A DNA stretch of 64,000 nt from Microtetraspora sp. NBRC 16547 (GTDB lineage Bacteria; Actinomycetota; Actinomycetes; Streptosporangiales; Streptosporangiaceae): the NCBI RefSeq assembly GCF_030268965.1, contig NZ_BSSE01000017.1, positions 62,001 through 126,000 on the forward strand, in the 5' to 3' direction. The notes under the pieces were generated by a model. The model ran no database searches. It was not told the DNA's origin and saw only the letters and a program-made list of their open reading frames with translations. The number at the start of each line of letters is the position of its first letter. The first letter of the stretch is position 1. The position numbers were made by a program, and so were the translations under genes. Positions 1 to 64,000 of the stretch are shown here, piece after piece.

Positions 1-1135
1 GGTACAGGCGCTCGCCGGGCCGGTCGCCGAACGGGTCGGGCACGAACCGCTCGGCGGTGAGCGCGGGGTCGCCCAGATAGCCCCGGGCCAGCCCGGCCCC
101 GCCGATCAGCAGCTCGCCGGGCTCGCCGGGCGGCACCGGGCGCAGTTCCTCGTCGACGACGTGGACCCGGTGACCGGCCAGCGCCCTGCCGATCGGCAGC
201 GGACGCTCCCACCGCCCGCCGGCCTCGAAGGCGGTGACGCAGACGGTCGCCTCGGTCGGGCCGTAGCAGTTGAGGAACCGCCGACCGGAGCCCGACCAGC
301 GTTCGACCTGTTCGGGGCCGGGCGCCTCCGCTCCGGTGATCACGGTGCGCCACTCGGGCAGGCCCGCCGGGTCGAGCAGCGGCAGCAGAGCGACCGGCAC
401 GCAGCCCCAGGTGACCTGGTGACTCGCCGCGAACCGCTGCAGCCGCTCCGGGTCGGTCCGGTCCGCCTCGCCGGCCAGCTGGACGGAGCCGCCCACGGCC
501 AGCGGGACAAGGATGTCCAGGACCGAGACGTCGAAGCCGAGCGATGCGAACCCGAACGAGCGGGTGTGCTCCTCCGCGCCGGTGAACTCCGCGAACGCCA
601 GGGCGTAGGAGACCAGGCTGCGATGGGTGACCACCACACCCTTGGGCCTGCCGGTGGACCCGGAGGTGTAGAGCACGTACGCCGCGTTGTCCGGTCCGGC
701 CGGGCAGACCACCTGCCCGGCCCGGCCGTCGCCGTCCGCCGGAGCGCCGTCCGCCGGAGCGCCCGCCACCGGGACCGCCTGCGGCCCCTGGCCGTCGAAC
801 AGCCTGGCCGTGGACTCGTCCACGACCACCACGTCGATGTCCGCGTCGGCGATGATCTCGGCCCGGCGGGCGGCAGGGCCGTCCGGGTCGAGCGGCACGT
901 AGGCCCCTCCGGCCAGCAGCACCCCCAGCATCCCGGCGACCATCGGCGGCCTGCGGCGCAGGCACAGCCCCACCCGGTGCTCGGGGCCCACCCCGTGCGC
1001 CCGCAGCCGCGCGGCCAGCCGGGTGGCGGTCTCGGCCAGCTCAGCGTAGCCGAGCCGCTCGTCCCACTGTCGTACGGCTGTTGTCTCCGGCCGACGGGCG
1101 GCCTGAGCGAGGACCAGCTCCGGCAGCGTGCTCAT
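1..1135 (-). CDS. NRPS adenylation-domain protein, 3' part outside window
   Basis: This is an AMP-forming adenylation domain that would activate an amino or aryl acid for loading on a carrier protein. The frame is open from ATG at 1135 to the window edge (about 378 codons visible). Core motifs are clear: YTSGSTGRPKG near residue 155 (A3), a FDVSVLD segment (A4), and NCYGPTEATVC (A5), followed by the start of the region leading to A7. Whether a carrier or condensation domain follows lies outside the window. The start overlaps the stop of the upstream thioesterase-LanB gene as ATGA, so the two are translationally coupled. Aligning by eye to PheA gives a tentative specificity code D-V-L-C-I-G-C-V-C, which I cannot assign to a substrate. 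The domain family is certain; the substrate is unknown. Confidence 0.95.
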   Translation of the reverse strand, partial: MSTLPELVLAQAARRPETTAVRQWDERLGYAELAETATRLAARLRAHGVGPEHRVGLCLRRRPPMVAGMLGVLLAGGAYVPLDPDGPAARRAEIIADADIDVVVVDESTARLFDGQGPQAVPVAGAPADGAPADGDGRAGQVVCPAGPDNAAYVLYTSGSTGRPKGVVVTHRSLVSYALAFAEFTGAEEHTRSFGFASLGFDVSVLDILVPLAVGGSVQLAGEADRTDPERLQRFAASHQVTWGCVPVALLPLLDPAGLPEWRTVITGAEAPGPEQVERWSGSGRRFLNCYGPTEATVCVTAFEAGGRWERPLPIGRALAGHRVHVVDEELRPVPPGEPGELLIGGAGLARGYLGDPALTAERFVPDPFGDRPGERLY

Positions 1136-4100
1136 ACGCTCCCTCCCGCGGCCGTGAACGGGGCGGGTACCGGGTCGACCGCGTGCATTCGCAGTTCGGT
1201 GAAATATCGGCGGCCCTCGGCGTCGGACAGCCAGGCCTGGTCAGGGGTCGGCAGCATCTCGGTCACCACGAGGCGGACGTCCGGGCCCTCGGCCAGGTGC
1301 GCCTTACGCACCATGGCGCAAAACAGCGAGGCGTACAGCGGGCTGGTCAGATCCACGTAGGACGGTTTGATCTCGGTGCTCAGCTTGACGAACACCCGCT
1401 CGGGCAGGCCCAGTTCCCGCCGCCATCGGCGCACCGCCAGGTAGGCGGCGCGCTCCCCCGAAGCGTCGGCCAGCCCGGTTGCGCCGGTCGTGGTCCGCCA
1501 TGTACGGCGGGCGACGACCATCCGGTCGATGACGATCCGCGGAGTGTGGCCGTGCGGCGCGGCGGCGGTCAGCTTGAATCCGTCGACGGCGTGCATCGAC
1601 ACCAGCTCGGAGAACATCTCGATGAGCGGCCAGCGCCGCCCGCCGGGGTCCTGGGCGACCAGTTCGCCGTCCACCTCGGTCACCAGCACGGCGGCCGCCG
1701 GGAGCAACCTGTCCGGGTCGACGCCCGGCGCCGCGGTCCAGCCGAGCTGCCGGTCGGTCGGCCCGTCCAGGCTGTGTGCCATCCGGCCCGTCAAACGGGG
1801 CCAGTCGATTGGGTACAGCGGCCGGATGCGGTGCCGGCCCACGTCGGCCGCCAGCGCGGTTCGCAGCGCCTCCGGGTCGGGGTGCGTTCGGGTGAACACC
1901 GCGCAGTCGAAGGTGGGCCAGGCGGCGTGCAGCTCGCCCAGGACGACCAGGTAGTCCCCACGTTCGAGCGCCTCGACGCTGTCCGCGCAGATCTGCAGAT
2001 CCGGGCTGTGCAGCCGGCCCACAGACCAGCCTGGCGCCACGGCGGGGAACGCGGACGCGGCGGCCGCGGCCAGCTCGGCCGCGGTGAACCGCAGCTCCGC
2101 CGTACCTTCCGGAACGTCGGCGAGGCCGAACAGCTTCGCCCAGCGTTCGGCCAACTCCCGGGCGACCGTGTCGACCGGGCGGTCTCCAGAGCCGAACAGC
2201 AGACCCTGCGCCAGGTACCACACGTCGGCCAGCCGGACCTCGGCCGCGTCCGCGCGCAGTTCCTCGTACAGCTCGCGCAGCGCGGCGCCGTACGCGGCGG
2301 CCAGCTCGGCGGTCAGCCAGCGCGCCGCGCCGAGCAGCAGGGCCAGCGGATCGGCGAGCACGTCGAGCAGCGGCCCGCCGAAAGTCACCTGCACGTCCCG
2401 GACGGTGTCCTCGTAGACGAGCCCGCGCCCCGCGTAGGTCTGCCCGGCGCGGCGCTGCGCGGACAGGCCGGTGACCGCGGTGAACTCCGCGTCCAGCGTC
2501 TCCAGCGCGACGAGCAGCGCGTCGGGGTCGCCCGCGGCGGCGGCCACGGCGTCGCGGGCGGCGCACAGCCGGTCGAGGCCGGCGACGGCCTCGGTCCGCA
2601 CGTCCGGCTCCTCGATCCCGGTCAGCAGCTGGCGCAGCTCCCGTTCGGCATCCGGGCTCTGTGGCAGTTCGCCGTGCCAGGCCAGCAGGCCACGTTCGGC
2701 CAGCCGGTCCAGCAGCAGGTAGGCGTCGTCCGCGGTGCGGATTCCGGCGTCGCCGACCACCTCGGCGACGACCTCGGCCGCGCTGCGGCGTCCGTCGCTG
2801 CGGGCCAGCAGGGCGGCCTCAGCGGCCGAGACCGGTACCGGCGGCTGCGCGGGGCGCGACACCTGGCGGCCGTCCAGGACCAGGTGCGGCTGCAGTGCCG
2901 GGGGCAACGAGCGGCGGATCCGCGGGTCCTCGGCCAGCCGGGCGGCGTACGCCCGCAGCGCCCAGTCCTCCAGGTCGGTCCGGCGCCGCCGCGCCAGTCC
3001 GGGGCCGATCCGCACATCGGCCACCTGACCCCGCGGGTCCAGGTCCGCCCAAGCGACCGGGCCGAAGAACCCGATGGTCTCGTTTTTGGCGCAGTAGCGC
3101 TGCCAATACTTGGCCACCGCCAGCTCCCGGACGCGCCGGGGCCGGTTACGGCTCTGGCCGGGGCCGCCGCGCACCAGGGCGTCCAGCGTGACCAGCATGT
3201 TGCGGTTCTGCCAGGTGACGGCTTCGCGGAACAGCGGGTCGGCGGCCACCTGGCAGGCCTGCGCGGCGCCGTCGGCCAGTGCCTGGCCGAATGCCTTGTC
3301 GAACTGTTCCTCACCGGCGTCCCCGGCCAGCAGCTCGTCGGCGGCCTGCGCGCAGTACGGCGCCGCGAACCGGTCGAGTCCGTCGGCGGGGAAGCCCGTG
3401 CTACGCAGCACCACGTCCCGCCACACCGACCAGCCGGTGTCCCCCAGGGGCACCAGGTGGCCCGCGACGGGGTCCGTCCGGTCGGCCTCGGCGGGGAGGA
3501 GGTCGGCCGGGAGCGGGTCTGCGGGGAACAGGTCGGCAGGGAACAGGTCGGCGCGGATCTCCTGGAGGATGCGCGCCCGGCTGGTGTGCAGGAAGAAGTG
3601 GTCGCCCGGCTCCACGTGAAGGCGGAACGCGCCGGTGGTGTGCCGCTCCCACTGGCGGATATCGGCCGCCGGCACGGCCGGGTCGGCCTCGCCCGCGAAC
3701 GCGACGATCGGCACCTCGATCGGCGGCTCCGGCCGGTACGTGTAGCCGTCAATCCAGGTGAAGTCGGCCCGCAGCACGGGCAGGACCAGGTCACGCAGCT
3801 CGGGCTCGGCCATCACCTCGTCGGGAATGCCACCGAGCTCGGCCAGCCGGGCGAGCAGCTCCTCGTCCCCGGTCCGGGCCAGCCGGGCCAGCGGCTCGGC
3901 GAGGTCAGGGGGCCGGCATCCGCCGAGGTAGAGCCCGACCGGCTGACGCTCGCCGCGCCGTCGCAGCTCGCGGACGACCTCGAAGCCGAGCCTGCCGCCC
4001 ATGGAGTGGCCGTAGATCGCGTACGGCCGGTCGGCGCGGGCGTGGATCGCATCCGCCAGCTCGACGACGTCGATGGCCGCCCGCTCGAGGAATCTGCTCT

Positions 4101-4266
4101 CCCTGCCGGGCAACACCACGGAGAGCACCTCGATCCGCGGGTCCGCGTCCGCCGCCCAGCCGTGGAAGGCACTGGCCCCACCCCCGGCGTACGGCAGGCA
4201 GAACAGCAACGCGGCGGCGCCGGGCCGGGGCGCCGGCGAGACGAACCAGTGGGAATGACGACTCAC
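1132..4266 (-). CDS. Type II thioesterase fused to a LanB-like (lantibiotic dehydratase N-terminal) domain
   Basis: This 1044-residue bifunctional protein starts at GTG 4266, whose GTGA overlaps the KS stop. Residues 1-240 are an alpha/beta-hydrolase thioesterase of the editing type: LPYAGGG near 24-30, GHSMG with Ser88, Asp195 in GEADP, and His223 in GDHFFLH. Residues about 241-262 are a linker with four FPAD-like tetrapeptides. Residues about 276-1040 match the LanB glutamylation-type domain, including a TWQNRNML segment, RYCAKNETIGFFGPV, and a C-terminal block with KPSYVDLTSPLY and VTEMLPTPDQAW. The separate elimination domain (SpaB_C type) is absent. Such single LanB domains act on glutamyl- or aminoacyl-tRNA; some (PEARLs) add amino acids to peptide C-termini. 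That the two domains serve one pathway follows from the fusion. The actual reaction is inferred only. Confidence 0.88.
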   Translation of the reverse strand: MSRHSHWFVSPAPRPGAAALLFCLPYAGGGASAFHGWAADADPRIEVLSVVLPGRESRFLERAAIDVVELADAIHARADRPYAIYGHSMGGRLGFEVVRELRRRGERQPVGLYLGGCRPPDLAEPLARLARTGDEELLARLAELGGIPDEVMAEPELRDLVLPVLRADFTWIDGYTYRPEPPIEVPIVAFAGEADPAVPAADIRQWERHTTGAFRLHVEPGDHFFLHTSRARILQEIRADLFPADLFPADPLPADLLPAEADRTDPVAGHLVPLGDTGWSVWRDVVLRSTGFPADGLDRFAAPYCAQAADELLAGDAGEEQFDKAFGQALADGAAQACQVAADPLFREAVTWQNRNMLVTLDALVRGGPGQSRNRPRRVRELAVAKYWQRYCAKNETIGFFGPVAWADLDPRGQVADVRIGPGLARRRRTDLEDWALRAYAARLAEDPRIRRSLPPALQPHLVLDGRQVSRPAQPPVPVSAAEAALLARSDGRRSAAEVVAEVVGDAGIRTADDAYLLLDRLAERGLLAWHGELPQSPDAERELRQLLTGIEEPDVRTEAVAGLDRLCAARDAVAAAAGDPDALLVALETLDAEFTAVTGLSAQRRAGQTYAGRGLVYEDTVRDVQVTFGGPLLDVLADPLALLLGAARWLTAELAAAYGAALRELYEELRADAAEVRLADVWYLAQGLLFGSGDRPVDTVARELAERWAKLFGLADVPEGTAELRFTAAELAAAAASAFPAVAPGWSVGRLHSPDLQICADSVEALERGDYLVVLGELHAAWPTFDCAVFTRTHPDPEALRTALAADVGRHRIRPLYPIDWPRLTGRMAHSLDGPTDRQLGWTAAPGVDPDRLLPAAAVLVTEVDGELVAQDPGGRRWPLIEMFSELVSMHAVDGFKLTAAAPHGHTPRIVIDRMVVARRTWRTTTGATGLADASGERAAYLAVRRWRRELGLPERVFVKLSTEIKPSYVDLTSPLYASLFCAMVRKAHLAEGPDVRLVVTEMLPTPDQAWLSDAEGRRYFTELRMHAVDPVPAPFTAAGGSV

Positions 4267-6017
4267 GTGAGTGCCTCGATCCAGTAGCGCTTGCGCTGGA
4301 ACGGGTACGCCGGAAGGGACACCCGGCGGTGCCCGTCGTCGTACAACGCCGTCCAGTCGACGTCGGCGCCGGCCAGCCACTCGGCGGCGAGCCGGCACAG
4401 TTCCTCGGGCCCGTCGTCGCCGCCCCGCAGGCCCTCCGGCCCGTCAACGCGCCCGTCACTGGGCCCGTCACTGGGCCCGTCATTGGCGCGGAGCAGCGCC
4501 ACGGCCTCGTCCCGGTCGCGGCACAGCACCGCCGTCCGGTGGCCGAACGCCCGGCGCCCCATCGCGAGGGTGCAGGCCACGTCGTCCAGCCGCGCCTCGG
4601 GGGTGCGCTCCAGGTGATCGGCCAGTCGCTCCGCCGTCGCGCGCAGGGCCTGCGGCGTACGCGCCGAGACCGTCAGCAGGTGCCATCCCGCGGGGGCGGG
4701 CCGCGGGGGCGCGGCCGGCGGCTGCTCGACGATCACGTGCGCGTTGGTGCCGCCCAGGCCGAAGGAGCTGACCCCGGCGCGCCGCGGCCCGGGCTGCTCC
4801 CAGTCCTGGGTCTTCACCGGGACGAAGAACGGCGAACCGGCGAAGTCGGTGTCCGGGCCCGGCCGCCGGTAGTGAAGGCTGGCGGGGATGACGCCGTGCC
4901 GGACCGCGAGCACCGCCTTGATCAGGCCCGCGGCGCCGGCCGCGGCGTCCAGGTTGCCGATGTTGGTCTTGATCGAGCCGAGCGCGCACGAGCCCGGCAC
5001 CGGGTCCGGCCCGAACGCGCGGATCAGGGCGGCCGCCTCGATCGCGTCGCCGACCAAAGTGCCGCTGCCGTGCGCTTCGACGTACCCGATCGCGGAGGCG
5101 GTCAGCTCGGCGGCGGCCAGCGCCTCGGTCACCACCGCCGACTGCCCCTCCGTGCCGGGTGCGGCGAAGCCGGCCCGTACCGCGCCGTCGTTGTTCACCG
5201 CCCAGCCGCGGAGCACCGCGAGCACGTGGTCGCCCTGGTCCAGCGCGTCGGCCAGCCGCTTGAGCGCGAGCACCGCCACGCCGCTGCCGTACACCGTGCC
5301 CTGCGCGGACGCGTCGAACGTGCGGCAGCGTCCGTCCGGCGAGATCAGCCCGCCCGGGGTGTGCCGGAACCGCGGCCAGGTGATGCTCACCCCGCCGGCC
5401 AGCGCCAGGTCGCACCGGTAGTCCAGCAGGTTCTGGGCGGCGGTGCAGATCGCGACCAGCGAGCTCGAGCAGGCGGTCTGCACCGCCACCGCCGGGCCGG
5501 TCAACCCGAGCCGGTAGGCCACCTGGGCGGGCAGGTAGTCCGCCGCCGCCCCCTGGACCAGCTGCTGCTCCAGGTCGTACGGCTCGGCCCCGGTGGCGGC
5601 CGGGTTGCCGAGCAGGTGGAACAGGAAGTACCGGTTGGCCGAGGAGCCGGCGAACACTCCGACCACGCCGTCGTAGGCCGCCGGGTCGCAGCCGGCGTCC
5701 TCCAGCGCCGCCCAGGCCTGCTCCAGGAACAGCCGCTGCTGCGGGTCCATCCGCTCGGCCTCGGCGGACGGCACGCCGAAGAACTCGGCGTCGAACTCGG
5801 CCACGCCCGGCAGGTGCCCTCCGGAACGCACGTGGGCCGGGTCGCCGATCAGCCGCTCGTCGACACCCAGATCGCGCAGTTCGTCGTCGGTGAAGTCGTG
5901 GACCGCGTCCACGCCGTCGAGCAGGTTGCGCCACAGGGACGGCACGTCCGGTGCTCCGGGGAACCGCCCGGCCATCCCGACCACGGCGATCTCGTCGCCG
6001 GTGTACCCGCCGGACAT
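4263..6017 (-). CDS. Ketosynthase protein lacking AT, with His-to-Asn in the catalytic triad
   Basis: A 584-residue type I polyketide ketosynthase. The nucleophile Cys183 sits in TACSSS and His316 in EAHGSGT. The third catalytic residue, normally His in NIGH, is Asn355 (KTNIGNLDAAAG), read from AAC in the DNA. The KS core ends near residue 430. A KS-AT linker follows, then directly the post-AT linker ending YPFQRKRYW, with no acyltransferase or carrier domain between. The His is needed for decarboxylative condensation, so this KS may transfer or hold an acyl chain rather than extend it (inference, as for non-elongating KS0 domains). I chose ATG 6017 because it overlaps the upstream stop by one base (TGATG) and begins at the usual KS N-terminus; the longer frame upstream has no homology. 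Confidence 0.93.
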   Translation of the reverse strand: MSGGYTGDEIAVVGMAGRFPGAPDVPSLWRNLLDGVDAVHDFTDDELRDLGVDERLIGDPAHVRSGGHLPGVAEFDAEFFGVPSAEAERMDPQQRLFLEQAWAALEDAGCDPAAYDGVVGVFAGSSANRYFLFHLLGNPAATGAEPYDLEQQLVQGAAADYLPAQVAYRLGLTGPAVAVQTACSSSLVAICTAAQNLLDYRCDLALAGGVSITWPRFRHTPGGLISPDGRCRTFDASAQGTVYGSGVAVLALKRLADALDQGDHVLAVLRGWAVNNDGAVRAGFAAPGTEGQSAVVTEALAAAELTASAIGYVEAHGSGTLVGDAIEAAALIRAFGPDPVPGSCALGSIKTNIGNLDAAAGAAGLIKAVLAVRHGVIPASLHYRRPGPDTDFAGSPFFVPVKTQDWEQPGPRRAGVSSFGLGGTNAHVIVEQPPAAPPRPAPAGWHLLTVSARTPQALRATAERLADHLERTPEARLDDVACTLAMGRRAFGHRTAVLCRDRDEAVALLRANDGPSDGPSDGRVDGPEGLRGGDDGPEELCRLAAEWLAGADVDWTALYDDGHRRVSLPAYPFQRKRYWIEALT

Positions 6018-8506
6018 CAGGCGCGCACCGCCGCCAGCACGTCCTCGACGCCGCTCACCTTGATCATCGCGTCCGGCTCCAGCGGTTGGTAGTCCGCGCT
6101 GGTGTAGCACCCGGTGCCGTGCACCACGATGTCCCGCCCCTCGTCGATCAGGCCGCGGTCGACCGCGTTCAGCACGCCGGTCAGGGCCATCACCATCGAC
6201 CACTCACGCAGCGTGCGGAAGTCGGCGGGCAGCGCGCACCCGGTGCCGGCGAGCAGATCGCGCAGGTGCGGGTAGCGCTGGACGCACTCGGCGAGCGACA
6301 CCACGATGCCCTCGCCGCCGAAGCGGCCGATCAGCTCGTTCATCGCCGGGGAGGTCGCGGGGCGGTGAGTGTAGAACGTCGGGTCGAGGATCTCGTCGGG
6401 GTCGTAGGTGACCTGGGGGAAGTGCGGGTCCGCCGACTGCCGGTAGAGGCCGTCGGCGGGGTCGATCCGGTAGGCCGGCAGGTTGCCGCGGTCGAAGTCG
6501 CCGTGCCGCAGGTTGAGGACCATGTCCGGGGTGCCCATGTGCTGGACGAGCAGGCTGGCCGGACGGGTGTCCCGGCTCGCCTGCCCCGTGGCTTCGAGCA
6601 CCTCCCGCCCCTTGTGGTAGCCGAGCAGGCCGAACGCGCTGGACACCGCGTGCGCGTGCAGCCGCGGCGCGCTGATCGGGTCCGCGTCGTGCTCGAAGAA
6701 CGCCCGCACCGTGTCGGCGACCAGGTAGTTGCCCAGCTCCAGGGAGAACCACAGGTTGTGGCCCCGGGCCTGGAACTCCGCCGCGTACCGGTCGACGAAC
6801 TCGCGCCCGATCGCCTTGACGTGCTCGGGCTCGGGGCCGGTGTAGAGCAGCATCGGGTTCAGCGCTCTGAGCGTGGGGTCGGTGGAGAGGCGGCTGGAGC
6901 GCAGCTTGGCCAGGCAGGACTGCGGGGCGAGGATCACCACGCGCAGCAACTCGGGGTCCACCAGCCCGGCCTCGATGGCCCGCAGCACCGCGTCCCGCAG
7001 CGCCACGCCCTTGTTCGCCGAGGTCGGCGAGAAGATCGACACCGGCTCGCCATACCGGCGGATGTACTCCACGGCCCGCGCCACGATGAGCAACGAGGCG
7101 AACGTCTTGGTGGTCCCGGTCCCCGGGTTCCCGGTCAGGTCCAGGAGGGACAGCCGGTGCGTGCCGTACATCCCCAGATGCCGCCACTCGGCGGTGGCCG
7201 CCGACAGGAACCGGCGCAGGTCGTCGTCCAGCTCGGGCAGCAGGAAGCCGGGAGAGAACGGGCCGCCGTCCCGGACCGGGTCGACGTCGCCGCCGCAGGC
7301 CGCGATCGCGGCGGGCAGCCGGTCGTAGAAGTCGATCAGCAGGTTCGCCGAGCGGACCGGGGTCACGGTCTCGGCTTCGACGGTGGGCACGGGGCTCGGC
7401 ATTGTTTGCGTACCTCGTTCGTAGCGGGGTGGTTGGTTGCGCAGTCGGGTCCTGAGCTGGTCGAGACGGTGGGTGACCGCTTCGATGTCACTGATCGGGA
7501 AGCCCTCCGCCAGCTCCGGCACAAGCCGGCTCAGCTCCTCCTGGGCGGTCGGGCCGAAGCGGACCCGGCCGTCGTCCACCACGACCCCGTCCCGCAGCGC
7601 GGCACGCGAGTTGAACGCAACCGCCTCCGCCCGGCTCACGCCCGCGGGCAGCCGCAGCTCCAGCCGGGTGCCGGACAGGCGTACCGGGTAGCCGCCCGGC
7701 AGCCCGAGCACCCCCGGCAGGGTGGTGTCGGTCTCGGCCCCGGCGAGCAGGTCGCGAACGAGCTGTGCGGCGGCGTACCCGGTGACGTGGTTGAGTTCGG
7801 ACCGGGTGGCGGCCCGCTGGGCGGCGAGCAGCTTTCCGACCTCGGCGACGGGCTGGCCGTCGTACCAGGCGAGCGCCTCTTCCTCGCCCTCCGACGGGGT
7901 ATGCAGGTGAACGTGGTGGGCCAGCACACGCAGGCGGCGCTGGTCAGGGAGCCCAAGAGCCGCCTGGATGCTGGCGGCGATCAGCGCGCCGTTGCCGATG
8001 CCGCACAGCGCGGGCACTCCCGCCGCCGCCAGTACCTGGTTGGCCGCGTCGGGGAAGCAGGCGTTGATCAGCCACGCCTCTGGGTGCGTGGCCGCGAGCG
8101 CTCGGCCCACCCGCAGCGCGGGCTCGGCCTGGAACGGCAGGGTAAGGCCGAACCCCGCCCGCTGGACGAGCTCGGTCCACGCCGACGGGGCGTTCTGCCG
8201 CTCCCAGGGTGACTGGCTGGACGCGGCCACCAGCACGCCCGTGGGCGCCCCCACGCCGAGCGTGTCGGCCAGGGATCGATCGCAGGCCGGATCGACGGTC
8301 AGCGGCTGGAAGGTCACCGGTACGCCGGCCGCCGCGGCTCGGGCGGCGGCGACGTAGCAGACCTCCGCGGCCCTGCCGTGGTCGCGTCCTGCCACCAACA
8401 CCCGGATGGGCTGAGTGCCGCAGACGGCCAGCGCGTAGCAGATGCTCCGAGCGAGCCCCCCGGTACCGATGACGGCGAGCGTCGGCTGGTCGGTCATGGG
8501 TGCCAT
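6017..8506 (-). CDS. Rossmann dehydrogenase-like / PLP fold II-like fusion protein
   Basis: This 829-residue protein opens the biosynthetic operon. Residues 1 to about 365 carry an N-terminal nucleotide-binding motif (VIGTGGLA) and a layout like lactate/malate-type dehydrogenases, with GLPGGYPVRL in the C-terminal half. Residues about 370-829 resemble the tryptophan-synthase-beta (fold II) PLP superfamily: GNPGTGTTKTF, with Lys467 where the PLP lysine would lie, and SPTSANKG at 493-500 where an SSGNTG-type loop is expected. This half looks like an uncharacterised actinobacterial family seen near antibiotic genes, possibly DUF6002. A GAGG lies ten bases before internal ATG 7402 (Met369), so the second half could also be made alone. 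The two halves may supply an unusual amino-acid building block (inference). Confidence 0.7.
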   Translation of the reverse strand: MAPMTDQPTLAVIGTGGLARSICYALAVCGTQPIRVLVAGRDHGRAAEVCYVAAARAAAAGVPVTFQPLTVDPACDRSLADTLGVGAPTGVLVAASSQSPWERQNAPSAWTELVQRAGFGLTLPFQAEPALRVGRALAATHPEAWLINACFPDAANQVLAAAGVPALCGIGNGALIAASIQAALGLPDQRRLRVLAHHVHLHTPSEGEEEALAWYDGQPVAEVGKLLAAQRAATRSELNHVTGYAAAQLVRDLLAGAETDTTLPGVLGLPGGYPVRLSGTRLELRLPAGVSRAEAVAFNSRAALRDGVVVDDGRVRFGPTAQEELSRLVPELAEGFPISDIEAVTHRLDQLRTRLRNQPPRYERGTQTMPSPVPTVEAETVTPVRSANLLIDFYDRLPAAIAACGGDVDPVRDGGPFSPGFLLPELDDDLRRFLSAATAEWRHLGMYGTHRLSLLDLTGNPGTGTTKTFASLLIVARAVEYIRRYGEPVSIFSPTSANKGVALRDAVLRAIEAGLVDPELLRVVILAPQSCLAKLRSSRLSTDPTLRALNPMLLYTGPEPEHVKAIGREFVDRYAAEFQARGHNLWFSLELGNYLVADTVRAFFEHDADPISAPRLHAHAVSSAFGLLGYHKGREVLEATGQASRDTRPASLLVQHMGTPDMVLNLRHGDFDRGNLPAYRIDPADGLYRQSADPHFPQVTYDPDEILDPTFYTHRPATSPAMNELIGRFGGEGIVVSLAECVQRYPHLRDLLAGTGCALPADFRTLREWSMVMALTGVLNAVDRGLIDEGRDIVVHGTGCYTSADYQPLEPDAMIKVSGVEDVLAAVRA

Positions 8507-8807
8507 GTGCCGCTACCGCCCCGCCCCAGGACGCGGCCGGTGCGCCGTGGAGAGCGTGTCCGCGGGCTCGGCGGCAGAGGAGCGATGGGCTGCGCCGGTC
8601 TGATGGATCTCCGACTTGGACATGGTGCAAGACAAGAAGAACTCCCCGAGCGAAAGCCGCTGTCCCCGGCCTCAGTCGCGCCTGACCGCCGCCGCGGAGG
8701 GTCTCACCACGGCGTTGGACTTAAATGCATGGCGGCATCACGAGAAGACGATGCGTGACGGCATGTTTCAGCACACTCTCTCGTTCGACCGTGAACGGTT
8801 GCCCGAT

Positions 8808-8848
8808 TCTGTATAAACACGGACTCCTATGTCAATAAGGTCATAGGA
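8808..8848 (-). promoter_or_regulatory. Promoter with overlapping palindrome for the biosynthetic operon
   Basis: On the minus strand TTGACA (8835-8830) is followed after 16 bases by TACAGA (8813-8808). A 7-bp inverted repeat, TCCTATG (8825-8831) and CATAGGA (8842-8848), flanks and overlaps the -35 box, as a repressor operator would. The predicted transcript would have a leader of about 290 bases before the start at 8506. Confidence 0.45.
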
Positions 8849-9254
8849 CCAAAACCGCAGAAAACGGCCATAGAGCTGGCCGGCTCGCTTTACTTACACA
8901 AACGATCACAGAAGGTAACCGCAAGGCCAGAAAGTCTTCAAATCCTACATGAATTACCCGAAATGCCTGGATTCGGCGCGGCACGCTTCGCTCGGCGCGC
9001 AGGTGCGTCCGCGTTTCCGACCGCGAGACCAGGCTGCCCGCCCCACCTTCCCGCCACCCTCGCGACGCAGGGCCGCCTCTACCCCAGGGGCTTGACGGTG
9101 GTGAATGGTCAGGGCTCGCGACTGCTCGGCGATTTCCCGTCCGCACGCGCCATGCCGCGAAACAGTCCGTCACAACCCGACAAATGAACGGGGACGACGT
9201 AGACGAAATGACAGAAGTAGCCAAGCCGAGATGCAGAATAGCATTTATCAAAAA

Positions 9255-9297
9255 ACTCATGATCCGTGAGTCGCGAGTTCGAGCCCCACCCGCCCTA
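9255..9297 (+). tRNA. Degenerate 3' half of a CAT-anticodon tRNA (possible attachment-site remnant)
   Basis: The segment starts at ACTCATGATCCG, matching an anticodon loop with CAT and the 3' anticodon stem. It continues through a T-loop (GTTCGAGC) and ends in CCCACCCGCCC, like the 3' end of a Met-type tRNA. No 5' half precedes it, and the T-stem 5' strand (GCGAG) pairs only partly with CCCAC, so it is not a working tRNA. Such 3' tRNA halves are typical remains of integrase attachment sites. Confidence 0.6.
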
Positions 9298-9928
9298 AAT
9301 AGCGAACATGGCCCCTGACCTGCGTTTTTCAATGAGTCGAGATTGTGGAACGAGCGAAAGGAGCCGATGGCCGCCCTTGGGCCACGGACCGGGCACGCGA
9401 TAGATCGTTTGGACCGCCTACGTCAGGTCGGGCCACAAAAACGATCAAGAGAAGACCGCAACCGAAGATCTCTCAGGCTTCCGCATCCGCCACATACCGA
9501 CAGCCAAGGAAGGGTCCGCACCAATCCGGCCATCTCTGCCAGACGACGCTTGAGGTCGGTACCGCTCGGAGCCACCGCCATGGAGGCTCCCTTCGAACCG
9601 CACCCCTCCCCCGGGTTCACTGACCAGGGCATCATCGGCGATCCCTTCTCCTACAATGCGCGCGGCTCCTGTGAGGGACTCCGGATCGAACCTGCGCCTC
9701 TCGGCTCCCGCGAGCCCTCCTCATCTCCGGCCAGAGGCGGATCGAGCCAACGTGATCTTGTCCGACATCTGTCGGAAATGCCGCGATCGAGACAGAACGG
9801 CCGTCCGAAGACATCCCGCACCTCCGCCCATAGCATCAGGCCTTCCGGGGCCTCTTTACGGTCCCTTCAACCCCCCTTGGGGCCGACTTTCGGTCCCACC
9901 CACCCTGATCGTTCGGGAAGGTTCGTCG

Positions 9929-11881
9929 ATGTCTTTGCCGCGCCAGGTGATGGGCCTTGTGGCACCAACCGCGTTCCGTAGTCCGAGATCAGCACGCCGC
10001 GGCGCCGCGGCGCTGGGTCTCGCCGCCACCATGACCCTTGCCGGGGTCGCCGCGAACCCGGCCCCCGCCGGCGCGGCCGTCCCGGTCGGACCGGTCTTCA
10101 AGGACGGCATGGCCCAGCCGGTGTTCTCCTCGAACCGCAACGACTGGATCCGTGAGGAACTGTGGATCGAGACCTCGATCGACAGTGACGGCGACGGGCG
10201 GAACGACCGGGTGCACGCCGAGGTCACCCGGCTCCGGGAGACCGAGACGGCCGGCCTCAAGTCCCCCGTCGTGTACGAGGCCAGTCCCTACTACGCGGGC
10301 GGCAACGCGGTCGAGAACCACAACGTCGATCACGAGCTCCACCAGGCACTCCGCCCGGGCAAGGGCTGGATGAACCGCGGTGGTTCGGTGAAGGACCCGG
10401 CAACCGACGAGCGGCTGGCCGCCGCCGCCGAAGCCGACGCGGCCGGCGAAGCCGACGCCGCCGCCGCGGGCACCGGCCCGCAGCCCGTCATCAGCACCAG
10501 CCACGAGTCCAACTGGCTGCCTCGCGGTTTCGCGGTGGTCCATGCCGAGTCGCTGGGCAGCGGCAAGTCCGACGGCTGCCCGACCACCGGCGGGCGCAAC
10601 GAGACCATCGGCGCGAAGTCCGTCGTCGACTGGCTGAACGGTCGTGCGAAGGCCTACGACGCCGCCGGCAGGGAAGTCCACGCGACGTGGACGACCGGCA
10701 AGGTCGGCATGATCGGCACCTCGTACAACGGCACCCTGCCCAACGCGGTCGCGAGCACCGGCGTCGATGGCCTCGAGGCCATCGTTCCCATCTCGGCGAT
10801 CTCGAGCTGGTACGACTACTACCGCGCGAACGGCGCCGTGGTCGCCCCCGGCGGCTACCAGGGCGAGGACGCCGACGTGCTCGCGGAGTACGTCTACACC
10901 CGCGCGAACAAGCAGATCTGCCGAAACGTCATCGAGCAGCTCGCGAAGGAGCAGGACCGGGTCACCGGCGACTACACCGCCTTCTGGGACGAGCGCAACT
11001 ACATGAACGACGTCGACAAGGTCCACGCCGCGGTGCTGGTCGCGCACGGACTCAACGACTGGAACGTCAAGACCAAGCACGCCGCGCAGTGGTACGAGGC
11101 GCTCAAGGCGCGCGGCGTGCCGCACAAGATCTATCTGCACCAGGGCGGGCACGGCGGCTCCCCCAGCGTCGACGTACTCAACCGCTGGTTCACCCGCTAC
11201 CTGTGGGATTACGAGAACGGCGTGGAGAACGACCCGCGGGCGCTGATCCAGCGCGAGGACAGGACGCTGGTGGAATACCCCGAGTGGCCTGAACCGGCCG
11301 CGGCGGACGCCGAGCTCAACCTGGCGCCCGGCAGCGACGGAGCCGCCGGTGGCCTTACCGGCGACAAGACCCGCCTGGGCACGCCGGTGACCGAGACGAT
11401 CGTCGACGACGCCTCGAAGCGGGCGCAGACCCTCGCCGACGCCGCGACGTCTCCCAACCGCCTGGCCTACAAGTCCGGGACGCTGATCGGTGCGGTCCGG
11501 TTCAGCGGCACGCCGAAGGTGTCGCTGCGGATGTCCTTCGGCCAGCCGGCCGCGAACGTGACGGCGCTGCTCGTCGACTACGACCAGAACGGCAAGGCGA
11601 AGATCATCACGCGGGGCTGGACGGATCCGCAGAACCGCAAGTCGATCTCGCGGACCGAGCCGGTCAAGCCGGGCAGCCCGTACCGGATCGACTTCGACAT
11701 GCAGCCGCATGACTACGTGTTCGCGGCGGGACACCGCATCGGCATCGTGCTGCTGTCGAGCGACTACGAGTACACCATCCGGCCCACCCCGGGCGCGACG
11801 CTGCACCTCGACACGACGAAGAGCACGGTCATGCTGCCGCTCGTCGGCGGAGCGGCCGCGTTCACCGCGGCCAACGGCTGA
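9929..11881 (+). CDS. Secreted X-prolyl dipeptidyl-peptidase-like protein (S15 family)
   Basis: A 650-residue exported serine peptidase that would release X-Pro dipeptides from peptide N-termini outside the cell. The start ATG 9929 follows GGGAAGG and opens an Arg-rich signal peptide ending at an alanine-rich site near residue 45. The nucleophile lies in GTSYNG (near residue 264), the acid in GLNDWNVK (near 376), and the His in GGHGGSP (near 407). The C-terminal beta-rich domain typical of the family follows (about 470-650). A long frame upstream of the ATG lacks homology and was excluded. The gene stands alone and ends in a strong hairpin. The CocE/NonD branch of the same fold is the main alternative. 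Confidence 0.88.
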   Translation: MSLPRQVMGLVAPTAFRSPRSARRGAAALGLAATMTLAGVAANPAPAGAAVPVGPVFKDGMAQPVFSSNRNDWIREELWIETSIDSDGDGRNDRVHAEVTRLRETETAGLKSPVVYEASPYYAGGNAVENHNVDHELHQALRPGKGWMNRGGSVKDPATDERLAAAAEADAAGEADAAAAGTGPQPVISTSHESNWLPRGFAVVHAESLGSGKSDGCPTTGGRNETIGAKSVVDWLNGRAKAYDAAGREVHATWTTGKVGMIGTSYNGTLPNAVASTGVDGLEAIVPISAISSWYDYYRANGAVVAPGGYQGEDADVLAEYVYTRANKQICRNVIEQLAKEQDRVTGDYTAFWDERNYMNDVDKVHAAVLVAHGLNDWNVKTKHAAQWYEALKARGVPHKIYLHQGGHGGSPSVDVLNRWFTRYLWDYENGVENDPRALIQREDRTLVEYPEWPEPAAADAELNLAPGSDGAAGGLTGDKTRLGTPVTETIVDDASKRAQTLADAATSPNRLAYKSGTLIGAVRFSGTPKVSLRMSFGQPAANVTALLVDYDQNGKAKIITRGWTDPQNRKSISRTEPVKPGSPYRIDFDMQPHDYVFAAGHRIGIVLLSSDYEYTIRPTPGATLHLDTTKSTVMLPLVGGAAAFTAANG

Positions 11882-11898
11882 GCCGGGACCGACCTACG

Positions 11899-11926
11899 GG
11901 GCGGGCCGCCAGTCGGCGGCCCGCCC
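11899..11926 (+). terminator. Rho-independent-type hairpin after the X-prolyl peptidase gene
   Basis: A perfect 12-bp stem (GGGCGGGCCGCC and its complement) with the loop AGTC lies 18 bases after the stop codon. No T tract follows, as is common in high-GC actinobacteria. Confidence 0.75.
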
Positions 11927-12112
11927 TCAGCCGTACTTGTGGCACCCAGAGGAAGAGGAGCGCGACCGCGACCGCCGCCGGGCCCGCGGCCAGCAGCAGC
12001 TGACGGGCCGATCGCCCCCTCTCGATAGTCCTCGCCGAGGACGGCGTGCGGGGATAGTGCCCGGCGGCAGCGGAGCCATGACGTCCTCAGGTACCTGACT
12101 GCTGGAACGGTC

Positions 12113-12141
12113 GGGCCCGCGCCGAGCATCGGCGCGGGCCC
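12113..12141 (-). terminator. Hairpin after the large secreted protein gene
   Basis: A perfect 13-bp stem (GGGCCCGCGCCGA and its complement) with the loop GCA lies just past the stop of the minus-strand gene ending at 12156. It could also stop transcription from the left. Confidence 0.7.
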
Positions 12142-12155
12142 TGTGGGTCAAACCG

Positions 12156-15100
12156 TCAGCACGACTCAGGACGTAGGGCGAAGTCGGTGTTCACCGTCTG
12201 CCCCTTGATGGTGACCTTCGTCGTCTGCGGTATCCATCCGTCCCGGGTCACGATCATCTGAACCGGGTTGGCGTTCGTCGGTCCCCAGATCGCGTACCGG
12301 CCGTCCGGGTCGGTCTTCAAGGTGAACGACCAGCCCTTCGCGCCGCTGACCTGCACCGTGGCCCCGCGCAAGGCCGCGCTCGCGCCCTTGCAGTCGACCC
12401 CGGTGACCACGCCGGCCAGCTTGCCCCAGTTGTTGGGCGGCTGCGCGTTCATCGTCACGTCGATCGGCGCCACCGCGTACGGCGTGTTGGACTTGACGCC
12501 CAACTGGGCGGTGTAGTTGCCCGGCTGGGCCACGCCCGCCTCCGACCTGGCGTCGAGGGTGACCGTCACTGTGACGCTCTCCCCGGGCTGCAGCGTGGCC
12601 GTGGTCGGCGACGCGGACAGCCACGGCACGTCGGTGACGGTGGCGCACTGGTCGAAGCCGGGCAGCATCTCGCTTTCCGGCGTCGGGGTGAACCCACCGG
12701 TCGATCCACCGATCTTCACGAACCCGCACGCCGCCCCTGCCCGGTAGCGGGAGAAGTTGGCGTTGGGCAGTGCCGACCAGGAGTTCGCCGCCGGGTCGTA
12801 GGCCCAGCCCTGGTTGGTGACCACGGTGGAGTTGTTGATGACACCGGTGGAGAGCAGCAGCAGCCCGTTGGCGGTGCCGGCGCCTGCGGCCCAGAAGTCG
12901 ACCGGCAGGTCGGCCAGCTGGGTCCAGGTGTTGCTGCTCGGCGAGTAGGCGTAGGTGCTCTTCAGCGTCGTCGTCCCGTTACCGCCGGCGCAGTACACCG
13001 TGCCGTTGATCCCGCCGCATCCCTGCCAGGCCACCGGGACCGGGTACGGCGCGACCGTGGTGAACGTGTCGTTGGCCGGGTTGTACTTGACGACCGCATT
13101 GGACTTGGCGCAGTTGCCGTCCACGCAGCCGCCGACCAGGTAGATCTGGCCGTCGACCACGGCGAGCCCGGCCGCCGCCCGCGGCGCGGGGTTGACCGCG
13201 GCCCGGGTCTGCCAGGCGTTGGTCGCCGGATCGTAGACGTACACCTTGGTCGATGTGTTGCCGGCCGAGTCCCATCCGCCGAAGACGTACATCTTCCCGT
13301 CGACGAAGGTCGCCGCCGGCTTCTCCAGGGCCGCGGGAAGATCGGCGATCCTCGTCCAGGTGTTCGCCGCCGGGTCGTAGGCGTAGCCGTTGGCGAGGTT
13401 GGCGGTGGCGGAGGCGCCGCCGACCGAGTACACCTTGCCGTCGAACGCCGCCGCGGCGTTGTCCATCACCGCCACCGGGTAGTTGGCCGTGTTGATCCAC
13501 GGCGGCGCGTACGGCGACGGCTCGAACGGGTCACCGGGCTGGCTGTCGCCCCGCCAGCCGGGCGAGACGCCGCCGCCCTTGACCATGTTGCGCTGGAGCG
13601 GCGCACCGCGCGGCCCGAGAATCTCAAATCCGCCGCGACGTTCCGACAGCTCCACCGTGGCCGGCGCGTTGCCGGTGTTTCTGATCGTCGTCTTCACGGT
13701 CTTGGTCTGGCCCAGCGGCTGGTCGCTGCTCACCTTCGGCGGGGTGATGGTCAGCCGGCCCGCCTTGAGGTTGAAGTCCGACCGGGTGGCCTGGTCCGCC
13801 GCCACGTTCACCGTGGAGGTGACGGAGCCGTAACCCGCACTCGCCGCGGTGAACGGGTGGTTCCCGGTCAGGGAGGAGAACATCCAGTAGAACCCGTCGC
13901 CGACCTTGCTGTCGTCGGGTGACGGCGCCGTGGTGGCCTGCTCGGCGGGCTTGTCGACGCTGGTCACGGTCGCACCGTTCAGCCCGTCGCGGGTGTTGCT
14001 GTCGAGCGCCCGCCCGACGACGAGACCCCCGGGGATCGGGTCGCAGGACCGGTTGACCAGGGAGACGTTGTCGATCTGCCACCACCAGGCGTAGGCGCCC
14101 CGGTAGTGGAAGCGGATCTTGACTTCGGACTTGCCACCGGCCTCCGGGATCGACAGCTCCTCCAGGACCGGCCCGCGCCGGCTGGCGGTGGTCCAGTTCG
14201 ACACGGTCTTCCACGTGGTGCCGTTGTCGACGCTCACCTCGACGTTGCCGAATCCGTTGAGAGCGCGGTAGTCGCTGTTGAACCGCAACACCGGTGCCGA
14301 TACGGCCGACAGGTCCAGGGCCGGGGTCACCAGATCGGTGTCGATGGTCGTACCCGATCCGGCCGCGTCACTGTCCGCGATCACGTACTTGCCGGTGCCG
14401 CCCGTGAGGTTGCCCCGGTTCTTCGGGTCGTTGAACACCCAGCCGCCGCTGGTGGTGCGGTTCACCACGCTCCAGCCCTCGGGAGCCGTCCCGGACTCGA
14501 ACTGCTCCGTGAACAGCGGGCTGCCGTAGTTGATCGTGTATCCGGCGGCGAGGCAGGTGTTCTCCACGGCGAGGCTGAAGTCCTTCGACTGGTCGCCGTC
14601 CTCGACGCGGAGCTCCGCCGTGGCCTGCTGGTACGACGGGTACATCGCCTTGACGGTCAGGGCGTACTCGCCGCTCGGCAGGTCGATGCTGTACGCGCCG
14701 GTGGCCGGGTCGGTGAACAGCGGCTCGCCAGGCCGGCCGGCCACGTCGATCCGCGCGTACAGCGGCCAGCCGTGTCCGGATCCGTCCTTCACCACACCGG
14801 AGACACGGTGCTTGGCCACGACTTCGAGGGTGAAGTCGGACGTCACCGCGCCCCCGTCCCCAACGGTCACCTTCGCGGTCTTCGTCGCGTACCCGAAGGC
14901 GGAGACGGTCAGCTCGTGCTCGCCGGCCGGCAGGGTCAGCTTGTACGCGCCCTGCGCGTCGGTGGTGGTGCCGCCGCTGCCCACCCGCACGGCGGCGCCG
15001 GCGATCGGGCCGCCCGCCGAGGAGGTGACCTTGCCGGTCACCTCGCCGCGCGGACCGGCCACGCAGTTCGGGAACTTCATCGAGCCGATGCGGGTCTGCC

Positions 15101-16712
15101 AGTTGGCGGAGCTCGTCGTGGTCAGGTACTCGGACGTGAACCAGAACGTGCAGCCGTCTGTCGGGTCCACCGACATCGAGGTGTAGTCACCCCAGCGGGA
15201 CGCGGAGTGGGTCTGCGCCCCGGTCCCCGCGATCAGCGTCCGCTCGCTCTGGCCGAGCTGGCCCAACGGATCCCCGGCGAGGCGGCCCGCCATCCGGATC
15301 GAAGGGTAGCTCGTGGTTCCGGAGGCCGAGTACCCGAACGCGATGTTGCCGGAGACATCCATCGCCCCACTGGCCATCCAGCGGTGCTCGGCGTCCGGCG
15401 CGTAGGTGCCCTGCTGGTGGATGGTCCAGTTCGTGGGGCTCGTGCTCCGCACCTCGTACCAGCGCACGCCCGCGTGGTCGTTGCCGTCGGCGTCCACGGT
15501 GTGGTTCAGCACGATCGAGGCGTGGTCGCCGAAGTTACGGTACGCGGCACGGTACATCAGCCGGTCGGCGATCGCGTCCAGCTTGGTCGTGGTGCCCTGC
15601 TGCGGGACGCAGCCGCGCGCGTAGTTGCACATGTTGGAGTCGAACGGGGCGGTCTCCATGTATCGGCTCGGCGCCAGGTTGTTGCCGAAGGTGGAGTTCG
15701 CCGGGTTGGCCCAGTCGACCTTGAAGTCCCACATCAGCAACCGGTCGGTGGGTGAGACGCCCCACGCGTCGTCGTCGAACATCACGAACGGGTTCGGCGC
15801 CCCGGCCGGCGGAGCGAGGCCCTCCGCGTCGGAGGGCAGCAGGCCTCCGTAGTCCGGCCCGAGGTGGAAGTACACCATCCGGGCCGGCTGACCGGCGAGC
15901 ATCTTCTCCCGCTCGAACGCCACCGCACCCGCGCCGACGAACGACGGGGCGAACTCGTTGGTGGTCATGTAGTAGGCGTCCGGCCAGATCCCGTACTTCG
16001 GATAGTCGTTCATCCGGGTCTGGTGGTAGAGGAAGTCGTACCGGTAGTACGCCCCCGTCGGGTCCGGGGTCTGCGAGATCGCCATGCACTGGTGGTTGCC
16101 GGCGGATCCGCCGGGCAGCGCGAACTGGGTGATCATCCACCGGTCGGCGGCCTCGTCGTAGAGGACCACCGGGTCACCGTCGTTCCTGGTCTCGCAGGGC
16201 CCGCCGAAGCCGGAGAACACCGCGTTGCCGGGCAGCGGGCCGAGCATCAGGTTGCCGCGCTTGTCGTAGACCGCGTACGAGAGGTTCACCATCTGCACGT
16301 AGTGGTTGGGGCCCACGTCGCCGTTGATGTCCGGGGGCAGCACCCCGTCGACGTTGCCGATGCCCTCGAAGTTCACGCCGAACTCGGGCACCTGGGTCGC
16401 GGTGAATCCTCGTTGCACCACGTCGCTGCCGGTCTTGGCGCTCGCCACCGCCGCCTCGCGGGGCAGCTGCCGATTGATCGGCTCCTCGACCTTGGACCCG
16501 CGGTCACGGGTGGCTTTCGGATGGAGATCGCGCATCTTGCGGGAGAGGTCGTGCTTGACGGCTTCGCGGATCTCCGCCTTGGAGTTCTTCGCGGCTGGGG
16601 CGGGTTCCGGCGCCGCCGCGGACTGGGCGGCGGCCGGTAAGCCGCCGAAGAGCAGCAGTGTGGTGACGGCGGCCACTACTGCTCTCGCTCGTAGTCGTCG
16701 TACCTGTCGCAT
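12156..16712 (-). CDS. Giant secreted multidomain protein with carboxypeptidase-regulatory, anchor-J and kelch domains
   Basis: A 1518-residue exported protein of unknown role. A signal peptide occupies residues 1 to about 32. A large domain (about 100-560) resembles beta-propeller surface proteins. Two carboxypeptidase-regulatory-like beta-sandwiches follow (about 560-720), each with an ITGXV-type start (GEVTGKVTSSAG, HRVSGVVKDG). Residues about 735-885 form a choice-of-anchor-J/MAM-like domain (FTEQFESGTAPEGW to WWWQIDNVSL). Another regulatory-like domain and an Ig-like segment come next. Residues about 1090-1340 contain kelch repeats (KVYSVGGA, KMYVFGGW, QIYLVGGC, YDPAANTW). A final Ig-like and regulatory-like pair ends the protein. 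No protease active site was found, so a binding or adhesive role is inferred. The divergent regulator at 17022 may control it. Confidence 0.85.
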   Translation of the reverse strand: MRQVRRLRARAVVAAVTTLLLFGGLPAAAQSAAAPEPAPAAKNSKAEIREAVKHDLSRKMRDLHPKATRDRGSKVEEPINRQLPREAAVASAKTGSDVVQRGFTATQVPEFGVNFEGIGNVDGVLPPDINGDVGPNHYVQMVNLSYAVYDKRGNLMLGPLPGNAVFSGFGGPCETRNDGDPVVLYDEAADRWMITQFALPGGSAGNHQCMAISQTPDPTGAYYRYDFLYHQTRMNDYPKYGIWPDAYYMTTNEFAPSFVGAGAVAFEREKMLAGQPARMVYFHLGPDYGGLLPSDAEGLAPPAGAPNPFVMFDDDAWGVSPTDRLLMWDFKVDWANPANSTFGNNLAPSRYMETAPFDSNMCNYARGCVPQQGTTTKLDAIADRLMYRAAYRNFGDHASIVLNHTVDADGNDHAGVRWYEVRSTSPTNWTIHQQGTYAPDAEHRWMASGAMDVSGNIAFGYSASGTTSYPSIRMAGRLAGDPLGQLGQSERTLIAGTGAQTHSASRWGDYTSMSVDPTDGCTFWFTSEYLTTTSSANWQTRIGSMKFPNCVAGPRGEVTGKVTSSAGGPIAGAAVRVGSGGTTTDAQGAYKLTLPAGEHELTVSAFGYATKTAKVTVGDGGAVTSDFTLEVVAKHRVSGVVKDGSGHGWPLYARIDVAGRPGEPLFTDPATGAYSIDLPSGEYALTVKAMYPSYQQATAELRVEDGDQSKDFSLAVENTCLAAGYTINYGSPLFTEQFESGTAPEGWSVVNRTTSGGWVFNDPKNRGNLTGGTGKYVIADSDAAGSGTTIDTDLVTPALDLSAVSAPVLRFNSDYRALNGFGNVEVSVDNGTTWKTVSNWTTASRRGPVLEELSIPEAGGKSEVKIRFHYRGAYAWWWQIDNVSLVNRSCDPIPGGLVVGRALDSNTRDGLNGATVTSVDKPAEQATTAPSPDDSKVGDGFYWMFSSLTGNHPFTAASAGYGSVTSTVNVAADQATRSDFNLKAGRLTITPPKVSSDQPLGQTKTVKTTIRNTGNAPATVELSERRGGFEILGPRGAPLQRNMVKGGGVSPGWRGDSQPGDPFEPSPYAPPWINTANYPVAVMDNAAAAFDGKVYSVGGASATANLANGYAYDPAANTWTRIADLPAALEKPAATFVDGKMYVFGGWDSAGNTSTKVYVYDPATNAWQTRAAVNPAPRAAAGLAVVDGQIYLVGGCVDGNCAKSNAVVKYNPANDTFTTVAPYPVPVAWQGCGGINGTVYCAGGNGTTTLKSTYAYSPSSNTWTQLADLPVDFWAAGAGTANGLLLLSTGVINNSTVVTNQGWAYDPAANSWSALPNANFSRYRAGAACGFVKIGGSTGGFTPTPESEMLPGFDQCATVTDVPWLSASPTTATLQPGESVTVTVTLDARSEAGVAQPGNYTAQLGVKSNTPYAVAPIDVTMNAQPPNNWGKLAGVVTGVDCKGASAALRGATVQVSGAKGWSFTLKTDPDGRYAIWGPTNANPVQMIVTRDGWIPQTTKVTIKGQTVNTDFALRPESC

Positions 16713-17021
16713 CTGGGGGGCTCCTTGCTGGCGGCGGACGAGGGGTGTGTCGCCGCCGGAAGACGCAGGTGGACTGCCGGCCCGGCGGACACGGGGTGTC
16801 GGCCCGCCGGAGGAGAAGGAGGGGGTGACGGAGTAGGCACACGCCGCGGGGTTGACGGCGTCCGATCATCATCAGCCGCTGCCGGTCTTTTCTCGAGACC
16901 AAAATGTGGGCGATAGCGGGGCAGAATCGGCTCAAAGCAGTCCGTATCGATCTGACATCCATCCGTCACAGGTGCAAGTCTGGATATTGACTGTGTGTGG
17001 CGCCGTTGTTTTCCTTAGCCC
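16713..17021. promoter_or_regulatory. Divergent intergenic region
   Basis: These 309 bases separate the divergent starts at 16712 and 17022 and should hold both promoters. The half nearer 17022 is more AT-rich (GATCTGACATCCATCC, TATTGACTGTGTG). I could not fix -35 and -10 boxes with confidence. Confidence 0.4.
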
Positions 17022-17522
17022 ATGAGCGTTAACCCGGCGGGTGATATCGACGAACAGCCGGTCATCTTCTGTGTGACATCCAGCCCCAGCAAGCGCGCCC
17101 GGATCGCCCGGTTGATGGGCGGCACCGGCACTTTGTTGATGTTTTCCGACCTGAACTCGGTCCGCAAGATCCTTTTGTGCGAGACGGAGGAGATCTCCTC
17201 CTCCCTCCCGACGGCGGAGATGGTGGCCCTGGGCCGTCTGGTCATCGACGCCGATCGGCAAGAGGTCAGCTGGGCCGGCAGGGTCCTTCCCCTCACCCGC
17301 ATCGAACGGGAGGTGCTCACCGCACTCGCCAGTCCGCCCCTGCGGGTCTGGACCTACCGCCAGCTGTACGAACGGGCCTGGGGAGCCGACTATCTGGACG
17401 ACGCGTCCGCGGTCCGATCGACCGTCAAGCGGTTGCGCGCCAAACTCCGCGACGCGGACGCGACCGTCTGCGTGGAGTCGATGAGAGGAGTGGGGTTCTC
17501 CCTGGTCGATACCGGACGGTAA
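17022..17522 (+). CDS. OmpR/PhoB-type winged-helix DNA-binding protein without a canonical receiver
   Basis: A 166-residue transcription regulator. Residues about 70-165 are a Trans_reg_C winged helix: LPLTRIEREVLTALAS, the recognition-helix region RSTVKRLRAKL, and the closing wing MRGVGFSLV. Residues 1-65 are too short for a receiver and lack its phosphorylatable Asp pattern, so it is probably not a classical two-component output. It may sense a ligand or act by level alone (inference). It is divergent from the giant secreted protein, which is the most likely target. No strong ribosome binding site precedes ATG 17022, so leaderless translation is possible. Confidence 0.8.
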   Translation: MSVNPAGDIDEQPVIFCVTSSPSKRARIARLMGGTGTLLMFSDLNSVRKILLCETEEISSSLPTAEMVALGRLVIDADRQEVSWAGRVLPLTRIEREVLTALASPPLRVWTYRQLYERAWGADYLDDASAVRSTVKRLRAKLRDADATVCVESMRGVGFSLVDTGR

Positions 17523-17650
17523 ACCCTGCCAGGGGTGCGGAAATCGCGATCCGTGCACTGAGCTGGGGTTATTCGGCGGCTTTCCAGCGCATCACCGGTA
17601 TTCGCCGATCGGCGCTACTTCATCCGGGGCGCCAACGAGGGAGCCGAGAA

Positions 17651-17677
17651 GGGCTGACCGTACCGGCCGGTCAGCCC
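17651..17677 (-). terminator. Hairpin after the Gfo/Idh/MocA gene
   Basis: A 10-bp stem (GGGCTGACCG and CGGTCAGCCC) with a 7-base loop lies 20 bases past the stop at 17698, and is probably shared with the convergent regulator gene. Confidence 0.55.
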
Positions 17678-17697
17678 GGGTCCAAGTCCGGGGGTCG

Positions 17698-18888
17698 TCA
17701 CTCGGACCTCCGCCGGCCGGCAGGTGGCTGGTGGGCCGCCAGGTAACGAGCCACCTCGGGGTCGGCGGGCCGTACCTCAACGGGGACGGACCCGTTGCGC
17801 AGCGACTCCGTCGCCGCGAGCCCGGCCGCCACGGCGTCGCGCGCGGCGAGCGGTGAGGTCGTGGTGGCGACACCCCTGGCCACGAACCTGAGGAACTCGT
17901 CCACGGCGAGCCGGTCGGCGTCGTCGTGCCCGTCGCGGTCGCCTTCGATCCGATAGACGTCGTCGCCGTCCGGGTCGTAGTCGCCGCGCCGGTCCCAGAT
18001 CCGGATCAGCCCGCCGTCGCCGTCGCCGAAGTTCTCCATCCGGCCCCGGTCGCCGATGACGGTGTAGTTGCGCCAGTAGTCCGGGGTGAAGTGGCACTGC
18101 TGGTAGCTGGCGAGGACACCGTTGTCGAGCTGCATGAGCATCATCGAGAGGTCCTCGACGTCGATCACCGGGTTGAGGTCGCGCTGGCTCCTCGGCGGCC
18201 AGTTGCCCGGGTCCAGCCAGTCCTCCATCAGCCGGTCGCTGTTGTCCCGCCGGGCGGTGACCCCGCCGTAGATCTTCAGCGCGCCCATCGCCGTGACCCG
18301 GATGGACGTCCCGCCGGACAGGTAGTGGATGACGTCGATGTCGTGGGCACCCTTCTGCAGCAGCAGGCCGGTGCTGTGGCGGCGATCGGCGTGCCAGTCC
18401 TTGAAGTAGAAGTCGCCTCCGTGGCCGACGAAGTGCCGGCACCAGACCGCCTGCACCTCGCCGATGCGCCCGTCGTCGATGAGCTCGCGCATCTGGCGGA
18501 CGACCGCCATGTGGCGCATGTTGTGGCCCACGTAGAGCTTCGTCCCGGTGCGCAAGGCCGCGGCGAGGATCGCGTCCGCGTCGTCGAGGGTGATCGCCAG
18601 CGGCTTCTCCAGGTATACCGCCACACCCGCCTCCAGCGCGTCCACGGTGATGGCCGCGTGCGTACTGTCCGGCGAGGTGACGAAGACCGCGTCGAGGGAC
18701 GGCCGCGAGGCGAGCAGTTCGGTGTGGGTGGCATAGGTCTGCACCGCCTTGCCGAAGAGCTCGCGCGCCCGTCCCCTGCCCGCCTCCGTGGGGTCGGCCG
18801 CGGCCACGACCGCCGCGTCGACCTCGCTGCGGCCCGTCCAGGTGGCGAGCACCGCGCGGACACCCACTCCGATCACTCCGATGCGCAT
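17698..18888 (-). CDS. Gfo/Idh/MocA-family NAD(P)-dependent sugar oxidoreductase
   Basis: A 396-residue protein with an N-terminal Rossmann fold (MRIGVIGVG), the family signature EKPLA near residue 95, and a C-terminal alpha/beta domain with the catalytic-helix segment GLLLQKGAHDIDVIHYL. Members oxidise sugars or sugar acids, and a few (GH109) use NAD+ to cleave alpha-N-acetylgalactosaminides. The gene lies downstream of, and on the same strand as, the GH114 and sugar ABC genes. It is therefore probably part of the same sugar pathway. GH109-like activity is attractive given the galactosamine theme but cannot be settled from sequence alone. The start ATG 18888 begins exactly at the Rossmann strand. 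Confidence 0.87.
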   Translation of the reverse strand: MRIGVIGVGVRAVLATWTGRSEVDAAVVAAADPTEAGRGRARELFGKAVQTYATHTELLASRPSLDAVFVTSPDSTHAAITVDALEAGVAVYLEKPLAITLDDADAILAAALRTGTKLYVGHNMRHMAVVRQMRELIDDGRIGEVQAVWCRHFVGHGGDFYFKDWHADRRHSTGLLLQKGAHDIDVIHYLSGGTSIRVTAMGALKIYGGVTARRDNSDRLMEDWLDPGNWPPRSQRDLNPVIDVEDLSMMLMQLDNGVLASYQQCHFTPDYWRNYTVIGDRGRMENFGDGDGGLIRIWDRRGDYDPDGDDVYRIEGDRDGHDDADRLAVDEFLRFVARGVATTTSPLAARDAVAAGLAATESLRNGSVPVEVRPADPEVARYLAAHQPPAGRRRSE

Positions 18889-19062
18889 CGTTCGTACATC
18901 CCGTCCTGGTGTGTGGACGGACCACGCCGCTCGGGCAGCGGAGGGTCCGGGTCGATGGTCGTCTCGACGGCGTCGCTCGCCGTCCGCTTCGGCCGTTCGG
19001 GTACCGCTGGTCCCGGCCCTGTCACAGGCCGGGACCAGCGGGCCGGGACCAGCGGGCCGGGA

Positions 19063-19908
19063 TCAGCGGCAGGCGACGCGGTAGGCGTCGAGATCGAGGT
19101 TCTTCCTCAGGGAGTTGAAGTTCTGCGCGTTGGACTTGGCGCAGAACTTCGAGGTGGACAGGGTGTACTCGACGGTGAAGACGGCCTTCCCCGCATTGAC
19201 GAACTGGTCGTAGCCATAGCCACCGTTCTGCGCCGTGGTGCACTCGCTGTACTGCCAGCACTGCTCGTTCAGCGCCCAGTCGAAGTACGGCAACAGCGCT
19301 GGGATCTGCTCGATGTCGTTCTTCAGGCCGACCGACAGCCCGCGGGTGTGAGCTTCGTTGGCCAGCCAGGCGTTGTAGGCGAGTTGGTCGGCGGCGGTGA
19401 GCGGGAAGCCCGACACGTTGGCGTAGCCGTCGACGTTGTCGAACTCGACGGCGTCGAAGCCCTTGGACCTGCACATGTCCATCCGGGCCCGCATGATCGT
19501 GCCGAGCGTGCCACCGTACTGGCGGATGTCGAGCCAGCGTTCGCCCGCCCAGCCGTCCAGTGGCTTGCCCAGCACGGAGGCGGGGAAGCTCGCGGCGTCG
19601 GGACGCCAGTCCTCAAAGGAGCCGGCGCTGATGTAGCAGACCACCTTGCGCCCGGTCCTGGTCGCGTGCAACCGCTGCACCGTCGCCGCCGAGGCGTTGA
19701 AGCCGTCGATGTCGTACATCGTGACGTCGAGGAACGGTTCGCCGGGCACCGAGGACAGCTGCCATTGCCAGCTCGTGTTCAATGCCGGGTGCCAGCAGCC
19801 CGGGCAGGCGACGGGGGCGGGCAGAGCCGAGGCGGCCTGGGCTGGCTGTACCCCGGCGAGTGCCCAGCAGGCGATGAGCGCCGCCACCAGATATCGACAG
19901 ATTCGCAT
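19063..19908 (-). CDS. Secreted GH114-type endo-alpha-1,4-polygalactosaminidase
   Basis: A 281-residue exported glycosidase expected to cut alpha-1,4-linked galactosamine polymers. The start ATG 19908 follows GAAGGATGAAC and gives a clean signal peptide (MRICRYLVAALIACWA) ending near AQAASA; longer starts add no useful sequence. GH114 features include YDIDGF, VCYISAGSFEDWRPD, the WLDIR strand, and GFDAVEFDNVDGY, whose Asp/Glu residues are the presumed catalytic acids. The length suits the family. The gene follows the sugar importer at 20123-23229, which suggests the released oligosaccharides are taken up by that system (inference). Four cysteines in the mature part could form disulfides. Confidence 0.87.
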   Translation of the reverse strand: MRICRYLVAALIACWALAGVQPAQAASALPAPVACPGCWHPALNTSWQWQLSSVPGEPFLDVTMYDIDGFNASAATVQRLHATRTGRKVVCYISAGSFEDWRPDAASFPASVLGKPLDGWAGERWLDIRQYGGTLGTIMRARMDMCRSKGFDAVEFDNVDGYANVSGFPLTAADQLAYNAWLANEAHTRGLSVGLKNDIEQIPALLPYFDWALNEQCWQYSECTTAQNGGYGYDQFVNAGKAVFTVEYTLSTSKFCAKSNAQNFNSLRKNLDLDAYRVACR

Positions 19909-20122
19909 GTTCATCCTTCGCATGAAGATCGATGAAGGGGCGCCTCCGCGCTGTTCCTCACTCTCCACGTCGCCCGCCCCGGCGGTGTCGCTGCGACGCG
20001 GAGTGGCGTGCCCGTGCGGAATACGCCCGGGTCCGCCAGCACCTGGCTGATGGCCTCCTCTCAGTTCCGGCGATCGGTCCCGGTTAGTCTTGGGCGATCG
20101 GTCCTGGGTCAGTTCTGCGCGG

Positions 20123-21436
20123 TCAGTTCTGCGCGAACAAGGCGTTGACCTGCTGATTCGCCGCGATCAGGGCGGTCCGCGCGTCCTTCTGGCCGAGCCA
20201 GACCTCTTCCAGCGCGGTCGTCACAATCTGGTTGATTTCGTCGCCGTGGTCGCTGACCGGCAGCACGAAGGTCCCTTCTCGCGCCTTCGCCTCGTCCACG
20301 AACAGCCCGACATCCCGCCCGGCCTTCTTGTGCGCGTCGAGCGCGCGATCGGTCGAGGACGCGATGGCGGGGAAGACCACGGCGTTGTCGGCGACGATGT
20401 CCTGGCACGCGGTGGACCCGAGGAACTTCACCCACTTCCAGGCGGCGTCCTTGTGCTCGGTCCCGGAGTAGATGACGTCGGCGAGCCCGTTGAACGCGGA
20501 CTTGCGGCCCTGGGGGCCGGTCGGCAGCGGCGCGAAGGCGAACTTCTGCTCGGTGGACTCCAGGTACGCCTTGATCATCCAGGAGCCGGTGATGCTGAGC
20601 GCGGCCTTGCCCGAGTTCAGGACCGCGTCCGTACCGAGCGAACTGGTCTTGTCATACGGCGCGGCGTACCCCTTGTCGATCAGCACCTTGAACCAGGTGA
20701 CGGTCTCGGCCAGCTTGGGGTTGTCGTAGAAGTACCGGGTGCCGAACGGGTTCTTGTAGATGTAGGAGAAGCCGTTGGAGACCGCCAGGTTCCCCCAACT
20801 GTTCTGGCCCTGCGAGCCGTCGTTCAGCTCGGGGACGATGCCGCGCACGGCCACCTTGGACTTGTCGAAGCCGGCCTCGTCTCCTCGCCTGCCGGCGGTG
20901 TCCACGGTGAGCCTGGCGATGGCCTTCTCGAAGGTGCCGCCGTCGGCGGGGTTCCAGGTCAGGTCGGTCAGGTCGACGCCCGCCTTCTTCGCGAGGTCGA
21001 CGTTGTAGACGATCGCCATGGTGTCCCAGTCCTTGGGCAGGCCGTAGCGCTTGCCGTCCTTGACCCACAGTTCGGCGAGGCCGGGCCTGTACTGGGCGAG
21101 ATCGACCTTGTCGGCGTCCACCATGGGCTGGATGTCGAGCAACTGACCGTTCTTGACGAACTGCGGGTAATAGGAGGCCTGCATGGTGATCACGTCGGGC
21201 GCGTCGCCGGAGACCATCTGGGTGGTGAGGTTCTGCCAGTACTGGTCCCACGCGTTCTGCGTGATCTGGATCCTGATGCCCGGGTTGGCCTTCTGGAAGG
21301 CGTCGGCGCACTGTTGGTAGGCGGTCTGCTGCACGTCGTCCCAGAGCGCGTACGTCAAGGTGGTCGTGCCGTCGCCGGCCGGGCCACCACCGCATGCCGC
21401 GGCCAGGAGCACCAGTGCGATGCCCGCTCTTTTCAT
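20123..21436 (-). CDS. CUT1-family sugar ABC transporter substrate-binding lipoprotein
   Basis: A 437-residue extracellular binding protein. Its lipoprotein signal ends LLAAAC (Cys15). The mature part has the family pattern of a MalE-like protein: an early TLTYALWDD strand, APDVITMQ, and a hinge-following SWMIKAYLES. It starts three bases after the MalG-type permease stop, so it is the third gene of the importer operon. No ATPase gene is present; actinobacterial CUT1 systems usually share an MsiK-type ATPase encoded elsewhere. The likely ligand is an amino-sugar oligosaccharide or galactoside, judged from the neighbouring GH114 and GH4 enzymes (inference). Confidence 0.93.
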   Translation of the reverse strand: MKRAGIALVLLAAACGGGPAGDGTTTLTYALWDDVQQTAYQQCADAFQKANPGIRIQITQNAWDQYWQNLTTQMVSGDAPDVITMQASYYPQFVKNGQLLDIQPMVDADKVDLAQYRPGLAELWVKDGKRYGLPKDWDTMAIVYNVDLAKKAGVDLTDLTWNPADGGTFEKAIARLTVDTAGRRGDEAGFDKSKVAVRGIVPELNDGSQGQNSWGNLAVSNGFSYIYKNPFGTRYFYDNPKLAETVTWFKVLIDKGYAAPYDKTSSLGTDAVLNSGKAALSITGSWMIKAYLESTEQKFAFAPLPTGPQGRKSAFNGLADVIYSGTEHKDAAWKWVKFLGSTACQDIVADNAVVFPAIASSTDRALDAHKKAGRDVGLFVDEAKAREGTFVLPVSDHGDEINQIVTTALEEVWLGQKDARTALIAANQQVNALFAQN

Positions 21437-21439
21437 CGT

Positions 21440-22315
21440 CTATCCCTTCATGCCGGAGAACTGGATGGAGTCCACGAGGCGGCGGCCGAAGAAGACCAGC
21501 AACAGCAGGACCGGGATCACCGACAGAGCCGAGCCGGCCATCAGGCCGGTCCAGTCGGGAGCGGTGTTGGGCGACTGCTTGAGGAAGATGCCGAGCGCCG
21601 CGGTGAGCACCCGGGTCTGCTCTCCCGGAGCCACCAGCAGCGGCCACAGGTAGTCGTTCCACGTCCAGACCGCGGTGGTCAGGGCCAGGGTGAGGAGCGG
21701 TCCCTTGGTCATGGGCATCACCACGCGCCAGAAGACCGTCCACTTGCCCGCGCCGTCGATGTACGCCGCCTGCTCGACGTCACGTGGGATGCCGAGGAAG
21801 AACTGGCGCAGGAAGAAGACCGCGAACGGGGTCATGAGCAGGCTGGGCGCGACCAGCCCCTGGTACGTGTTGAGCCAGCCGAGCTCCTTGACCAGCACGA
21901 AGCTGGGCAGCAACGTGAAGATCGGCGGCACCATCAGCGCGGCGACGAACAATCCGAACAGCGCGTCCCTGCCACGGAACCTGAGCCGGGCGAACGCGTA
22001 ACCGGCCATCGCGCACGCCAGCGTCTGCACGACAGTGATCACTCCCGTGTAGACGACCGAGTTGCGCAAGTAGAGGAAGAAGTCGAGGTTCGCCCCCGAT
22101 CCCCCCGCCGCCCTGGTCTCCTCCCGGCTGGCCAGGCCGAGGACGCGCTGGAAGTTGAACAGCGTCGGATGCCTGGGCAGCAGCCCCGCACTGTCCGTGG
22201 CCAGCTCGCGGCCCGGCGTGATCGCCGTACGGAGCATCCAGTAGAGGGGGAAGAGGGAGATCAGGATGGCCGTGATCAGGCAGGCCCAGGCCAGCGGGCG
22301 GCCGAGTCTTCTCAT
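21440..22315 (-). CDS. CUT1 sugar ABC permease, MalG type
   Basis: A 291-residue inner-membrane permease with six predicted membrane segments. The EAA loop that contacts the ATPase reads EQAAYIDGAGKWTVFWRVVMP in shortened form (A-x-x-DGA, then the MP end). The start ATG 22315 overlaps the upstream permease stop as ATGA; the longer open frame upstream is out of frame with that gene and has no homology. It works with the partner permease at 22312-23229 and the binding protein at 20123-21436. Confidence 0.93.
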   Translation of the reverse strand: MRRLGRPLAWACLITAILISLFPLYWMLRTAITPGRELATDSAGLLPRHPTLFNFQRVLGLASREETRAAGGSGANLDFFLYLRNSVVYTGVITVVQTLACAMAGYAFARLRFRGRDALFGLFVAALMVPPIFTLLPSFVLVKELGWLNTYQGLVAPSLLMTPFAVFFLRQFFLGIPRDVEQAAYIDGAGKWTVFWRVVMPMTKGPLLTLALTTAVWTWNDYLWPLLVAPGEQTRVLTAALGIFLKQSPNTAPDWTGLMAGSALSVIPVLLLLVFFGRRLVDSIQFSGMKG

Positions 22316-23229
22316 GCGAGATCCGAGGTTGAGGCGCGCAGCAGGCGCATCTGGACGAAGGTGAGGACGCCGAGGATGAGCACCAGGCTCAGGGCCAGCG
22401 CGGACGCGTAGCCCATCTTGAAGTGGGTGAACGCCTGCTCGTAGATGTAGAAGTAGACGACCCGGGTGGCGTTGACCGGTCCGCCCTTGGTCGTGACGGC
22501 GACGGTGTCGAACAGCTGGAAGGAACCGATCAACGACACCACCAGCACGAACGCCAGGATGGGCCGCATCAGCGGCAGCGTGACGCGGAAGAGCGTGCGC
22601 ACCTCGCCCGAGCCGTCGATCGCCGCGGCCTCGTAGACCTGCGGCGGCACGAGCAGCATCCCCGCATACAGCAGCAGCGCCGTGTACCCGGTGGAGCTCC
22701 ACGAGTTGATCAGCGCGACGCTCGGCATCGCCAGCCCGGGCGAGGTCAGGAAGCCCTGATTGTCGAGACCGAGCGAAACCAGCAGGTGGTTGAAGAAGCC
22801 GAGATTGGCGTCCAGCAGCCACATCCACAGCAGGCCGACGGTCACGTTGGGCACCAGCCAGGGCACGACCAGGAGCGAGCGGACCAGCAGTGAGCGGGTC
22901 AGGCGGTGCAGCAGCGCGGCGAGGCCGAACCCCAGGAGCATCTGCGTACCGATGGTGAGGATCACGTAGTAGGCGGTGACCTTGAGGGAGTTCCAGAACA
23001 GCGGGTCCCGGACGAGCGCGGCATAGTTGTCCAGCCCGACGAACTCCGGCTCCGACAGGAGGTTCCAGTCGGTCACCGAGTACCAGGCGCCGCGCACGGC
23101 CGGATAGAGGTAGAAGACCCCGAACCCGACGAGCGCGGGGGCCAGGAAGGCCAGCGCCACCCTGCCGTCGCCGCGTCTCCCCGGCATGGTGCGGGTCGGA
23201 GTCACAGGTTTAACGAGCGTCATCGTCAT
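22312..23229 (-). CDS. CUT1 sugar ABC permease, MalF type
   Basis: A 305-residue permease and the first gene of the sugar-import operon. After a short charged N-terminus come six membrane segments, beginning LAFLAPALVGFGVFYLYP. The EAA motif (EAAAIDGSGEVRTLFRVTLP) lies near residue 210. A promoter with TTGACA and CATGAT lies 37-64 bases upstream. The second Met (residue 3) is an alternative start. Confidence 0.93.
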   Translation of the reverse strand: MTMTLVKPVTPTRTMPGRRGDGRVALAFLAPALVGFGVFYLYPAVRGAWYSVTDWNLLSEPEFVGLDNYAALVRDPLFWNSLKVTAYYVILTIGTQMLLGFGLAALLHRLTRSLLVRSLLVVPWLVPNVTVGLLWMWLLDANLGFFNHLLVSLGLDNQGFLTSPGLAMPSVALINSWSSTGYTALLLYAGMLLVPPQVYEAAAIDGSGEVRTLFRVTLPLMRPILAFVLVVSLIGSFQLFDTVAVTTKGGPVNATRVVYFYIYEQAFTHFKMGYASALALSLVLILGVLTFVQMRLLRASTSDLA

Positions 23230-23265
23230 CGGCTGGTCCGGATGGTTCGGGGGATGTTGCAGCCC

Positions 23266-23293
23266 ATCATGTCGACTTACGAAAACTTGTCAA
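23266..23293 (-). promoter_or_regulatory. Promoter of the sugar ABC operon
   Basis: On the minus strand TTGACA (23293-23288) and CATGAT (23271-23266) are 16 bases apart. TTGACAA recurs at 23358-23364 on the plus strand near the pfkB start. An ACCTTCGAT block adjoins each copy (23295-23303, and as its complement at 23368-23376). These paired blocks are candidate operators for the DeoR-type regulator encoded at 25613. Confidence 0.5.
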
Positions 23294-23395
23294 TACCTTC
23301 GATCCGGACGGGCATTTCGCAATTTATTCGACTAAATAAGGCCGCCGATCGCAAGAGTTGACAAGATATCGAAGGTGCTGCGACCGTTCCTGGCC

Positions 23396-24319
23396 ATGGC
23401 CACATCAGACTTCGACCTGCTCGTCGTCGGCGACGCCAACCCAGATGTGATCATTTCCGGGACACCCAGGACCCCCGCCTTCGGCCAGCGCGAGCAGCTC
23501 GTCGAGACCGGAGAGCTGGTGCTGGGCGGCTCGGGGGCGATCACGGCATGCGGGGCCGCCCGGCTGGGCCTGCGCACCGCGTTCGTCGGCCGGGTGGGGG
23601 ACGACGACGCGGGGGCTGTCACTCTCGACGCGCTCACCCGTCGTGGCGTGGACGTCTCCGCCTGTGTCGTGGACCGCGCCGCCGCCACCGCGCTGACCGT
23701 CGTGCTCGTCGACGGCTCCGACCGGGCGATCCTGACCGCGCCCGGCTGCCTGGACCGGCTCGACGCCGCGGACGTGCCGGCGGAGCTCCTCGCGCGCGCC
23801 GCGCACGTCCACGCCTCGTCCTACTTCCTGCAGCCCCGCCTGGCCGCCGGCCTTCCCGACTTGTTCCGTGCGGCGCGGGCGGGCGGGGCGACCACGTCGC
23901 TTGACACCAACGACGACCCGTCAGGCCGCTGGCAGGGGCTCGACAAGGTCCTCGAACTGACCGACATCCTGCTTCCCAACGATCGCGAGGCGCTCGCCCT
24001 CGCCGGCCGTACCGACGGTGACCTGGACCGCGCGGTCCGGGACCTCGCGGAACGCGGCCTGACGCCCGTGATCAAGCGCGGCGCGGACGGCGCGCTGGCC
24101 TTCGCGGACGGCGAGCCGATCCGCGTGCCCGCGCTACCGGCGCGGGTGGTCGACACCGTCGGCGCGGGCGACAGCTTCAACGCGGGCCTGCTGGCCGGTC
24201 ACCTGCGGGGCCTGCCCCTGCGCCGCAGCCTGGCCCTCGCCGTGGCGTGCGGCACCCTCTCCACCCGAGCCGCGGGGGGAACTGCGGCGCAGCCAACCTG
24301 GGAGGAAGTCACCCGATGA
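23396..24319 (+). CDS. PfkB-family carbohydrate kinase
   Basis: A ribokinase-superfamily sugar kinase of 307 residues. It begins SDFDLLVVGDANPDV, has the first signature GGSGAITACGAARLG near residue 45, and the ATP/anion-hole signature DTVGAGDSFNAGL near residue 255, with the catalytic Asp in GAGD. The substrate is not evident; a fructose-, tagatose- or amino-sugar-type kinase would suit the locus. ATG 23396 is chosen because homology begins there, but an in-frame GTG at 23375 is possible and neither has a well-placed ribosome binding site. It is divergent from the importer operon and overlaps the following GH4 gene as ATGA. Confidence 0.9.
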   Translation: MATSDFDLLVVGDANPDVIISGTPRTPAFGQREQLVETGELVLGGSGAITACGAARLGLRTAFVGRVGDDDAGAVTLDALTRRGVDVSACVVDRAAATALTVVLVDGSDRAILTAPGCLDRLDAADVPAELLARAAHVHASSYFLQPRLAAGLPDLFRAARAGGATTSLDTNDDPSGRWQGLDKVLELTDILLPNDREALALAGRTDGDLDRAVRDLAERGLTPVIKRGADGALAFADGEPIRVPALPARVVDTVGAGDSFNAGLLAGHLRGLPLRRSLALAVACGTLSTRAAGGTAAQPTWEEVTR

Positions 24320-25620
24320 GAAACCCCAAGATCGTTTTCATCGGCGCGGGAAGCGTCGTGTTCACCCAGGGCCTGCTCGCCGACCTACTCGCCTATCCCG
24401 AACTACGGGAGATCCGCGTCGCGCTCCACGACATCGACGCCGAGCGGCTGGAGGTCGCCGAGGCTGTCGCCCACCGGATCGCGGCCGCGCGAGACGCGCG
24501 CCCCGAGATCACCGCGAGTCTTGACCGCCGCGCCGCCCTGGACGGCGCCGACTTCGTGATCAACATCATCCAGGTCGGGGGGCATGAGGCCACCGTCACC
24601 GACTTCGAGATCCCCGCCCGTTACGGCCTGCGCCAGACGATCGCCGACACCATCGGCGTCGGCGGTGTCTTCCGCGCCCTGCGCACCTTCCCCATGCTCG
24701 ACGCGCTGGCCGCCGACATGGCCGCGGTGTGCCCGGACGCGTGGCTGCTCAACTACACCAACCCGATGGCGATGAACATCTGGTACCTCACCGGAAAGGT
24801 GCGCAACGTCGTCGGCCTGTGCCACTCGGTCTACTGGACCATGCGCGGCCTGGCCGACCTGGTGGCGGTGCCGTACGACGAGATCTCCTACCTGGCGGCC
24901 GGGGTCAACCACCAGGCGTGGGTGCTCCGCTTCGAGCGCGACGGCGAGAACCTGTACGACCGGCTCGACGCGCGGGTGACCGCCGACCCCGAGCTGCGCC
25001 GCAGGGTGCGGATGGAGATGTACCGGCGCCTGGGCCACTATCCGACCGAGACCAGCGAGCACTCGGCCGAGTATCTCCCCTGGCTGCTGCGCCATGACGC
25101 CGAGATCGACCGGCTGCGCATCCCCATCGGGGAGTACGTGCGCGTCAGCGCGGAGAACGCCCGCGAATACGCGCGCACCCGCGACGCCGTACGGCACGGC
25201 ACGGAGATCGCGATCGCGGGCACCGACGAGTACGCGCCGCAGATCATCCACAGCATGGTGACCGGCACCCCGCGCGTGGTCTACGGCAACGTGGCCAACG
25301 ACGGCCTGATCGCGAACCTGCCTCCCGGATGCGTGGTCGAAGTGCCCTGCGCGGTCGACTCCACCGGCGTCCGGCCGACCCGCGTCGGCGCGCTGCCACC
25401 GCAGTGCGCGGCGCTGAACCGGGCCTACGTCAACGTCAACGAGCTCACCGTGCGCGCCGCGCGGGAGGGCAGGCCCGAACATGTACGACACGCGATGATG
25501 GTGGACCCCAACACGTCGGCCACGCTCTCGCTCGACGAGATCTGGCGACTGTGCGACGACCTGACCCGCGCCCACGCGGCGCTGCTCCCCGAGCCGCTGC
25601 GTGCGACGCTGGTCAGCTAG
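24316..25620 (+). CDS. GH4-family NAD+/Mn2+-dependent glycosidase (alpha-galactosidase-like)
   Basis: A 434-residue GH4 enzyme. These enzymes cleave glycosides through NAD+-assisted oxidation and elimination with a divalent metal. The N-terminal Rossmann motif is FIGAGSVVFT. NYTNPMAM supplies the substrate-contact Asn. LCHSVYW contains the metal-binding Cys, and GVNHQAWVL the metal-binding His. These match the MelA-like branch, which acts on unphosphorylated galactosides, more than the 6-phosphoglucosidase branch. A strong GGAGGAAG precedes ATG 24316, inside the end of pfkB. The 3' end overlaps the convergent DeoR gene by eight bases. It probably processes imported oligosaccharides in the cytoplasm. 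Confidence 0.92.
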   Translation: MRNPKIVFIGAGSVVFTQGLLADLLAYPELREIRVALHDIDAERLEVAEAVAHRIAAARDARPEITASLDRRAALDGADFVINIIQVGGHEATVTDFEIPARYGLRQTIADTIGVGGVFRALRTFPMLDALAADMAAVCPDAWLLNYTNPMAMNIWYLTGKVRNVVGLCHSVYWTMRGLADLVAVPYDEISYLAAGVNHQAWVLRFERDGENLYDRLDARVTADPELRRRVRMEMYRRLGHYPTETSEHSAEYLPWLLRHDAEIDRLRIPIGEYVRVSAENAREYARTRDAVRHGTEIAIAGTDEYAPQIIHSMVTGTPRVVYGNVANDGLIANLPPGCVVEVPCAVDSTGVRPTRVGALPPQCAALNRAYVNVNELTVRAAREGRPEHVRHAMMVDPNTSATLSLDEIWRLCDDLTRAHAALLPEPLRATLVS

Positions 25621-26404
25621 CGATCTCCACCCTCAGGCCCCGGTCCCGCAGGACGGCCACCAGACCCGGGTCGGCCGACTCCCCGGTGATGAGGAGATCG
25701 ATCTCCGACAGCGCGCAGATCGGCGCCATCTCGATCACGCCGAGCTTGGAGGAGTCGGCGACCACGATTCTGCGGGTGGCGGCGCGTAGCATGCGCTGTT
25801 TCATCTCGGCGTCGGGCAGGTTGACATTGGTGATCCCACTGTCGGGGTGCACTCCGCCGCAACCGAGGAAGACCGTGTTGGCGCGGATGCCGTCGAGGAT
25901 CCTCCCACCGAGCGGGTCCACGAGGGAATGTTGCTGGCGGCGGAGGCTGCCCCCGGTCACCACGACGGCGAACCGGGGCAGCGCCGGTTCCAGCTCCAGT
26001 GCGGTGCGCAGACCGTTGGTGAAAACGGTGACCTCGGTGAGGTCGGCGCGAGCCACCAGCTCCCTGGCCACGTGGGCCGTGGTGGTGCCCGCGCCCATCA
26101 TCACGCTCTCCCCTGAGCTCACCAGCCGCGCGGCCACCTTGGCGATGAGCGCCTTCTCCACCGCGGCCGCGCCCAGCGACAGCTCGAACGACGGCTCGGT
26201 CCGCGGCGGCGGGGCCGCCGCCACCGCGCCGCCCCGCACCCTCCGGACCTTCCCCTGCTCCTCCAGGGCGTCCAGGTCGGCGCGGACGGTCACGCTGGAG
26301 ACGCCGAACGCCTCGGCGAGCTCCGCGACCCGGGCGAACTCCTGGTCCATGAGCATGCCGAGCATCCGCTCCCGCCGCACCTCGGTCGGCATGGACTCGA
26401 TCAT
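25613..26404 (-). CDS. DeoR/GlpR-family transcriptional regulator
   Basis: A 263-residue repressor-type regulator. Residues about 10-60 form the DeoR winged helix (VAELAEAFGVSSVTVRADLDALEEQGKV in part, then VRGGAV). Residues about 80-240 form the sugar-phosphate-sensing domain with the GAGTTTAHVA and VVVTGG blocks. It is co-transcribed after the second GH4 gene with an ATGA overlap at 26401-26404. It most likely controls this sugar locus through the repeats near 23290 and 23360 (inference). Confidence 0.92.
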   Translation of the reverse strand: MIESMPTEVRRERMLGMLMDQEFARVAELAEAFGVSSVTVRADLDALEEQGKVRRVRGGAVAAAPPPRTEPSFELSLGAAAVEKALIAKVAARLVSSGESVMMGAGTTTAHVARELVARADLTEVTVFTNGLRTALELEPALPRFAVVVTGGSLRRQQHSLVDPLGGRILDGIRANTVFLGCGGVHPDSGITNVNLPDAEMKQRMLRAATRRIVVADSSKLGVIEMAPICALSEIDLLITGESADPGLVAVLRDRGLRVEIAS

Positions 26405-27714
26405 GACCGGGAACCCGCGGGACGGACGGACTCGGGGAGGAGATCGCCGTGCGCCTCGATCAACTCGTCGCAGAGCGCCTCGATGGTCGGCAGCGGCAGC
26501 GTCGCCGCGGTGTTCGGGTCGAGCATCGCCGCATGGTAGACGTGCCTCCGGTCGCCGTCGAGCACCGCCCGTACGGTCAGCTCGACGACATTGAGGAAGG
26601 TGCGGTTGAGCGCCACCAGCTGGATGGGCAGTTCGCCCACCGCCCGGGGGTGGATGCCCGCCGCGTCCACCAGGGCGGGCACCTCCACGCAGCAGCCTTC
26701 GGGGAGGTTACCGATCAGGCCGCGGTTGCGGACGTTGACGTAGACCTCCTTCTCCTGGCCCGTCAGCATGGCCAGGATCGCGGCCGCCGCGGGCTCCTGA
26801 TGCTGCCACCGGATGAGCAGCGGCCTTCCGGCCGACAGCGCGCGCCGCGTCTCCTCGTAGAGGTGCATGCTCTTCCCGACCCGGCGCAGGTACTCCTCCA
26901 CCGGCACGCCGAGCCGCGAGGTCTCCCCCTCGTGCCGCATGAACCACGGGACGTATTCGGCGGCGTGCTCGCTCGACTGCGTCGGGAAGTAGCCGAAACG
27001 GCGATACATCTCCACCCGCACGTGCGCGCCCAACTCGGGGTCGGCCTCCAGCGCCGCGTCGAGCTCCGGGTACAGGGAGCGGCCCGCTGCCTCGAACCGC
27101 AGGACGAAGGACTGGTGGTTGAGGCCGGCGCTGAGGAACGACACCTCGTCCAGGCCACGGCCGACCAGGTCCGCGAGGTACGCGTGCGTGTCGCAGACGG
27201 CGTGGCAGACTCCGGCGAACCGCTCGAACCCGGTGGCCTCCTGCACCGCCCAGCCGGTCATCGCCATCGGGTCGCTGCAGCTCAGCAGCCACGCGTCCGG
27301 GCACAGCTCGGCCATCTCCCGGCCCAGTTCCACGAAGACGGGGATGGTGCGCAGTCCACGGAAGATGCCGCCGATGCCGATCGTGTCGCCGATCGTCTGC
27401 CGTAGGCCGTACCTGTGCGGGATCTCAAAGTCCCGCAGAGTCGCCTCGAACCCGCCCACGTCGAAGTAGCCGACCACGAAATCCGCGCCGTCGAGAGCCT
27501 GGCGCCGGTCCTGGCGGGTGCCGATCACCGCGGCCGCGCCCGCTTCCGCGTCGAGCGAGCGGACGAGCGCCTCGGCCGTGGCGAGACGGCCGGGATCCTC
27601 GTCGTGCAGCACGATCTCGAGCGCACCCCGCAGTGAAGGGGCGAGAAAGAGATCGGAGACGACCCGGCGCATCAGATCGACGTGCCCGGCACCGATGAAA
27701 ACGATCCGCGCCAT
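26401..27714 (-). CDS. Second GH4-family glycosidase
   Basis: A 437-residue GH4 paralogue, clearly diverged from the one at 24316. The Rossmann motif is FIGAGHVDLM. The metal Cys lies in GVCHAVCDTH and the metal His in GLNHQSFVLRF. The conserved NP of the substrate loop reads CSDPMAM, so Asn is replaced by Asp, which may change specificity. ATG 27714 follows a strong GGAGGTGGG; a longer in-frame start exists at 27780 but would skip that site. Having two GH4 enzymes in one locus suggests two linkage types or two substrates. Confidence 0.9.
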   Translation of the reverse strand: MARIVFIGAGHVDLMRRVVSDLFLAPSLRGALEIVLHDEDPGRLATAEALVRSLDAEAGAAAVIGTRQDRRQALDGADFVVGYFDVGGFEATLRDFEIPHRYGLRQTIGDTIGIGGIFRGLRTIPVFVELGREMAELCPDAWLLSCSDPMAMTGWAVQEATGFERFAGVCHAVCDTHAYLADLVGRGLDEVSFLSAGLNHQSFVLRFEAAGRSLYPELDAALEADPELGAHVRVEMYRRFGYFPTQSSEHAAEYVPWFMRHEGETSRLGVPVEEYLRRVGKSMHLYEETRRALSAGRPLLIRWQHQEPAAAAILAMLTGQEKEVYVNVRNRGLIGNLPEGCCVEVPALVDAAGIHPRAVGELPIQLVALNRTFLNVVELTVRAVLDGDRRHVYHAAMLDPNTAATLPLPTIEALCDELIEAHGDLLPESVRPAGSRS

Positions 27715-27777
27715 CCCACCTCCCGCCCGTTCCGTGCGCGAAGAGTATTTCACCCCGAGAATCCTGGACGGACTCGT

Positions 27778-28048
27778 CACCTATGAGCTCATGGCCGGAT
27801 TCTGGCCGACCGCCGACGCCGACCCGTCGAGCACCGGGCCCACGGCGGAGTTCGCCGGCATCTGGCGGGACATGCCCAAGATCGTGTTCTCCCGGACCCT
27901 GGAGCGCGCCGAATGGAACACCACCGTCGTGCGGGACGTCATCGTCGATGAGATCCTGGAGCTCAAGGCGAAGCCGGGCGGAGATCTGGTGCTCGGCGGT
28001 GCCGATCTCGCCGCGACTTTCATGCGACACGACCTGATCGACGACCCA
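27778..28048 (+). pseudogene. Internal fragment of a RibD-C/dihydrofolate-reductase-family gene
   Basis: The frame reads VTYELMAGFWPTADADPSS, then FAGIWRDMPKIVFSRTL, and GGDLVLGGADLAATFMRH, all typical of the middle of this reductase family. The N-terminal NADPH-binding half and the C-terminal strand (normally after the DEYRL-type block) are both missing. Unrelated sequence replaces them after about 28048. It sits beside the second GH4 gene without any ribosome binding site. Confidence 0.75.
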
Positions 28049-28704
28049 ACCGCTATGCGGCCCCTGCCGGGGTGCTTCGCATTGGCGCCGGCCGCTCCGC
28101 TCCACGGCCGAAACACCACAAGGCCCCCGCCCCCTCAGCGGCGCATGAGGGAACGGGGGCCAGAGAGCCGCCGCCCGATTGGAATGGGGAAGCCGGACGA
28201 CGGCACGGACGCGCAACCACACCCCCTGATCCTCGGGGGCCGCCCCACGTCACGGGTCCGCCTGAGCGCACGGGTCAGAGAGCGGGCCAAGAAAACGGGC
28301 ACGCCCCGGTGAGCTGGTCCCACAGGTCGATGGACTGGGCGAGCGGGGAACGCACGTCCTCGTCGAGGACACCCCGAAGCAGGCTCACGTACAGGGCGAC
28401 ACCCGGGATGGCCGTTGACGCCTGAGTGACCGCCGCGCCGTTGACCGACGTCAGTGCACGGCCGCCGTGAGGAGCGGCGAGGGAGGGCTCACCCTGGTCC
28501 GCACGTGATCCCTCCCCGGCATGCCTTCCCCGGCAGAGCTTCCGAGTCAGGGCCCACCGCCCAGCGTGGGTGATGAAGCGCAGCAGCGGGATCTCGATCG
28601 CCGCGGCCGCGAAGATCTCACTCGGCCAAGCCGGAAAGGCCGTCCACGCCGGCGACCGGAAGCGGGTGTTGTCGGCTCCGCCGGGGCGACCTACCCTTGA
28701 GTGA
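28049..28704. other. Gene-poor stretch with a hairpin
   Basis: An imperfect hairpin at 28122-28161 (15 of 19 pairs) could act as a terminator. A minus-strand frame ending at 28275 has a plausible tail, but its upstream part runs into the riboswitch and no family is recognised. Nothing else is supported. Confidence 0.5.
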
Positions 28705-28705
28705 G

Positions 28706-28872
28706 GCACCTCGTTAGGTGAGGCGTCTGTCCGGATACAGGCCACTGACCCCACGACGTCGAGAGACGCCCAGGGTCAGGACACCTCTCCCCGGCCTAAG
28801 GGGTGAGGCCAGGTGGCTTCCCGCGGATGACCCGCGGGCATACGCCGGGCAGTGCCGAAGCTCTTACGAGAT
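28706..28872 (+). ncRNA. M-box (ykoK) magnesium riboswitch
   Basis: The segment carries the conserved M-box blocks in order: CGTTAGGTGAGGC (28712-28724), GATACAGGCCACTGACCC, AGAGACGCCCAGGGTCA, and finally CAGTGCCGAAGCTCTTACGA (28852-28871). M-boxes bind Mg2+ and turn off Mg2+ transport genes when Mg2+ is plentiful. Here the switch stands about 240 bases upstream of an MgtC-family gene. That matches the known association and supports both calls. Confidence 0.9.
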
Positions 28873-29113
28873 GTGGGGTGCGTCGCCTGCCACCGGGCGG
28901 GCTCTGTCGTGGACGCAGCCTCGGAGGCAGCACCGCGACGTCGCGGTGCCCTGCCGGACGGAGGTGAGGACGTGTCCGAACGCAACTGGGGCCGAAGTCG
29001 GCTCATTCGCGTGTCCTCATCCGCCTCCGGCACGCGGTAGCCGCCCATCCGCGCCCCTCCCCTGAACCGTCACGTAGTCCGATCACCTCGTGAAGGCAAG
29101 GAGGTGAGCGACC

Positions 29114-29866
29114 ATGCACGCTCTGACCATCACCGACTTCGTACTCCGCCTGGCCTCCGGAGTGGGCTGCGGCGCCCTGATCGGGCTTGAGAGGCAATGG
29201 CGCGCCCGGATGGCCGGCCTGCGCACGAACGCGCTCGTCGCCACCGGCGCCACCCTGTTCGTCCTCTACTCCGACGCCGTAGGCGGCGGCGGGAGCCCCA
29301 CCCGCGTGGCCTCCTACGTCGTGTCCGGAATCGGCTTCCTCGGCGCCGGGGTGATCCTCCGGGACGGATTCAACATCCGCGGGCTCAACACCGCCGCCAC
29401 CCTGTGGTGCTCGGCGGCCGTCGGGGTCCTGGCCGCCTCCGGGTACTTCGCCTTCACCGGGATCGCCACCGCCACGGTCCTGGCCGTCCACCTTCTCGGC
29501 CGTCCGCTCGGGCGGCTCATCGACCACGACACTCCGATCGCGGATGAGGACCTTCGCCCCTACCTGCTGCACCTGATCTGCCGGACCAGGTCCGAGCGGC
29601 ACATCCGCGCCCTCCTCGTCCAGTACACGAGCGGCGGCGAGGTGATCCTCCGCGGCATCAACGCGACGCGCGCCGACCAGAGCGGCGACACCCACCTCAC
29701 CGCTCACATCCTTCTGGACGGGGACGCCGCGACGCATCTGGAGCACCTGATCGGCAGACTGTCGCTGGAGCCCGGCATCCACGCCGTCGAGTGGCACACC
29801 GCCGACGACCACGCCGCGAATCTGCCCGGCTCCGTCGTCCCCGCAGTGGTGGGCGGCTCTCGATGA
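29114..29866 (+). CDS. mgtC: MgtC/SapB-family membrane protein
   Basis: A 250-residue protein. Residues 1 to about 140 are the MgtC membrane domain with four to five hydrophobic helices and the motifs GCGALIGLERQ, LRTNALVATGA and GIGFLGAGVI. Residues about 150-230 are a C-terminal soluble ACT-like domain. MgtC proteins help growth at low Mg2+ and inhibit F-type ATP synthase in some bacteria. A near-perfect AAGGAGGTGA precedes ATG 29114. The upstream M-box riboswitch indicates Mg2+-controlled expression. Confidence 0.92.
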   Translation: MHALTITDFVLRLASGVGCGALIGLERQWRARMAGLRTNALVATGATLFVLYSDAVGGGGSPTRVASYVVSGIGFLGAGVILRDGFNIRGLNTAATLWCSAAVGVLAASGYFAFTGIATATVLAVHLLGRPLGRLIDHDTPIADEDLRPYLLHLICRTRSERHIRALLVQYTSGGEVILRGINATRADQSGDTHLTAHILLDGDAATHLEHLIGRLSLEPGIHAVEWHTADDHAANLPGSVVPAVVGGSR

Positions 29867-29895
29867 CGTCCCTTCGACACGCCCCCGGCCGACGT

Positions 29896-29922
29896 CCCGC
29901 AGGACTCTCGCGGTCCTGCGGG
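29896..29922 (+). terminator. Hairpin after mgtC
   Basis: A perfect 10-bp stem (CCCGCAGGAC and its complement) with a 7-base loop lies 29 bases after the mgtC stop, between convergent genes. Confidence 0.65.
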
Positions 29923-29959
29923 AGTCCGTCGGTCCCATCCTCGCAGCGCTTGGTGACCT

Positions 29960-30568
29960 TCAATCGGAGACGGTCGATGGGTTGACGCCGTCCCACTCGG
30001 CCAAGGGAGCGCAGTGCCATCTCCATCCGACCTGACGCTCGTGGCCGGGGAGATCAACGCGGCCATTGGCCCAAAGCAATGTCAACCACGGGTCCGTGTC
30101 GGTGGGTGCCCACGGGAACAGTCGGCGCAACGTAGCGCCGCTGAGCGCCTCCGAGGGTACGAATGAGCGGCTGAGGCCGTGGCCTACGTCAGCCATATGA
30201 ACAAGCATCTCGTCGCACGCCATGGCCGCGAATCCGGAGGCGTCTGCGCGGCCGTAGGGGTGCCATCCGCGAGCCTGGGGCGGTGCACCGTCGACGACAC
30301 GTGCGAGGAGTGCGGCGAAGGAGGTCAACGTGGCGACAAGGTCCGCCTGCTCAGACTCGGGTCGGACACGCATCTCCATGGTGCTGAGCTCTCTATCACC
30401 TACGACGAGATCAGTGGAGTACCACAGCAGGCATTCGCTCATGTGTGCCACGACCCGCGCGACGGTCCAGTCCATCCCTGGAATCGGGGTCATCCAATCC
30501 CGATCCACCACCATGTTCAGAAATCGCCCACATTCATCAGCCGTCCGCAGAATCACGCTTCCGTCCAC
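29960..30568 (-). CDS. Maleylpyruvate-isomerase-N/DinB-like protein
   Basis: About 202 residues. The N-terminal four-helix-bundle pattern (DWTVARVVAHMSECLLWY, with the His expected to bind metal, and later CDEMLVHMADVGHGL) matches the mycothiol-dependent maleylpyruvate isomerase N-terminal/DinB-like superfamily. These proteins use mycothiol or act as metal-dependent transferases in actinobacteria. The GTG at 30568 is chosen because homology begins just after it; the much longer open frame upstream has no matching content. The C-terminus (WANGRVDLPGH) is typical. The substrate is unknown. Confidence 0.75.
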   Translation of the reverse strand: MDGSVILRTADECGRFLNMVVDRDWMTPIPGMDWTVARVVAHMSECLLWYSTDLVVGDRELSTMEMRVRPESEQADLVATLTSFAALLARVVDGAPPQARGWHPYGRADASGFAAMACDEMLVHMADVGHGLSRSFVPSEALSGATLRRLFPWAPTDTDPWLTLLWANGRVDLPGHERQVGWRWHCAPLAEWDGVNPSTVSD

Positions 30569-30630
30569 GTCTGCATCTTCGCACCGACACTGGAGGCCAG
30601 GGTGTGGCAAGTGGCATGAGAGCTCGGGAC

Positions 30631-30653
30631 GCTCCCCTTCCGAGGCGGGGAGC
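30631..30653 (-). terminator. Hairpin after the GH5 gene
   Basis: A 7-bp stem (GCTCCCC and GGGGAGC) with a 9-base loop lies just past the stop at 30661. Confidence 0.45.
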
Positions 30654-30660
30654 CGTCCGG

Positions 30661-32064
30661 CTACTTGGGGGTGATCGTGAGGGTGATCCGGCCGGACGTC
30701 TTGGTCCTGACGGTCAGGACGCGCCTGGCAGCGTCCCAGGTGGCCTCGCCTTCCGAGGCCCGGCCCCCGTTGGGGAAGCCCGCCGCGGGCAGATAGATCT
30801 CGGTCGGGCCCGACTCGTTGCCGTCGAAGGTCACGGTCAGCGAGCGCGCCTCGGAGCGGATGTTCACGGGGACGCCGCCGATCGCCCGCGGGTAGGGCCT
30901 GGCGTAGACGTCGACCAGGGGAGTGGCCGTGCCGCTCTCGTCGTACGGGCCCCAGGACCACGGGTCCCGAGACCAGTACGCCACGCCCGCACCCATCCGC
31001 TCGCTGAGCCGTACGACCCGGTCCACCAGGTCACTCGCGCCCGGCCTGGTCATGTCGAGGCCGAACTCGCCGAGCAGGATCGGCGCGTCGAGCCGGTCCG
31101 CCGTGCGCAACACGTTGTCGCGCCACCAGCCGAGCGTGCGGTCGGTCCACTCCTTGGAGCCCGCCGTGTAGTCGTCGCCCAGGTCGAGCGGCAGCGGGTA
31201 GAGGTGCGGGGCGTAGGCGATACGGGGCGGACCGCTCCGGGGGTCGTCGAAGTGCGGGAGCCCCGAGGGCAGCCCCCAGTTCACGCCCACCGCCTGCGGC
31301 TCCAGGAAGATCCAGCCATCCGGATCCACGGACCGGATCTCCGCGATGGTCGCCCGATAGAGCGCGGCGAGTGGGCCGGCCTCGAAGCGCGGGCCCTGAA
31401 CGGAGCCGCCCCAGGGTTCGTTCATCAGGTCGTAGCCGAGTACCGCGGGGTCGTCCTTGAACCTGGCGGCGACCGCCTTCCACGCCTTGGCGTAGTGGTC
31501 CATCAGTTCGGGGTGCTCGCCGGTGGTGTTCCAGAAGTTGTCGAAGGCGCGCATGACGCCCGGCTCCAGGTAGCCCAACTCCCAGGTGGGCAGGTCGGTC
31601 TCGACCGGGAACCCGTCGAGATAGGTCGCCCACGTGGGGGCGCCGTTGCCCGTCTCACCTTCCGGGCTGACCCCGCTGCCCCACACGTCCTGGTGCATGT
31701 CCAGCAGGACGTGGCAGCCACGCTTGCTGTACCAGCGGACCCGTTCCGCCACCTTGTCCAGATATTTCGTGTCATAGACGCCCGGCTGGGGCTCCACCGC
31801 GCGCCACTGGATGAGGAATCGGACGAAGTTCGTCCCCATGTCCCGGTACTCGCGGTCGAGGTCCGCCTCGGTGAACTCGGGCAGGGCGTCCGGGGTGCTC
31901 TTGGCGCTGCTCGCCGTGTTGAAGCCGCGCAGGACGAGCGCCCTGCCCTGATCGTCGGTGATGAAGCGCGTGCTCGGCTCCGGCGCACTCCTGGTCGCCG
32001 AGGCGACGCCACCGGCCAGGACGGCCAGCGCGGTGAGGGACACGATCCACCGAGCCGTCTTCAT
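30661..32064 (-). CDS. Secreted GH5-family endoglycosidase (endoglycoceramidase-like)
   Basis: A 467-residue exported glycosidase with a signal peptide ending near residue 25. The TIM barrel shows LRGFNTASS, NFVRFLIQWRAVEP, LLDMHQDVWG, DLMNEPWGG with the acid/base Glu near residue 213, and ILLGEFGLD with the nucleophile Glu near residue 333. The DMHQD/NEPWGG pattern is that of the endoglycosylceramidase-like subgroup, which cleaves oligosaccharides from glycolipids. A small C-terminal beta domain occupies about 390-467. The substrate assignment is by motif only. Confidence 0.88.
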   Translation of the reverse strand: MKTARWIVSLTALAVLAGGVASATRSAPEPSTRFITDDQGRALVLRGFNTASSAKSTPDALPEFTEADLDREYRDMGTNFVRFLIQWRAVEPQPGVYDTKYLDKVAERVRWYSKRGCHVLLDMHQDVWGSGVSPEGETGNGAPTWATYLDGFPVETDLPTWELGYLEPGVMRAFDNFWNTTGEHPELMDHYAKAWKAVAARFKDDPAVLGYDLMNEPWGGSVQGPRFEAGPLAALYRATIAEIRSVDPDGWIFLEPQAVGVNWGLPSGLPHFDDPRSGPPRIAYAPHLYPLPLDLGDDYTAGSKEWTDRTLGWWRDNVLRTADRLDAPILLGEFGLDMTRPGASDLVDRVVRLSERMGAGVAYWSRDPWSWGPYDESGTATPLVDVYARPYPRAIGGVPVNIRSEARSLTVTFDGNESGPTEIYLPAAGFPNGGRASEGEATWDAARRVLTVRTKTSGRITLTITPK

Positions 32065-32121
32065 CTGCTGATCTCCGAGGGGCTTCCGCCGGAAACGTGG
32101 ACGCGGCTAGCATGGCCGAAT

Positions 32122-32589
32122 ATGAGCCTTGCTCGCAACCGCCTGCCTGTGATCGTCACCGTCCTGATCGTCGCCGCGTTCGGCGTGTTCGGCGTCTCGC
32201 TGGTCACCCGGGTGGGCTACCTGGCCGTGCCCGCCGCGCTCGGCCTCCCGTCCGGGCTGCCCGGGCTGCGGTTCGTCCCGGTCGGCGAGACGACATGGCT
32301 CATGGCTCTCACCGACAGCGTGGCCGCGCTGGTGCTCGTCGCCCTGGTCGCCCTCGCGCGCGGCGGCTTCTGGCGTACGTGCGGCGCGTTCCTGACGGGC
32401 GCCGTGCTCGCCGACCTGCTGCGGGCCGTCGTGCTGGCGCAGACGGCGTCCACGGGCCTCGGCGCGTACGCGGGATACCTGGCGGGAGCGCTGGCCTCGG
32501 GGCTGGTGTGGGGTGTCGCGCTCGGCTGGCTCGCCGGACTGGCCGCCCTGCCGCGCAAGAAGCACCACGCGCCCGCGGGCGCAGGCTAA
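32122..32589 (+). CDS. Small integral membrane protein, function unknown
   Basis: About 155 residues with four or so hydrophobic helices (VIVTVLIVAAFGVFGVSLV, WLMALTDSVAALVLVALVA, LAGALASGLVWGVALGWLA) and a basic C-terminus. No family was recognised. It is divergent from the GH5 gene. ATG 32122 opens directly into a short basic segment before the first helix. Confidence 0.65.
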   Translation: MSLARNRLPVIVTVLIVAAFGVFGVSLVTRVGYLAVPAALGLPSGLPGLRFVPVGETTWLMALTDSVAALVLVALVALARGGFWRTCGAFLTGAVLADLLRAVVLAQTASTGLGAYAGYLAGALASGLVWGVALGWLAGLAALPRKKHHAPAGAG

Positions 32590-33156
32590 AAGGGCATCCC
32601 CTGGGGGATCAGGCTGCTGCCTGCCGCTCCGATGCGCGCACCCTCAGTGAGGCGGGCGCCAGAACGGCCAGCGCCAAGCACAGCCAGGCGAACCAGTCGC
32701 CCGCGCGGGCGTAGAGGGTGCCGACTCCCCCTGTGCGGGCTCTTGTTGATCTTGCTGCGAGGGGTGCCAGACCTCCCCGAGCGGGGGTGCCACGGCCCTG
32801 CCACGGGGGTGCCACCAACGTGGCACCCCTTCTGACCTGTAACCATCCCCCGACCCCTCTACCGTGGCACCGGGTGTGCCACACGCGCATCAGGGATTCA
32901 GCGGATCTTGGCTGGGTTCAGGCGCCGGGCAGCTTCGCCACCTGCAACGTGGAGTCGAACGCGAGGAGCCGCTCCGGAGCGGCGGTGAGAGCGGGCCAGC
33001 CCCGGGAGCGGCAAGCAGCGGCGACATATGGGCGACCAGGGGAAGTCGGTCCTCGGCTGCGACTACCGCTCAGGCGTTCCGGCCCTCGACTTCCCGCGCC
33101 CGGCCACGCTGACCCTCACCGGGCACCTGCCGCTCGGAGTCGTGACCGGGCGGCGC
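32590..33156. other. Remnant region with GTGCCAC repeats
   Basis: Minus-strand residues encoded at about 32609-32735 (VGTLYARAGDWFAWLCLALA and a basic tail) look like the last 40 residues of apolipoprotein N-acyltransferase, with no upstream gene. From about 32760 to 32885 the heptamer GTGCCAC or its complement occurs six or seven times. No intact gene is supported in the rest. Confidence 0.5.
32609..32735 (-). pseudogene. C-terminal remnant resembling apolipoprotein N-acyltransferase
   Basis: Only a final helix and cytoplasmic tail remain (TLYARAGDWFAWLCLALAV, then a basic end). This is the usual C-terminus of actinobacterial Lnt proteins, which N-acylate lipoproteins. The catalytic nitrilase domain is absent and repeat-rich DNA precedes it. 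Confidence 0.45.
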
Positions 33157-34350
33157 TTACCCGGCGGCGGCGCAGCCGATGACGTCCTTGACTACGCGAC
33201 CGCCCACGACGACGAACGGGGGATCCAGCAGCGCGTCGACGCCGGACCGCGGGTCGGCATCGACCGCGATCAGGTCGGCCAGGTATCCGGGCTTGACCGC
33301 GCCCGCCTGCGCCAGTCCGGCGGCGCGCATTCCGGCCTCCGTGGCCGCCGCCAGCGCCTGCCGTACGGACAGGCCCGAGGCGACGAGTCCGCGCAGGCCG
33401 TCGACGACCCCGCCGACGTGCGGGTGGCGAGGGATGCCCGAGTCGGTCCCGGCGAGGATCGGCACCCCCGCGGCGTGGAGCTGGGCCACCCAGCCGCCCC
33501 TGACGTCGAGGGAGATGGGATGGGTGTGCGCTCCGGCGAGCCCCAGCGTCGGACAGACCCCGGTCCCGGCGCCCACCAGATCGCGGACCACGGCCGCGTC
33601 GTAGCCGTCCCCGCCCTCGGGCGAGATGAACGTCGCGTGCTCGACCGAGTCGACCCCCGCGGCGGCCGCCGCCCGGACGCCCACCGTCGACAGGGCGTGC
33701 GCGGCGACGGTGACCCCGAGCCGGTGCGCCTCGTCGACGATCGCCGCGAGGGCCGCCTCGGACACCTCGAAGCGCAGCGGGTCCGTACCGGGGGTCATGC
33801 GACCGCCGGTGACCATGACCTTGACGAGGTCGGCCCCGGCCTCGATCTCCTCCTGTACGGCGGCCCGCGCACGCTCGGGCCCGTCGACCTCGTTGCCCAT
33901 GAACCAGCAGTGCCCGTTCGGCCGGGTCAGCGGCCGGCCGGCGACCATCAGGCGGGGGCCCGGCGTCGTCCCACTCCGGATCTCGTCGCGGATCCGCGCG
34001 GAGAGTCCGCGCGGCGCACCGAGGTCCCTGGCGAAGGTGACCCCGCTCTCCACCAACTGCCGCGCTGACAGCCGCATCCCGTCGAGCTGCGCCTGCTCGT
34101 CCCTGGCGAGCATGCTCGCCACCGGGTCGTTCCCCGCGTCGAAGGCCAGGTGCACGTGCGCGTCCATCAGCCCGGGAAACAGGACGCGTCGGCCGAGGTC
34201 CACGACCGCGGCCGCCTCGTCGGCCGGCGCGTCGACGGTCGGCCCGACCCAGACGATCCGGTCGTCTTCGACGAGGACGGTCGCGTCGGCGACGGCTTCG
34301 TCGGCGAGCACGTCCGTGATGACGGTGGCGGCCCTGAACGCGATCCTCAT
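33157..34350 (-). CDS. Amidohydrolase-family protein (imidazolonepropionase / X-Pro dipeptidase-like)
   Basis: A 397-residue metal-dependent hydrolase. After an N-terminal beta domain comes the metal motif PGLMDAHVHLAFD (near residue 63). Then come VKVMVTGGRM with the presumed carboxylated Lys region, VAAHALS, SVEHATF, and the catalytic Asp in LAGTDSG. This is the imidazolonepropionase-like subfamily that includes Xaa-Pro dipeptidases and carbamate or imide hydrolases. It overlaps the IclR regulator by ATGA and is the last gene of the transporter-aminotransferase operon. It probably opens or deacylates the imported compound (inference). Confidence 0.9.
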   Translation of the reverse strand: MRIAFRAATVITDVLADEAVADATVLVEDDRIVWVGPTVDAPADEAAAVVDLGRRVLFPGLMDAHVHLAFDAGNDPVASMLARDEQAQLDGMRLSARQLVESGVTFARDLGAPRGLSARIRDEIRSGTTPGPRLMVAGRPLTRPNGHCWFMGNEVDGPERARAAVQEEIEAGADLVKVMVTGGRMTPGTDPLRFEVSEAALAAIVDEAHRLGVTVAAHALSTVGVRAAAAAGVDSVEHATFISPEGGDGYDAAVVRDLVGAGTGVCPTLGLAGAHTHPISLDVRGGWVAQLHAAGVPILAGTDSGIPRHPHVGGVVDGLRGLVASGLSVRQALAAATEAGMRAAGLAQAGAVKPGYLADLIAVDADPRSGVDALLDPPFVVVGGRVVKDVIGCAAAG

Positions 34351-35189
34351 GTGATTCCCTGATCTCCTTCGACGCCGCCTTCGCGGTATCCCAAGCTCTG
34401 TGACACGGCCGTGGCGGTGTCCTGGACGGCGGCGGACAGGCTGGCCAGCCGCCGCTCGTCCACCGCCTGCTCCAGCACCGTCACGCAGACGCAGTACCGC
34501 ACCGATCCGTCGGTGTCCCAGACCGGTGCCGACACGCCGACCGTGTGCGGCGTGATCTCCCCGTCGCTGACCCAGACCCCTTCGGCCCTGATCCGGTCGA
34601 GCATGTCGCGGATGGCCGCCGGGTCGGTCGGCGTCTGGTCGGTGTAGCGCGGCAGCGGCGCGGCGAGAACCTCCTGGACGAACCGCTCGTCCTGGAAGGC
34701 GAGCATGGTCTTCCCCGCTCCGGCGTTCAGGCCGATGGTGTCACCGATCTCCACGGTCACCGCGGTCTCCGCGTTGATGTCCAGCCGCTCGACGCAGACG
34801 TAGCGGTGGCCCCGGAGCGTGTAGAAGAGCACGACCTCCCCCGTCTGCTCGGCCAGACGGATCAGGTGCCGGCGGGCGGCCGTCCGCGGGGCACGCCGCC
34901 CGGCCGCCCGGCCGAGCGCCACCGCGGCGGGGCCGAGGGAGTACGAACCGCGGGCTTCGGCCTGCTCCAGGAACTGCCGTGCCTCAAGAGACCGGACGAT
35001 CCGGTGCGTCACCGCCTTGTGCATGCCCAGGTGCTTGGCCAGATCGGAGACACGCCACTCGGCCTGCCCCACGAAGGCCTCAAGCACGGTCAGCACCCGG
35101 TCCACGCCCTGCAACGACGCGGGCTTGACAGGCCCCTCCACCACGTCTTCCTCCAACCGCGAGTCAGCTCCGAGGATCATCGCGTCCAT
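34347..35189 (-). CDS. IclR-family transcriptional regulator
   Basis: A 280-residue regulator. Residues about 25-85 are the IclR winged helix (LTVLEAFVGQAEWRVSDLAK, then KAVTHRIVRSLE). Residues about 100-260 are the effector domain (LNAGAGKTMLAF, EITPHTVGVSAPVWD). It lies inside the operon it probably controls, between the aminotransferase and amidohydrolase genes, so autoregulation is likely. The next in-frame Met, three codons on, is an alternative start. Confidence 0.93.
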   Translation of the reverse strand: MDAMILGADSRLEEDVVEGPVKPASLQGVDRVLTVLEAFVGQAEWRVSDLAKHLGMHKAVTHRIVRSLEARQFLEQAEARGSYSLGPAAVALGRAAGRRAPRTAARRHLIRLAEQTGEVVLFYTLRGHRYVCVERLDINAETAVTVEIGDTIGLNAGAGKTMLAFQDERFVQEVLAAPLPRYTDQTPTDPAAIRDMLDRIRAEGVWVSDGEITPHTVGVSAPVWDTDGSVRYCVCVTVLEQAVDERRLASLSAAVQDTATAVSQSLGYREGGVEGDQGIT

Positions 35190-35221
35190 TCTCGATCATC
35201 GCGATCGGCCCCCGGGCTCGT

Positions 35222-36406
35222 TCATCGGAGGTCGCCGACGAGTGATCCGACGTGTTCGATCTCCGACTCGGTGTTGTAGTAGTGCACCGATGCCCGTACG
35301 ACACTGGCCAGACCCCGTGACGGCAGGTCCCACTGCGACGACGTGGACTTCGAGACGCTGACGTTGACTCCCTTGCCGGCGAGAGCCGGCCTCACGTCAT
35401 CGGGCGTGACACCTTCGACGGTGAACGACACGATCCCGCACCGGCTCTGCCCGAGGTCGTGAACCCGCACCCCCTCGACACCGGTGAGCGTCCGCCGCAG
35501 CAGGTCGCCCAGCGCGAGAACGCGGGCCTCGATCGCGTCCATCCCCAGAGCCAGGGCGTAGTCTACGGCCGCTCCCAGGCCGACGACCGCCGCGTAGTTC
35601 TTCTCCCACGTCTCGTAACGTCGGGCGTCGGGGTTCATCTCGTACGCGGTGGGTGACGTCCACACCGCGGAGCCGTTGTCGAGCACGGCCGGCTCGAACG
35701 CGTCCATGGCGTCCTCCCGCACGTACAGGAAGCCCGTACCGCGCGGCCCCCGCAGGTACTTGCGGCCCGTTCCGGTCAGCACGTCGCACCTGAGTTCGCG
35801 GACATCGAGGTTCAGGTGCCCGACGGACTGGCAGGCGTCCAGCAGGAACGGCACCCCGGCGGCCTCGGCCAGCGCGCCGACCGCCGCCGCCGGGTTGATC
35901 AGGCCGCCCTGGGTCGGGATGTGCGTCATCGACACGAGCTTGACGCGGTCGTCGCCCAGTTCCCTCTCAAGCTGGTCGAGGTCGATCTGCCCGCTCGCAT
36001 CGTTGCCGACGACCCGGGTCTCGACGCCGAAGCGCTTCGCCTGCTGCAGGTAGGCGATGGCGTTGCTTCCGTACTCCGACTGGCAGGTGAGGATCCGGTC
36101 TCCCGGCGTGAACCGCATGCCGTAGAACACCATGTCCCAGGCATGCGTCGCGTTGTCGGCCAGCGCGATCTCCGACGGCCTGGCTCCGATCAGGGAGGCG
36201 AGCGAGGTGTAGGTCGCCTCGATCTGCTCGGATCGCTCCCTCTGGACCTCGTATCCGCCCCGCGACGCCTCGTTCCGCAGGTAGTCCGTCATCGTGTCGA
36301 CGACGGCCGCGGGGGGCAGGGAGCAGCCGGCGTTGTTCAGATGGATGAGGTCCCGGCAGCCCGGGGTCTCGTCGCGCACCCGTTCGACGTCGATGCGGTT
36401 GTCCAC
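35222..36406 (-). CDS. Class V aminotransferase (PLP-dependent, cysteine-desulfurase / EgtE-like)
   Basis: A 394-residue PLP enzyme of the class V fold. FLLDACQSVGHLNLDV holds the cofactor-binding Asp. TGTGRKYLRGPRGTGFLYV carries the Schiff-base Lys (near residue 215). The N-terminal HLNNAGCSLPP is typical of the isopenicillin-epimerase/EgtE-like branch, so a lyase, epimerase or transaminase reaction is possible. It starts at GTG 36406, eight bases after the ABC ATPase stop. It likely acts on the amino acid or derivative taken up by the adjacent importer. Confidence 0.9.
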   Translation of the reverse strand: MDNRIDVERVRDETPGCRDLIHLNNAGCSLPPAAVVDTMTDYLRNEASRGGYEVQRERSEQIEATYTSLASLIGARPSEIALADNATHAWDMVFYGMRFTPGDRILTCQSEYGSNAIAYLQQAKRFGVETRVVGNDASGQIDLDQLERELGDDRVKLVSMTHIPTQGGLINPAAAVGALAEAAGVPFLLDACQSVGHLNLDVRELRCDVLTGTGRKYLRGPRGTGFLYVREDAMDAFEPAVLDNGSAVWTSPTAYEMNPDARRYETWEKNYAAVVGLGAAVDYALALGMDAIEARVLALGDLLRRTLTGVEGVRVHDLGQSRCGIVSFTVEGVTPDDVRPALAGKGVNVSVSKSTSSQWDLPSRGLASVVRASVHYYNTESEIEHVGSLVGDLR

Positions 36407-36413
36407 TGTTGTG

Positions 36414-37175
36414 TCAGCCTCGCTTCAAGAATTCTCGTGCCCGCGCCGTACGCGGATCGGTGAGCACGGTGTCCGGGTGGCCTTCCTCGACGATGACGCC
36501 TTCGTCCATGAAGCACACGTGATCGGCGACGTCACGGGCGAAGCCCATCTCATGGGTGACGACGATCATCGTCATGCCCTCGGCGGCGAGGTCGCGCATG
36601 ACCGAGAGCACCTCGCCCACGAGCTCGGGGTCCAGCGCGGACGTCGGCTCGTCGAAGAGCATGACCTTGGGCTTCATCGCCAGGGCCCGGGCGATGGCGA
36701 CGCGTTGCTGCTGCCCGCCCGACAGCTCGTTGGGGTAGTGATCGGCGCGCTCGGCGAGGCCCACCCGGTCCAGCAGTCCCATGGCCAGGTCGCGGGTCCG
36801 CTCCTTGTCGGCGCGGTTGACGCGGAGCGGCCCGGACATGACGTTCTCCAGCGCGGTCATGTGCGGGAAGAGGTTGAACCGTTGGAAGACCATGCCGATC
36901 TGGCGGCGCTGGTCGGCGATCTCCTTCTCCGGCAGCGGGATCACGTGATCCCCGTCGATCCGCAGGCCGATCAGCTCGCCGTCGACCCAGACCTCGCCCT
37001 CGTCCGCCGGCTGCAACCCGTTGATGCAGCGGAGCAGGGTGGACTTGCCCGAGCCGGAGGGGCCGATCAGGCAGCTGACCGATCCCCTGGACACGGAGTA
37101 GTCGACTCCCTTGAGGACGTGCACGGAGTCGAACCGCTTCTGGATCCCCCTCAGGACGATCATGGGAGTCTCCAC
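36414..37175 (-). CDS. Polar amino-acid ABC transporter ATPase (GlnQ/HisP type)
   Basis: A 253-residue nucleotide-binding subunit with Walker [10 protein letters not shown], the Q-loop in [11 protein letters not shown], signature LSGGQQQR, Walker [13 protein letters not shown] and the switch His in VTHEMGFA. This is the PAAT subfamily pattern. GTG 37175 is preferred over ATG 37163 because GGAGG stands four bases before it and it overlaps the permease stop as TAGTG. Confidence 0.94.
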
Positions 37176-38089
37176 TAGGCCTCCTTGAGCGCGACGGCGT
37201 CGCTCGTCCCGGTCGCGGCCCGCGGGCGCGACCTCGGCACGTAGCCCTTCGAGTACCTGCGTTCCAGCAGCGACTGGAAGTAGCTGAGGAGCGAGGTGAG
37301 GAGGAGATACCAGAAGGCCGCGACGATGAGGAGCGGGATCGTCTGGTAGTTCAGCGCGTAGACGACCTGGGCACTGTGCAGGAGATCCGCCAGGCCGATG
37401 ACGCTGACCAGCGCGGTGTTCTTGAACGTGGTCACCAGCTGGTTGGCGGTGGGCGGGATGATGGTGCGTACGGCCTGCGGCAGGATGATCCCGAAGACCT
37501 TGCTCGGCCGCATGCCGAGCGCCTGAGCCGCTTCGTACTGGCCTCGGTCGACTCCCAGCAGGCCGCCGCGCACGATCTCGGCCATGTACGCGCCCTCGTT
37601 CAGCGACAGCGCGAGCACCGCGGCGGTCCACGGCGTGACGAGGGCGTTGGCGTCGATGCCCGCCAGTGTCGGGCCGAACGGCACGCCCAGCGAGATCCGC
37701 GGGAAGAGGGCCGCGATGTTGAACCAGAAGATGACCTGGATCAGCAGCGGCGTGCCGCGGAAGAACCAGATGTAGGCCCACGCGCCCCGGGCGACGAACG
37801 TGTTCGTGGACGTCCGCATGACCGCCAGGATCACGCCCAGGACGGATCCGACGACCATCACGACCGCAGTGAGCTCCAGCGTCAGCAGGAGCCCGTCGAG
37901 AATGACGGCGCTGAAGAGGTACTGCCCGACGACCGGCCAGCCGAAGTTCGGGTTGGTCAGGACCACGTCGGCCAGCGCGAGCGCCAGGAAGAGCATCACG
38001 GCGATGACGACGTACCGCCATGGGCTTCTCTTGGGATTCCGGCGGGGCCTCAGACCGGGCCCTTCGGTGACGTTCATGGGTTCGATCAC
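37175..38089 (-). CDS. Polar amino-acid ABC transporter permease (HisM/GlnP type)
   Basis: A 304-residue permease. A first helix ([17 protein letters not shown]) precedes the family's five-helix core, which includes [11 protein letters not shown] and the EAA loop [23 protein letters not shown]. Only one permease gene is present, so it presumably works as a homodimer. Its stop abuts the ATPase start. Confidence 0.93.
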
Positions 38090-39022
38090 CTAGCCCTTGA
38101 GCTGGCCGAGCTCGGCGGCCGGAAGCGCGTAGCCGGGCATCCCCCACTTCTCATAGATCTTGTTGTATTCGGGGAGCCCGTGGAGGACCTCCATCGCCTT
38201 GACGACCGCCGGTGTCAGCTCGGAGCCCTTGACGACGGCCATCCCGCCGGTCGAGGTCAGGTTGGACTCGTCCTGCAGCACCTCGAACTTGGTGTCCTGC
38301 GTCTTCTGCGCGTAGCCCAGGACCGGACCGTCGGCCATGACCGCGTCGATGCGGCCGCTCGACAGGGCCAGCAGCACCTGGCTCTGGTCCGGCAGTTCGA
38401 CGGGCTTGATGGCCGGCTGGCCCTGGCTTGTGCACGCCTCCTCGCTGAGCTTCGGCAGCCGGGTCGTGGCCTGGAAGGATCCGACGCCGACGCCCACCTG
38501 GAGGCCGCAGAGCGTCTTCGAGCTGAGGCCCTTCGGATTGCCCGCGGGTACGGCGATCGCGGAGCCGCCCTTGGTGAAGGCGACCATGTCGAGGACCTCG
38601 AGCCGCTCCGGGCTCGGTGACATGGAGGCCACGGCCATGTCGTACTTCTTCGACTGCAGTCCGGGGATGATGCCGTCGAGCGGGATGGACACGAGCGTCG
38701 GCTCGACCCCCATCGTCCTGGCGAGCGCGCGCCCGATGTCGGCGTTCAGCCCCAGGCTCGTCTTCCCGTCGGGAGAGATGAACGACGTGGGCGGAGCGCC
38801 CGCAGTGAGGACAATCGTGATCTTCTTCGACTGCTTCATCCCCGCGGGAAGCAGAGCTTCGACCTCCGGGTTCGGCTGGATCTGCGGGAAGGCATCGGCT
38901 TGCTCGAAGGCCGCCCCGCCGGTCTTCCCCTGATCACCCTGAGGGGCATCGGTGGGCGTCGAACAGCTGACGAGCGCGACTGCGGACACCAACGTCGCCG
39001 TGGCGACCTTCACCCTCTTCAC
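38090..39022 (-). CDS. Amino-acid ABC transporter substrate-binding lipoprotein
   Basis: A 310-residue family 3 solute-binding protein with lipobox ALVSC (Cys20). The typical strands are [20 protein letters not shown] in part, [19 protein letters not shown], and [15 protein letters not shown]. It is the first gene of the operon running to 33157. Expected ligand: a polar amino acid or amino-acid derivative. Confidence 0.93.
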
Positions 39023-39044
39023 GGGCGCTCACATCCCTCAGACA

Positions 39045-39061
39045 GTCTCTTTGAGAGAGAC
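39045..39061. promoter_or_regulatory. Inverted repeat upstream of the amino-acid transporter operon
   Basis: GTCTCT and AGAGAC are separated by five bases. GAGAGAGAC recurs at about 39073-39082. The site lies 23 bases upstream of the binding-protein start and may be the IclR operator. Confidence 0.4.
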
Positions 39062-39101
39062 AACGTATCGCGGAGAGAGACGCTATTGGAGCCGACTCAG
39101 C

Positions 39102-39386
39102 ATGGTCAAGAGCCCGGCCGCATACTGGGACGAAATGGCTGGTCCGGCGCATCCGCGGCTGCCCGACCTACCCGGTGCGGGCGATCACGGGGATACGGCC
39201 CACCGCCTGGTCGAGGTGCCGGGCGTGCCGGCGGGCTTCGGCCGGCGCGCTCACAGACGGCTGGGAGCGCTTGGCGAGACGCTGAAGTCGCTCGCGGCGA
39301 CGGTGAGCGAGGCGCAGGTTCTGGTCGGCGAAACCCGCGCCGCGCTCACCACGCACGTCCGCGACGACGCTGTCACGGACGGGTGA
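39102..39386 (+). CDS. Small hypothetical protein
   Basis: A possible 94-residue soluble protein. It opens with the segment KSPAAYWDEMAG and ends with a heptad-like stretch (LGETLKSLAATVSEAQVLVGE) that could form a helix. No family was recognised, and no strong ribosome binding site precedes ATG 39102. Codon use is compatible with coding. It fills the gap between two minus-strand operons. Confidence 0.4.
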   Translation: MVKSPAAYWDEMAGPAHPRLPDLPGAGDHGDTAHRLVEVPGVPAGFGRRAHRRLGALGETLKSLAATVSEAQVLVGETRAALTTHVRDDAVTDG

Positions 39387-39398
39387 GGCGGACCGACG

Positions 39399-40643
39399 TC
39401 AAAGACTGGCCAGTGCCTGGGTGGGCGGCGTGCGGGCCGCTCTGATGGCCGGGTAGAGTCCGGCGATTCCGCCGATGATCAAGGTCGCCGCCAGTGCTCC
39501 GCCTGTGGCCCAGGTGGGCAGCACGGCGGGCCAGCCCTGGGCCAGGGCGTAGACGGCGGTGACCGCGGTGCCCAGCAATATGCCGCCCAGCCCGCCGAGC
39601 CCGGCCAGGAGTTGCGACTCCACCAGGAACTGCACCCGGATGTGGCCACGGGTGGCGCCGAGCGAGCGGCGCAGTCCGATCTCACCCCGCCGCTCCAGCA
39701 CGGAGATGATCATCGTGTTGGCGACGCCGACCCCGCCCACCAGCAGCGCGACCCCGCCCAGGCCGAGCAGGAGCCCGGTGAACGCCATGTCGGCCGCTCG
39801 CTGGGCGGCGAGCGCCTCCGACGGGCGGCTGACCTTGACCTCGTGCGGGTCTTCGGGGTTGGCGGTCGCCGCCAGCAGGTCACGGACGGCGAGGACCTGA
39901 TCGGAGGAGCCCACCTGAACGTAGATCGTCGTGGGGTGGCCCTCGAAGCCCAGGGTGGTCGCGATCTGCTCCCCGATGAGAGCGCTCACATCCAGTTCGG
40001 GGGCGAGCGGCGCCGATTCGAGTATCCCGGCCACGGCGAACCAGCGTCCGCCCAGCCAGACCCGCATCCCGGGGCTCGGCACGCCGAGCAGCTCGGCGGC
40101 GTGCGCGCCCAGCACGGTGACCGGATAACGGGCGGTGGCCGGGTTCAGCCAGGTGCCCTGCGCCAGCCGGGCCTTCGTGACCTCCAGCAGGTTCAGGCGG
40201 GCGGCGCGGACGCTGAGCCCCTTGCTCTCCCCCGCCGGGATCCGGTCGTTGCGGTAGACGTTGACATCGGCCAGCCGGGCGGCGGCGGAGACCTGTTCCA
40301 CTGCGGTCAGTCTGCCGATCATGCCGACCGAGCCGGTCGGCAGCTCCGCCTGTCCCCCGGCCAGCTTGTCGCCGGGGCTGACGGTGAGCATGCCGGTGCC
40401 GAGCCGGTCCAGCGTCCGCTCCAACTCGGCGCGGCTGGAGGCGGAGATCCCCACCACGGCGACCATGGCCGCGATCCCGATCGCGATGCCCAGCACGGAC
40501 AGCGTCACCCGCAGCGCACGGGCCCGCAGCCCGTGCAGCCCCACCCGCACGACGTCCTGCCCGCGCAACCGGGAGACCGGCAAGCCCGCCCCGACTGCCC
40601 GGGCCACGTCCTCCTCGCGCGACCGCGAAACGTGCACGCTCAT
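39399..40643 (-). CDS. MacB-type ABC transporter permease (FtsX fold)
   Basis: A 414-residue permease with the FtsX/MacB layout: one N-terminal membrane helix ([21 protein letters not shown]), a large extracytoplasmic domain (about 60-280), then three helices, with [20 protein letters not shown] just before the third. It is the last gene of the cysteine-rich peptide operon and overlaps its ATPase as ATGA. With the ATPase and the HlyD-like adaptor it forms a MacAB-type unit. Such units in peptide clusters often export or expel the product for self-protection. Confidence 0.9.
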
Positions 40644-41329
40644 ACGATCCTCCCGTCCCGCAGCTCGATCCGGCGTGGCAGGGCAGCGGCCAGCTCACGG
40701 TCGTGGGTGATCACTACGACCGTGGTGCCGTCGGCATGCAGCTCGTTGAGCAGCTCGACCACGGCCTGACCGGCGACGGAGTCCAGGTTCCCGGTGGGTT
40801 CGTCGGCCAGCAGCAGCAGGGGTTCACCGACCACCGCGCGCGCCACCGCGACCCGCTGGCGCTCTCCTCCCGACAGCTCGTTCGGCCGGTGGGTCAGCCG
40901 GTGTCCCAGGCCGACCCGTCCCAGCGCCCGCTCGGCGCGCCTCCTGCGCTCCGACGGCGCGATGCCCCGGTACAGCAGCCCGTCGGCCACGCTGTCCACC
41001 GCGCTGACGCCGGGCGTCAGGTGGAACTGCTGGAACACGAAGCCGATCAGCCCGCCGCGCAGCCCGGACACCTGCCGGTCGCTCAGCGCGGCCACGTCGT
41101 GCCCGTCGATGCGCACCGTGCCCGAGCTGGGCTGGTCCAGCGTCCCCATCAGATGCAGCATCGTGGACTTGCCGGATCCCGACGGCCCCACGACGGCCGC
41201 CAGTTCGCCACGCCCGATCCGCAGGCTCACCTCGCTGAGGCCCACCGTGCCGTCGGGATAGACCCGGGACACCCGGTCGAACTCCACCGCCGGAACGCCC
41301 GCCATACCACTGCTTGCGACGGGTGTCAT
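40640..41329 (-). CDS. MacB/LolD-type ABC transporter ATPase
   Basis: A 229-residue ATPase with Walker [11 protein letters not shown]-loop [10 protein letters not shown], signature LSGGERQR, Walker [14 protein letters not shown] and switch His in ITHDREL. The ADEPTGNLD form is diagnostic for the MacB/LolD family. It overlaps both neighbours by four bases. Confidence 0.93.
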
Positions 41330-42357
41330 GCGGCGGGTACCCCGACTCGCGTTCCCTCCGTGACCTCGGCGCCGCTGATCTCCACCTTGCCCTGCGCGAA
41401 CATGCCGACCTGTACGACGACCAGCTTGACCTGCGTGCCGGTGACGACCTGGACGCCGTACCCGTCGCCCGGCATCGCGACCAGCGCCTCCACGGGTACG
41501 GCGAGCACGCCCTTCTTGCCGCCGGCCGCGAGTTCGACCCGGACGGGCGCCTCGTCCATGCCGCGAACGGGCTTCTTCAGCCGTACGGTGACCGGAATCC
41601 GCGCCTCCCCCTTCTGGGGATCGGCCACGGCGACTCTGCCCACCTGGCTCACGACGCCCTGGACCGTGTTCCCGTCGGGCAGTTCCACCTGGACCCTGCC
41701 GCCGACCTTCGCCATCTTCCGCTGATCGGCGGGCAGGTCGAAGCTGACCACCTTGCCGGTGCCGGTGTACTCCAGGATCGCCCCGGACACGGGTCCACCC
41801 AGCTCACCCACCTGCCGGGCGATCCGCACCGGCCCCGCCACGACGACCGCCTGGTCCGCGGTGACGACGCCCGTCTGCGGGAGCCGCAGCGACCTCTGCC
41901 AGCGCTTGACGGCCCGCGCCGTCTCCCAGGTGTAGGAATCGTCCATGGTGAAGCCGTCGTAGCCGAGCGCGGCCAGGTTGCGTTCGAGCAGCGCGACGTC
42001 CTTGCCCTTGACGCCCATCTTGAGGGGCCGCCACAGCGGGGTCCGGCCCCAGAGCGCGACGACCGCGTGGTCGTCCACCCGGTACAGCGGTCTCCCCCGC
42101 TTCACCACCGCGCCGTCGCCCGCCACCCACGTCAACGTGCCGGGCGCGCGCCCGCGCACGACCGTGGCCGGTCCGTAGCCGAGCCGGCCGTCGACCGTGG
42201 TCGTCTCGGTCAAAGTCGTCCGCTCGACGGCCGCCGTGGACAGCGGCGACCGCACCGTTGTGGGCGTTTCCGCAGCGGTGGTGGGCACCATCGCCCAGAC
42301 GGTGACGGCCGCGCAGCCCAGCACCAGGACGCCTCCGCCCACCCAGACCCATCTCAT
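41326..42357 (-). CDS. HlyD/MacA-like adaptor with peptidoglycan-binding domain
   Basis: A 343-residue membrane-anchored adaptor. One N-terminal helix ([19 protein letters not shown]) is followed by a beta-barrel/lipoyl-like part. A PG_binding_1 domain sits at about residues 118-160 ([13 protein letters not shown], then [18 protein letters not shown]). A second barrel with [19 protein letters not shown] completes the usual actinobacterial MacA-like arrangement. It links the ABC pair to the cell wall. It is coupled by ATGA overlaps to the lipoprotein upstream and the ATPase downstream. Confidence 0.9.
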
Positions 42358-42842
42358 GAATTGTTCGCTTTCGCGCCACCGCTGTCGCAGACCCGCCCGG
42401 CGGCCTCCACCTTGGTGCGGAACTCGTCGTCGGGCAGCTTCTTTCCGTCCGAGGTCAGCCCGGTGACCTCATACTTTCCCGTCTCATCGGGATCCCCGAT
42501 CCGCAGCCCGGTCTTCTCGCGTAGGCAGCGGACCAGTGCTCGGACCTTGTCCAGCTCGTCGGGCGTGAGTTGCTTGCCGCTCTCCGTGAAGCCGGTGAGC
42601 TTGCCGCACTTCTCCATCGCCGCGTTGATCTTGGGCTGATCCTCTTTCTTGGCGTTTTCCGGCCCCAGCTTGACAGGCTCTCCGAGAACCGGGTCCTTCA
42701 TGTCGATCCCGTTCTCTCGCATGCATTTGGCGAACTTCAGCGGACCGTCTTCGAACGCTTTCCGCGCAGCGACGTCATCGGACCCACCCGCCGCACAGCC
42801 TGCCACCAGGAGGAGCGCCAGCCCGCCCAACCAGAACCTCAT
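42354..42842 (-). CDS. Small secreted lipoprotein of the peptide operon
   Basis: A 162-residue lipoprotein with lipobox LLVAGC (Cys16). The mature part is charged, and has paired cysteines in KCMRENGIDM, EKCGKLTG and RCLREKTG. No enzymatic motif was found. Small lipoproteins of this style commonly neighbour MacAB-type exporters in actinobacteria; a product-binding or immunity role is inferred. ATG 42842 follows AGGAACG; the longer upstream frame has no signal sequence. Confidence 0.8.
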   Translation of the reverse strand: MRFWLGGLALLLVAGCAAGGSDDVAARKAFEDGPLKFAKCMRENGIDMKDPVLGEPVKLGPENAKKEDQPKINAAMEKCGKLTGFTESGKQLTPDELDKVRALVRCLREKTGLRIGDPDETGKYEVTGLTSDGKKLPDDEFRTKVEAAGRVCDSGGAKANNS

Positions 42843-42852
42843 CGTTCCTGCC

Positions 42853-43362
42853 TCACCGAATAGGGACCAACAGGTCCACAAGGTCATCCCAGAAGTAGAC
42901 AATAGTTGTCAATGCCGCCACCGCGACCGCGATAATCGCAATTCCTTCGAATTTCAGCGAGCCGGACGAGAACGCCTCACCGACGGCTCCCAGCAGCGCG
43001 GCACCCATCAGCAGGACATTGCGCACGACGTGACGTCCACCGAGGTTCGCGCTCTGCTTGCCGAAGCAGTTACAGGAAGCCCGCTGCCCGCGCGACATCG
43101 CCCGCACGATGACCACGGTGAACGCCAGGAGCAGGGCGATGGCCGACACCAGACCCAATCGGGGCGCCAGGGCCAGCAGAAACACCACCGTGACCTCGGC
43201 GGCGACCACGGAAGCCGCCATATGCCCGGCCAGCCGTGCCGGCGCGAGCTTCAGTGGAACCAACGACCTCGCGAAGGATCCGAGGTCGCGCAGCTTTCCG
43301 ACGGAGGAAAGCACGAAAACCGCCATCAGTAACAACCGTGCGGCCAGCGTCAGATAGCTCAT
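42853..43362 (-). CDS. MauE/DoxX-family redox-associated membrane protein
   Basis: A 169-residue protein with four to five membrane helices (LLLMAVFVLSSVGKLRDL, VAAEVTVVFLLALAP and others). The CNCFG motif lies between helices, as in MauE. MauE helps mature the disulfide-rich subunit of methylamine dehydrogenase, presumably by passing electrons across the membrane to a MauD/TlpA-like thioredoxin. Here it is paired in one operon with such a thioredoxin and two ten-cysteine peptides, so disulfide formation or isomerisation in those peptides is the likely role. Confidence 0.85.
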   Translation of the reverse strand: MSYLTLAARLLLMAVFVLSSVGKLRDLGSFARSLVPLKLAPARLAGHMAASVVAAEVTVVFLLALAPRLGLVSAIALLLAFTVVIVRAMSRGQRASCNCFGKQSANLGGRHVVRNVLLMGAALLGAVGEAFSSGSLKFEGIAIIAVAVAALTTIVYFWDDLVDLLVPIR

Positions 43363-43378
43363 CTGGTCATCGGCCCTG

Positions 43379-43834
43379 TCATTGGCTCTGTGACAGTCGG
43401 CCGACTACGGTGCCTACAACCGGCTTTGCAGGAATGTAACCCATACACCGAGAATCCAGGCTTCCATCAGAGTTATCACCCAAAATGATGAGATGACCGG
43501 CAGGGACGTGAGCGCCCGAGGGAAGATTCGCCCGCTCTGCGAGTTCTGCGGAGATCGTGTCGCCCGCCACCCCCGCGACCCGTTTGACGATCAGCGGCGC
43601 CGTCGCCGGCTCACCGGGCGGGGCTCCGGCTCCCCAGCGGCCGAGTCGCCCGCGGTCGAGCACCACCACCCGCCCCGTACGCGCGACGCCCGGCGTACGG
43701 ACGACGAGCAGCCGGTCCCCGTCGCGGTACGTCGGCTCCATACTGCCGCCTTCCACTTCGATGATCAGCAACCACCGCCGGGCGATCAGACCGGCGACCG
43801 CGCACGCCACGACGACCCACAGGAAGACGATCAA
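43379..43834 (-). CDS. S26-family signal peptidase, operon-dedicated
   Basis: A 151-residue membrane protease with one N-terminal helix (MIVFLWVVVACAVAGLIA). Ser31 in EGGSMEPT and Lys84 in VKRVAGVAGD form the catalytic dyad. GDNSDGSLDSR is the conserved third box. It is much smaller than housekeeping LepB. Translation starts at TTG 43834, overlapping the ABC gene stop as TTGA. It probably removes the leader of the two cysteine-rich peptides at an Ala-x-Ala site, which would fit the absence of a C39 peptidase domain in the adjacent exporter (inference). Confidence 0.9.
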   Translation of the reverse strand: MIVFLWVVVACAVAGLIARRWLLIIEVEGGSMEPTYRDGDRLLVVRTPGVARTGRVVVLDRGRLGRWGAGAPPGEPATAPLIVKRVAGVAGDTISAELAERANLPSGAHVPAGHLIILGDNSDGSLDSRCMGYIPAKPVVGTVVGRLSQSQ

Positions 43835-45612
43835 CTGACCGGCTCCCGGTAGCCGGACGCCTGCAAGGTGAAGAGGCCCGCGTAACGGCCGCCGGCCGAC
43901 ATCAGCTCCTCGTGCGTGCCCTGCTCCACCACCTGCCCGGCGTCCAGCACGACCAGGTGGTCGGCATCGCGGACCGCGTTGAGCCGATGGGAGATCAACA
44001 CGCTGGTACGGCCCTGCCGGAGCGTTCTGAGCCTGGTGTGGATGGCGTGTTCGGACTCAGCGTCCAGACCGGAGCTGGGCTCGTCCAGGATCAGCAGGTC
44101 ACGGTCGCCGCGCAGCAGCGCTCTGGCCAGGGCCACCCGCTGCCACTGGCCGCCGGAGAGCATCACGCCGGTCCCCTCTTCCGCGGGAAGAAAGACGCGC
44201 GTCAGCGGGGTGTCGTAGCCGCCCGGCAGCGCGGCCAGGTCCTCGTGCACGCCCGCGTCCCGCGCCGCCTGCTCCAGCCGGCGCCGATCGTCCATCAGCG
44301 CGAGGTCGCCCAGGCCGATGTTCTCCCCGGCGGTCAGGTCGTACTCCATGAAGTCCTGGAACAGCACGCCCAGCCGTCGGCGCAACACCGTGGGATCCAT
44401 GTCGCGCAGGTCGACGCCGTCCCACAAGATCGTGCCGCGTGTGGGGTCATAGAACCGGCAGAGCAGCTTGACCAGGGTGCTCTTGCCCGCACCGTTCCGG
44501 CCGACCAACGCGACGGCGGCACCGTACGGGATGGTGACGTCGACCCCCCGGAGGGCCCAGGGGTGGTCGGGCGAGTAGCGGAACCAGACGTCCTTCAGCT
44601 CGATGCCGCGCCGGAGCGGGGGGACAGGGGTGGCCCGCTCGGGGACCGGGAGATCCTGTGGCGCGTCCACCACCGCCCGGAAGTGCGCGAACAACAGCAG
44701 TTGCTGGTGGGCGGCGGCCACGTCACCCGCCATCTGGGCCAGACCGGTCTGCACCCCACCGACCGCCGCGATGAACATGGCGACGTCGCCCGGAGTCAGC
44801 CGGCCGCTCCCGGCCTCCGCGATCGCCCACAGCAGGCCGGCGCCCGCGACCACGGCGGACAGCGGCGCCAGGCAGGTCTCCACGGCGAGCCCGCGCCGGT
44901 CCATCCGCCGCTGCGCCGCGTTGACAAGCCGCCGCTCGCGCAGCATCCGGTTCTGCAGCCAGGCGCCCAGGCCGAACAGCCGGACCTCCTTGGCCGCCCG
45001 GTCGTCGCTCAGCAGCATGCCGTAGAAGATCTCCCAGCGCTGCATGGGCACGACCTGCCACATCATCGCGGCCCTGCGCCGGGACAGCCACACCTCGGAC
45101 ACCAGCACGGGGAGCGCGGAGAGCACGACGATCCCGGCGATCAGCGGGCTCATGACGAACAAACCGGTCAGGAAGCCACCGACGACCAGCGTGCCGCGGA
45201 CCACCTGCAGGCCCGTGTCGACCACCTGTCCCGGGGTCAGCCCTCCGGACTGGCGCGCGAGTTGCAGCCGGTCCAGGAACGCCGGGTCTTCGAAACGCGC
45301 CAACCCGGACAGCCGGTTGACCGCGCCGAACAACCGCTCCTGGGCCACCAGGCCGGTCGCCCGGTCCAAAGCGGTCCGGACATACTTCAGCACGCCGGGC
45401 ATGAGGCTGGAGATCACCCCGACGACGGCCAGGCCGATCGCCAACGGAGCGAGCCGCTGCCAGACCGTACCCGCCGCCACCTCGTCGATCGTCAGTTTGG
45501 TCAGCCAGGCGACGCTCAAGGGCACGGCGGCGGAGCACAGGGTGGCCAGCAGATAGCCCAGCACCCGCAGCGGTCCGGACCGCCACGCCAGCGCGACGGC
45601 AAGGACCATCAC
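43831..45612 (-). CDS. ABC exporter (fused membrane and ATPase domains), peptide-type
   Basis: A 593-residue half-transporter. Residues 1 to about 320 hold six membrane helices. Residues about 350-590 hold the ATPase, with Walker A GRNGAGKST, signature LSGGQWQR, Walker B LLILDEPSSGLD and switch His in ISHRLNAV. There is no N-terminal C39 peptidase domain, unlike bacteriocin exporters that cleave leaders. It resembles LanT-like and MsbA-like exporters of RiPP clusters. GTG 45612 gives a GTGA overlap with the thioredoxin gene; ATG 45609 is equally possible. Confidence 0.93.
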   Translation of the reverse strand: MMVLAVALAWRSGPLRVLGYLLATLCSAAVPLSVAWLTKLTIDEVAAGTVWQRLAPLAIGLAVVGVISSLMPGVLKYVRTALDRATGLVAQERLFGAVNRLSGLARFEDPAFLDRLQLARQSGGLTPGQVVDTGLQVVRGTLVVGGFLTGLFVMSPLIAGIVVLSALPVLVSEVWLSRRRAAMMWQVVPMQRWEIFYGMLLSDDRAAKEVRLFGLGAWLQNRMLRERRLVNAAQRRMDRRGLAVETCLAPLSAVVAGAGLLWAIAEAGSGRLTPGDVAMFIAAVGGVQTGLAQMAGDVAAAHQQLLLFAHFRAVVDAPQDLPVPERATPVPPLRRGIELKDVWFRYSPDHPWALRGVDVTIPYGAAVALVGRNGAGKSTLVKLLCRFYDPTRGTILWDGVDLRDMDPTVLRRRLGVLFQDFMEYDLTAGENIGLGDLALMDDRRRLEQAARDAGVHEDLAALPGGYDTPLTRVFLPAEEGTGVMLSGGQWQRVALARALLRGDRDLLILDEPSSGLDAESEHAIHTRLRTLRQGRTSVLISHRLNAVRDADHLVVLDAGQVVEQGTHEELMSAGGRYAGLFTLQASGYREPVS

Positions 45613-46160
45613 ACGCCCGCGGGCTTGAAGTCCGGCAGCATGTCCACTGTGCCCTCGGTCCCCCGGACGACGCCGTCACCCGCCACGACGAACGCCGGCA
45701 CCACCGTGTTGACCCCGAACGCCCTGGCCACCGGACCACCCGGCGGCTCCAGGATCACGCGCACATTGCCGTCCAGCGCCGCGACCTTCTCCCGGACGGC
45801 CTCGGGATCGGCGCCGGTGTCGAACACAACGGCCCAGAATCGGGGTCCGTCCGCCGGATACCTGGCAGCGTAGGCCGTGAGCTGCGGAATCTGCTCCTCA
45901 CATGGCTGGCAGCCGGGCGCGAAGAACGCCGCGACGACCAGGGGAGGCAGCTCACTCGATGAGAGTGTCTCACCCGCCGTGGTGACCGCCGTGAACTCGC
46001 CGACAGGATCGCCGGCCGATTTGGAGAACATCTCGGGCCTCGCCCGCTCGCTCAACAGCTCCGCGTGCTCCTTGAGTCGCCGGATGACGGCGACCGTCAA
46101 GAGCAGATTCACCAGGCAGAGCGCTCCGAGCAGGACCAGGGCAGCCACATTCCATGTCAT
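45609..46160 (-). CDS. Membrane-anchored TlpA/MauD-like thioredoxin
   Basis: A 183-residue extracytoplasmic thiol-disulfide oxidoreductase. An N-terminal anchor helix (VAALVLLGALCLVNLLL) is followed by a thioredoxin fold with active site CQPC (Cys84, Cys87) and the cis-Pro loop in VVPAFVV. MauD-like proteins of this kind work with MauE. Start ATG 46160 is ten bases after GAGG; a TTG at 46166 is in frame. It is the first processing gene after the two peptide genes and is separated from them by a hairpin. Confidence 0.9.
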   Translation of the reverse strand: MTWNVAALVLLGALCLVNLLLTVAVIRRLKEHAELLSERARPEMFSKSAGDPVGEFTAVTTAGETLSSSELPPLVVAAFFAPGCQPCEEQIPQLTAYAARYPADGPRFWAVVFDTGADPEAVREKVAALDGNVRVILEPPGGPVARAFGVNTVVPAFVVAGDGVVRGTEGTVDMLPDFKPAGV

Positions 46161-46190
46161 CGGCAACCATCCTCAATAAAATGATGACGG

Positions 46191-46221
46191 CGTGTCGGCT
46201 TGATGAGAGCAGGCCGACACG
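46191..46221 (-). terminator. Attenuator-like hairpin between the peptide genes and the processing genes
   Basis: On the minus strand a 9-bp stem (CGTGTCGGC and GCCGACACG) with a 13-base loop is followed by TCATTTTATT. This lies between the second peptide stop and the thioredoxin start. A leaky terminator here would give more peptide mRNA than enzyme and transporter mRNA. Confidence 0.55.
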
Positions 46222-46236
46222 CCTCGACATGCTCAG

Positions 46237-46440
46237 CTACGTACAGGTGGTGCAGGTCACCGTTCCCGAGCGGTAGCAGCAGGTCTGATGACCGGGGCGA
46301 GAGCAGGACCAGCACCAAACGCCCGAGCAGCAGGTCGCATACACCGTGCAGGTCACGTAGTCGCAGTCAGCGGCTGCGGCTCTGGCCTTCGGGACCAGCG
46401 CCGCCAGGACCCGGTCAGCCAGGTTCAGCATCGTTGTCAT
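46237..46440 (-). CDS. Ten-cysteine precursor peptide 1
   Basis: A 67-residue peptide. The leader (residues 1-23) contains DRVLAALVPKARAAA. The core has ten cysteines at 26, 31, 37, 38, 43, 46, 54, 55, 63 and 66. Residues 26-40 are identical to those of the paralogue at 46453. ATG 46440 follows GGGAGG. The leader lacks a long hydrophobic core, so it is not a standard Sec signal, yet ends in an Ala-x-Ala site suited to the operon's signal peptidase. The core is rich in Ser, Thr, Trp and Tyr. Five disulfides are possible; whether other modifications occur is unknown. Antimicrobial or signalling activity is inferred only from the surrounding genes. Confidence 0.85.
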   Translation of the reverse strand: MTTMLNLADRVLAALVPKARAAAADCDYVTCTVYATCCSGVWCWSCSRPGHQTCCYRSGTVTCTTCT

Positions 46441-46452
46441 CGGAATGCCTCC

Positions 46453-46659
46453 CTAGTTGCAGCTCCCGCAGGAGTACCTTCCGCCGGGGTACGAGCAGCA
46501 GTACTGCCGGCCGGTGCGCCAGCAGGACCAGCAGTAGCTGCCCGAGCAGCAGGTCGCGTACACCGTGCAGGTCACGTAGTCGCATTCCGTCGCCGCGGCT
46601 CGAGCTCTCGGCACAAGGGCGGACAGGACACGGTCCCCCAGCGCCAACGCCGTCTTCAT
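46453..46659 (-). CDS. Ten-cysteine precursor peptide 2
   Basis: A 68-residue paralogue of the preceding entry, encoded 12 bases upstream of it. The leader contains DRVLSALVPRARAAA. Cysteines lie at 26, 31, 37, 38, 43, 46, 54, 55, 64 and 67, with the same spacing except for one extra residue in the last long loop. The core between cysteines differs (SYCWSCWRTGRQYCC against VWCWSCSRPGHQTCC) while the cysteines are all kept. This shows selection on the disulfide framework. GGGGGTG precedes ATG 46659. The pair resembles two-component or duplicated RiPP/bacteriocin precursors. Confidence 0.85.
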   Translation of the reverse strand: MKTALALGDRVLSALVPRARAAATECDYVTCTVYATCCSGSYCWSCWRTGRQYCCSYPGGRYSCGSCN

Positions 46660-46698
46660 CGAAACACCCCCTTTCTCCGTCAGTGACGTTGGGAGTCA

Positions 46699-47013
46699 TC
46701 ATGAGCTACTGGCGATTCCCTGACTATTGGCCGTTCCGCCATGGCGGGTCAGCCAATTGACGATTTCCGATCCGCGATGCACAGCGAATCCGACCATTGC
46801 GGCCTGTATGCGTCCTGTTACTTGCAGTTTGCAGAGGATGCTGGCCGTGTGGGCGCGCGCGGTGCGATGAGTAATGGAAAGATGCTCGGCTATCTGCTGA
46901 TCTGTGAGCCCATGGGCAAGCAGCATCAGCACTTCTTGCTCGCGCCCGGAAAGATCAGTGATCCGCGACAGCGCCGACTCGACATCGAAACCCAACGGCA
47001 AATCAACGGACAT
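46699..47013 (-). CDS. Stand-alone LuxR-type HTH regulator
   Basis: A 104-residue protein consisting almost entirely of a GerE/LuxR helix-turn-helix: LSGREQEVLMLLAHGLTDQQ, IAEHLSITHRTARAHTASIL, CKLQVTGR. No sensor or receiver domain is present. It is the first gene of the peptide operon, 39 bases before the first precursor gene, and is probably its activator. ATG 47013 is closely preceded by GGAGTGA. Confidence 0.9.
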   Translation of the reverse strand: MSVDLPLGFDVESALSRITDLSGREQEVLMLLAHGLTDQQIAEHLSITHRTARAHTASILCKLQVTGRIQAAMVGFAVHRGSEIVNWLTRHGGTANSQGIASSS

Positions 47014-47596
47014 TCACTCCGCCTTCACTCTCTTGCGCCGTCATCTGGCTCGAAAAAAACCTTGTTCTCCGATTGCCTTTGTAGTGACAACGCCGGCATC
47101 GAGGCCGGCCCGATGGCCAGCGGACAGCCGCCCTGACTCCAGCCTTTGAAGCCTCATGGCGCGAAGGTGATGGTGGCGCCTGCCGCAAATGTCAAGTAGG
47201 TCTTCCTGCGGTCCTTTCCGTCGGCGCCGGGGCAGCACGAACTCGCCCACTCCAAGGGAAGGCGGAAATTCCCGCCGGTCCATTCCCGTCCGGGGGTGGC
47301 CGCCCCTCTGCCGACGGCCCCGTTCAGTGCCTCATCAGTTGACTGAGCTCATGTTCAATGGACTGAGAGTTCGTGTCAAGATCGAGCCCTGAGCCTCGAA
47401 GCGAACACACGCGGTTACCGATACCGCTTCAAAAACTCGCGACAGGGACCTTAAGGACACCGGAAGGGGACCGTAAGGGACGTCCGGCAGTGTGGATCTC
47501 CTCGGAAGCGATCCACGAAGCCCTGTGAGGGAGGCCATGACGAAGACCGCCGAGTTCGAGATCCAGGCCTGAAGCGTTCTCATGTCGCGAGACCAA
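47014..47596. other. Upstream region of the peptide operon
   Basis: About 580 bases without a supported gene. The peptide-operon promoter should lie near 47014-47150 but no clear boxes were found. Near 47451-47489 the block GGGACCTTAAGG is repeated as GGGACCGTAAGG. A tiny plus-strand frame (47537-47572) with a good GGGAGG encodes only 11 residues just before the insertion sequence. Confidence 0.45.
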
Positions 47597-47720
47597 TTGA
47601 CGCGCTCCCCAGCCTGAAGGCTGGAGATTCAGCCCGTGCCGCTTCATGCGGCACCTCTGCGGCTTCCTGCTTCATCGGGCTGTGCCACCCGGTGGGGTGG
47701 TCTTACCTGCCCTCCACCGG
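47597..47720 (-). ncRNA. Predicted omega (right-end) guide RNA of TnpB
   Basis: In TnpB systems the guide RNA scaffold overlaps the 3' end of tnpB and the element end, and the guide is the flanking DNA. Here that would place the scaffold on the minus strand from within the last codons of tnpB to about 47597, including the 47609-47624 hairpin. This follows from family knowledge and position; the limits are not visible. Confidence 0.35.
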
Positions 47721-48876
47721 GACGGCACGCGCCGTCCCGCCCACGAGTGTGGGAGGCGTTTAACCTCTCCGCCCGTCCGGCGGCCAGGATGTTCTTCGCC
47801 GCGTTCACGTCCCGGTCGTGGACCGCCCCGCACGGGCAGATCCACGACCGGACGGAAAGCGGCATGGACTCGGCGAGCGCTCCGCATTCGGAGCACAGCT
47901 TGGAGGAGGGGAACCACCGGTCGATCCGGTGGAAGGTCCGCCCGTACAAGCGGGCCTTGTACTCCAGCATGCCGATGAAGGATGACCAGCCCGCGTCGTG
48001 CACGCTCTTGGCCAGCCTGGTGCGCGCCAGTCCCACGACGGCCAGATCTTCCACGATCACCGTTTGGTTCTCACGGATGATTCTTGTGGATTCCTGGTGG
48101 TGGAACTCGCGGCGCGCGTCGGCGACCTTGGCGTGCTGGCGGGCAACCGCCGTACGGGCTTTGGCCCGGTTGTTCGATCCTTTACGCTTGCGGGACAGCG
48201 CCCGCTGGAGTCGCTTGAGTTTCTTCTCGGCTCGGCGCAGGAAACGTGGAGCGTCGATCTTCCGCCCGTTCGACAGAACTGCGAAGTGCCCTAAGCCCAG
48301 GTCGATGCCGGTCTCAGCGCCGATCGGCGGGAGGGGTTGTTCGGCGACCTCGACGACGAATGAGGCGAAGTACCGCCCGGCTGCGTCCTTGACCACCGTG
48401 ACCGAGGATGGGTCGGCGGGCAGGGTGCGCGACCAGCGGACCTCCACATCGCCGATCTTCGGCAGGCGCAGTTTCCCGCCCGCAGTGATGGAGAACCGGG
48501 CGTTGCGGGTGAAGCGGATCGCCTGCCGGTTGTCCTTACGGGACCGGAAGCGGGGCGGGGCGACCTTACGCCCCTTCCGCGTGCCCGCCAGGGAGGCGAA
48601 GAAGTTGCGGTAGGCGGTGTTCAGGTCGGCGAGCGCCTGCTGCAACACCACGGCGGAGACCTCGCCCAGCCAGGAGCGCTCCGGCGTCTTCTTCGCCTCG
48701 GCGATGACCTGCCTGGACAACTCCCCGTCCGAGACATACGGCAAGCCGGCCGCGTGGGCGTCCCGGCGTGCGCGCAACCCGTCGTTGTACACCACCCGAG
48801 CGCACCCGAACGCCCGAGTCAGCGCTTCACGCTGGACGGGAGTCGGGTACAGGCGGACGTTGTACCGGAGCTGCAC
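47644..48876 (-). CDS. tnpB: TnpB RNA-guided endonuclease (IS605 OrfB)
   Basis: A 410-residue TnpB. The split RuvC residues are all present: Asp in GIDLGLGHFAVLS, Glu in VIVEDLAVVGL, and Asp in HDRDVNAAKNIL. The zinc finger CSECG ... CPCG lies between the last two. The N-terminal WED/REC part opens LRYNVRLYPTPVQREAL. It starts at GTG 48876; longer in-frame extensions have no homology. It looks intact, so the nuclease is probably active or recently so. Confidence 0.93.
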   Translation of the reverse strand: MQLRYNVRLYPTPVQREALTRAFGCARVVYNDGLRARRDAHAAGLPYVSDGELSRQVIAEAKKTPERSWLGEVSAVVLQQALADLNTAYRNFFASLAGTRKGRKVAPPRFRSRKDNRQAIRFTRNARFSITAGGKLRLPKIGDVEVRWSRTLPADPSSVTVVKDAAGRYFASFVVEVAEQPLPPIGAETGIDLGLGHFAVLSNGRKIDAPRFLRRAEKKLKRLQRALSRKRKGSNNRAKARTAVARQHAKVADARREFHHQESTRIIRENQTVIVEDLAVVGLARTRLAKSVHDAGWSSFIGMLEYKARLYGRTFHRIDRWFPSSKLCSECGALAESMPLSVRSWICPCGAVHDRDVNAAKNILAAGRAERLNASHTRGRDGACRPGGGQVRPPHRVAQPDEAGSRRGAA

Positions 48877-48958
48877 ACCGTGACCATACCCTTGGTCTAT
48901 AGCCGAGCGTGGAGATATCAGAACAGGCAGGCATTGCGTTTTCGGCCTGCACGCCCAC

Positions 48959-49315
48959 TTGGTTTTCCTCACCAAGTTCCGGCATCCGGTGTTCACCGGC
49001 ACCCACCTGGAACGCATGAAGCAGATCACGCGGGACGTGTGCGCCGACTTCGAGTGCAAGCTGGCCGAGTTCAACGGCGAGGCCAATCACGTGCATCTGC
49101 GGGTGAACTTCCCGCCCAAGGTCGCCCTGTCCAGGCTCGTCAACTCACTCAAAGGCGTGTCCTCCCGGCGGATGCGCACCGAGTTTCCCGACCTGGCCCG
49201 CCACTACTACCAGGCGAACAAGCTGTGGTCGGGCTCCTACTTCGCCGGGAGCGTGGATGGTGCGCCGATCAGCGTCCTGCGCCAGTACATCGAGCAGCAG
49301 AACCGCCCTGTCTGA
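48959..49315 (+). CDS. tnpA: TnpA Y1 transposase (IS200-like), start codon unclear
   Basis: The HUH Y1 transposase of the element. HVH lies in EANHVHLRVNF and the catalytic Tyr in VLRQYIEQQ. Homology clearly extends upstream to about 48914 (DIRTGRHCVFGLHAHLVFLTK), but that part has no ATG, GTG or TTG in frame back to a stop at 48881. A GTG at 48909 is out of frame by one base. Either a small deletion has broken the start, or initiation is at TTG 48959 and the first strand is lost. The element may therefore be defective for self-movement. Confidence 0.8.
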   Translation: MVFLTKFRHPVFTGTHLERMKQITRDVCADFECKLAEFNGEANHVHLRVNFPPKVALSRLVNSLKGVSSRRMRTEFPDLARHYYQANKLWSGSYFAGSVDGAPISVLRQYIEQQNRPV

Positions 49316-49430
49316 GCCACCCAGACACCGATCCGCCTTGACGGCGAATCGGCTTTTCCTGCCCCTCTACGTGGGAGAGTCCGCTTCACCCCCGGCCTGA
49401 AGCTGAAGGCCGGAGCACTACGGACGATCC

Positions 49431-49643
49431 CGGTAGCTGAAGGCCATCAATGGGGTGGCTGCGGTGATGGTCGGTGGCGGCGGCGATGTTGGTGTCCCCG
49501 TCATCAGAGGATGTTGCCGCCATACTCTCCTCGCCGGGACTTGGCCTTTGCCGCGCACTGCCCAGCGCAGGTGAAGTCGGGGGTTCAGTACCCCGGCCCC
49601 TCTACGGAGGGGCCGGGGCGCTCCGACAGGTCAGGTCTCCACG
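49431..49643. other. Spacer between the insertion sequence and the DUF6247-like gene
   Basis: No gene is supported. It contains the terminator at 49591-49618. Confidence 0.5.
49591..49618 (-). terminator. Hairpin after the DUF6247-like gene
   Basis: A perfect 12-bp stem (CCCCGGCCCCTC and its complement) with the loop TACG lies 25 bases past the stop at 49644. Confidence 0.7.
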
Positions 49644-49943
49644 TCACGACGCACGCCGAGCGCGCTCGGCGGCCAGGGCCTCCTCCAGCGGCACGTACCG
49701 ACCCGTGCCAGCCTTGGCGTCCCTGACGGCCTCGTAGTAGCCGGGCTGGTTGGCGGCCACGACGACAAGGCTCCACCGGTGCAGCAGCAGCCGCAGAGCG
49801 GCGTACTGGGCGACATCGTCTCGGGCGGCCTCAACGGCGGCCCGGTACTGGCGGAGAAACTCGTCGCGCTCCCGTTCCGGCAGTCCCCACAGAATCGTCT
49901 GTGGGTCCTGGGGATCATCCTCGTGGACGGGTTGGGCGCTCAT
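49644..49943 (-). CDS. DUF6247-like small protein
   Basis: A 99-residue acidic protein. It opens HEDDPQDPQTILWGLPERER and continues as a helical segment (DEFLRQYRAAVEAARD, YAALRLLLHRWSL). This is the pattern of an actinobacterial family of unknown function that I know as DUF6247. It resembles small antitoxin-like proteins in size and charge, but no partner toxin is next to it. ATG 49943 is chosen because homology begins there. Confidence 0.65.
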   Translation of the reverse strand: MSAQPVHEDDPQDPQTILWGLPERERDEFLRQYRAAVEAARDDVAQYAALRLLLHRWSLVVVAANQPGYYEAVRDAKAGTGRYVPLEEALAAERARRAS

Positions 49944-50077
49944 ATGGGCAGCATATGCGTGACCGCTCGGTGCCGCCCGTTCCTCCAGCGCGATGAGTAT
50001 AGGAACCTCCCCCACCGATGTTCCTGCTGCATGCTCTCGCCACTGGTCCCAGCATTCCAAGGCGCATACGCCCGACC

Positions 50078-51136
50078 CTAAGGGGATGGGAAGGCAGGCC
50101 GCCGGGCGGGAAAGGCCGAAGACGCGCGGATCTGGAAGTCGGCGGACAGGAGGCGGCCCTGGTCGCCCTCGCGGCCCTCGATGCTGTCGACGAGGAGTGA
50201 CACGGCCGCCTCAGCGGTCTCGCCGGGTAGATAGCTGAGCGTGCTGGTCGGCGGATCCGTGTACGGGGCCGTCGGGTCCTCTGTGGTGCAGACGAGCAGC
50301 AGGTCGTCAGGGACGGACCGGCCGAGTTTGCGGATCGCGTCCAGCAGGAGCGCCGGGTTGATCTCGACCAGGGTGAAGAGCGCGTCGGGCGGGTCGGCGG
50401 CGTTGAGCAGCCCCTCGACGGCGTTGAGCACGTGCTGGAGCCCGGGACCGGGAATGTAGGCGACGCGGGGTCCTCGGCCGCGCTCGGCACACCAGTCCTG
50501 GTAGGCGCCGACCGACTGCTGGTAGAAGCAGGCCGTGGTCGCGGCCGTGACGATCGCGATCCGTTCGGCGCCGGCTGCCTCCAGGTGGTCGAGGGCCTGG
50601 CGCACGGCACCGTCGTAGTCGAAGTCCACCCATCGGCTGGGCTCCCGTGCCTCGATGGCGACCTCGGTCAGAGCCCGGCGGTCGGAGACCACCGGGACAC
50701 CCGCCGCGAGGAAGTCTCCGACCATCGGATCGCCCTCGACCGGGTCGATGACGAACACGCCGTCGAGCGGCATGTCCAGCCAGCAGTCGTCCGGACCGGA
50801 GGTGGGCAGCAGGACGATGCCGTATCCGTGGGCCAAGGCCGCCTGGGTGATCGCGGTGACAAGCGTCCCGAAGTAGGCCAGTTCGGCATAGACCCACGGC
50901 GTCTCGACGTACTCCCGTGCCGCCACGCCGAGCAGCATGGTGTGCCCACGGCGCAGCAGCCGCGCCGTGGCGTTCGGACGGTAGCCGAGACTCCGCGCCA
51001 CCTTCTGCACGTGCTCGCGGGTTGCCGCGGGAAGGCGCCCGGCTCCGTTCAGCGCATCCGACACGGTCGTCTTGGACACCCCTGCGGCGCGAGCCACGTC
51101 CACGAGACGGACCCGGATGCGATCCGACTTGCTCAT
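50078..51136 (-). CDS. LacI-family transcriptional repressor
   Basis: A 352-residue regulator. Residues about 10-55 are the LacI HTH and hinge (LVDVARAAGVSKTTVSDALN, then RSLGYRPNATARLLRRG). Residues about 65-340 are the periplasmic-binding-like effector domain. It is divergent from the dipeptide transporter operon, and the intergenic DNA has two similar palindromes. Repression of that operon, relieved by a peptide or amide-type ligand, is the likely role. Confidence 0.93.
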   Translation of the reverse strand: MSKSDRIRVRLVDVARAAGVSKTTVSDALNGAGRLPAATREHVQKVARSLGYRPNATARLLRRGHTMLLGVAAREYVETPWVYAELAYFGTLVTAITQAALAHGYGIVLLPTSGPDDCWLDMPLDGVFVIDPVEGDPMVGDFLAAGVPVVSDRRALTEVAIEAREPSRWVDFDYDGAVRQALDHLEAAGAERIAIVTAATTACFYQQSVGAYQDWCAERGRGPRVAYIPGPGLQHVLNAVEGLLNAADPPDALFTLVEINPALLLDAIRKLGRSVPDDLLLVCTTEDPTAPYTDPPTSTLSYLPGETAEAAVSLLVDSIEGREGDQGRLLSADFQIRASSAFPARRPAFPSP

Positions 51137-51189
51137 GAGCGGGATCCTGTCACCTGGCCGGAGGGTTCGCCACCCCTCCTAGCGTTGCA

Positions 51190-51226
51190 GAATCGTTCCT
51201 TCGACCTCTTGTGCAGGAACGTTCCT
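51190..51226. promoter_or_regulatory. Two operator-like palindromes between the LacI gene and the dpp operon
   Basis: AGGAACGTTCCT (51215-51226) is a perfect 12-bp palindrome with the central CG typical of LacI-family operators. A second copy, AGAATCGTTCCT (51190-51201), matches it at 10 of 12 positions, 25 bases away. Confidence 0.7.
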
Positions 51227-51295
51227 TCACCAATACTCGCTGCAACCTCAGCCGCATACCGGATCGTTGCGGCCTGTTCAGAAAGAGGTGATCTG

Positions 51296-52915
51296 ATGCG
51301 CACCTCCCGTTTGGTCGCGGCGACCGCTCTGCTCGCCCTCGCGGTCAGCGCCTGCGGCGGCGCTACGAGCGCCGACAAGAATGGCGGCTCCGCCGCTTTC
51401 GAGATCACTGAGGACACGCCGCCTGCCAAGGGCCCGGTGGACTCGGTGACCTGGTCGCTCTACGCCGAACCGCAGTCCCTGGACTACGCGTACGCCTTCG
51501 ACTACCACCCCAACACCGTGCTCGCCAACGTATGCGAGCAGCTCATGCGGATCACTCCCGACCTCAAGGTGGAGCCCGGCCTGGCCAGTGCGGCGGCCAA
51601 CCCCGACCCCAAGCGCTGGGTCTACACGATCCGCGACGGCGTGAAGTTCCACGACGGCTCCACGCTCACCGCCGACGACGTCGTCGCCAGCCTGCGCCGC
51701 CACATCGATCCCAAGGTCGGCTCGTACTGGATCTCGGCCTACATGAACGTCAAGTCGGTCGAGAAGACCGGGCCGATGGAGGTCACGGTCCATCTGAAGA
51801 AGCCCGACCAGCTCTTCAACGAGGAGATGGGCACTTCCGCCGGGACCGTCGAGAGCGCCGCCTGGCTGGCCAAGGAGGGCTACGGCACCCCGGACGTCGG
51901 TGTCAACTGCACCGGACCGTTCGCGCTCGAGTCGTGGCAGAAGGGCCAGGCGCTCAACTTCAAGAAGTTCGACGGCTACTGGGACTCATCGCTCGCACCC
52001 AAGGTGAACACGCTCAAGATGGTGTTCATCCCGGACCCCGCCGCCCGCGTCAACGCGCTGCTCTCCGGCGAGGTCGACGGCGGCTACCTGCTGCCGCCCC
52101 CCGGGTTCCCCAAGCTGCGCACCGCCGGCACCGGCACGCTCTACTTCGGCCCCAACACGACGGCCGTGAACCTGATCCCCACCGACCTCAAGGGCACACT
52201 GGGTGACCTCAAGGTCCGCAGGGCGCTGTCCATGGCGCTCGACCGCGAGGGCATCATCAAGGCCGCCGCGGGCGGGGTTGCCACGCCGGCGAAGGCGCCC
52301 GCCGCCATCGGCGCCTGGGGAATCGCCCCGGAGGCGGCCAAGGACTACTACGCCAAGCTTCCGGCCCTCACCAGGGACGTCGCCGGGGCGAAGAAGCTGA
52401 TCGAGGAGGCCGGCGCCACCGGCAAGAAGGTCGTGATAGCGACCAGCACGCTCTCCCCGGAGATCGGCGTCATCGCCAACGCGGTGCAGTCGGCGGGGCA
52501 GGCCATCGGCCTGAAGGTCGAGCTGAAGGCGGTGGCCCCGGAGGCCTACACGGCGCTGTTCTCCGACGAGAAGGCCCGCGAGGGGATCGACCTGGTCATG
52601 ACGATCTGGTACAACTCCACCCCCGACCCGCTGGAGTTCTACGGGATCCTGGAGACGGGCAACTTCGCGAACTACGGCGGCTATTCCAACCCGGAGTACG
52701 ACGCCCTGGTCGACGAGGCCAACGCCCAGGCCGACCCGGCCGCGCGCGCCGAGGTGATCGCCAAGCTGCAGGAGATCGCCGTCCGTGACGTGATCTGGAT
52801 CCCGCTGTACGAGGTGCCGCACAGCATGTTCCTCAACAAGCGGCTCACCGGCGCGCCGACCAGCATCGCCCAGCTGATGTTCCCGTGGGCCGCTCGTCTG
52901 GGTTCGGCCGGTTGA
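51296..52915 (+). CDS. Dipeptide/oligopeptide ABC transporter substrate-binding lipoprotein
   Basis: A 539-residue family 5 binding protein with lipobox AVSAC (Cys20). Typical blocks are VTWSLYAEPQSLDYAYAFD, WVYTIRDGVKFHDGSTLTADD in part, and LSMALDREGIIKAA. AGAGGTG precedes ATG 51296. It heads an operon of binding protein, two permeases, two ATPases, an amidase and an amidohydrolase. A ligand with amide bonds is likely; peptides, glutathione-like compounds or nickel chelates are all known ligands in this family. Confidence 0.94.
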   Translation: MRTSRLVAATALLALAVSACGGATSADKNGGSAAFEITEDTPPAKGPVDSVTWSLYAEPQSLDYAYAFDYHPNTVLANVCEQLMRITPDLKVEPGLASAAANPDPKRWVYTIRDGVKFHDGSTLTADDVVASLRRHIDPKVGSYWISAYMNVKSVEKTGPMEVTVHLKKPDQLFNEEMGTSAGTVESAAWLAKEGYGTPDVGVNCTGPFALESWQKGQALNFKKFDGYWDSSLAPKVNTLKMVFIPDPAARVNALLSGEVDGGYLLPPPGFPKLRTAGTGTLYFGPNTTAVNLIPTDLKGTLGDLKVRRALSMALDREGIIKAAAGGVATPAKAPAAIGAWGIAPEAAKDYYAKLPALTRDVAGAKKLIEEAGATGKKVVIATSTLSPEIGVIANAVQSAGQAIGLKVELKAVAPEAYTALFSDEKAREGIDLVMTIWYNSTPDPLEFYGILETGNFANYGGYSNPEYDALVDEANAQADPAARAEVIAKLQEIAVRDVIWIPLYEVPHSMFLNKRLTGAPTSIAQLMFPWAARLGSAG

Positions 52916-52923
52916 GTTCGACC

Positions 52924-53874
52924 ATGGCAGGTTTCCTCCTCCGCCGGATCGCCGGGATCGTCGCGACGCTGTTCATCACGTCGTTCCTCGTCTTCGGTTC
53001 GGTTCACCTCGCCCCCGGTGACCCGGCGTCCTTCCTCCTGGGAGGGCGCTCGGCGTCACCGGCGGCCGTCGCGGCCATCAAAGAGCAGTACCACCTGAAC
53101 GACCCGTTCCTGGTCCAGTACACGAAGTGGATCGGCGGCGTCGTCACCGGCGACTTCGGCAAGTCCGTGCAGTTCCGGCAGGACGTGGCCGGTCTGATCC
53201 TCGCCCGGCTGCCGACGACGCTATGGCTCATCGGCTACGCCGCGCTGCTCATCCTGGTCGGGGGGCTGGCGTTCGGGGCGCTGGCCGCGCTGCGGCGGGG
53301 CGTCGTCGACCGCGCGGTCCTCATCGGCACGGGCGTCGCCACGGCCACCCCCTCGTTCGTCGCCGCGATCGGGCTGATTTCGCTGTTCTCCGTCCAGCTG
53401 GGCTGGTTCCCCGCCTTCGGCAACGGCAGCGGCTTCGGCGACCGGATCAGCCATCTGACGCTCCCGGCGGCGGCGCTGGCCCTGACCTTCGTCGGCCTGC
53501 TGGCCCGGGTGACCCGGACGTCGATGCTGGAGGAGCTGGGACGCGAGCACGTCGAGGTGGCCCGCTCACGCGGGGTGCCCGGCTCGGAAGTGGTACGGCG
53601 GCACGTGCTCCGCAACGCCCTCGGCCCGATCACCACCGTGACCGGGACCATCGTGGCCGGCCTGCTGGTCGCCACCTCGATCGTGGAGACCGCCTTCGGT
53701 CTCTCCGGGGTCGGCCAGTTGCTCGTCAGCTCCGTCACCGTCAAGGACTTCCCGGTCGTGCAGGCCGTCAGCCTGCTGGTGGTGCTGGCCTTCGTCACCG
53801 CCAACCTCGTCGTCGACCTGGTCCATCCGCTCATCGACCCCCGCCTGTCCCACGCGAAGGGAGGCACAAGATGA
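52924..53874 (+). CDS. DppB-type ABC permease
   Basis: A 316-residue permease. The N-terminal helix (RIAGIVATLFITSFLVFG) and the PGDPASFLLG segment are diagnostic of DppB/OppB. The EAA motif reads EHVEVARSRGVPGSEVVRRHV. Five more helices follow the usual plan. ATG 52924 lies eight bases after the binding-protein stop. It overlaps the next gene as ATGA. Confidence 0.94.
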   Translation: MAGFLLRRIAGIVATLFITSFLVFGSVHLAPGDPASFLLGGRSASPAAVAAIKEQYHLNDPFLVQYTKWIGGVVTGDFGKSVQFRQDVAGLILARLPTTLWLIGYAALLILVGGLAFGALAALRRGVVDRAVLIGTGVATATPSFVAAIGLISLFSVQLGWFPAFGNGSGFGDRISHLTLPAAALALTFVGLLARVTRTSMLEELGREHVEVARSRGVPGSEVVRRHVLRNALGPITTVTGTIVAGLLVATSIVETAFGLSGVGQLLVSSVTVKDFPVVQAVSLLVVLAFVTANLVVDLVHPLIDPRLSHAKGGTR

Positions 53875-54734
53875 CCGCCGTGCCCGTCCACCGGCGCAGG
53901 ATCCTCGCGCCGCTGGCCCGCATCGCGGGCGGCGACAAGCTCGTCACGGCCGCCCTCGCCGTGCTGGCCTTGCTGATCGTCGCGGCGGTCCTGGCCCCGC
54001 TGATCGCCCCGCACGACCCCGACGCTGTGGACCTGTCCGCGACCTTGAGCGGCTCCACCCCCGAGCACCTGCTGGGCGCGGATCAGTCCGGCCGCGACGT
54101 CCTGTCCCGGCTGATCTTCGGCGCCCGGACGGGACTGCTCGGCCCGCTGGTGATCGTGATCGTCTCGACGCTGCTCGGCATGCTGATCGGGGTGACCGCG
54201 GCCTGGCGCGGCGGAGTCGTCGACTCCGTGCTGTCGCGCGTCATGGAGCTCATCTTCTCCTTCCCCGCCCTGCTGCTGGCCATCATCCTGGTGGCGGTCT
54301 TCGGTGTCGGGCTGACCGCGCCGGTGATCGCGATGAGCGTCGCCTACGCCCCGTACGTCGGCCGGTTGGCACGCAGCGTGGCCATGCAGGAGAAGGCCCG
54401 CCCCTACATCCAGGCGTACCGGGTGCAGGGCTGGTCCGGCTGGGTGATCTGCGTGAAGCACCTGCTCCCCAACATCGCTCCGCTGATCCTCGCCCAGTCC
54501 GCGATCAACTTCGGATACGCGCTCATGGATCTCGCGGCGCTGTCCTTCCTCGGCTTCGGTGTCCAGCCGCCGACCGCCGACTGGGGCGCGATGATCAACG
54601 AGGGCGCCCCGGCCCTGCTCCAGGGCGCGATGCTCCCGGCCCTCGCCCCCGGCGTCGCCATCGTGATCACGGTGGTCGCGTTCAGCATCGTCGGCGAGTC
54701 CATCGCCGACCGCGTCGCCAGGCGGGAGCAGTGA
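53871..54734 (+). CDS. DppC-type ABC permease
   Basis: A 287-residue permease. It has the N-terminal helix, then GADQSGRDVLSRLIFGARTG, the DppC/OppC signature. The EAA loop contains RPYIQAYRVQGWSGW. It pairs with the DppB-type permease and is coupled at both ends by overlapping codons. Confidence 0.94.
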   Translation: MTAVPVHRRRILAPLARIAGGDKLVTAALAVLALLIVAAVLAPLIAPHDPDAVDLSATLSGSTPEHLLGADQSGRDVLSRLIFGARTGLLGPLVIVIVSTLLGMLIGVTAAWRGGVVDSVLSRVMELIFSFPALLLAIILVAVFGVGLTAPVIAMSVAYAPYVGRLARSVAMQEKARPYIQAYRVQGWSGWVICVKHLLPNIAPLILAQSAINFGYALMDLAALSFLGFGVQPPTADWGAMINEGAPALLQGAMLPALAPGVAIVITVVAFSIVGESIADRVARREQ

Positions 54735-55694
54735 TGACCACTCGGCTACTGGAGATCGAGAACCTGACCGTGCGGCTCGCGGCCGGCAAGGCCGCGCGCC
54801 CCATCCTCGACGGGGTGTCGCTGCACGTCGAGCGCGGCGAGGCCGTCGGACTGGTCGGCGAGTCCGGATCCGGCAAGTCCGTCACGTGCCGAGCGGCGCT
54901 GGGGCTGCTTCCGGAAGGGGCAGCCGCCACCGGAGCCCTGCGGCTGGACGGAGACGACGTCCTGACGATGTCCCCGGCCCGGCTCCGCGACCTGCGCCGC
55001 CGCGACGTCTCCATGATCTTCCAGGACCCTCGGGCCTCCATCAACCCGATGCGCAGGATCGGCGACTTCGTCACCGAAGGGATGCGCGCCGGCGGCATGC
55101 AGCAGAAGGACGCTCTCAAACGGGCCGAGGAGCTGCTGGAATCCGTCGGCATCCGTGAGCCGCGCGCGGCTCTGCGCCGGTACCCGCATGAGTTCTCCGG
55201 CGGCATGCTGCAGCGCGTGATGATCGCCGGCGCGCTCGCCGGAGAGCCCCGGCTGCTGCTGGCCGACGAGCCCACCACGGCGCTGGACGTCACCACGCAG
55301 GCCGAGGTCATCTCGATCCTCACCAGGCTGCAGGCCGAGCGCGACATGGGGATGCTCTTCGTCACCCACGACCTGGAGCTGGCCGCGGCGATCTGCGACC
55401 GCATCTACGTGATGTACGCGGGACGGATCGTGGAGGCGCAGTCCGCCGACGGACTCTTCAACCGGCCCCGCCATCCGTACACCGCGGGACTGCTGGCCGC
55501 GACCCCGCGGCTGGACTCGGACCAGGCACCGCACGGCGTCCCCGGGCGTCCGGTGTCACTCGCCGAGGCTCCGAGCGGATGCGCCTTCGCGGCCCGCTGC
55601 GCGCACGCCCAGCCGAGCTGCACGGAGCAGGAACCCGTCCAGCGGGAGATCGACGGTGCTCAGGTGGCCTGCCTGCGCGTGGAGGAGCTGATCC

Positions 55695-55702
<8 letters not shown>
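54734..55702 (+). CDS. DppD-type ABC ATPase
   Basis: A 322-residue ATPase with Walker A GESGSGKS, signature FSGGMLQR, Walker [13 protein letters not shown] and the C-terminal oligo_HPY region, including the cysteine-containing GCAFAARCAHAQPSC that binds an iron-sulfur cluster in some relatives. GTG 54731 is an alternative start; both overlap the DppC stop. Confidence 0.94.
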
Positions 55703-56578
<876 letters not shown>

Positions 56579-56582
<4 letters not shown>

Positions 56583-57994
56583 CCGACCTCGCCTACCTTT
56601 CCGCGACCGAGGCCCTGCGGCTGTTCCGGTCGCGAGACCTGTCTCCCGTCGAGCTGATGAACGCCGTCATCGAGCGGGCCGAGGCCGTCGAGCCTCAGGT
56701 CAACGCGATCAGCGAGCGCATGTTCGACGAGGCGCTCCTCCAGGCGAAACAGGCCGAGGAGGCCTACCGCGATGGCACCGCGCGGACGCTTGAGGGCATT
56801 CCGGTCGCCACGAAGGACGAGCAGCCGATCGCCGGGCGGATCGCCTCCGACGGCTCGCTCGCCTACGCCGACCATGTGGCCGAGGTGACCCACCCGGTCA
56901 TCGAGCGGGTCGTGGCCGCCGGCGGCATCGTGCACGCCCGCTCCACCACCCCCGAGTTCTGCTGCGCGGGCTTCACGCACTCGAAGCTGTGGGGGATCAC
57001 CCGCAACCCGTGGAACCTGGACTACTCGCCCGGCGGCTCCTCGGGCGGCTCGGGCGCGGTGCTCGCCTCCGGCACCGCCACCCTCGCGACCGGCTCCGAC
57101 ATCGGCGGCTCGATCCGGCTGCCCGCCGCCAACACCGGCACGGTCGGCTACAAGCCGCCCTACGGCCGGGTGCCCGCGATGCCGCCGTTCAACCTGGACC
57201 ACTACTGCCACGACGGGCCGATGGCCCGCACGGTCGCCGACTGCGCGCTGCTGCAGAACGTCATCGCCGGCCCGCACCCCCACGACGTGGTCTCGCTCCG
57301 CCCCACCGTACGGGTCCCCGAGCAGCTCGGCGACGTGACCGGCCTGCGCATCGCGTACGCGCCGAACCTGGGCGACTGGCCGATCGAGCCGGAGATCGCG
57401 GCCAACACCAAGGCCGTGGCCGACGCGCTGCGTGAGGCAGGGGCGATCGTCGAGGAGGTCGAGGTCGGGCTGAGCCGCGCCGACGTCTTCAAGGCCGCCT
57501 TCATCCACTTCGGCGCCATCTTCGGTCCCATGGTCACCCGGGTCGCGGATGAGCACGGCGACAAGCTCAACCCCTACGCCCTCGCGTTCGCCGAGACGGC
57601 CGCGAAGGCGATGAACGAGCCCGGCGCCTTCCTGGCCGGGCTGGAGCTGGAGGCGGCGATCTACGCTCCGATCGGCGAGCTGCTCGACCGGTACGACGCG
57701 TTGATCTGCCCCACCACGGGGGCGCCCGGCCTGCTCGCGGGTGAGGAGTACGTCGACACCAAGTTCTCCGTGAACGGCGTCGAGCTCGACCACTACCTCG
57801 AGTACGCGATGACGCCGGTGTTCAACATCGCCAGCCGCTGCCCGGTGCTGAACGTCCCGTCCGGGCGCGCGTCCAACGGCATGCCGACCGGGGTGCAGAT
57901 CGTCGGCCGCACCTACGACGACGCGACCGTCTTCAACGTCGGCGCCGCCGTCGAGCGGGTCCGCCCGTGGGCCTTCCGCCCCGAGTCGCTCTGA
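56579..57994 (+). CDS. Amidase-signature family hydrolase
   Basis: A 471-residue amidase. The Ser-cisSer-Lys triad is visible: Lys in VATKDEQP, cis-Ser in GGSSGGSGAVL, and the nucleophile Ser in GSDIGGSIRLPA. The enzyme would hydrolyse a carboxamide in the cytoplasm. GTG 56579 overlaps the DppF stop and is preceded by AAGGAG. Its position at the end of a peptide-type importer operon suggests it acts on the imported substrate. GatA is unlikely because GatB/C partners are absent. Confidence 0.93.
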
Positions 57995-58025
57995 TCCCTC
58001 TGATCTCATCTCGAGGAGAATTCGC

Positions 58026-59663
58026 ATGACCACCCATGCCGACCTCGTCTTCCGAGGCGGTCCGGTGCACACGCTCGCCTTCGGCGGCCCCGGCGGCCCT
58101 GTCGCCACCGCGGTCGCCGTCCGCGACGGCCGCATCGTCACAGTCGGGGACGACGCCGACGTACAGTCGCTGATCGGCCCGGACACCGAGGTCGTCGACC
58201 TGGCCGGTCGCGCCCTGCTGCCCGGCTTCCAGGACGCCCATGTGCATCCGGTCCTCGCCGGGCTCACCATGATCCAGTGCGACCTGCACGACGCGAACGA
58301 CGCCGACGAGGCCGTCGCGGCCGTCCGCGCCTACGTGGAGGCGAATCCCGACGCCGAATGGATCAGCGGAGGCGGCTGGTCCATGGAATGGTTCCCCGGG
58401 GGCACGCCGAGCCGTCACCTGCTGGACGCGGTGGTCCCCGACCGCCCTGTCCACCTGGTCAATCGGGACGGTCACGGAGCCTGGGTCAACACCAGGGCTC
58501 TGGAGCTGTGCGGCATCGACGCGGCTACCCCGGACCCGGTCGACGGCCGCATCGAGCGGGAGGCCGACGGCACCCCGCAGGGAACACTGCACGAAGGCGC
58601 GTCGGGCCTGGTCGGCCGGAACGTCCCCGAGCCGACCGCGGACATGGTGCTGCGCGGTCTGCAGGCCGGCCAGCAGCGGCTGCATTCGGTCGGCGTGACG
58701 GCGTGGCAGGACGCGATGGTCAACACCGAGGTCGAGCAGGCCTACCGGACCGCGGCCGAGTCCGGGCTGCTCACCGGCCGCGTGGTCGGCGCGCTCTGGT
58801 GGGACCGCGAAAGGGGCGAGGAGCAGGTCCCCGAGCTGCTCGCGCGCAGAGGCGGCGTGGGCACGTTCCGCACCACCAGCGTCAAGATCATGCAGGACGG
58901 CGTGGCGGAGAACTTCACCGCCGCGATGACCTCCTCCTACCTGGACGGCTGCGGCTGCGGGACCGGCAACCAGGGGCTCAGCTTCGTCGATCCGGAGAAG
59001 CTGCGCGCGTACGTCACCCGCTTGGACGCCGAGGGCTTCCAGGTTCACGTGCACGCCGTCGGTGACCGGGCGGCCCGCGAAGCCCTCGACGCGTTCGCCG
59101 CCGCGCGGGCCGCCAACGGCACCAACGACAATCGCCACCACATCGCCCACCTCCAGGTGGTGCATCCGGACGATGTGCCGCGGTTCGCCGCCCTCGGCAT
59201 CGCCGCCAACATGCAGCCGCTGTGGGCGGCGCACGAGCCGCAGATGGACGAACTGACCATCCCGTTCCTCGGTCCGGAACGCGCCGGCTGGCAGTACCCG
59301 TTCGGGGACCTGGCCCGCACCGGCGCTCCGCTCGCGGCGGGCAGCGACTGGCCGGTCAGCAGTCCCAACCCGTTCCTGGGCATCCATGTCGCGGTCAACC
59401 GGGTGATCCCGGACGAGAGCCAGGAGGTGTTCCTGCCGGAACAGTGCCTGGACCTGACGGCCGCGCTGGCCGCCTACACGATCGGCACAGCGCGGGTGAA
59501 CCACCTGGACACCGAGACCGGCACGATCGAGGAGGGCAAGTTCGCTGACCTGGTGGTCACCGACCGCGACCCCTATTCGATCCCCGTCGGTGAACTCGCC
59601 GAGACGTCGGTGCTGGCCACCTACGTCGAAGGCCGTCGGGTCCACACCGATCCGGCCTTCTGA
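58026..59663 (+). CDS. YtcJ-like amidohydrolase (amidohydrolase family 3)
   Basis: A 545-residue metal-dependent hydrolase with DAHVHPVLAG near residue 72, VHAVGDRAAREALDAF, HIAHLQVVHPDD, and AAGSDWPVSSPNPF holding the catalytic Asp. This is the YtcJ branch, which hydrolyses N-substituted formamides and similar amides. AGGAGAA precedes ATG 58026. It ends the importer operon and may act before or after the amidase in the same degradation path. Confidence 0.93.
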   Translation: MTTHADLVFRGGPVHTLAFGGPGGPVATAVAVRDGRIVTVGDDADVQSLIGPDTEVVDLAGRALLPGFQDAHVHPVLAGLTMIQCDLHDANDADEAVAAVRAYVEANPDAEWISGGGWSMEWFPGGTPSRHLLDAVVPDRPVHLVNRDGHGAWVNTRALELCGIDAATPDPVDGRIEREADGTPQGTLHEGASGLVGRNVPEPTADMVLRGLQAGQQRLHSVGVTAWQDAMVNTEVEQAYRTAAESGLLTGRVVGALWWDRERGEEQVPELLARRGGVGTFRTTSVKIMQDGVAENFTAAMTSSYLDGCGCGTGNQGLSFVDPEKLRAYVTRLDAEGFQVHVHAVGDRAAREALDAFAAARAANGTNDNRHHIAHLQVVHPDDVPRFAALGIAANMQPLWAAHEPQMDELTIPFLGPERAGWQYPFGDLARTGAPLAAGSDWPVSSPNPFLGIHVAVNRVIPDESQEVFLPEQCLDLTAALAAYTIGTARVNHLDTETGTIEEGKFADLVVTDRDPYSIPVGELAETSVLATYVEGRRVHTDPAF

Positions 59664-59670
59664 CGCCGTC

Positions 59671-59700
59671 GTGGTGCGGTGCGTTGTCGCACCGCACCAC
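59671..59700 (+). terminator. Hairpin after the dpp-amidase operon
   Basis: A perfect 13-bp stem (GTGGTGCGGTGCG and its complement) with the loop TTGT lies seven bases after the stop codon. Confidence 0.75.
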
Positions 59701-59772
59701 AGATCCGTTCACGGGCCTGATTGCCGGCCGAGGACGGAGCGACCTCCGCCGGCCGGAACCCGTCGTGACGTC

Positions 59773-61896
59773 TCAGCCGCGGATGTGATCAGCCGGTCTG
59801 CCCGCGAGAACGGCGCGGGCGGGAATCAGCGTCGCGGCGAGAGCCAGGCCCAGCGTCGCGGCCACCATCGCGGCGAGGGCCACGGGCCGCACGTGCGGGA
59901 TCGCCGATCCGGTCAGCCCGTAGCTGATCGCCATCAGCGTCGGCACGGCGATCGCCGTACCGGCAGCCAGTGCGATGCCGCCGACGAGCAGCGCCTCCCA
60001 GCGGATCACGCCGAGCACCTGCCGCCGGGTGCCGCCGACCAGACGCAGCAGCGCGAACTCCCGCACCCGTCCGGTCGTCGCCATGACCAGCGTGTTGATC
60101 ACCGAGACGGCGATGAACACGATGATCAGGCCGAGCGCGAGGAGGTTGACCCAGTTGTTCAGCTCCAGCTCCGCGTCCCGCACGTCGGACGCGTCGTCGC
60201 GGTCCAGCACCGTCAGTCCGGGGCTCAGCTCGGCGAGGCCGTTCCTGATCGATCCGTCCCCTACGACGAGGAGCCGGTCGGCCATACCGGAGGCCGTGTG
60301 GGCGCGCACCAGGTCGTACGGCAGGGCGACGTCGCCGAAGCCGAGGCCCCGGCCGTAGACGGCCACCACCGTCGGCGTGATCGGGGTGCCGTCGCCGAGG
60401 CGCAGCCGTACCTTGTCGCCGACCGACACGCCGAAGGAGTCGGCGGCGAGCGTGCTCAGCGCCACCGTGCCCCCAGTGCTACTCCCAGCGCTACCCCCGG
60501 CGCCTCCTGTGTCCCCCGTGTCGCCGCGCAGCCGGTCCAGCGAGCCGGCCTGGACGTCCAGGTCGAGCCCGTGGGCGGGGACGGTCAGCCCGATCGCGCC
60601 GTACGGGCGCAGCGTGCGCTCGCCCAGCTCCTCGAGGTCGCCGACCACCCGGGTGTCGATCACCTCGGTCACCCCGGCGACCCCGGGGAGGGCCCGCGCG
60701 GAACGGGAGACGTCCGAGGGCACCCCCGGCCCCGCGGACCGCACCACGTAGTCGGCCCGCAGGCCGTCGGCGGCCTGCCGCGCGGTCGCGTGGCCGATGG
60801 TCGACTGGGTGAAGACGGTCGTTCCGGCGAACGCGAGCATCAGGATGAGGGGGCTGACCACGGCGGCCAGCCGCTGGGCTCCGGTACGGGTGTTCGCGAC
60901 GGCGAGGTAGCCGCCCACCCGGGACGACCGGCCGAGCGCGCCTCCGACCAGCGTGACGGCGAGCCGGACGAGCCACGGTCCCAGCAGCGCGGCGGCCACC
61001 GCGAGGAAGAGCACGATGCCGCCCGCGCTCATCGCGGCCGTCTCGCCCGCCACGAACATCGAAACGACGCAGAGGCCCGCCCCCAGGGCCAGGAAGACCA
61101 GCCCGGTGATCACGCGGCCGCGGCCCAGCGCCCGGCGCTCGGTCACCGCCTCGCCCAGCGCCTCGGTCGGCCGGATCCGGGTGGCCCGGCGTACGGCTCC
61201 TCGCGCCGACAGCCAGGCCGTGGCCGTCCCCGCCGCCACGGCGACCAGCATCGGCACCGGCCCGACGACGGGCGGGAACAGATCCGGAAGCATCCCCTTG
61301 GAGACGAGCTCGCCGAACATCCACCGGCCCACGGCGACGCCCGGCAGCACGCCGGCGGCGCTCGCCACCGCGCCGATCAGCAGGGCCTCCTTTCCGGTCA
61401 GCCGCGCCTTCTCGGCCAGGGCGGCGTCGAGGACGATCTCACCGGGCGAGGCGGGCACGTGTCCGGCGCGCAGCGTGTACGGCGTGAGCCGCGCGGACTC
61501 CCACGCGTGGCCGGAGGTGGGGCCTTGAACCATACGGCCGTCGGAGCCCAGCAATCCGACCGGGAAGGTCAGCTCGGTCACGACATCCCGTACTCCGGGC
61601 ACCCTCCGGATCTCGCCGGCCAGCGAGGCGGGGATGGACGCGGGCTCCTCGAGCGGCACGCTCTCGGTCACCTCGATCGGCTCGTCGCCCTTCTTGACGA
61701 TCGAGGTCTGCTGCGGGCCGGCCAGCACGACGGGGACCGCGCCGTACCGCTCCGGCCGTACCTGCGCGCGCAGGCCGGTCTCCATGAGCACCCCGCACGC
61801 GGTGACCAGGACGGCGGCGAACAGGAGGGCGAGAAAGGAACCGGCGAGCGACGACATCCGGCCGCGCATCGTCGCGAAGGCGAGGCTCAGCATCAC
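59773..61896 (-). CDS. FtsX-type ABC permease with an apparent internal in-frame deletion
   Basis: A 707-residue two-lobed permease of the kind found in antibiotic-efflux and lipoprotein-type exporters. The second lobe looks complete: an LATTLIPARAVLAGRP-like end, VMATTGRVREFALLRLVGGT, and four helices. In the first lobe the extracytoplasmic domain begins normally, but DAALAEKARL runs straight into GKEALLIGAVASAAGVLPG, which normally follows the second helix. Roughly 100 or more residues seem missing, although the frame is kept. Function is doubtful, especially as its ATPase is truncated. Confidence 0.75.
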   Translation of the reverse strand: MMLSLAFATMRGRMSSLAGSFLALLFAAVLVTACGVLMETGLRAQVRPERYGAVPVVLAGPQQTSIVKKGDEPIEVTESVPLEEPASIPASLAGEIRRVPGVRDVVTELTFPVGLLGSDGRMVQGPTSGHAWESARLTPYTLRAGHVPASPGEIVLDAALAEKARLTGKEALLIGAVASAAGVLPGVAVGRWMFGELVSKGMLPDLFPPVVGPVPMLVAVAAGTATAWLSARGAVRRATRIRPTEALGEAVTERRALGRGRVITGLVFLALGAGLCVVSMFVAGETAAMSAGGIVLFLAVAAALLGPWLVRLAVTLVGGALGRSSRVGGYLAVANTRTGAQRLAAVVSPLILMLAFAGTTVFTQSTIGHATARQAADGLRADYVVRSAGPGVPSDVSRSARALPGVAGVTEVIDTRVVGDLEELGERTLRPYGAIGLTVPAHGLDLDVQAGSLDRLRGDTGDTGGAGGSAGSSTGGTVALSTLAADSFGVSVGDKVRLRLGDGTPITPTVVAVYGRGLGFGDVALPYDLVRAHTASGMADRLLVVGDGSIRNGLAELSPGLTVLDRDDASDVRDAELELNNWVNLLALGLIIVFIAVSVINTLVMATTGRVREFALLRLVGGTRRQVLGVIRWEALLVGGIALAAGTAIAVPTLMAISYGLTGSAIPHVRPVALAAMVAATLGLALAATLIPARAVLAGRPADHIRG

Positions 61897-62330
61897 ACGG
61901 CCGCCATCGACCGGCCGAGCGCGGACATGCGCCGTGCGATGGACTCGGCCGATGCCGAGCGCACCTGGTCCACGACGACGCCCTCGGCCAAGAACAGCAC
62001 CTCGTCGGCGTAGGCCGCCGCCACCGGATCGTGGGTCACCATCACCACGGTCTGGCCCGTCGCGTCCACCACCTGGCGCAGCAGGCCCAGCACCTCGGCG
62101 GCCGTCGTGGTGTCCAGTGCGCCGGTCGGCTCGTCGGCGAAGACCACCTCGGGCCTGGTCACCAGCGCGCGGGCGATCGCCACCCGCTGCTGCTGGCCGC
62201 CGGAGAGCTGGGACGGCCGGTGGGTCATGCGTCGCTCGAGCCCGACCCGCCTGACGACCTCCTCCAGCCAGGCCCGGTCCGTCCGCTCGTCCGCCAACCG
62301 GAGCGGCAGCGTGATGTTGTCACCGCGTTC
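61893..62330 (-). pseudogene. ABC ATPase lacking its N-terminal half
   Basis: The remaining frame has the signature LSGGQQQR, Walker B VVFADEPTGALD and the switch His in VTHDPVAAA. It begins only at about RGDNITLPLRLADERTD, near 62330. The Walker A and Q-loop half is absent, and the sequence upstream shows no ATPase homology in any frame. It overlaps the permease start by ATGA. It would have been the partner of the deleted permease, so the pair is decaying together. Confidence 0.85.
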
Positions 62331-62457
62331 ATCCGAATGGCAGGCGATGCCACTTGAATCCCCCGTTTATCCCAATTGCCGATTGCCTTGCCAACCGTAT
62401 TGACCAGCGGGTTTCCGCGGGAGAAGGCGTCCCACCATGTCGGCGGTAGGGCCAGCC

Positions 62458-63354
62458 CTACCTTTCGGCAGGCTCGCCGATGGTCGGCACGTCCGGCCGG
62501 ATCGCCAGGATCTCCGCAGAGTCGGTGAGGCCGAGCTTCCTGCGTACTCGTTCGTAGAACGTGGTCAGACCGAGCCGGACGACATGCGCGGCGGCGGGCC
62601 GGGGACGGATGCCGATGCACTCTCCCGGCTCGACATAACCCGCGACGTTCCCGTCGACCTCGACGGCGAGCCTTCCGCTCGCGGGCAGGATGGCCAGCTC
62701 GACGGTGTCTCGCAGGGACAGCACCACCCCGCGGTTGTTCGCGGAATGCGGGGCCGCGGGGGTCACGAGCAGGGCCTCCACTTCGGGGTTCACGATCGGC
62801 CCCCCGGCGGAGAAGCTGTACGCGGTGGACCCGGTCGTGGTGGCGACGATGACGGCGTCGCCCGCGTAGCCGATGAACGGCCGGCCGTCGACGCGCACCA
62901 TCACAACGGCGCTCTTGTGCCCGGGGACGCGGACCACGGCGACATCGTTGAAGGCGGTGACGACGCGGGAGCCCAGAACGGCGTCTATGGCCAGCCGGGG
63001 CTCGATGGTGAATTGCTGGGCGTCGATGGCCGAGAGCGCACTGTGCAGATCGGGCACGTCGACCTCGGCCAGGAAGCCGAGCTTGCCCACGTTCACGCCG
63101 AGGACCGGGGCACACTGCCGGTCGGCCAGCCGCATGGCCCTGAGCATGGTGCCGTCTCCGCCGAGGCTGACGACGAGCTCGGACCGAGGGCCGAGCTCCT
63201 CTGCCTTCACCGGGATCACCCCGCGGTCGAGTCGCCAGACCTCGTCCTGGATGCCGAGGACCAGCGCGTTCCTCCGGGCGGCCCAATCCAGGACCGCGGT
63301 GACCGCTTCCGCGCAGTCACGTCGAGGGTGCAGAACCAGGCCGACAGAGCGCAT
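62458..63354 (-). CDS. nadK: NAD kinase
   Basis: A 298-residue ATP/polyphosphate-dependent NAD kinase. The ATP-binding motif SLGGDGTMLRAM lies near residue 68. TTTGSTAYSFSAGGPIV is the glycine-rich NAD site. The usual NE/ND loop is AFNDVAVVR. ATG 63354 follows GGAGG by nine bases; the longer open frame upstream has no homology. It is isolated from a DNA-repair operon, where nadK often sits, and its distinct sequence suggests a secondary copy. Confidence 0.9.
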   Translation of the reverse strand: MRSVGLVLHPRRDCAEAVTAVLDWAARRNALVLGIQDEVWRLDRGVIPVKAEELGPRSELVVSLGGDGTMLRAMRLADRQCAPVLGVNVGKLGFLAEVDVPDLHSALSAIDAQQFTIEPRLAIDAVLGSRVVTAFNDVAVVRVPGHKSAVVMVRVDGRPFIGYAGDAVIVATTTGSTAYSFSAGGPIVNPEVEALLVTPAAPHSANNRGVVLSLRDTVELAILPASGRLAVEVDGNVAGYVEPGECIGIRPRPAAAHVVRLGLTTFYERVRRKLGLTDSAEILAIRPDVPTIGEPAER

Positions 63355-63565
63355 CACACCGAGCCTCCGAAGTGAAGCCAAGGACTTGGGCACCGCTCCG
63401 CGTCGCGAGAGAGCGATCAGCTCGTCCGCTGGCCCACGGCGGCTGGGCTCTCGCCACCCCTGCCGCTTCGGAGTCTCGCGCAGACAGGAATCCCATTTGT
63501 CCCCGTATGGCCATTTTAATGGCGCACAGGCCACGGGCGCGGCGTGGGACGGCGCCAGGGCTGAC

Positions 63566-63913
63566 TCAAGCGGCGTCCGGCGACTTCTCGCTGACAGGCA
63601 AGCGCACCGTCCGATCGCCGAAGTCGACGACCAGATCCAAGCGGGCCCCGAGCGCCTCTACATAGCGGGCGATGACCTCAAGGGATGTGACCTCGCCATG
63701 CTCGATCTGTGAGACACGGGCAACGCTCACGCCCATGGCGGTCGCGACGTCCTTTTGTCCGAGCCCAAGTTGCTTGCGTGCCTCGGCAAGCTGATGGCCT
63801 CGCGCCTCGGCGAGGAGCTTCCTGGCTCCCTCCTCGATGATGGAAGGGGAGACACCGGCATCATGCAGTTCCCGCTCCAGGTCGGCCCAGTCCCCCGGCG
63901 TCCTCTTCGGCAT
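63566..63913 (-). CDS. HigA-type XRE antitoxin
   Basis: A 115-residue helix-turn-helix protein. Residues about 45-95 form the Cro/C1 HTH (LGLGQKDVATAMGVSVARVS, QIEHGEVTSLEVIARYVEAL) and a C-terminal beta tail follows (LDLVVDFGDRTVRL). It follows a RelE/HigB-like toxin gene by two bases, the inverted order typical of higBA. It should neutralise the toxin and repress the operon. Confidence 0.88.
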   Translation of the reverse strand: MPKRTPGDWADLERELHDAGVSPSIIEEGARKLLAEARGHQLAEARKQLGLGQKDVATAMGVSVARVSQIEHGEVTSLEVIARYVEALGARLDLVVDFGDRTVRLPVSEKSPDAA

Positions 63914-63915
63914 GT

Positions 63916-64000
63916 TCACTCCTCGTCGTCGCTGGTGTAGTCGATGTAGAGCTGTATGGCCAGGGGGATGTTCTGCTTGTACCACCGTTCCCAGTTGCCC
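63916..64000 (-). CDS. HigB/RelE-type toxin, only the C-terminal end in the window
   Basis: The last 27 codons read GNWERWYKQNIPLAIQLYID and then an acidic end before TGA. The WERWYKQNIPLA segment is the usual C-terminus of HigB/RelE-like toxins paired with XRE antitoxins, probably an mRNA interferase. The start lies beyond the right edge. Confidence 0.7.
   Translation of the reverse strand, partial: GNWERWYKQNIPLAIQLYIDYTSDDEE

Follow-up and report, generated by a model that had tools for sequence, protein, structure and literature searches.

A thioesterase-LanB fusion at the front of an NRPS/PKS operon

What could a thioesterase-LanB fusion be doing among assembly-line genes? The question is raised by a stretch of 64,000 nucleotides, hereafter called the window, which covers positions 62001-126000 of contig NZ_BSSE01000017.1 (C17) in the 7.8 Mb genome of Microtetraspora sp. 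NBRC 16547. At its start, four overlapping genes on the minus strand encode a dehydrogenase-PLP-like fusion, a lone ketosynthase (KS), a thioesterase-LanB fusion and an adenylation protein.

6017..8506, minus strand: ORF1, fusion of a malate-dehydrogenase-like domain and a threonine-synthase-like PLP domain, DUF6002 (Pfam, predicted folds)
about 7391-8494, minus strand: ORF1 front half, malate-dehydrogenase-like (predicted fold)
about 6020-7366, minus strand: ORF1 DUF6002 half (PF19465 and predicted fold)
4263..6017, minus strand: ORF2, stand-alone ketosynthase and linker, without AT or ACP (Pfam, alignment)
1132..4266, minus strand: ORF3, GTG start, thioesterase and LanB-type (PEARL-like) domain in one frame (Pfam, junction)
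3550..4206, minus strand: ORF3 thioesterase domain, GHSMGG motif (Pfam, sequence)
1135..3447, minus strand: ORF3 LanB N-domain (PF04738), PEARL-like, without the PF14028 elimination domain (Pfam, alignment)
1..1135, minus strand: front of ORF4 (A-T-C-T protein), A domain; the gene extends beyond the window to contig position 59638 (Pfam)

Pfam matches were found for DUF6002 (PF19465, 7.6e-190), the KS (PF00109, 3.9e-68) and the AMP-binding domain (PF00501, 4.9e-83). The thioesterase (PF00975, 4.1e-36) and Lant_dehydr_N (PF04738, 3.3e-36) share the single open frame of ORF3, so that the fusion described by the initial annotation is real. The coupling of the four genes, also noted there, was confirmed by these domains and by direct reading of the junctions: TGATG between ORF1 and ORF2 (TGA 6019-6017, ATG 6017-6015), GTGA between ORF2 and ORF3 (GTG 4266-4264, TGA 4265-4263), and ATGA between ORF3 and ORF4 (ATG 1135-1133, TGA 1134-1132). 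The start of ORF3 was set at GTG 4266 from its junction; another in-frame start exists upstream.

Extension of the contig to the left, suggested beforehand as a check, brought in carrier domains and a transporter. The operon runs past the window on the same strand (~27 kb), to about C17:43260. From match positions, the order is ORF1 dehydrogenase-DUF6002, ORF2 KS, ORF3 TE-LanB and ORF4 A-T-C-T (1165 aa, its second T without an A domain of its own), followed by ORF5 KS-AT-KR-DH-ACP, MbtH, ORF7 C-A-T, ORF8 C-A-T-TE with an MFS transporter in the same frame, and ORF9 A-T. HxlR, RibD-like and hydrolase genes lie past the operon end. The four genes open a single NRPS/PKS operon. Two earlier descriptions change in this setting: the adenylation domain is real, but it is the front of the A-T-C-T protein, which crosses the window edge, and the term "AT-less KS" suits ORF2 but not the pathway, as an AT is present in the next PKS gene.

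Gene inspection revealed no scaffold peptide gene between the tightly spaced operon genes. No tRNA gene was found within the window, and nothing in Rfam matched window positions 1-20000. The C domains carry the motifs FHHAVFDG, AHHSICDA and VHHIASDG, and the ureido-forming signature EHHxxHDG is absent from them. The A codes of ORF7 (DVWHVSLVD) and ORF8 (DVWHISLVD) presumably specify Ser. That of ORF9, DMTHVGGFA (DLTHVGGFA in its L039 counterpart), partially matches DLTKVGHIG, which we take to be an Asp code.

The LanB domain resembles that of PEARLs

The LanB part of ORF3 has PF04738 in common with class I lantibiotic dehydratases (LanB), but it is without PF14028 and carries ATP-site-like residues. 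The only PF14028 match in the genome belongs to a 986-aa protein on contig C6, which also has a strong PF04738 match. A canonical lantibiotic dehydratase was rejected as the main reading of ORF3 because the elimination domain is absent.

The PEARLs TglB, BhaB7 and AmmB2 likewise have a glutamylation-type LanB without the elimination domain. Residues named for BhaB7 in the accessible text are R34, Y205, R208, D558, E575, R715, F755, E813 and R815; D558, E575, E813 and R815 belong to the ATP site, and Arg208 binds the CCA end of the tRNA (PMC11962472). Their counterparts in ORF3 would be R32, Y135, K138, D500, E522, R659, F703, E768 and R770, matched by order and approximate spacing only, in an alignment free of characterised PEARL sequences. 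This alignment held 116 LanB sequences, window included; L042, with a stop in the aligned stretch, was left out, as were matches spanning ≤600 residues from the counts. R32, Y135, K138, D500 and E522 are invariant (116/116), and E768 and R770 occur in 114, the other two being gapped. R659 is variable (R in 95 of 116), and position 703 is F in 79 sequences and Y in 37. The putative counterpart of Arg208, placed by the motif Y..R/K..T..GF, is thus a Lys in all 116, a conservative change. The canonical LanB of the genome did not have D, E and E at the ATP-site-like positions in a loose alignment.

LanB-like proteins from Streptomyces plasmids share the D, E and ExR residues (6/6) and also the Lys at the Arg208 position (6/6). 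Several of their genes adjoin A, ACP or NRPS genes (the S. albogriseolus record is unannotated), and the plasmid locus L105 has a LanB with a methylaspartate mutase, an ACP and an AMP-binding protein. A PDB sequence search with the LanB domain gave no match; the LanB profile gave two PDB matches with E around 1, which were taken as chance.

The conserved residues suggest a PEARL-like ATP site, as evidence and not as proof. PEARLs, in the text accessible to us, extend ribosomal scaffold peptides, whereas ORF3 is fused to a thioesterase and has Lys in place of the tRNA-CCA Arg. A closer precedent is the threopeptin (sna) cluster of Stackebrandtia nassauensis, which already combines NRPS, PKS, thioesterase and LanB-like enzyme; the earlier remark that no characterised pathway with this set was known goes too far. 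Gene omission showed that the addition of Thr in the NRPS-PKS pathway depends on the sna LanB-like protein, SnaE (Yu and van der Donk; PMC10769383, PMC11212132), and the use of ATP and tRNA was proposed by the authors from homology. The accessible text of these reports also mentions about two thousand NRPS/PKS clusters with SnaE-like enzymes, some of them thioesterase-fused. Like the window cluster, sna has NRPS and PKS, MbtH, a thioesterase, transporters and a LanB-like protein; a precursor peptide is not reported in that text, and a tRNA-dependent amide bond is proposed (PMC10769383, PMC11212132). In sna, TE and LanB are separate, a C domain has the ureido-forming signature EHHxxHDG, and an acyl-CoA dehydrogenase, A-T-C-A-T and KS-AT-T are present; the window cluster has canonical C motifs, a fused TE-LanB and, beyond the sna gene list consulted, DUF6002, a lone KS and A-T-C-T.

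With no elimination domain, PEARL-like residues kept and SnaE as a precedent, tRNA-dependent addition of an amino acid is probably what the LanB domain does. This had been the reading of the initial annotation, and it remains the best one, but it is anticipated in print, in the accessible text on SnaE and on TE-fused LanBs.

ORF1 and ORF2, a putative building-block enzyme and a KS with an altered active site

The initial annotation read ORF1 as a dehydrogenase/PLP-like fusion; the PLP-like half matches DUF6002 in Pfam, and the dehydrogenase identity of the front half comes from its predicted fold. No Pfam match was found for the front half at E≤0.01, and a PDB sequence search with ORF1 gave none. 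The predicted model of the front half (pLDDT 90.0) has a malate/lactate dehydrogenase fold and aligned with malate dehydrogenase 2hlp (Z 22.9, rmsd 3.1, 264 aligned); on this predicted fold, the front half would be a dehydrogenase. A saccharopine-dehydrogenase NADP-binding profile matched weakly 10 of the 22 front halves scanned (best 4.9e-07). The DUF6002 model (pLDDT 87.7) aligned with threonine synthase 2d1f, which has the PLP fold type II (Z 25.5, rmsd 3.2, 299 aligned). Its TTKT Lys, with a putative PLP role, is invariant in 22/22 sequences. Fusion of the two halves in one frame is confined to the window and L099. A panD-like gene, recognised by eye, is present in three DUF6002 loci. DUF6002 is named in no paper of the literature searched, which takes in few subscription journals.

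In ORF2, the active-site Cys and the first His are kept, and the second His is replaced by Asn (KTNIGN). The resulting C-H-N triad is not the Cys-His-His triad of an elongating ketosynthase, and ORF2 probably cannot elongate.

A family of related loci in actinobacteria

Genome contigs were scanned with six LanB-like proteins. The scan matched 213 stretches, 151 of which encode relatives, and the best 80 of these 151 gave 76 loci. Gene content was scored by tblastn with length cut-offs, in stretches of which some stop at a contig end. Among these 76 loci, A-T-C-T was found in 67, PKS in 63, KS in 63, A-T in 61, TE in 57 and an ORF1 half in 25; LanB, A-T-C-T, PKS, KS, A-T and TE occur together in 46. 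A-T-C-T fell below the cut-off in nine loci (L041, L078, L085, L092, L094, L096, L098, L101 and L102). Still within this best-80 set, one LanB copy was counted in 37 loci, two in 38 and three in a single one; TE and LanB are fused in one frame in 42 of the 58 loci having both, as are A-T and KS in 38 of 60.

The family is spread over many actinobacterial genera, and the cluster was present in all three other genomes of the genus that were searched. There, A-T-KS forms one open frame, TE and LanB are in separate frames, and no DUF6002 was found, in stretches one of which (G001) truncates the ORF8 counterpart while another (G003) splits the cluster over two contig ends. ARAGORN matches, possibly false, occurred in 4 of 48 further loci (L071, L080, L089 and L095).

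DUF6002 goes with a D[ML]TH-type A code and a KS lacking a catalytic His

The ORF9-type A code D[ML]TH was found in the window and in all 19 scored DUF6002 loci, five of the 24 having given no ORF9 code. Where the stretch gave no DUF6002 match, the code was DAPH in 39 of 42 loci, DPRH in two and DMTH in one, L091; this locus does carry the dehydrogenase gene, and its contig breaks off at the place taken by DUF6002 in L090. The KS followed the same division in the alignment. It was without a catalytic His in all 24 loci with either ORF1 half, window included (22 C-H-N, one C-N-H and one C-S-N), and intact in all 40 loci with neither half.

Absence of DUF6002 had first been judged on stretches that, in most loci, extend no more than about 6 kb beyond the A-T gene, and whole genomes were therefore searched (27 genomes, G009 counted in both groups). 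DUF6002 was absent genome-wide from 16 of the 21 genomes holding a non-DUF6002 locus, was located elsewhere in the other five (G009, G012, G013, G015 and G020), and was found in all seven examined genomes holding a DUF6002 locus. Both kinds occur in G009, where L044 has DAPH and a KS with all its catalytic residues, and L050 has DMTH, DUF6002 and a C-H-N KS.

Gene trees were then scored for changes of label between the two kinds. On trees restricted to the 53 loci in common, with the window among them and a single LanB taken from each locus, they numbered 1 for KS, 1 for A-T, 2 for LanB and 2 for PKS, with shuffled means near 14.6. On the full trees they were 1, 1, 8 and 3, respectively, the LanB figure being too high because of LanBs that lie outside the core cluster. 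With so few changes, the DUF6002 link draws less support from independent swaps than first assumed. The association of DUF6002, A code and KS, which is new here, is strict in the loci examined, but it appears to reflect about one or two events, mainly two lineages, and therefore rests on few events.

Discussion

Functions are all inferred here; what the data show is which genes and domains are present and in what order, the open frames, the conserved residues and the predicted folds. The best explanation as a whole, which we put at about one chance in two, combines a unit made by ORF1, its hand-over by the KS, an assembly line, and release plus tRNA-dependent extension by TE-LanB. ORF1 would probably yield a non-proteinogenic amino acid, to be activated by the stand-alone A-T protein ORF9. 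The ORF2 KS would probably act as a transacylase for this unit, with the second carrier of ORF4 as a possible recipient, and the C domain of ORF4 would join the ORF4 residue to the unit. A C2 unit would then be added and modified by the PKS module, with a gamma-amino unsaturated acid as one possible outcome, after which two serines would be added; the last TE would serve for release and the fused MFS for export. The thioesterase-LanB fusion probably frees the carboxylate of an intermediate or product, which would be phosphorylated with ATP and then joined to a tRNA-borne amino acid, as PEARLs do.

Loading in trans has a model in SyrB1/SyrC/SyrE, where a free A-T protein serves a carrier domain not paired with an A domain. 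ORF9 and the A-less carrier of ORF4 resemble this arrangement; for the place of SyrC, the candidates are the KS lacking one His and the Ser-type TE.

What would the LanB domain act upon? A narrower form of this explanation, in which it extends a carboxylate on the side chain of the starter amino acid while this is bound to a carrier, making the chain grow sideways, is conceivable, yet we would not bet on it. The ORF9 code and its L039 variant lie near the presumed Asp code, the plasmid locus L105 pairs LanB with a methylaspartate mutase, and three DUF6002 loci have the panD-like gene; however, the code match is partial and panD was identified by eye. Less likely still, LanB could stand in for an adenylation domain and load the A-less carrier of ORF4 from tRNA. 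The second T of ORF4 lacks an A domain, and A-T-C-T shares the stretch with LanB in 67 of the 76 loci (best 80 of 151 relatives), but the number of LanBs per locus ranges from 1 to 3, ORF9 plus KS or TE could do the loading, and in PEARL chemistry, as given in the accessible text, the aminoacyl-tRNA amine is coupled to a carboxylate, whereas loading would need transfer of an acyl group onto a carrier thiol (PMC11962472). Finally, that LanB is half of a true lantibiotic dehydratase, which glutamylates peptide serines from Glu-tRNA on the way to dehydroalanines, agrees with its PF04738 membership and with the two Ser-type A domains closing the line, but is quite improbable given that the sole PF14028 of the genome lies in another protein on another contig and that the relatives keep ATP-site-like residues which the genome's canonical LanB does not show, in a loose alignment.

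Threopeptin-type ureido chain reversal, the source of SnaE's acceptor carboxylate, was rejected because the C motifs do not fit, and it is not expected in this cluster. Among the literature matches listed, which take in few subscription journals, there was no study of this cluster family, and SnaE was the only NRPS/PKS-linked LanB-like enzyme with a characterisation. The family and its building-block genes thus appear unstudied.

Since loci have one to three LanBs, the rule "one LanB, one added residue" is testable. More tentatively, and with doubt, a widespread family may exist in which a carboxylate freed by the thioesterase is extended from tRNA by the fused LanB, the number of LanB copies (one to three) fixes how many residues are added, and the ORF1-type pair provides a new starter amino acid via a transfer KS. 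For DUF6002, the outcome is a fold prediction, a partner enzyme and an adenylation code that goes with it.

A terminal NRPS module fused to a transporter

The features considered here, with C17 denoting contig NZ_BSSE01000017.1, are:

C17:45217-50742, outside the window, minus strand: ORF8, a C-A-T-TE module and an MFS transporter in one open frame
C17:50739-53861, minus strand: ORF7, a C-A-T module, compared with its relatives
C17:35726-37084 and C17:39395-40306: two near-identical MFS genes
window 9255-9297: 43-base tRNA-Met-like stretch upstream of ORF1

The in-frame junction of the terminal C-A-T-TE module with the MFS transporter was found in the window's cluster, in the same-genus genomes G002 and G003, and in the related loci L050 and L075; in L092 the module and the transporter are separate. 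The two MFS genes of C17 lie 2.3 kb apart, the copy at C17:39395-40306 being the shorter.

Related loci and their accessory genes

Clusters with and without the DUF6002 gene coexist in a single Micromonospora genome (G009, loci L044 and L050). Three DUF6002 loci (L089, L096 and L097) carry a small gene resembling, by eye, aspartate 1-decarboxylase (panD). A flanking gene, TauD-like by eye and encoding 316 aa in L069, is common to L055, L065, L069, L080, L092 and L093. On Streptomyces plasmids, the LanB-like gene of L105 adjoins genes for methylaspartate mutase and ACP, for AMP-binding and ATP-grasp proteins, and for stand-alone condensation proteins, and the two of L104 are accompanied by an A domain, a PLP enzyme and an ACP.

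Possible sequence traces of rearrangement

The stretch upstream of ORF1 has 86% identity to part of the tRNA-Met gene on contig C3 of the same genome. ARAGORN found no intact tRNA at this position, and the stretch is possibly a remnant or an insertion scar.

The ORF7 A-domain code in the window's cluster, DVWHVSLVD, is Ser-like, and the core closely resembles, by eye, that of ORF8, whereas the code of ORF7 in the same-genus genome G001 is of the DLTK type (by eye), which we take to be Asn-like. This difference in sequence suggests that the ORF7 A domain has been swapped.
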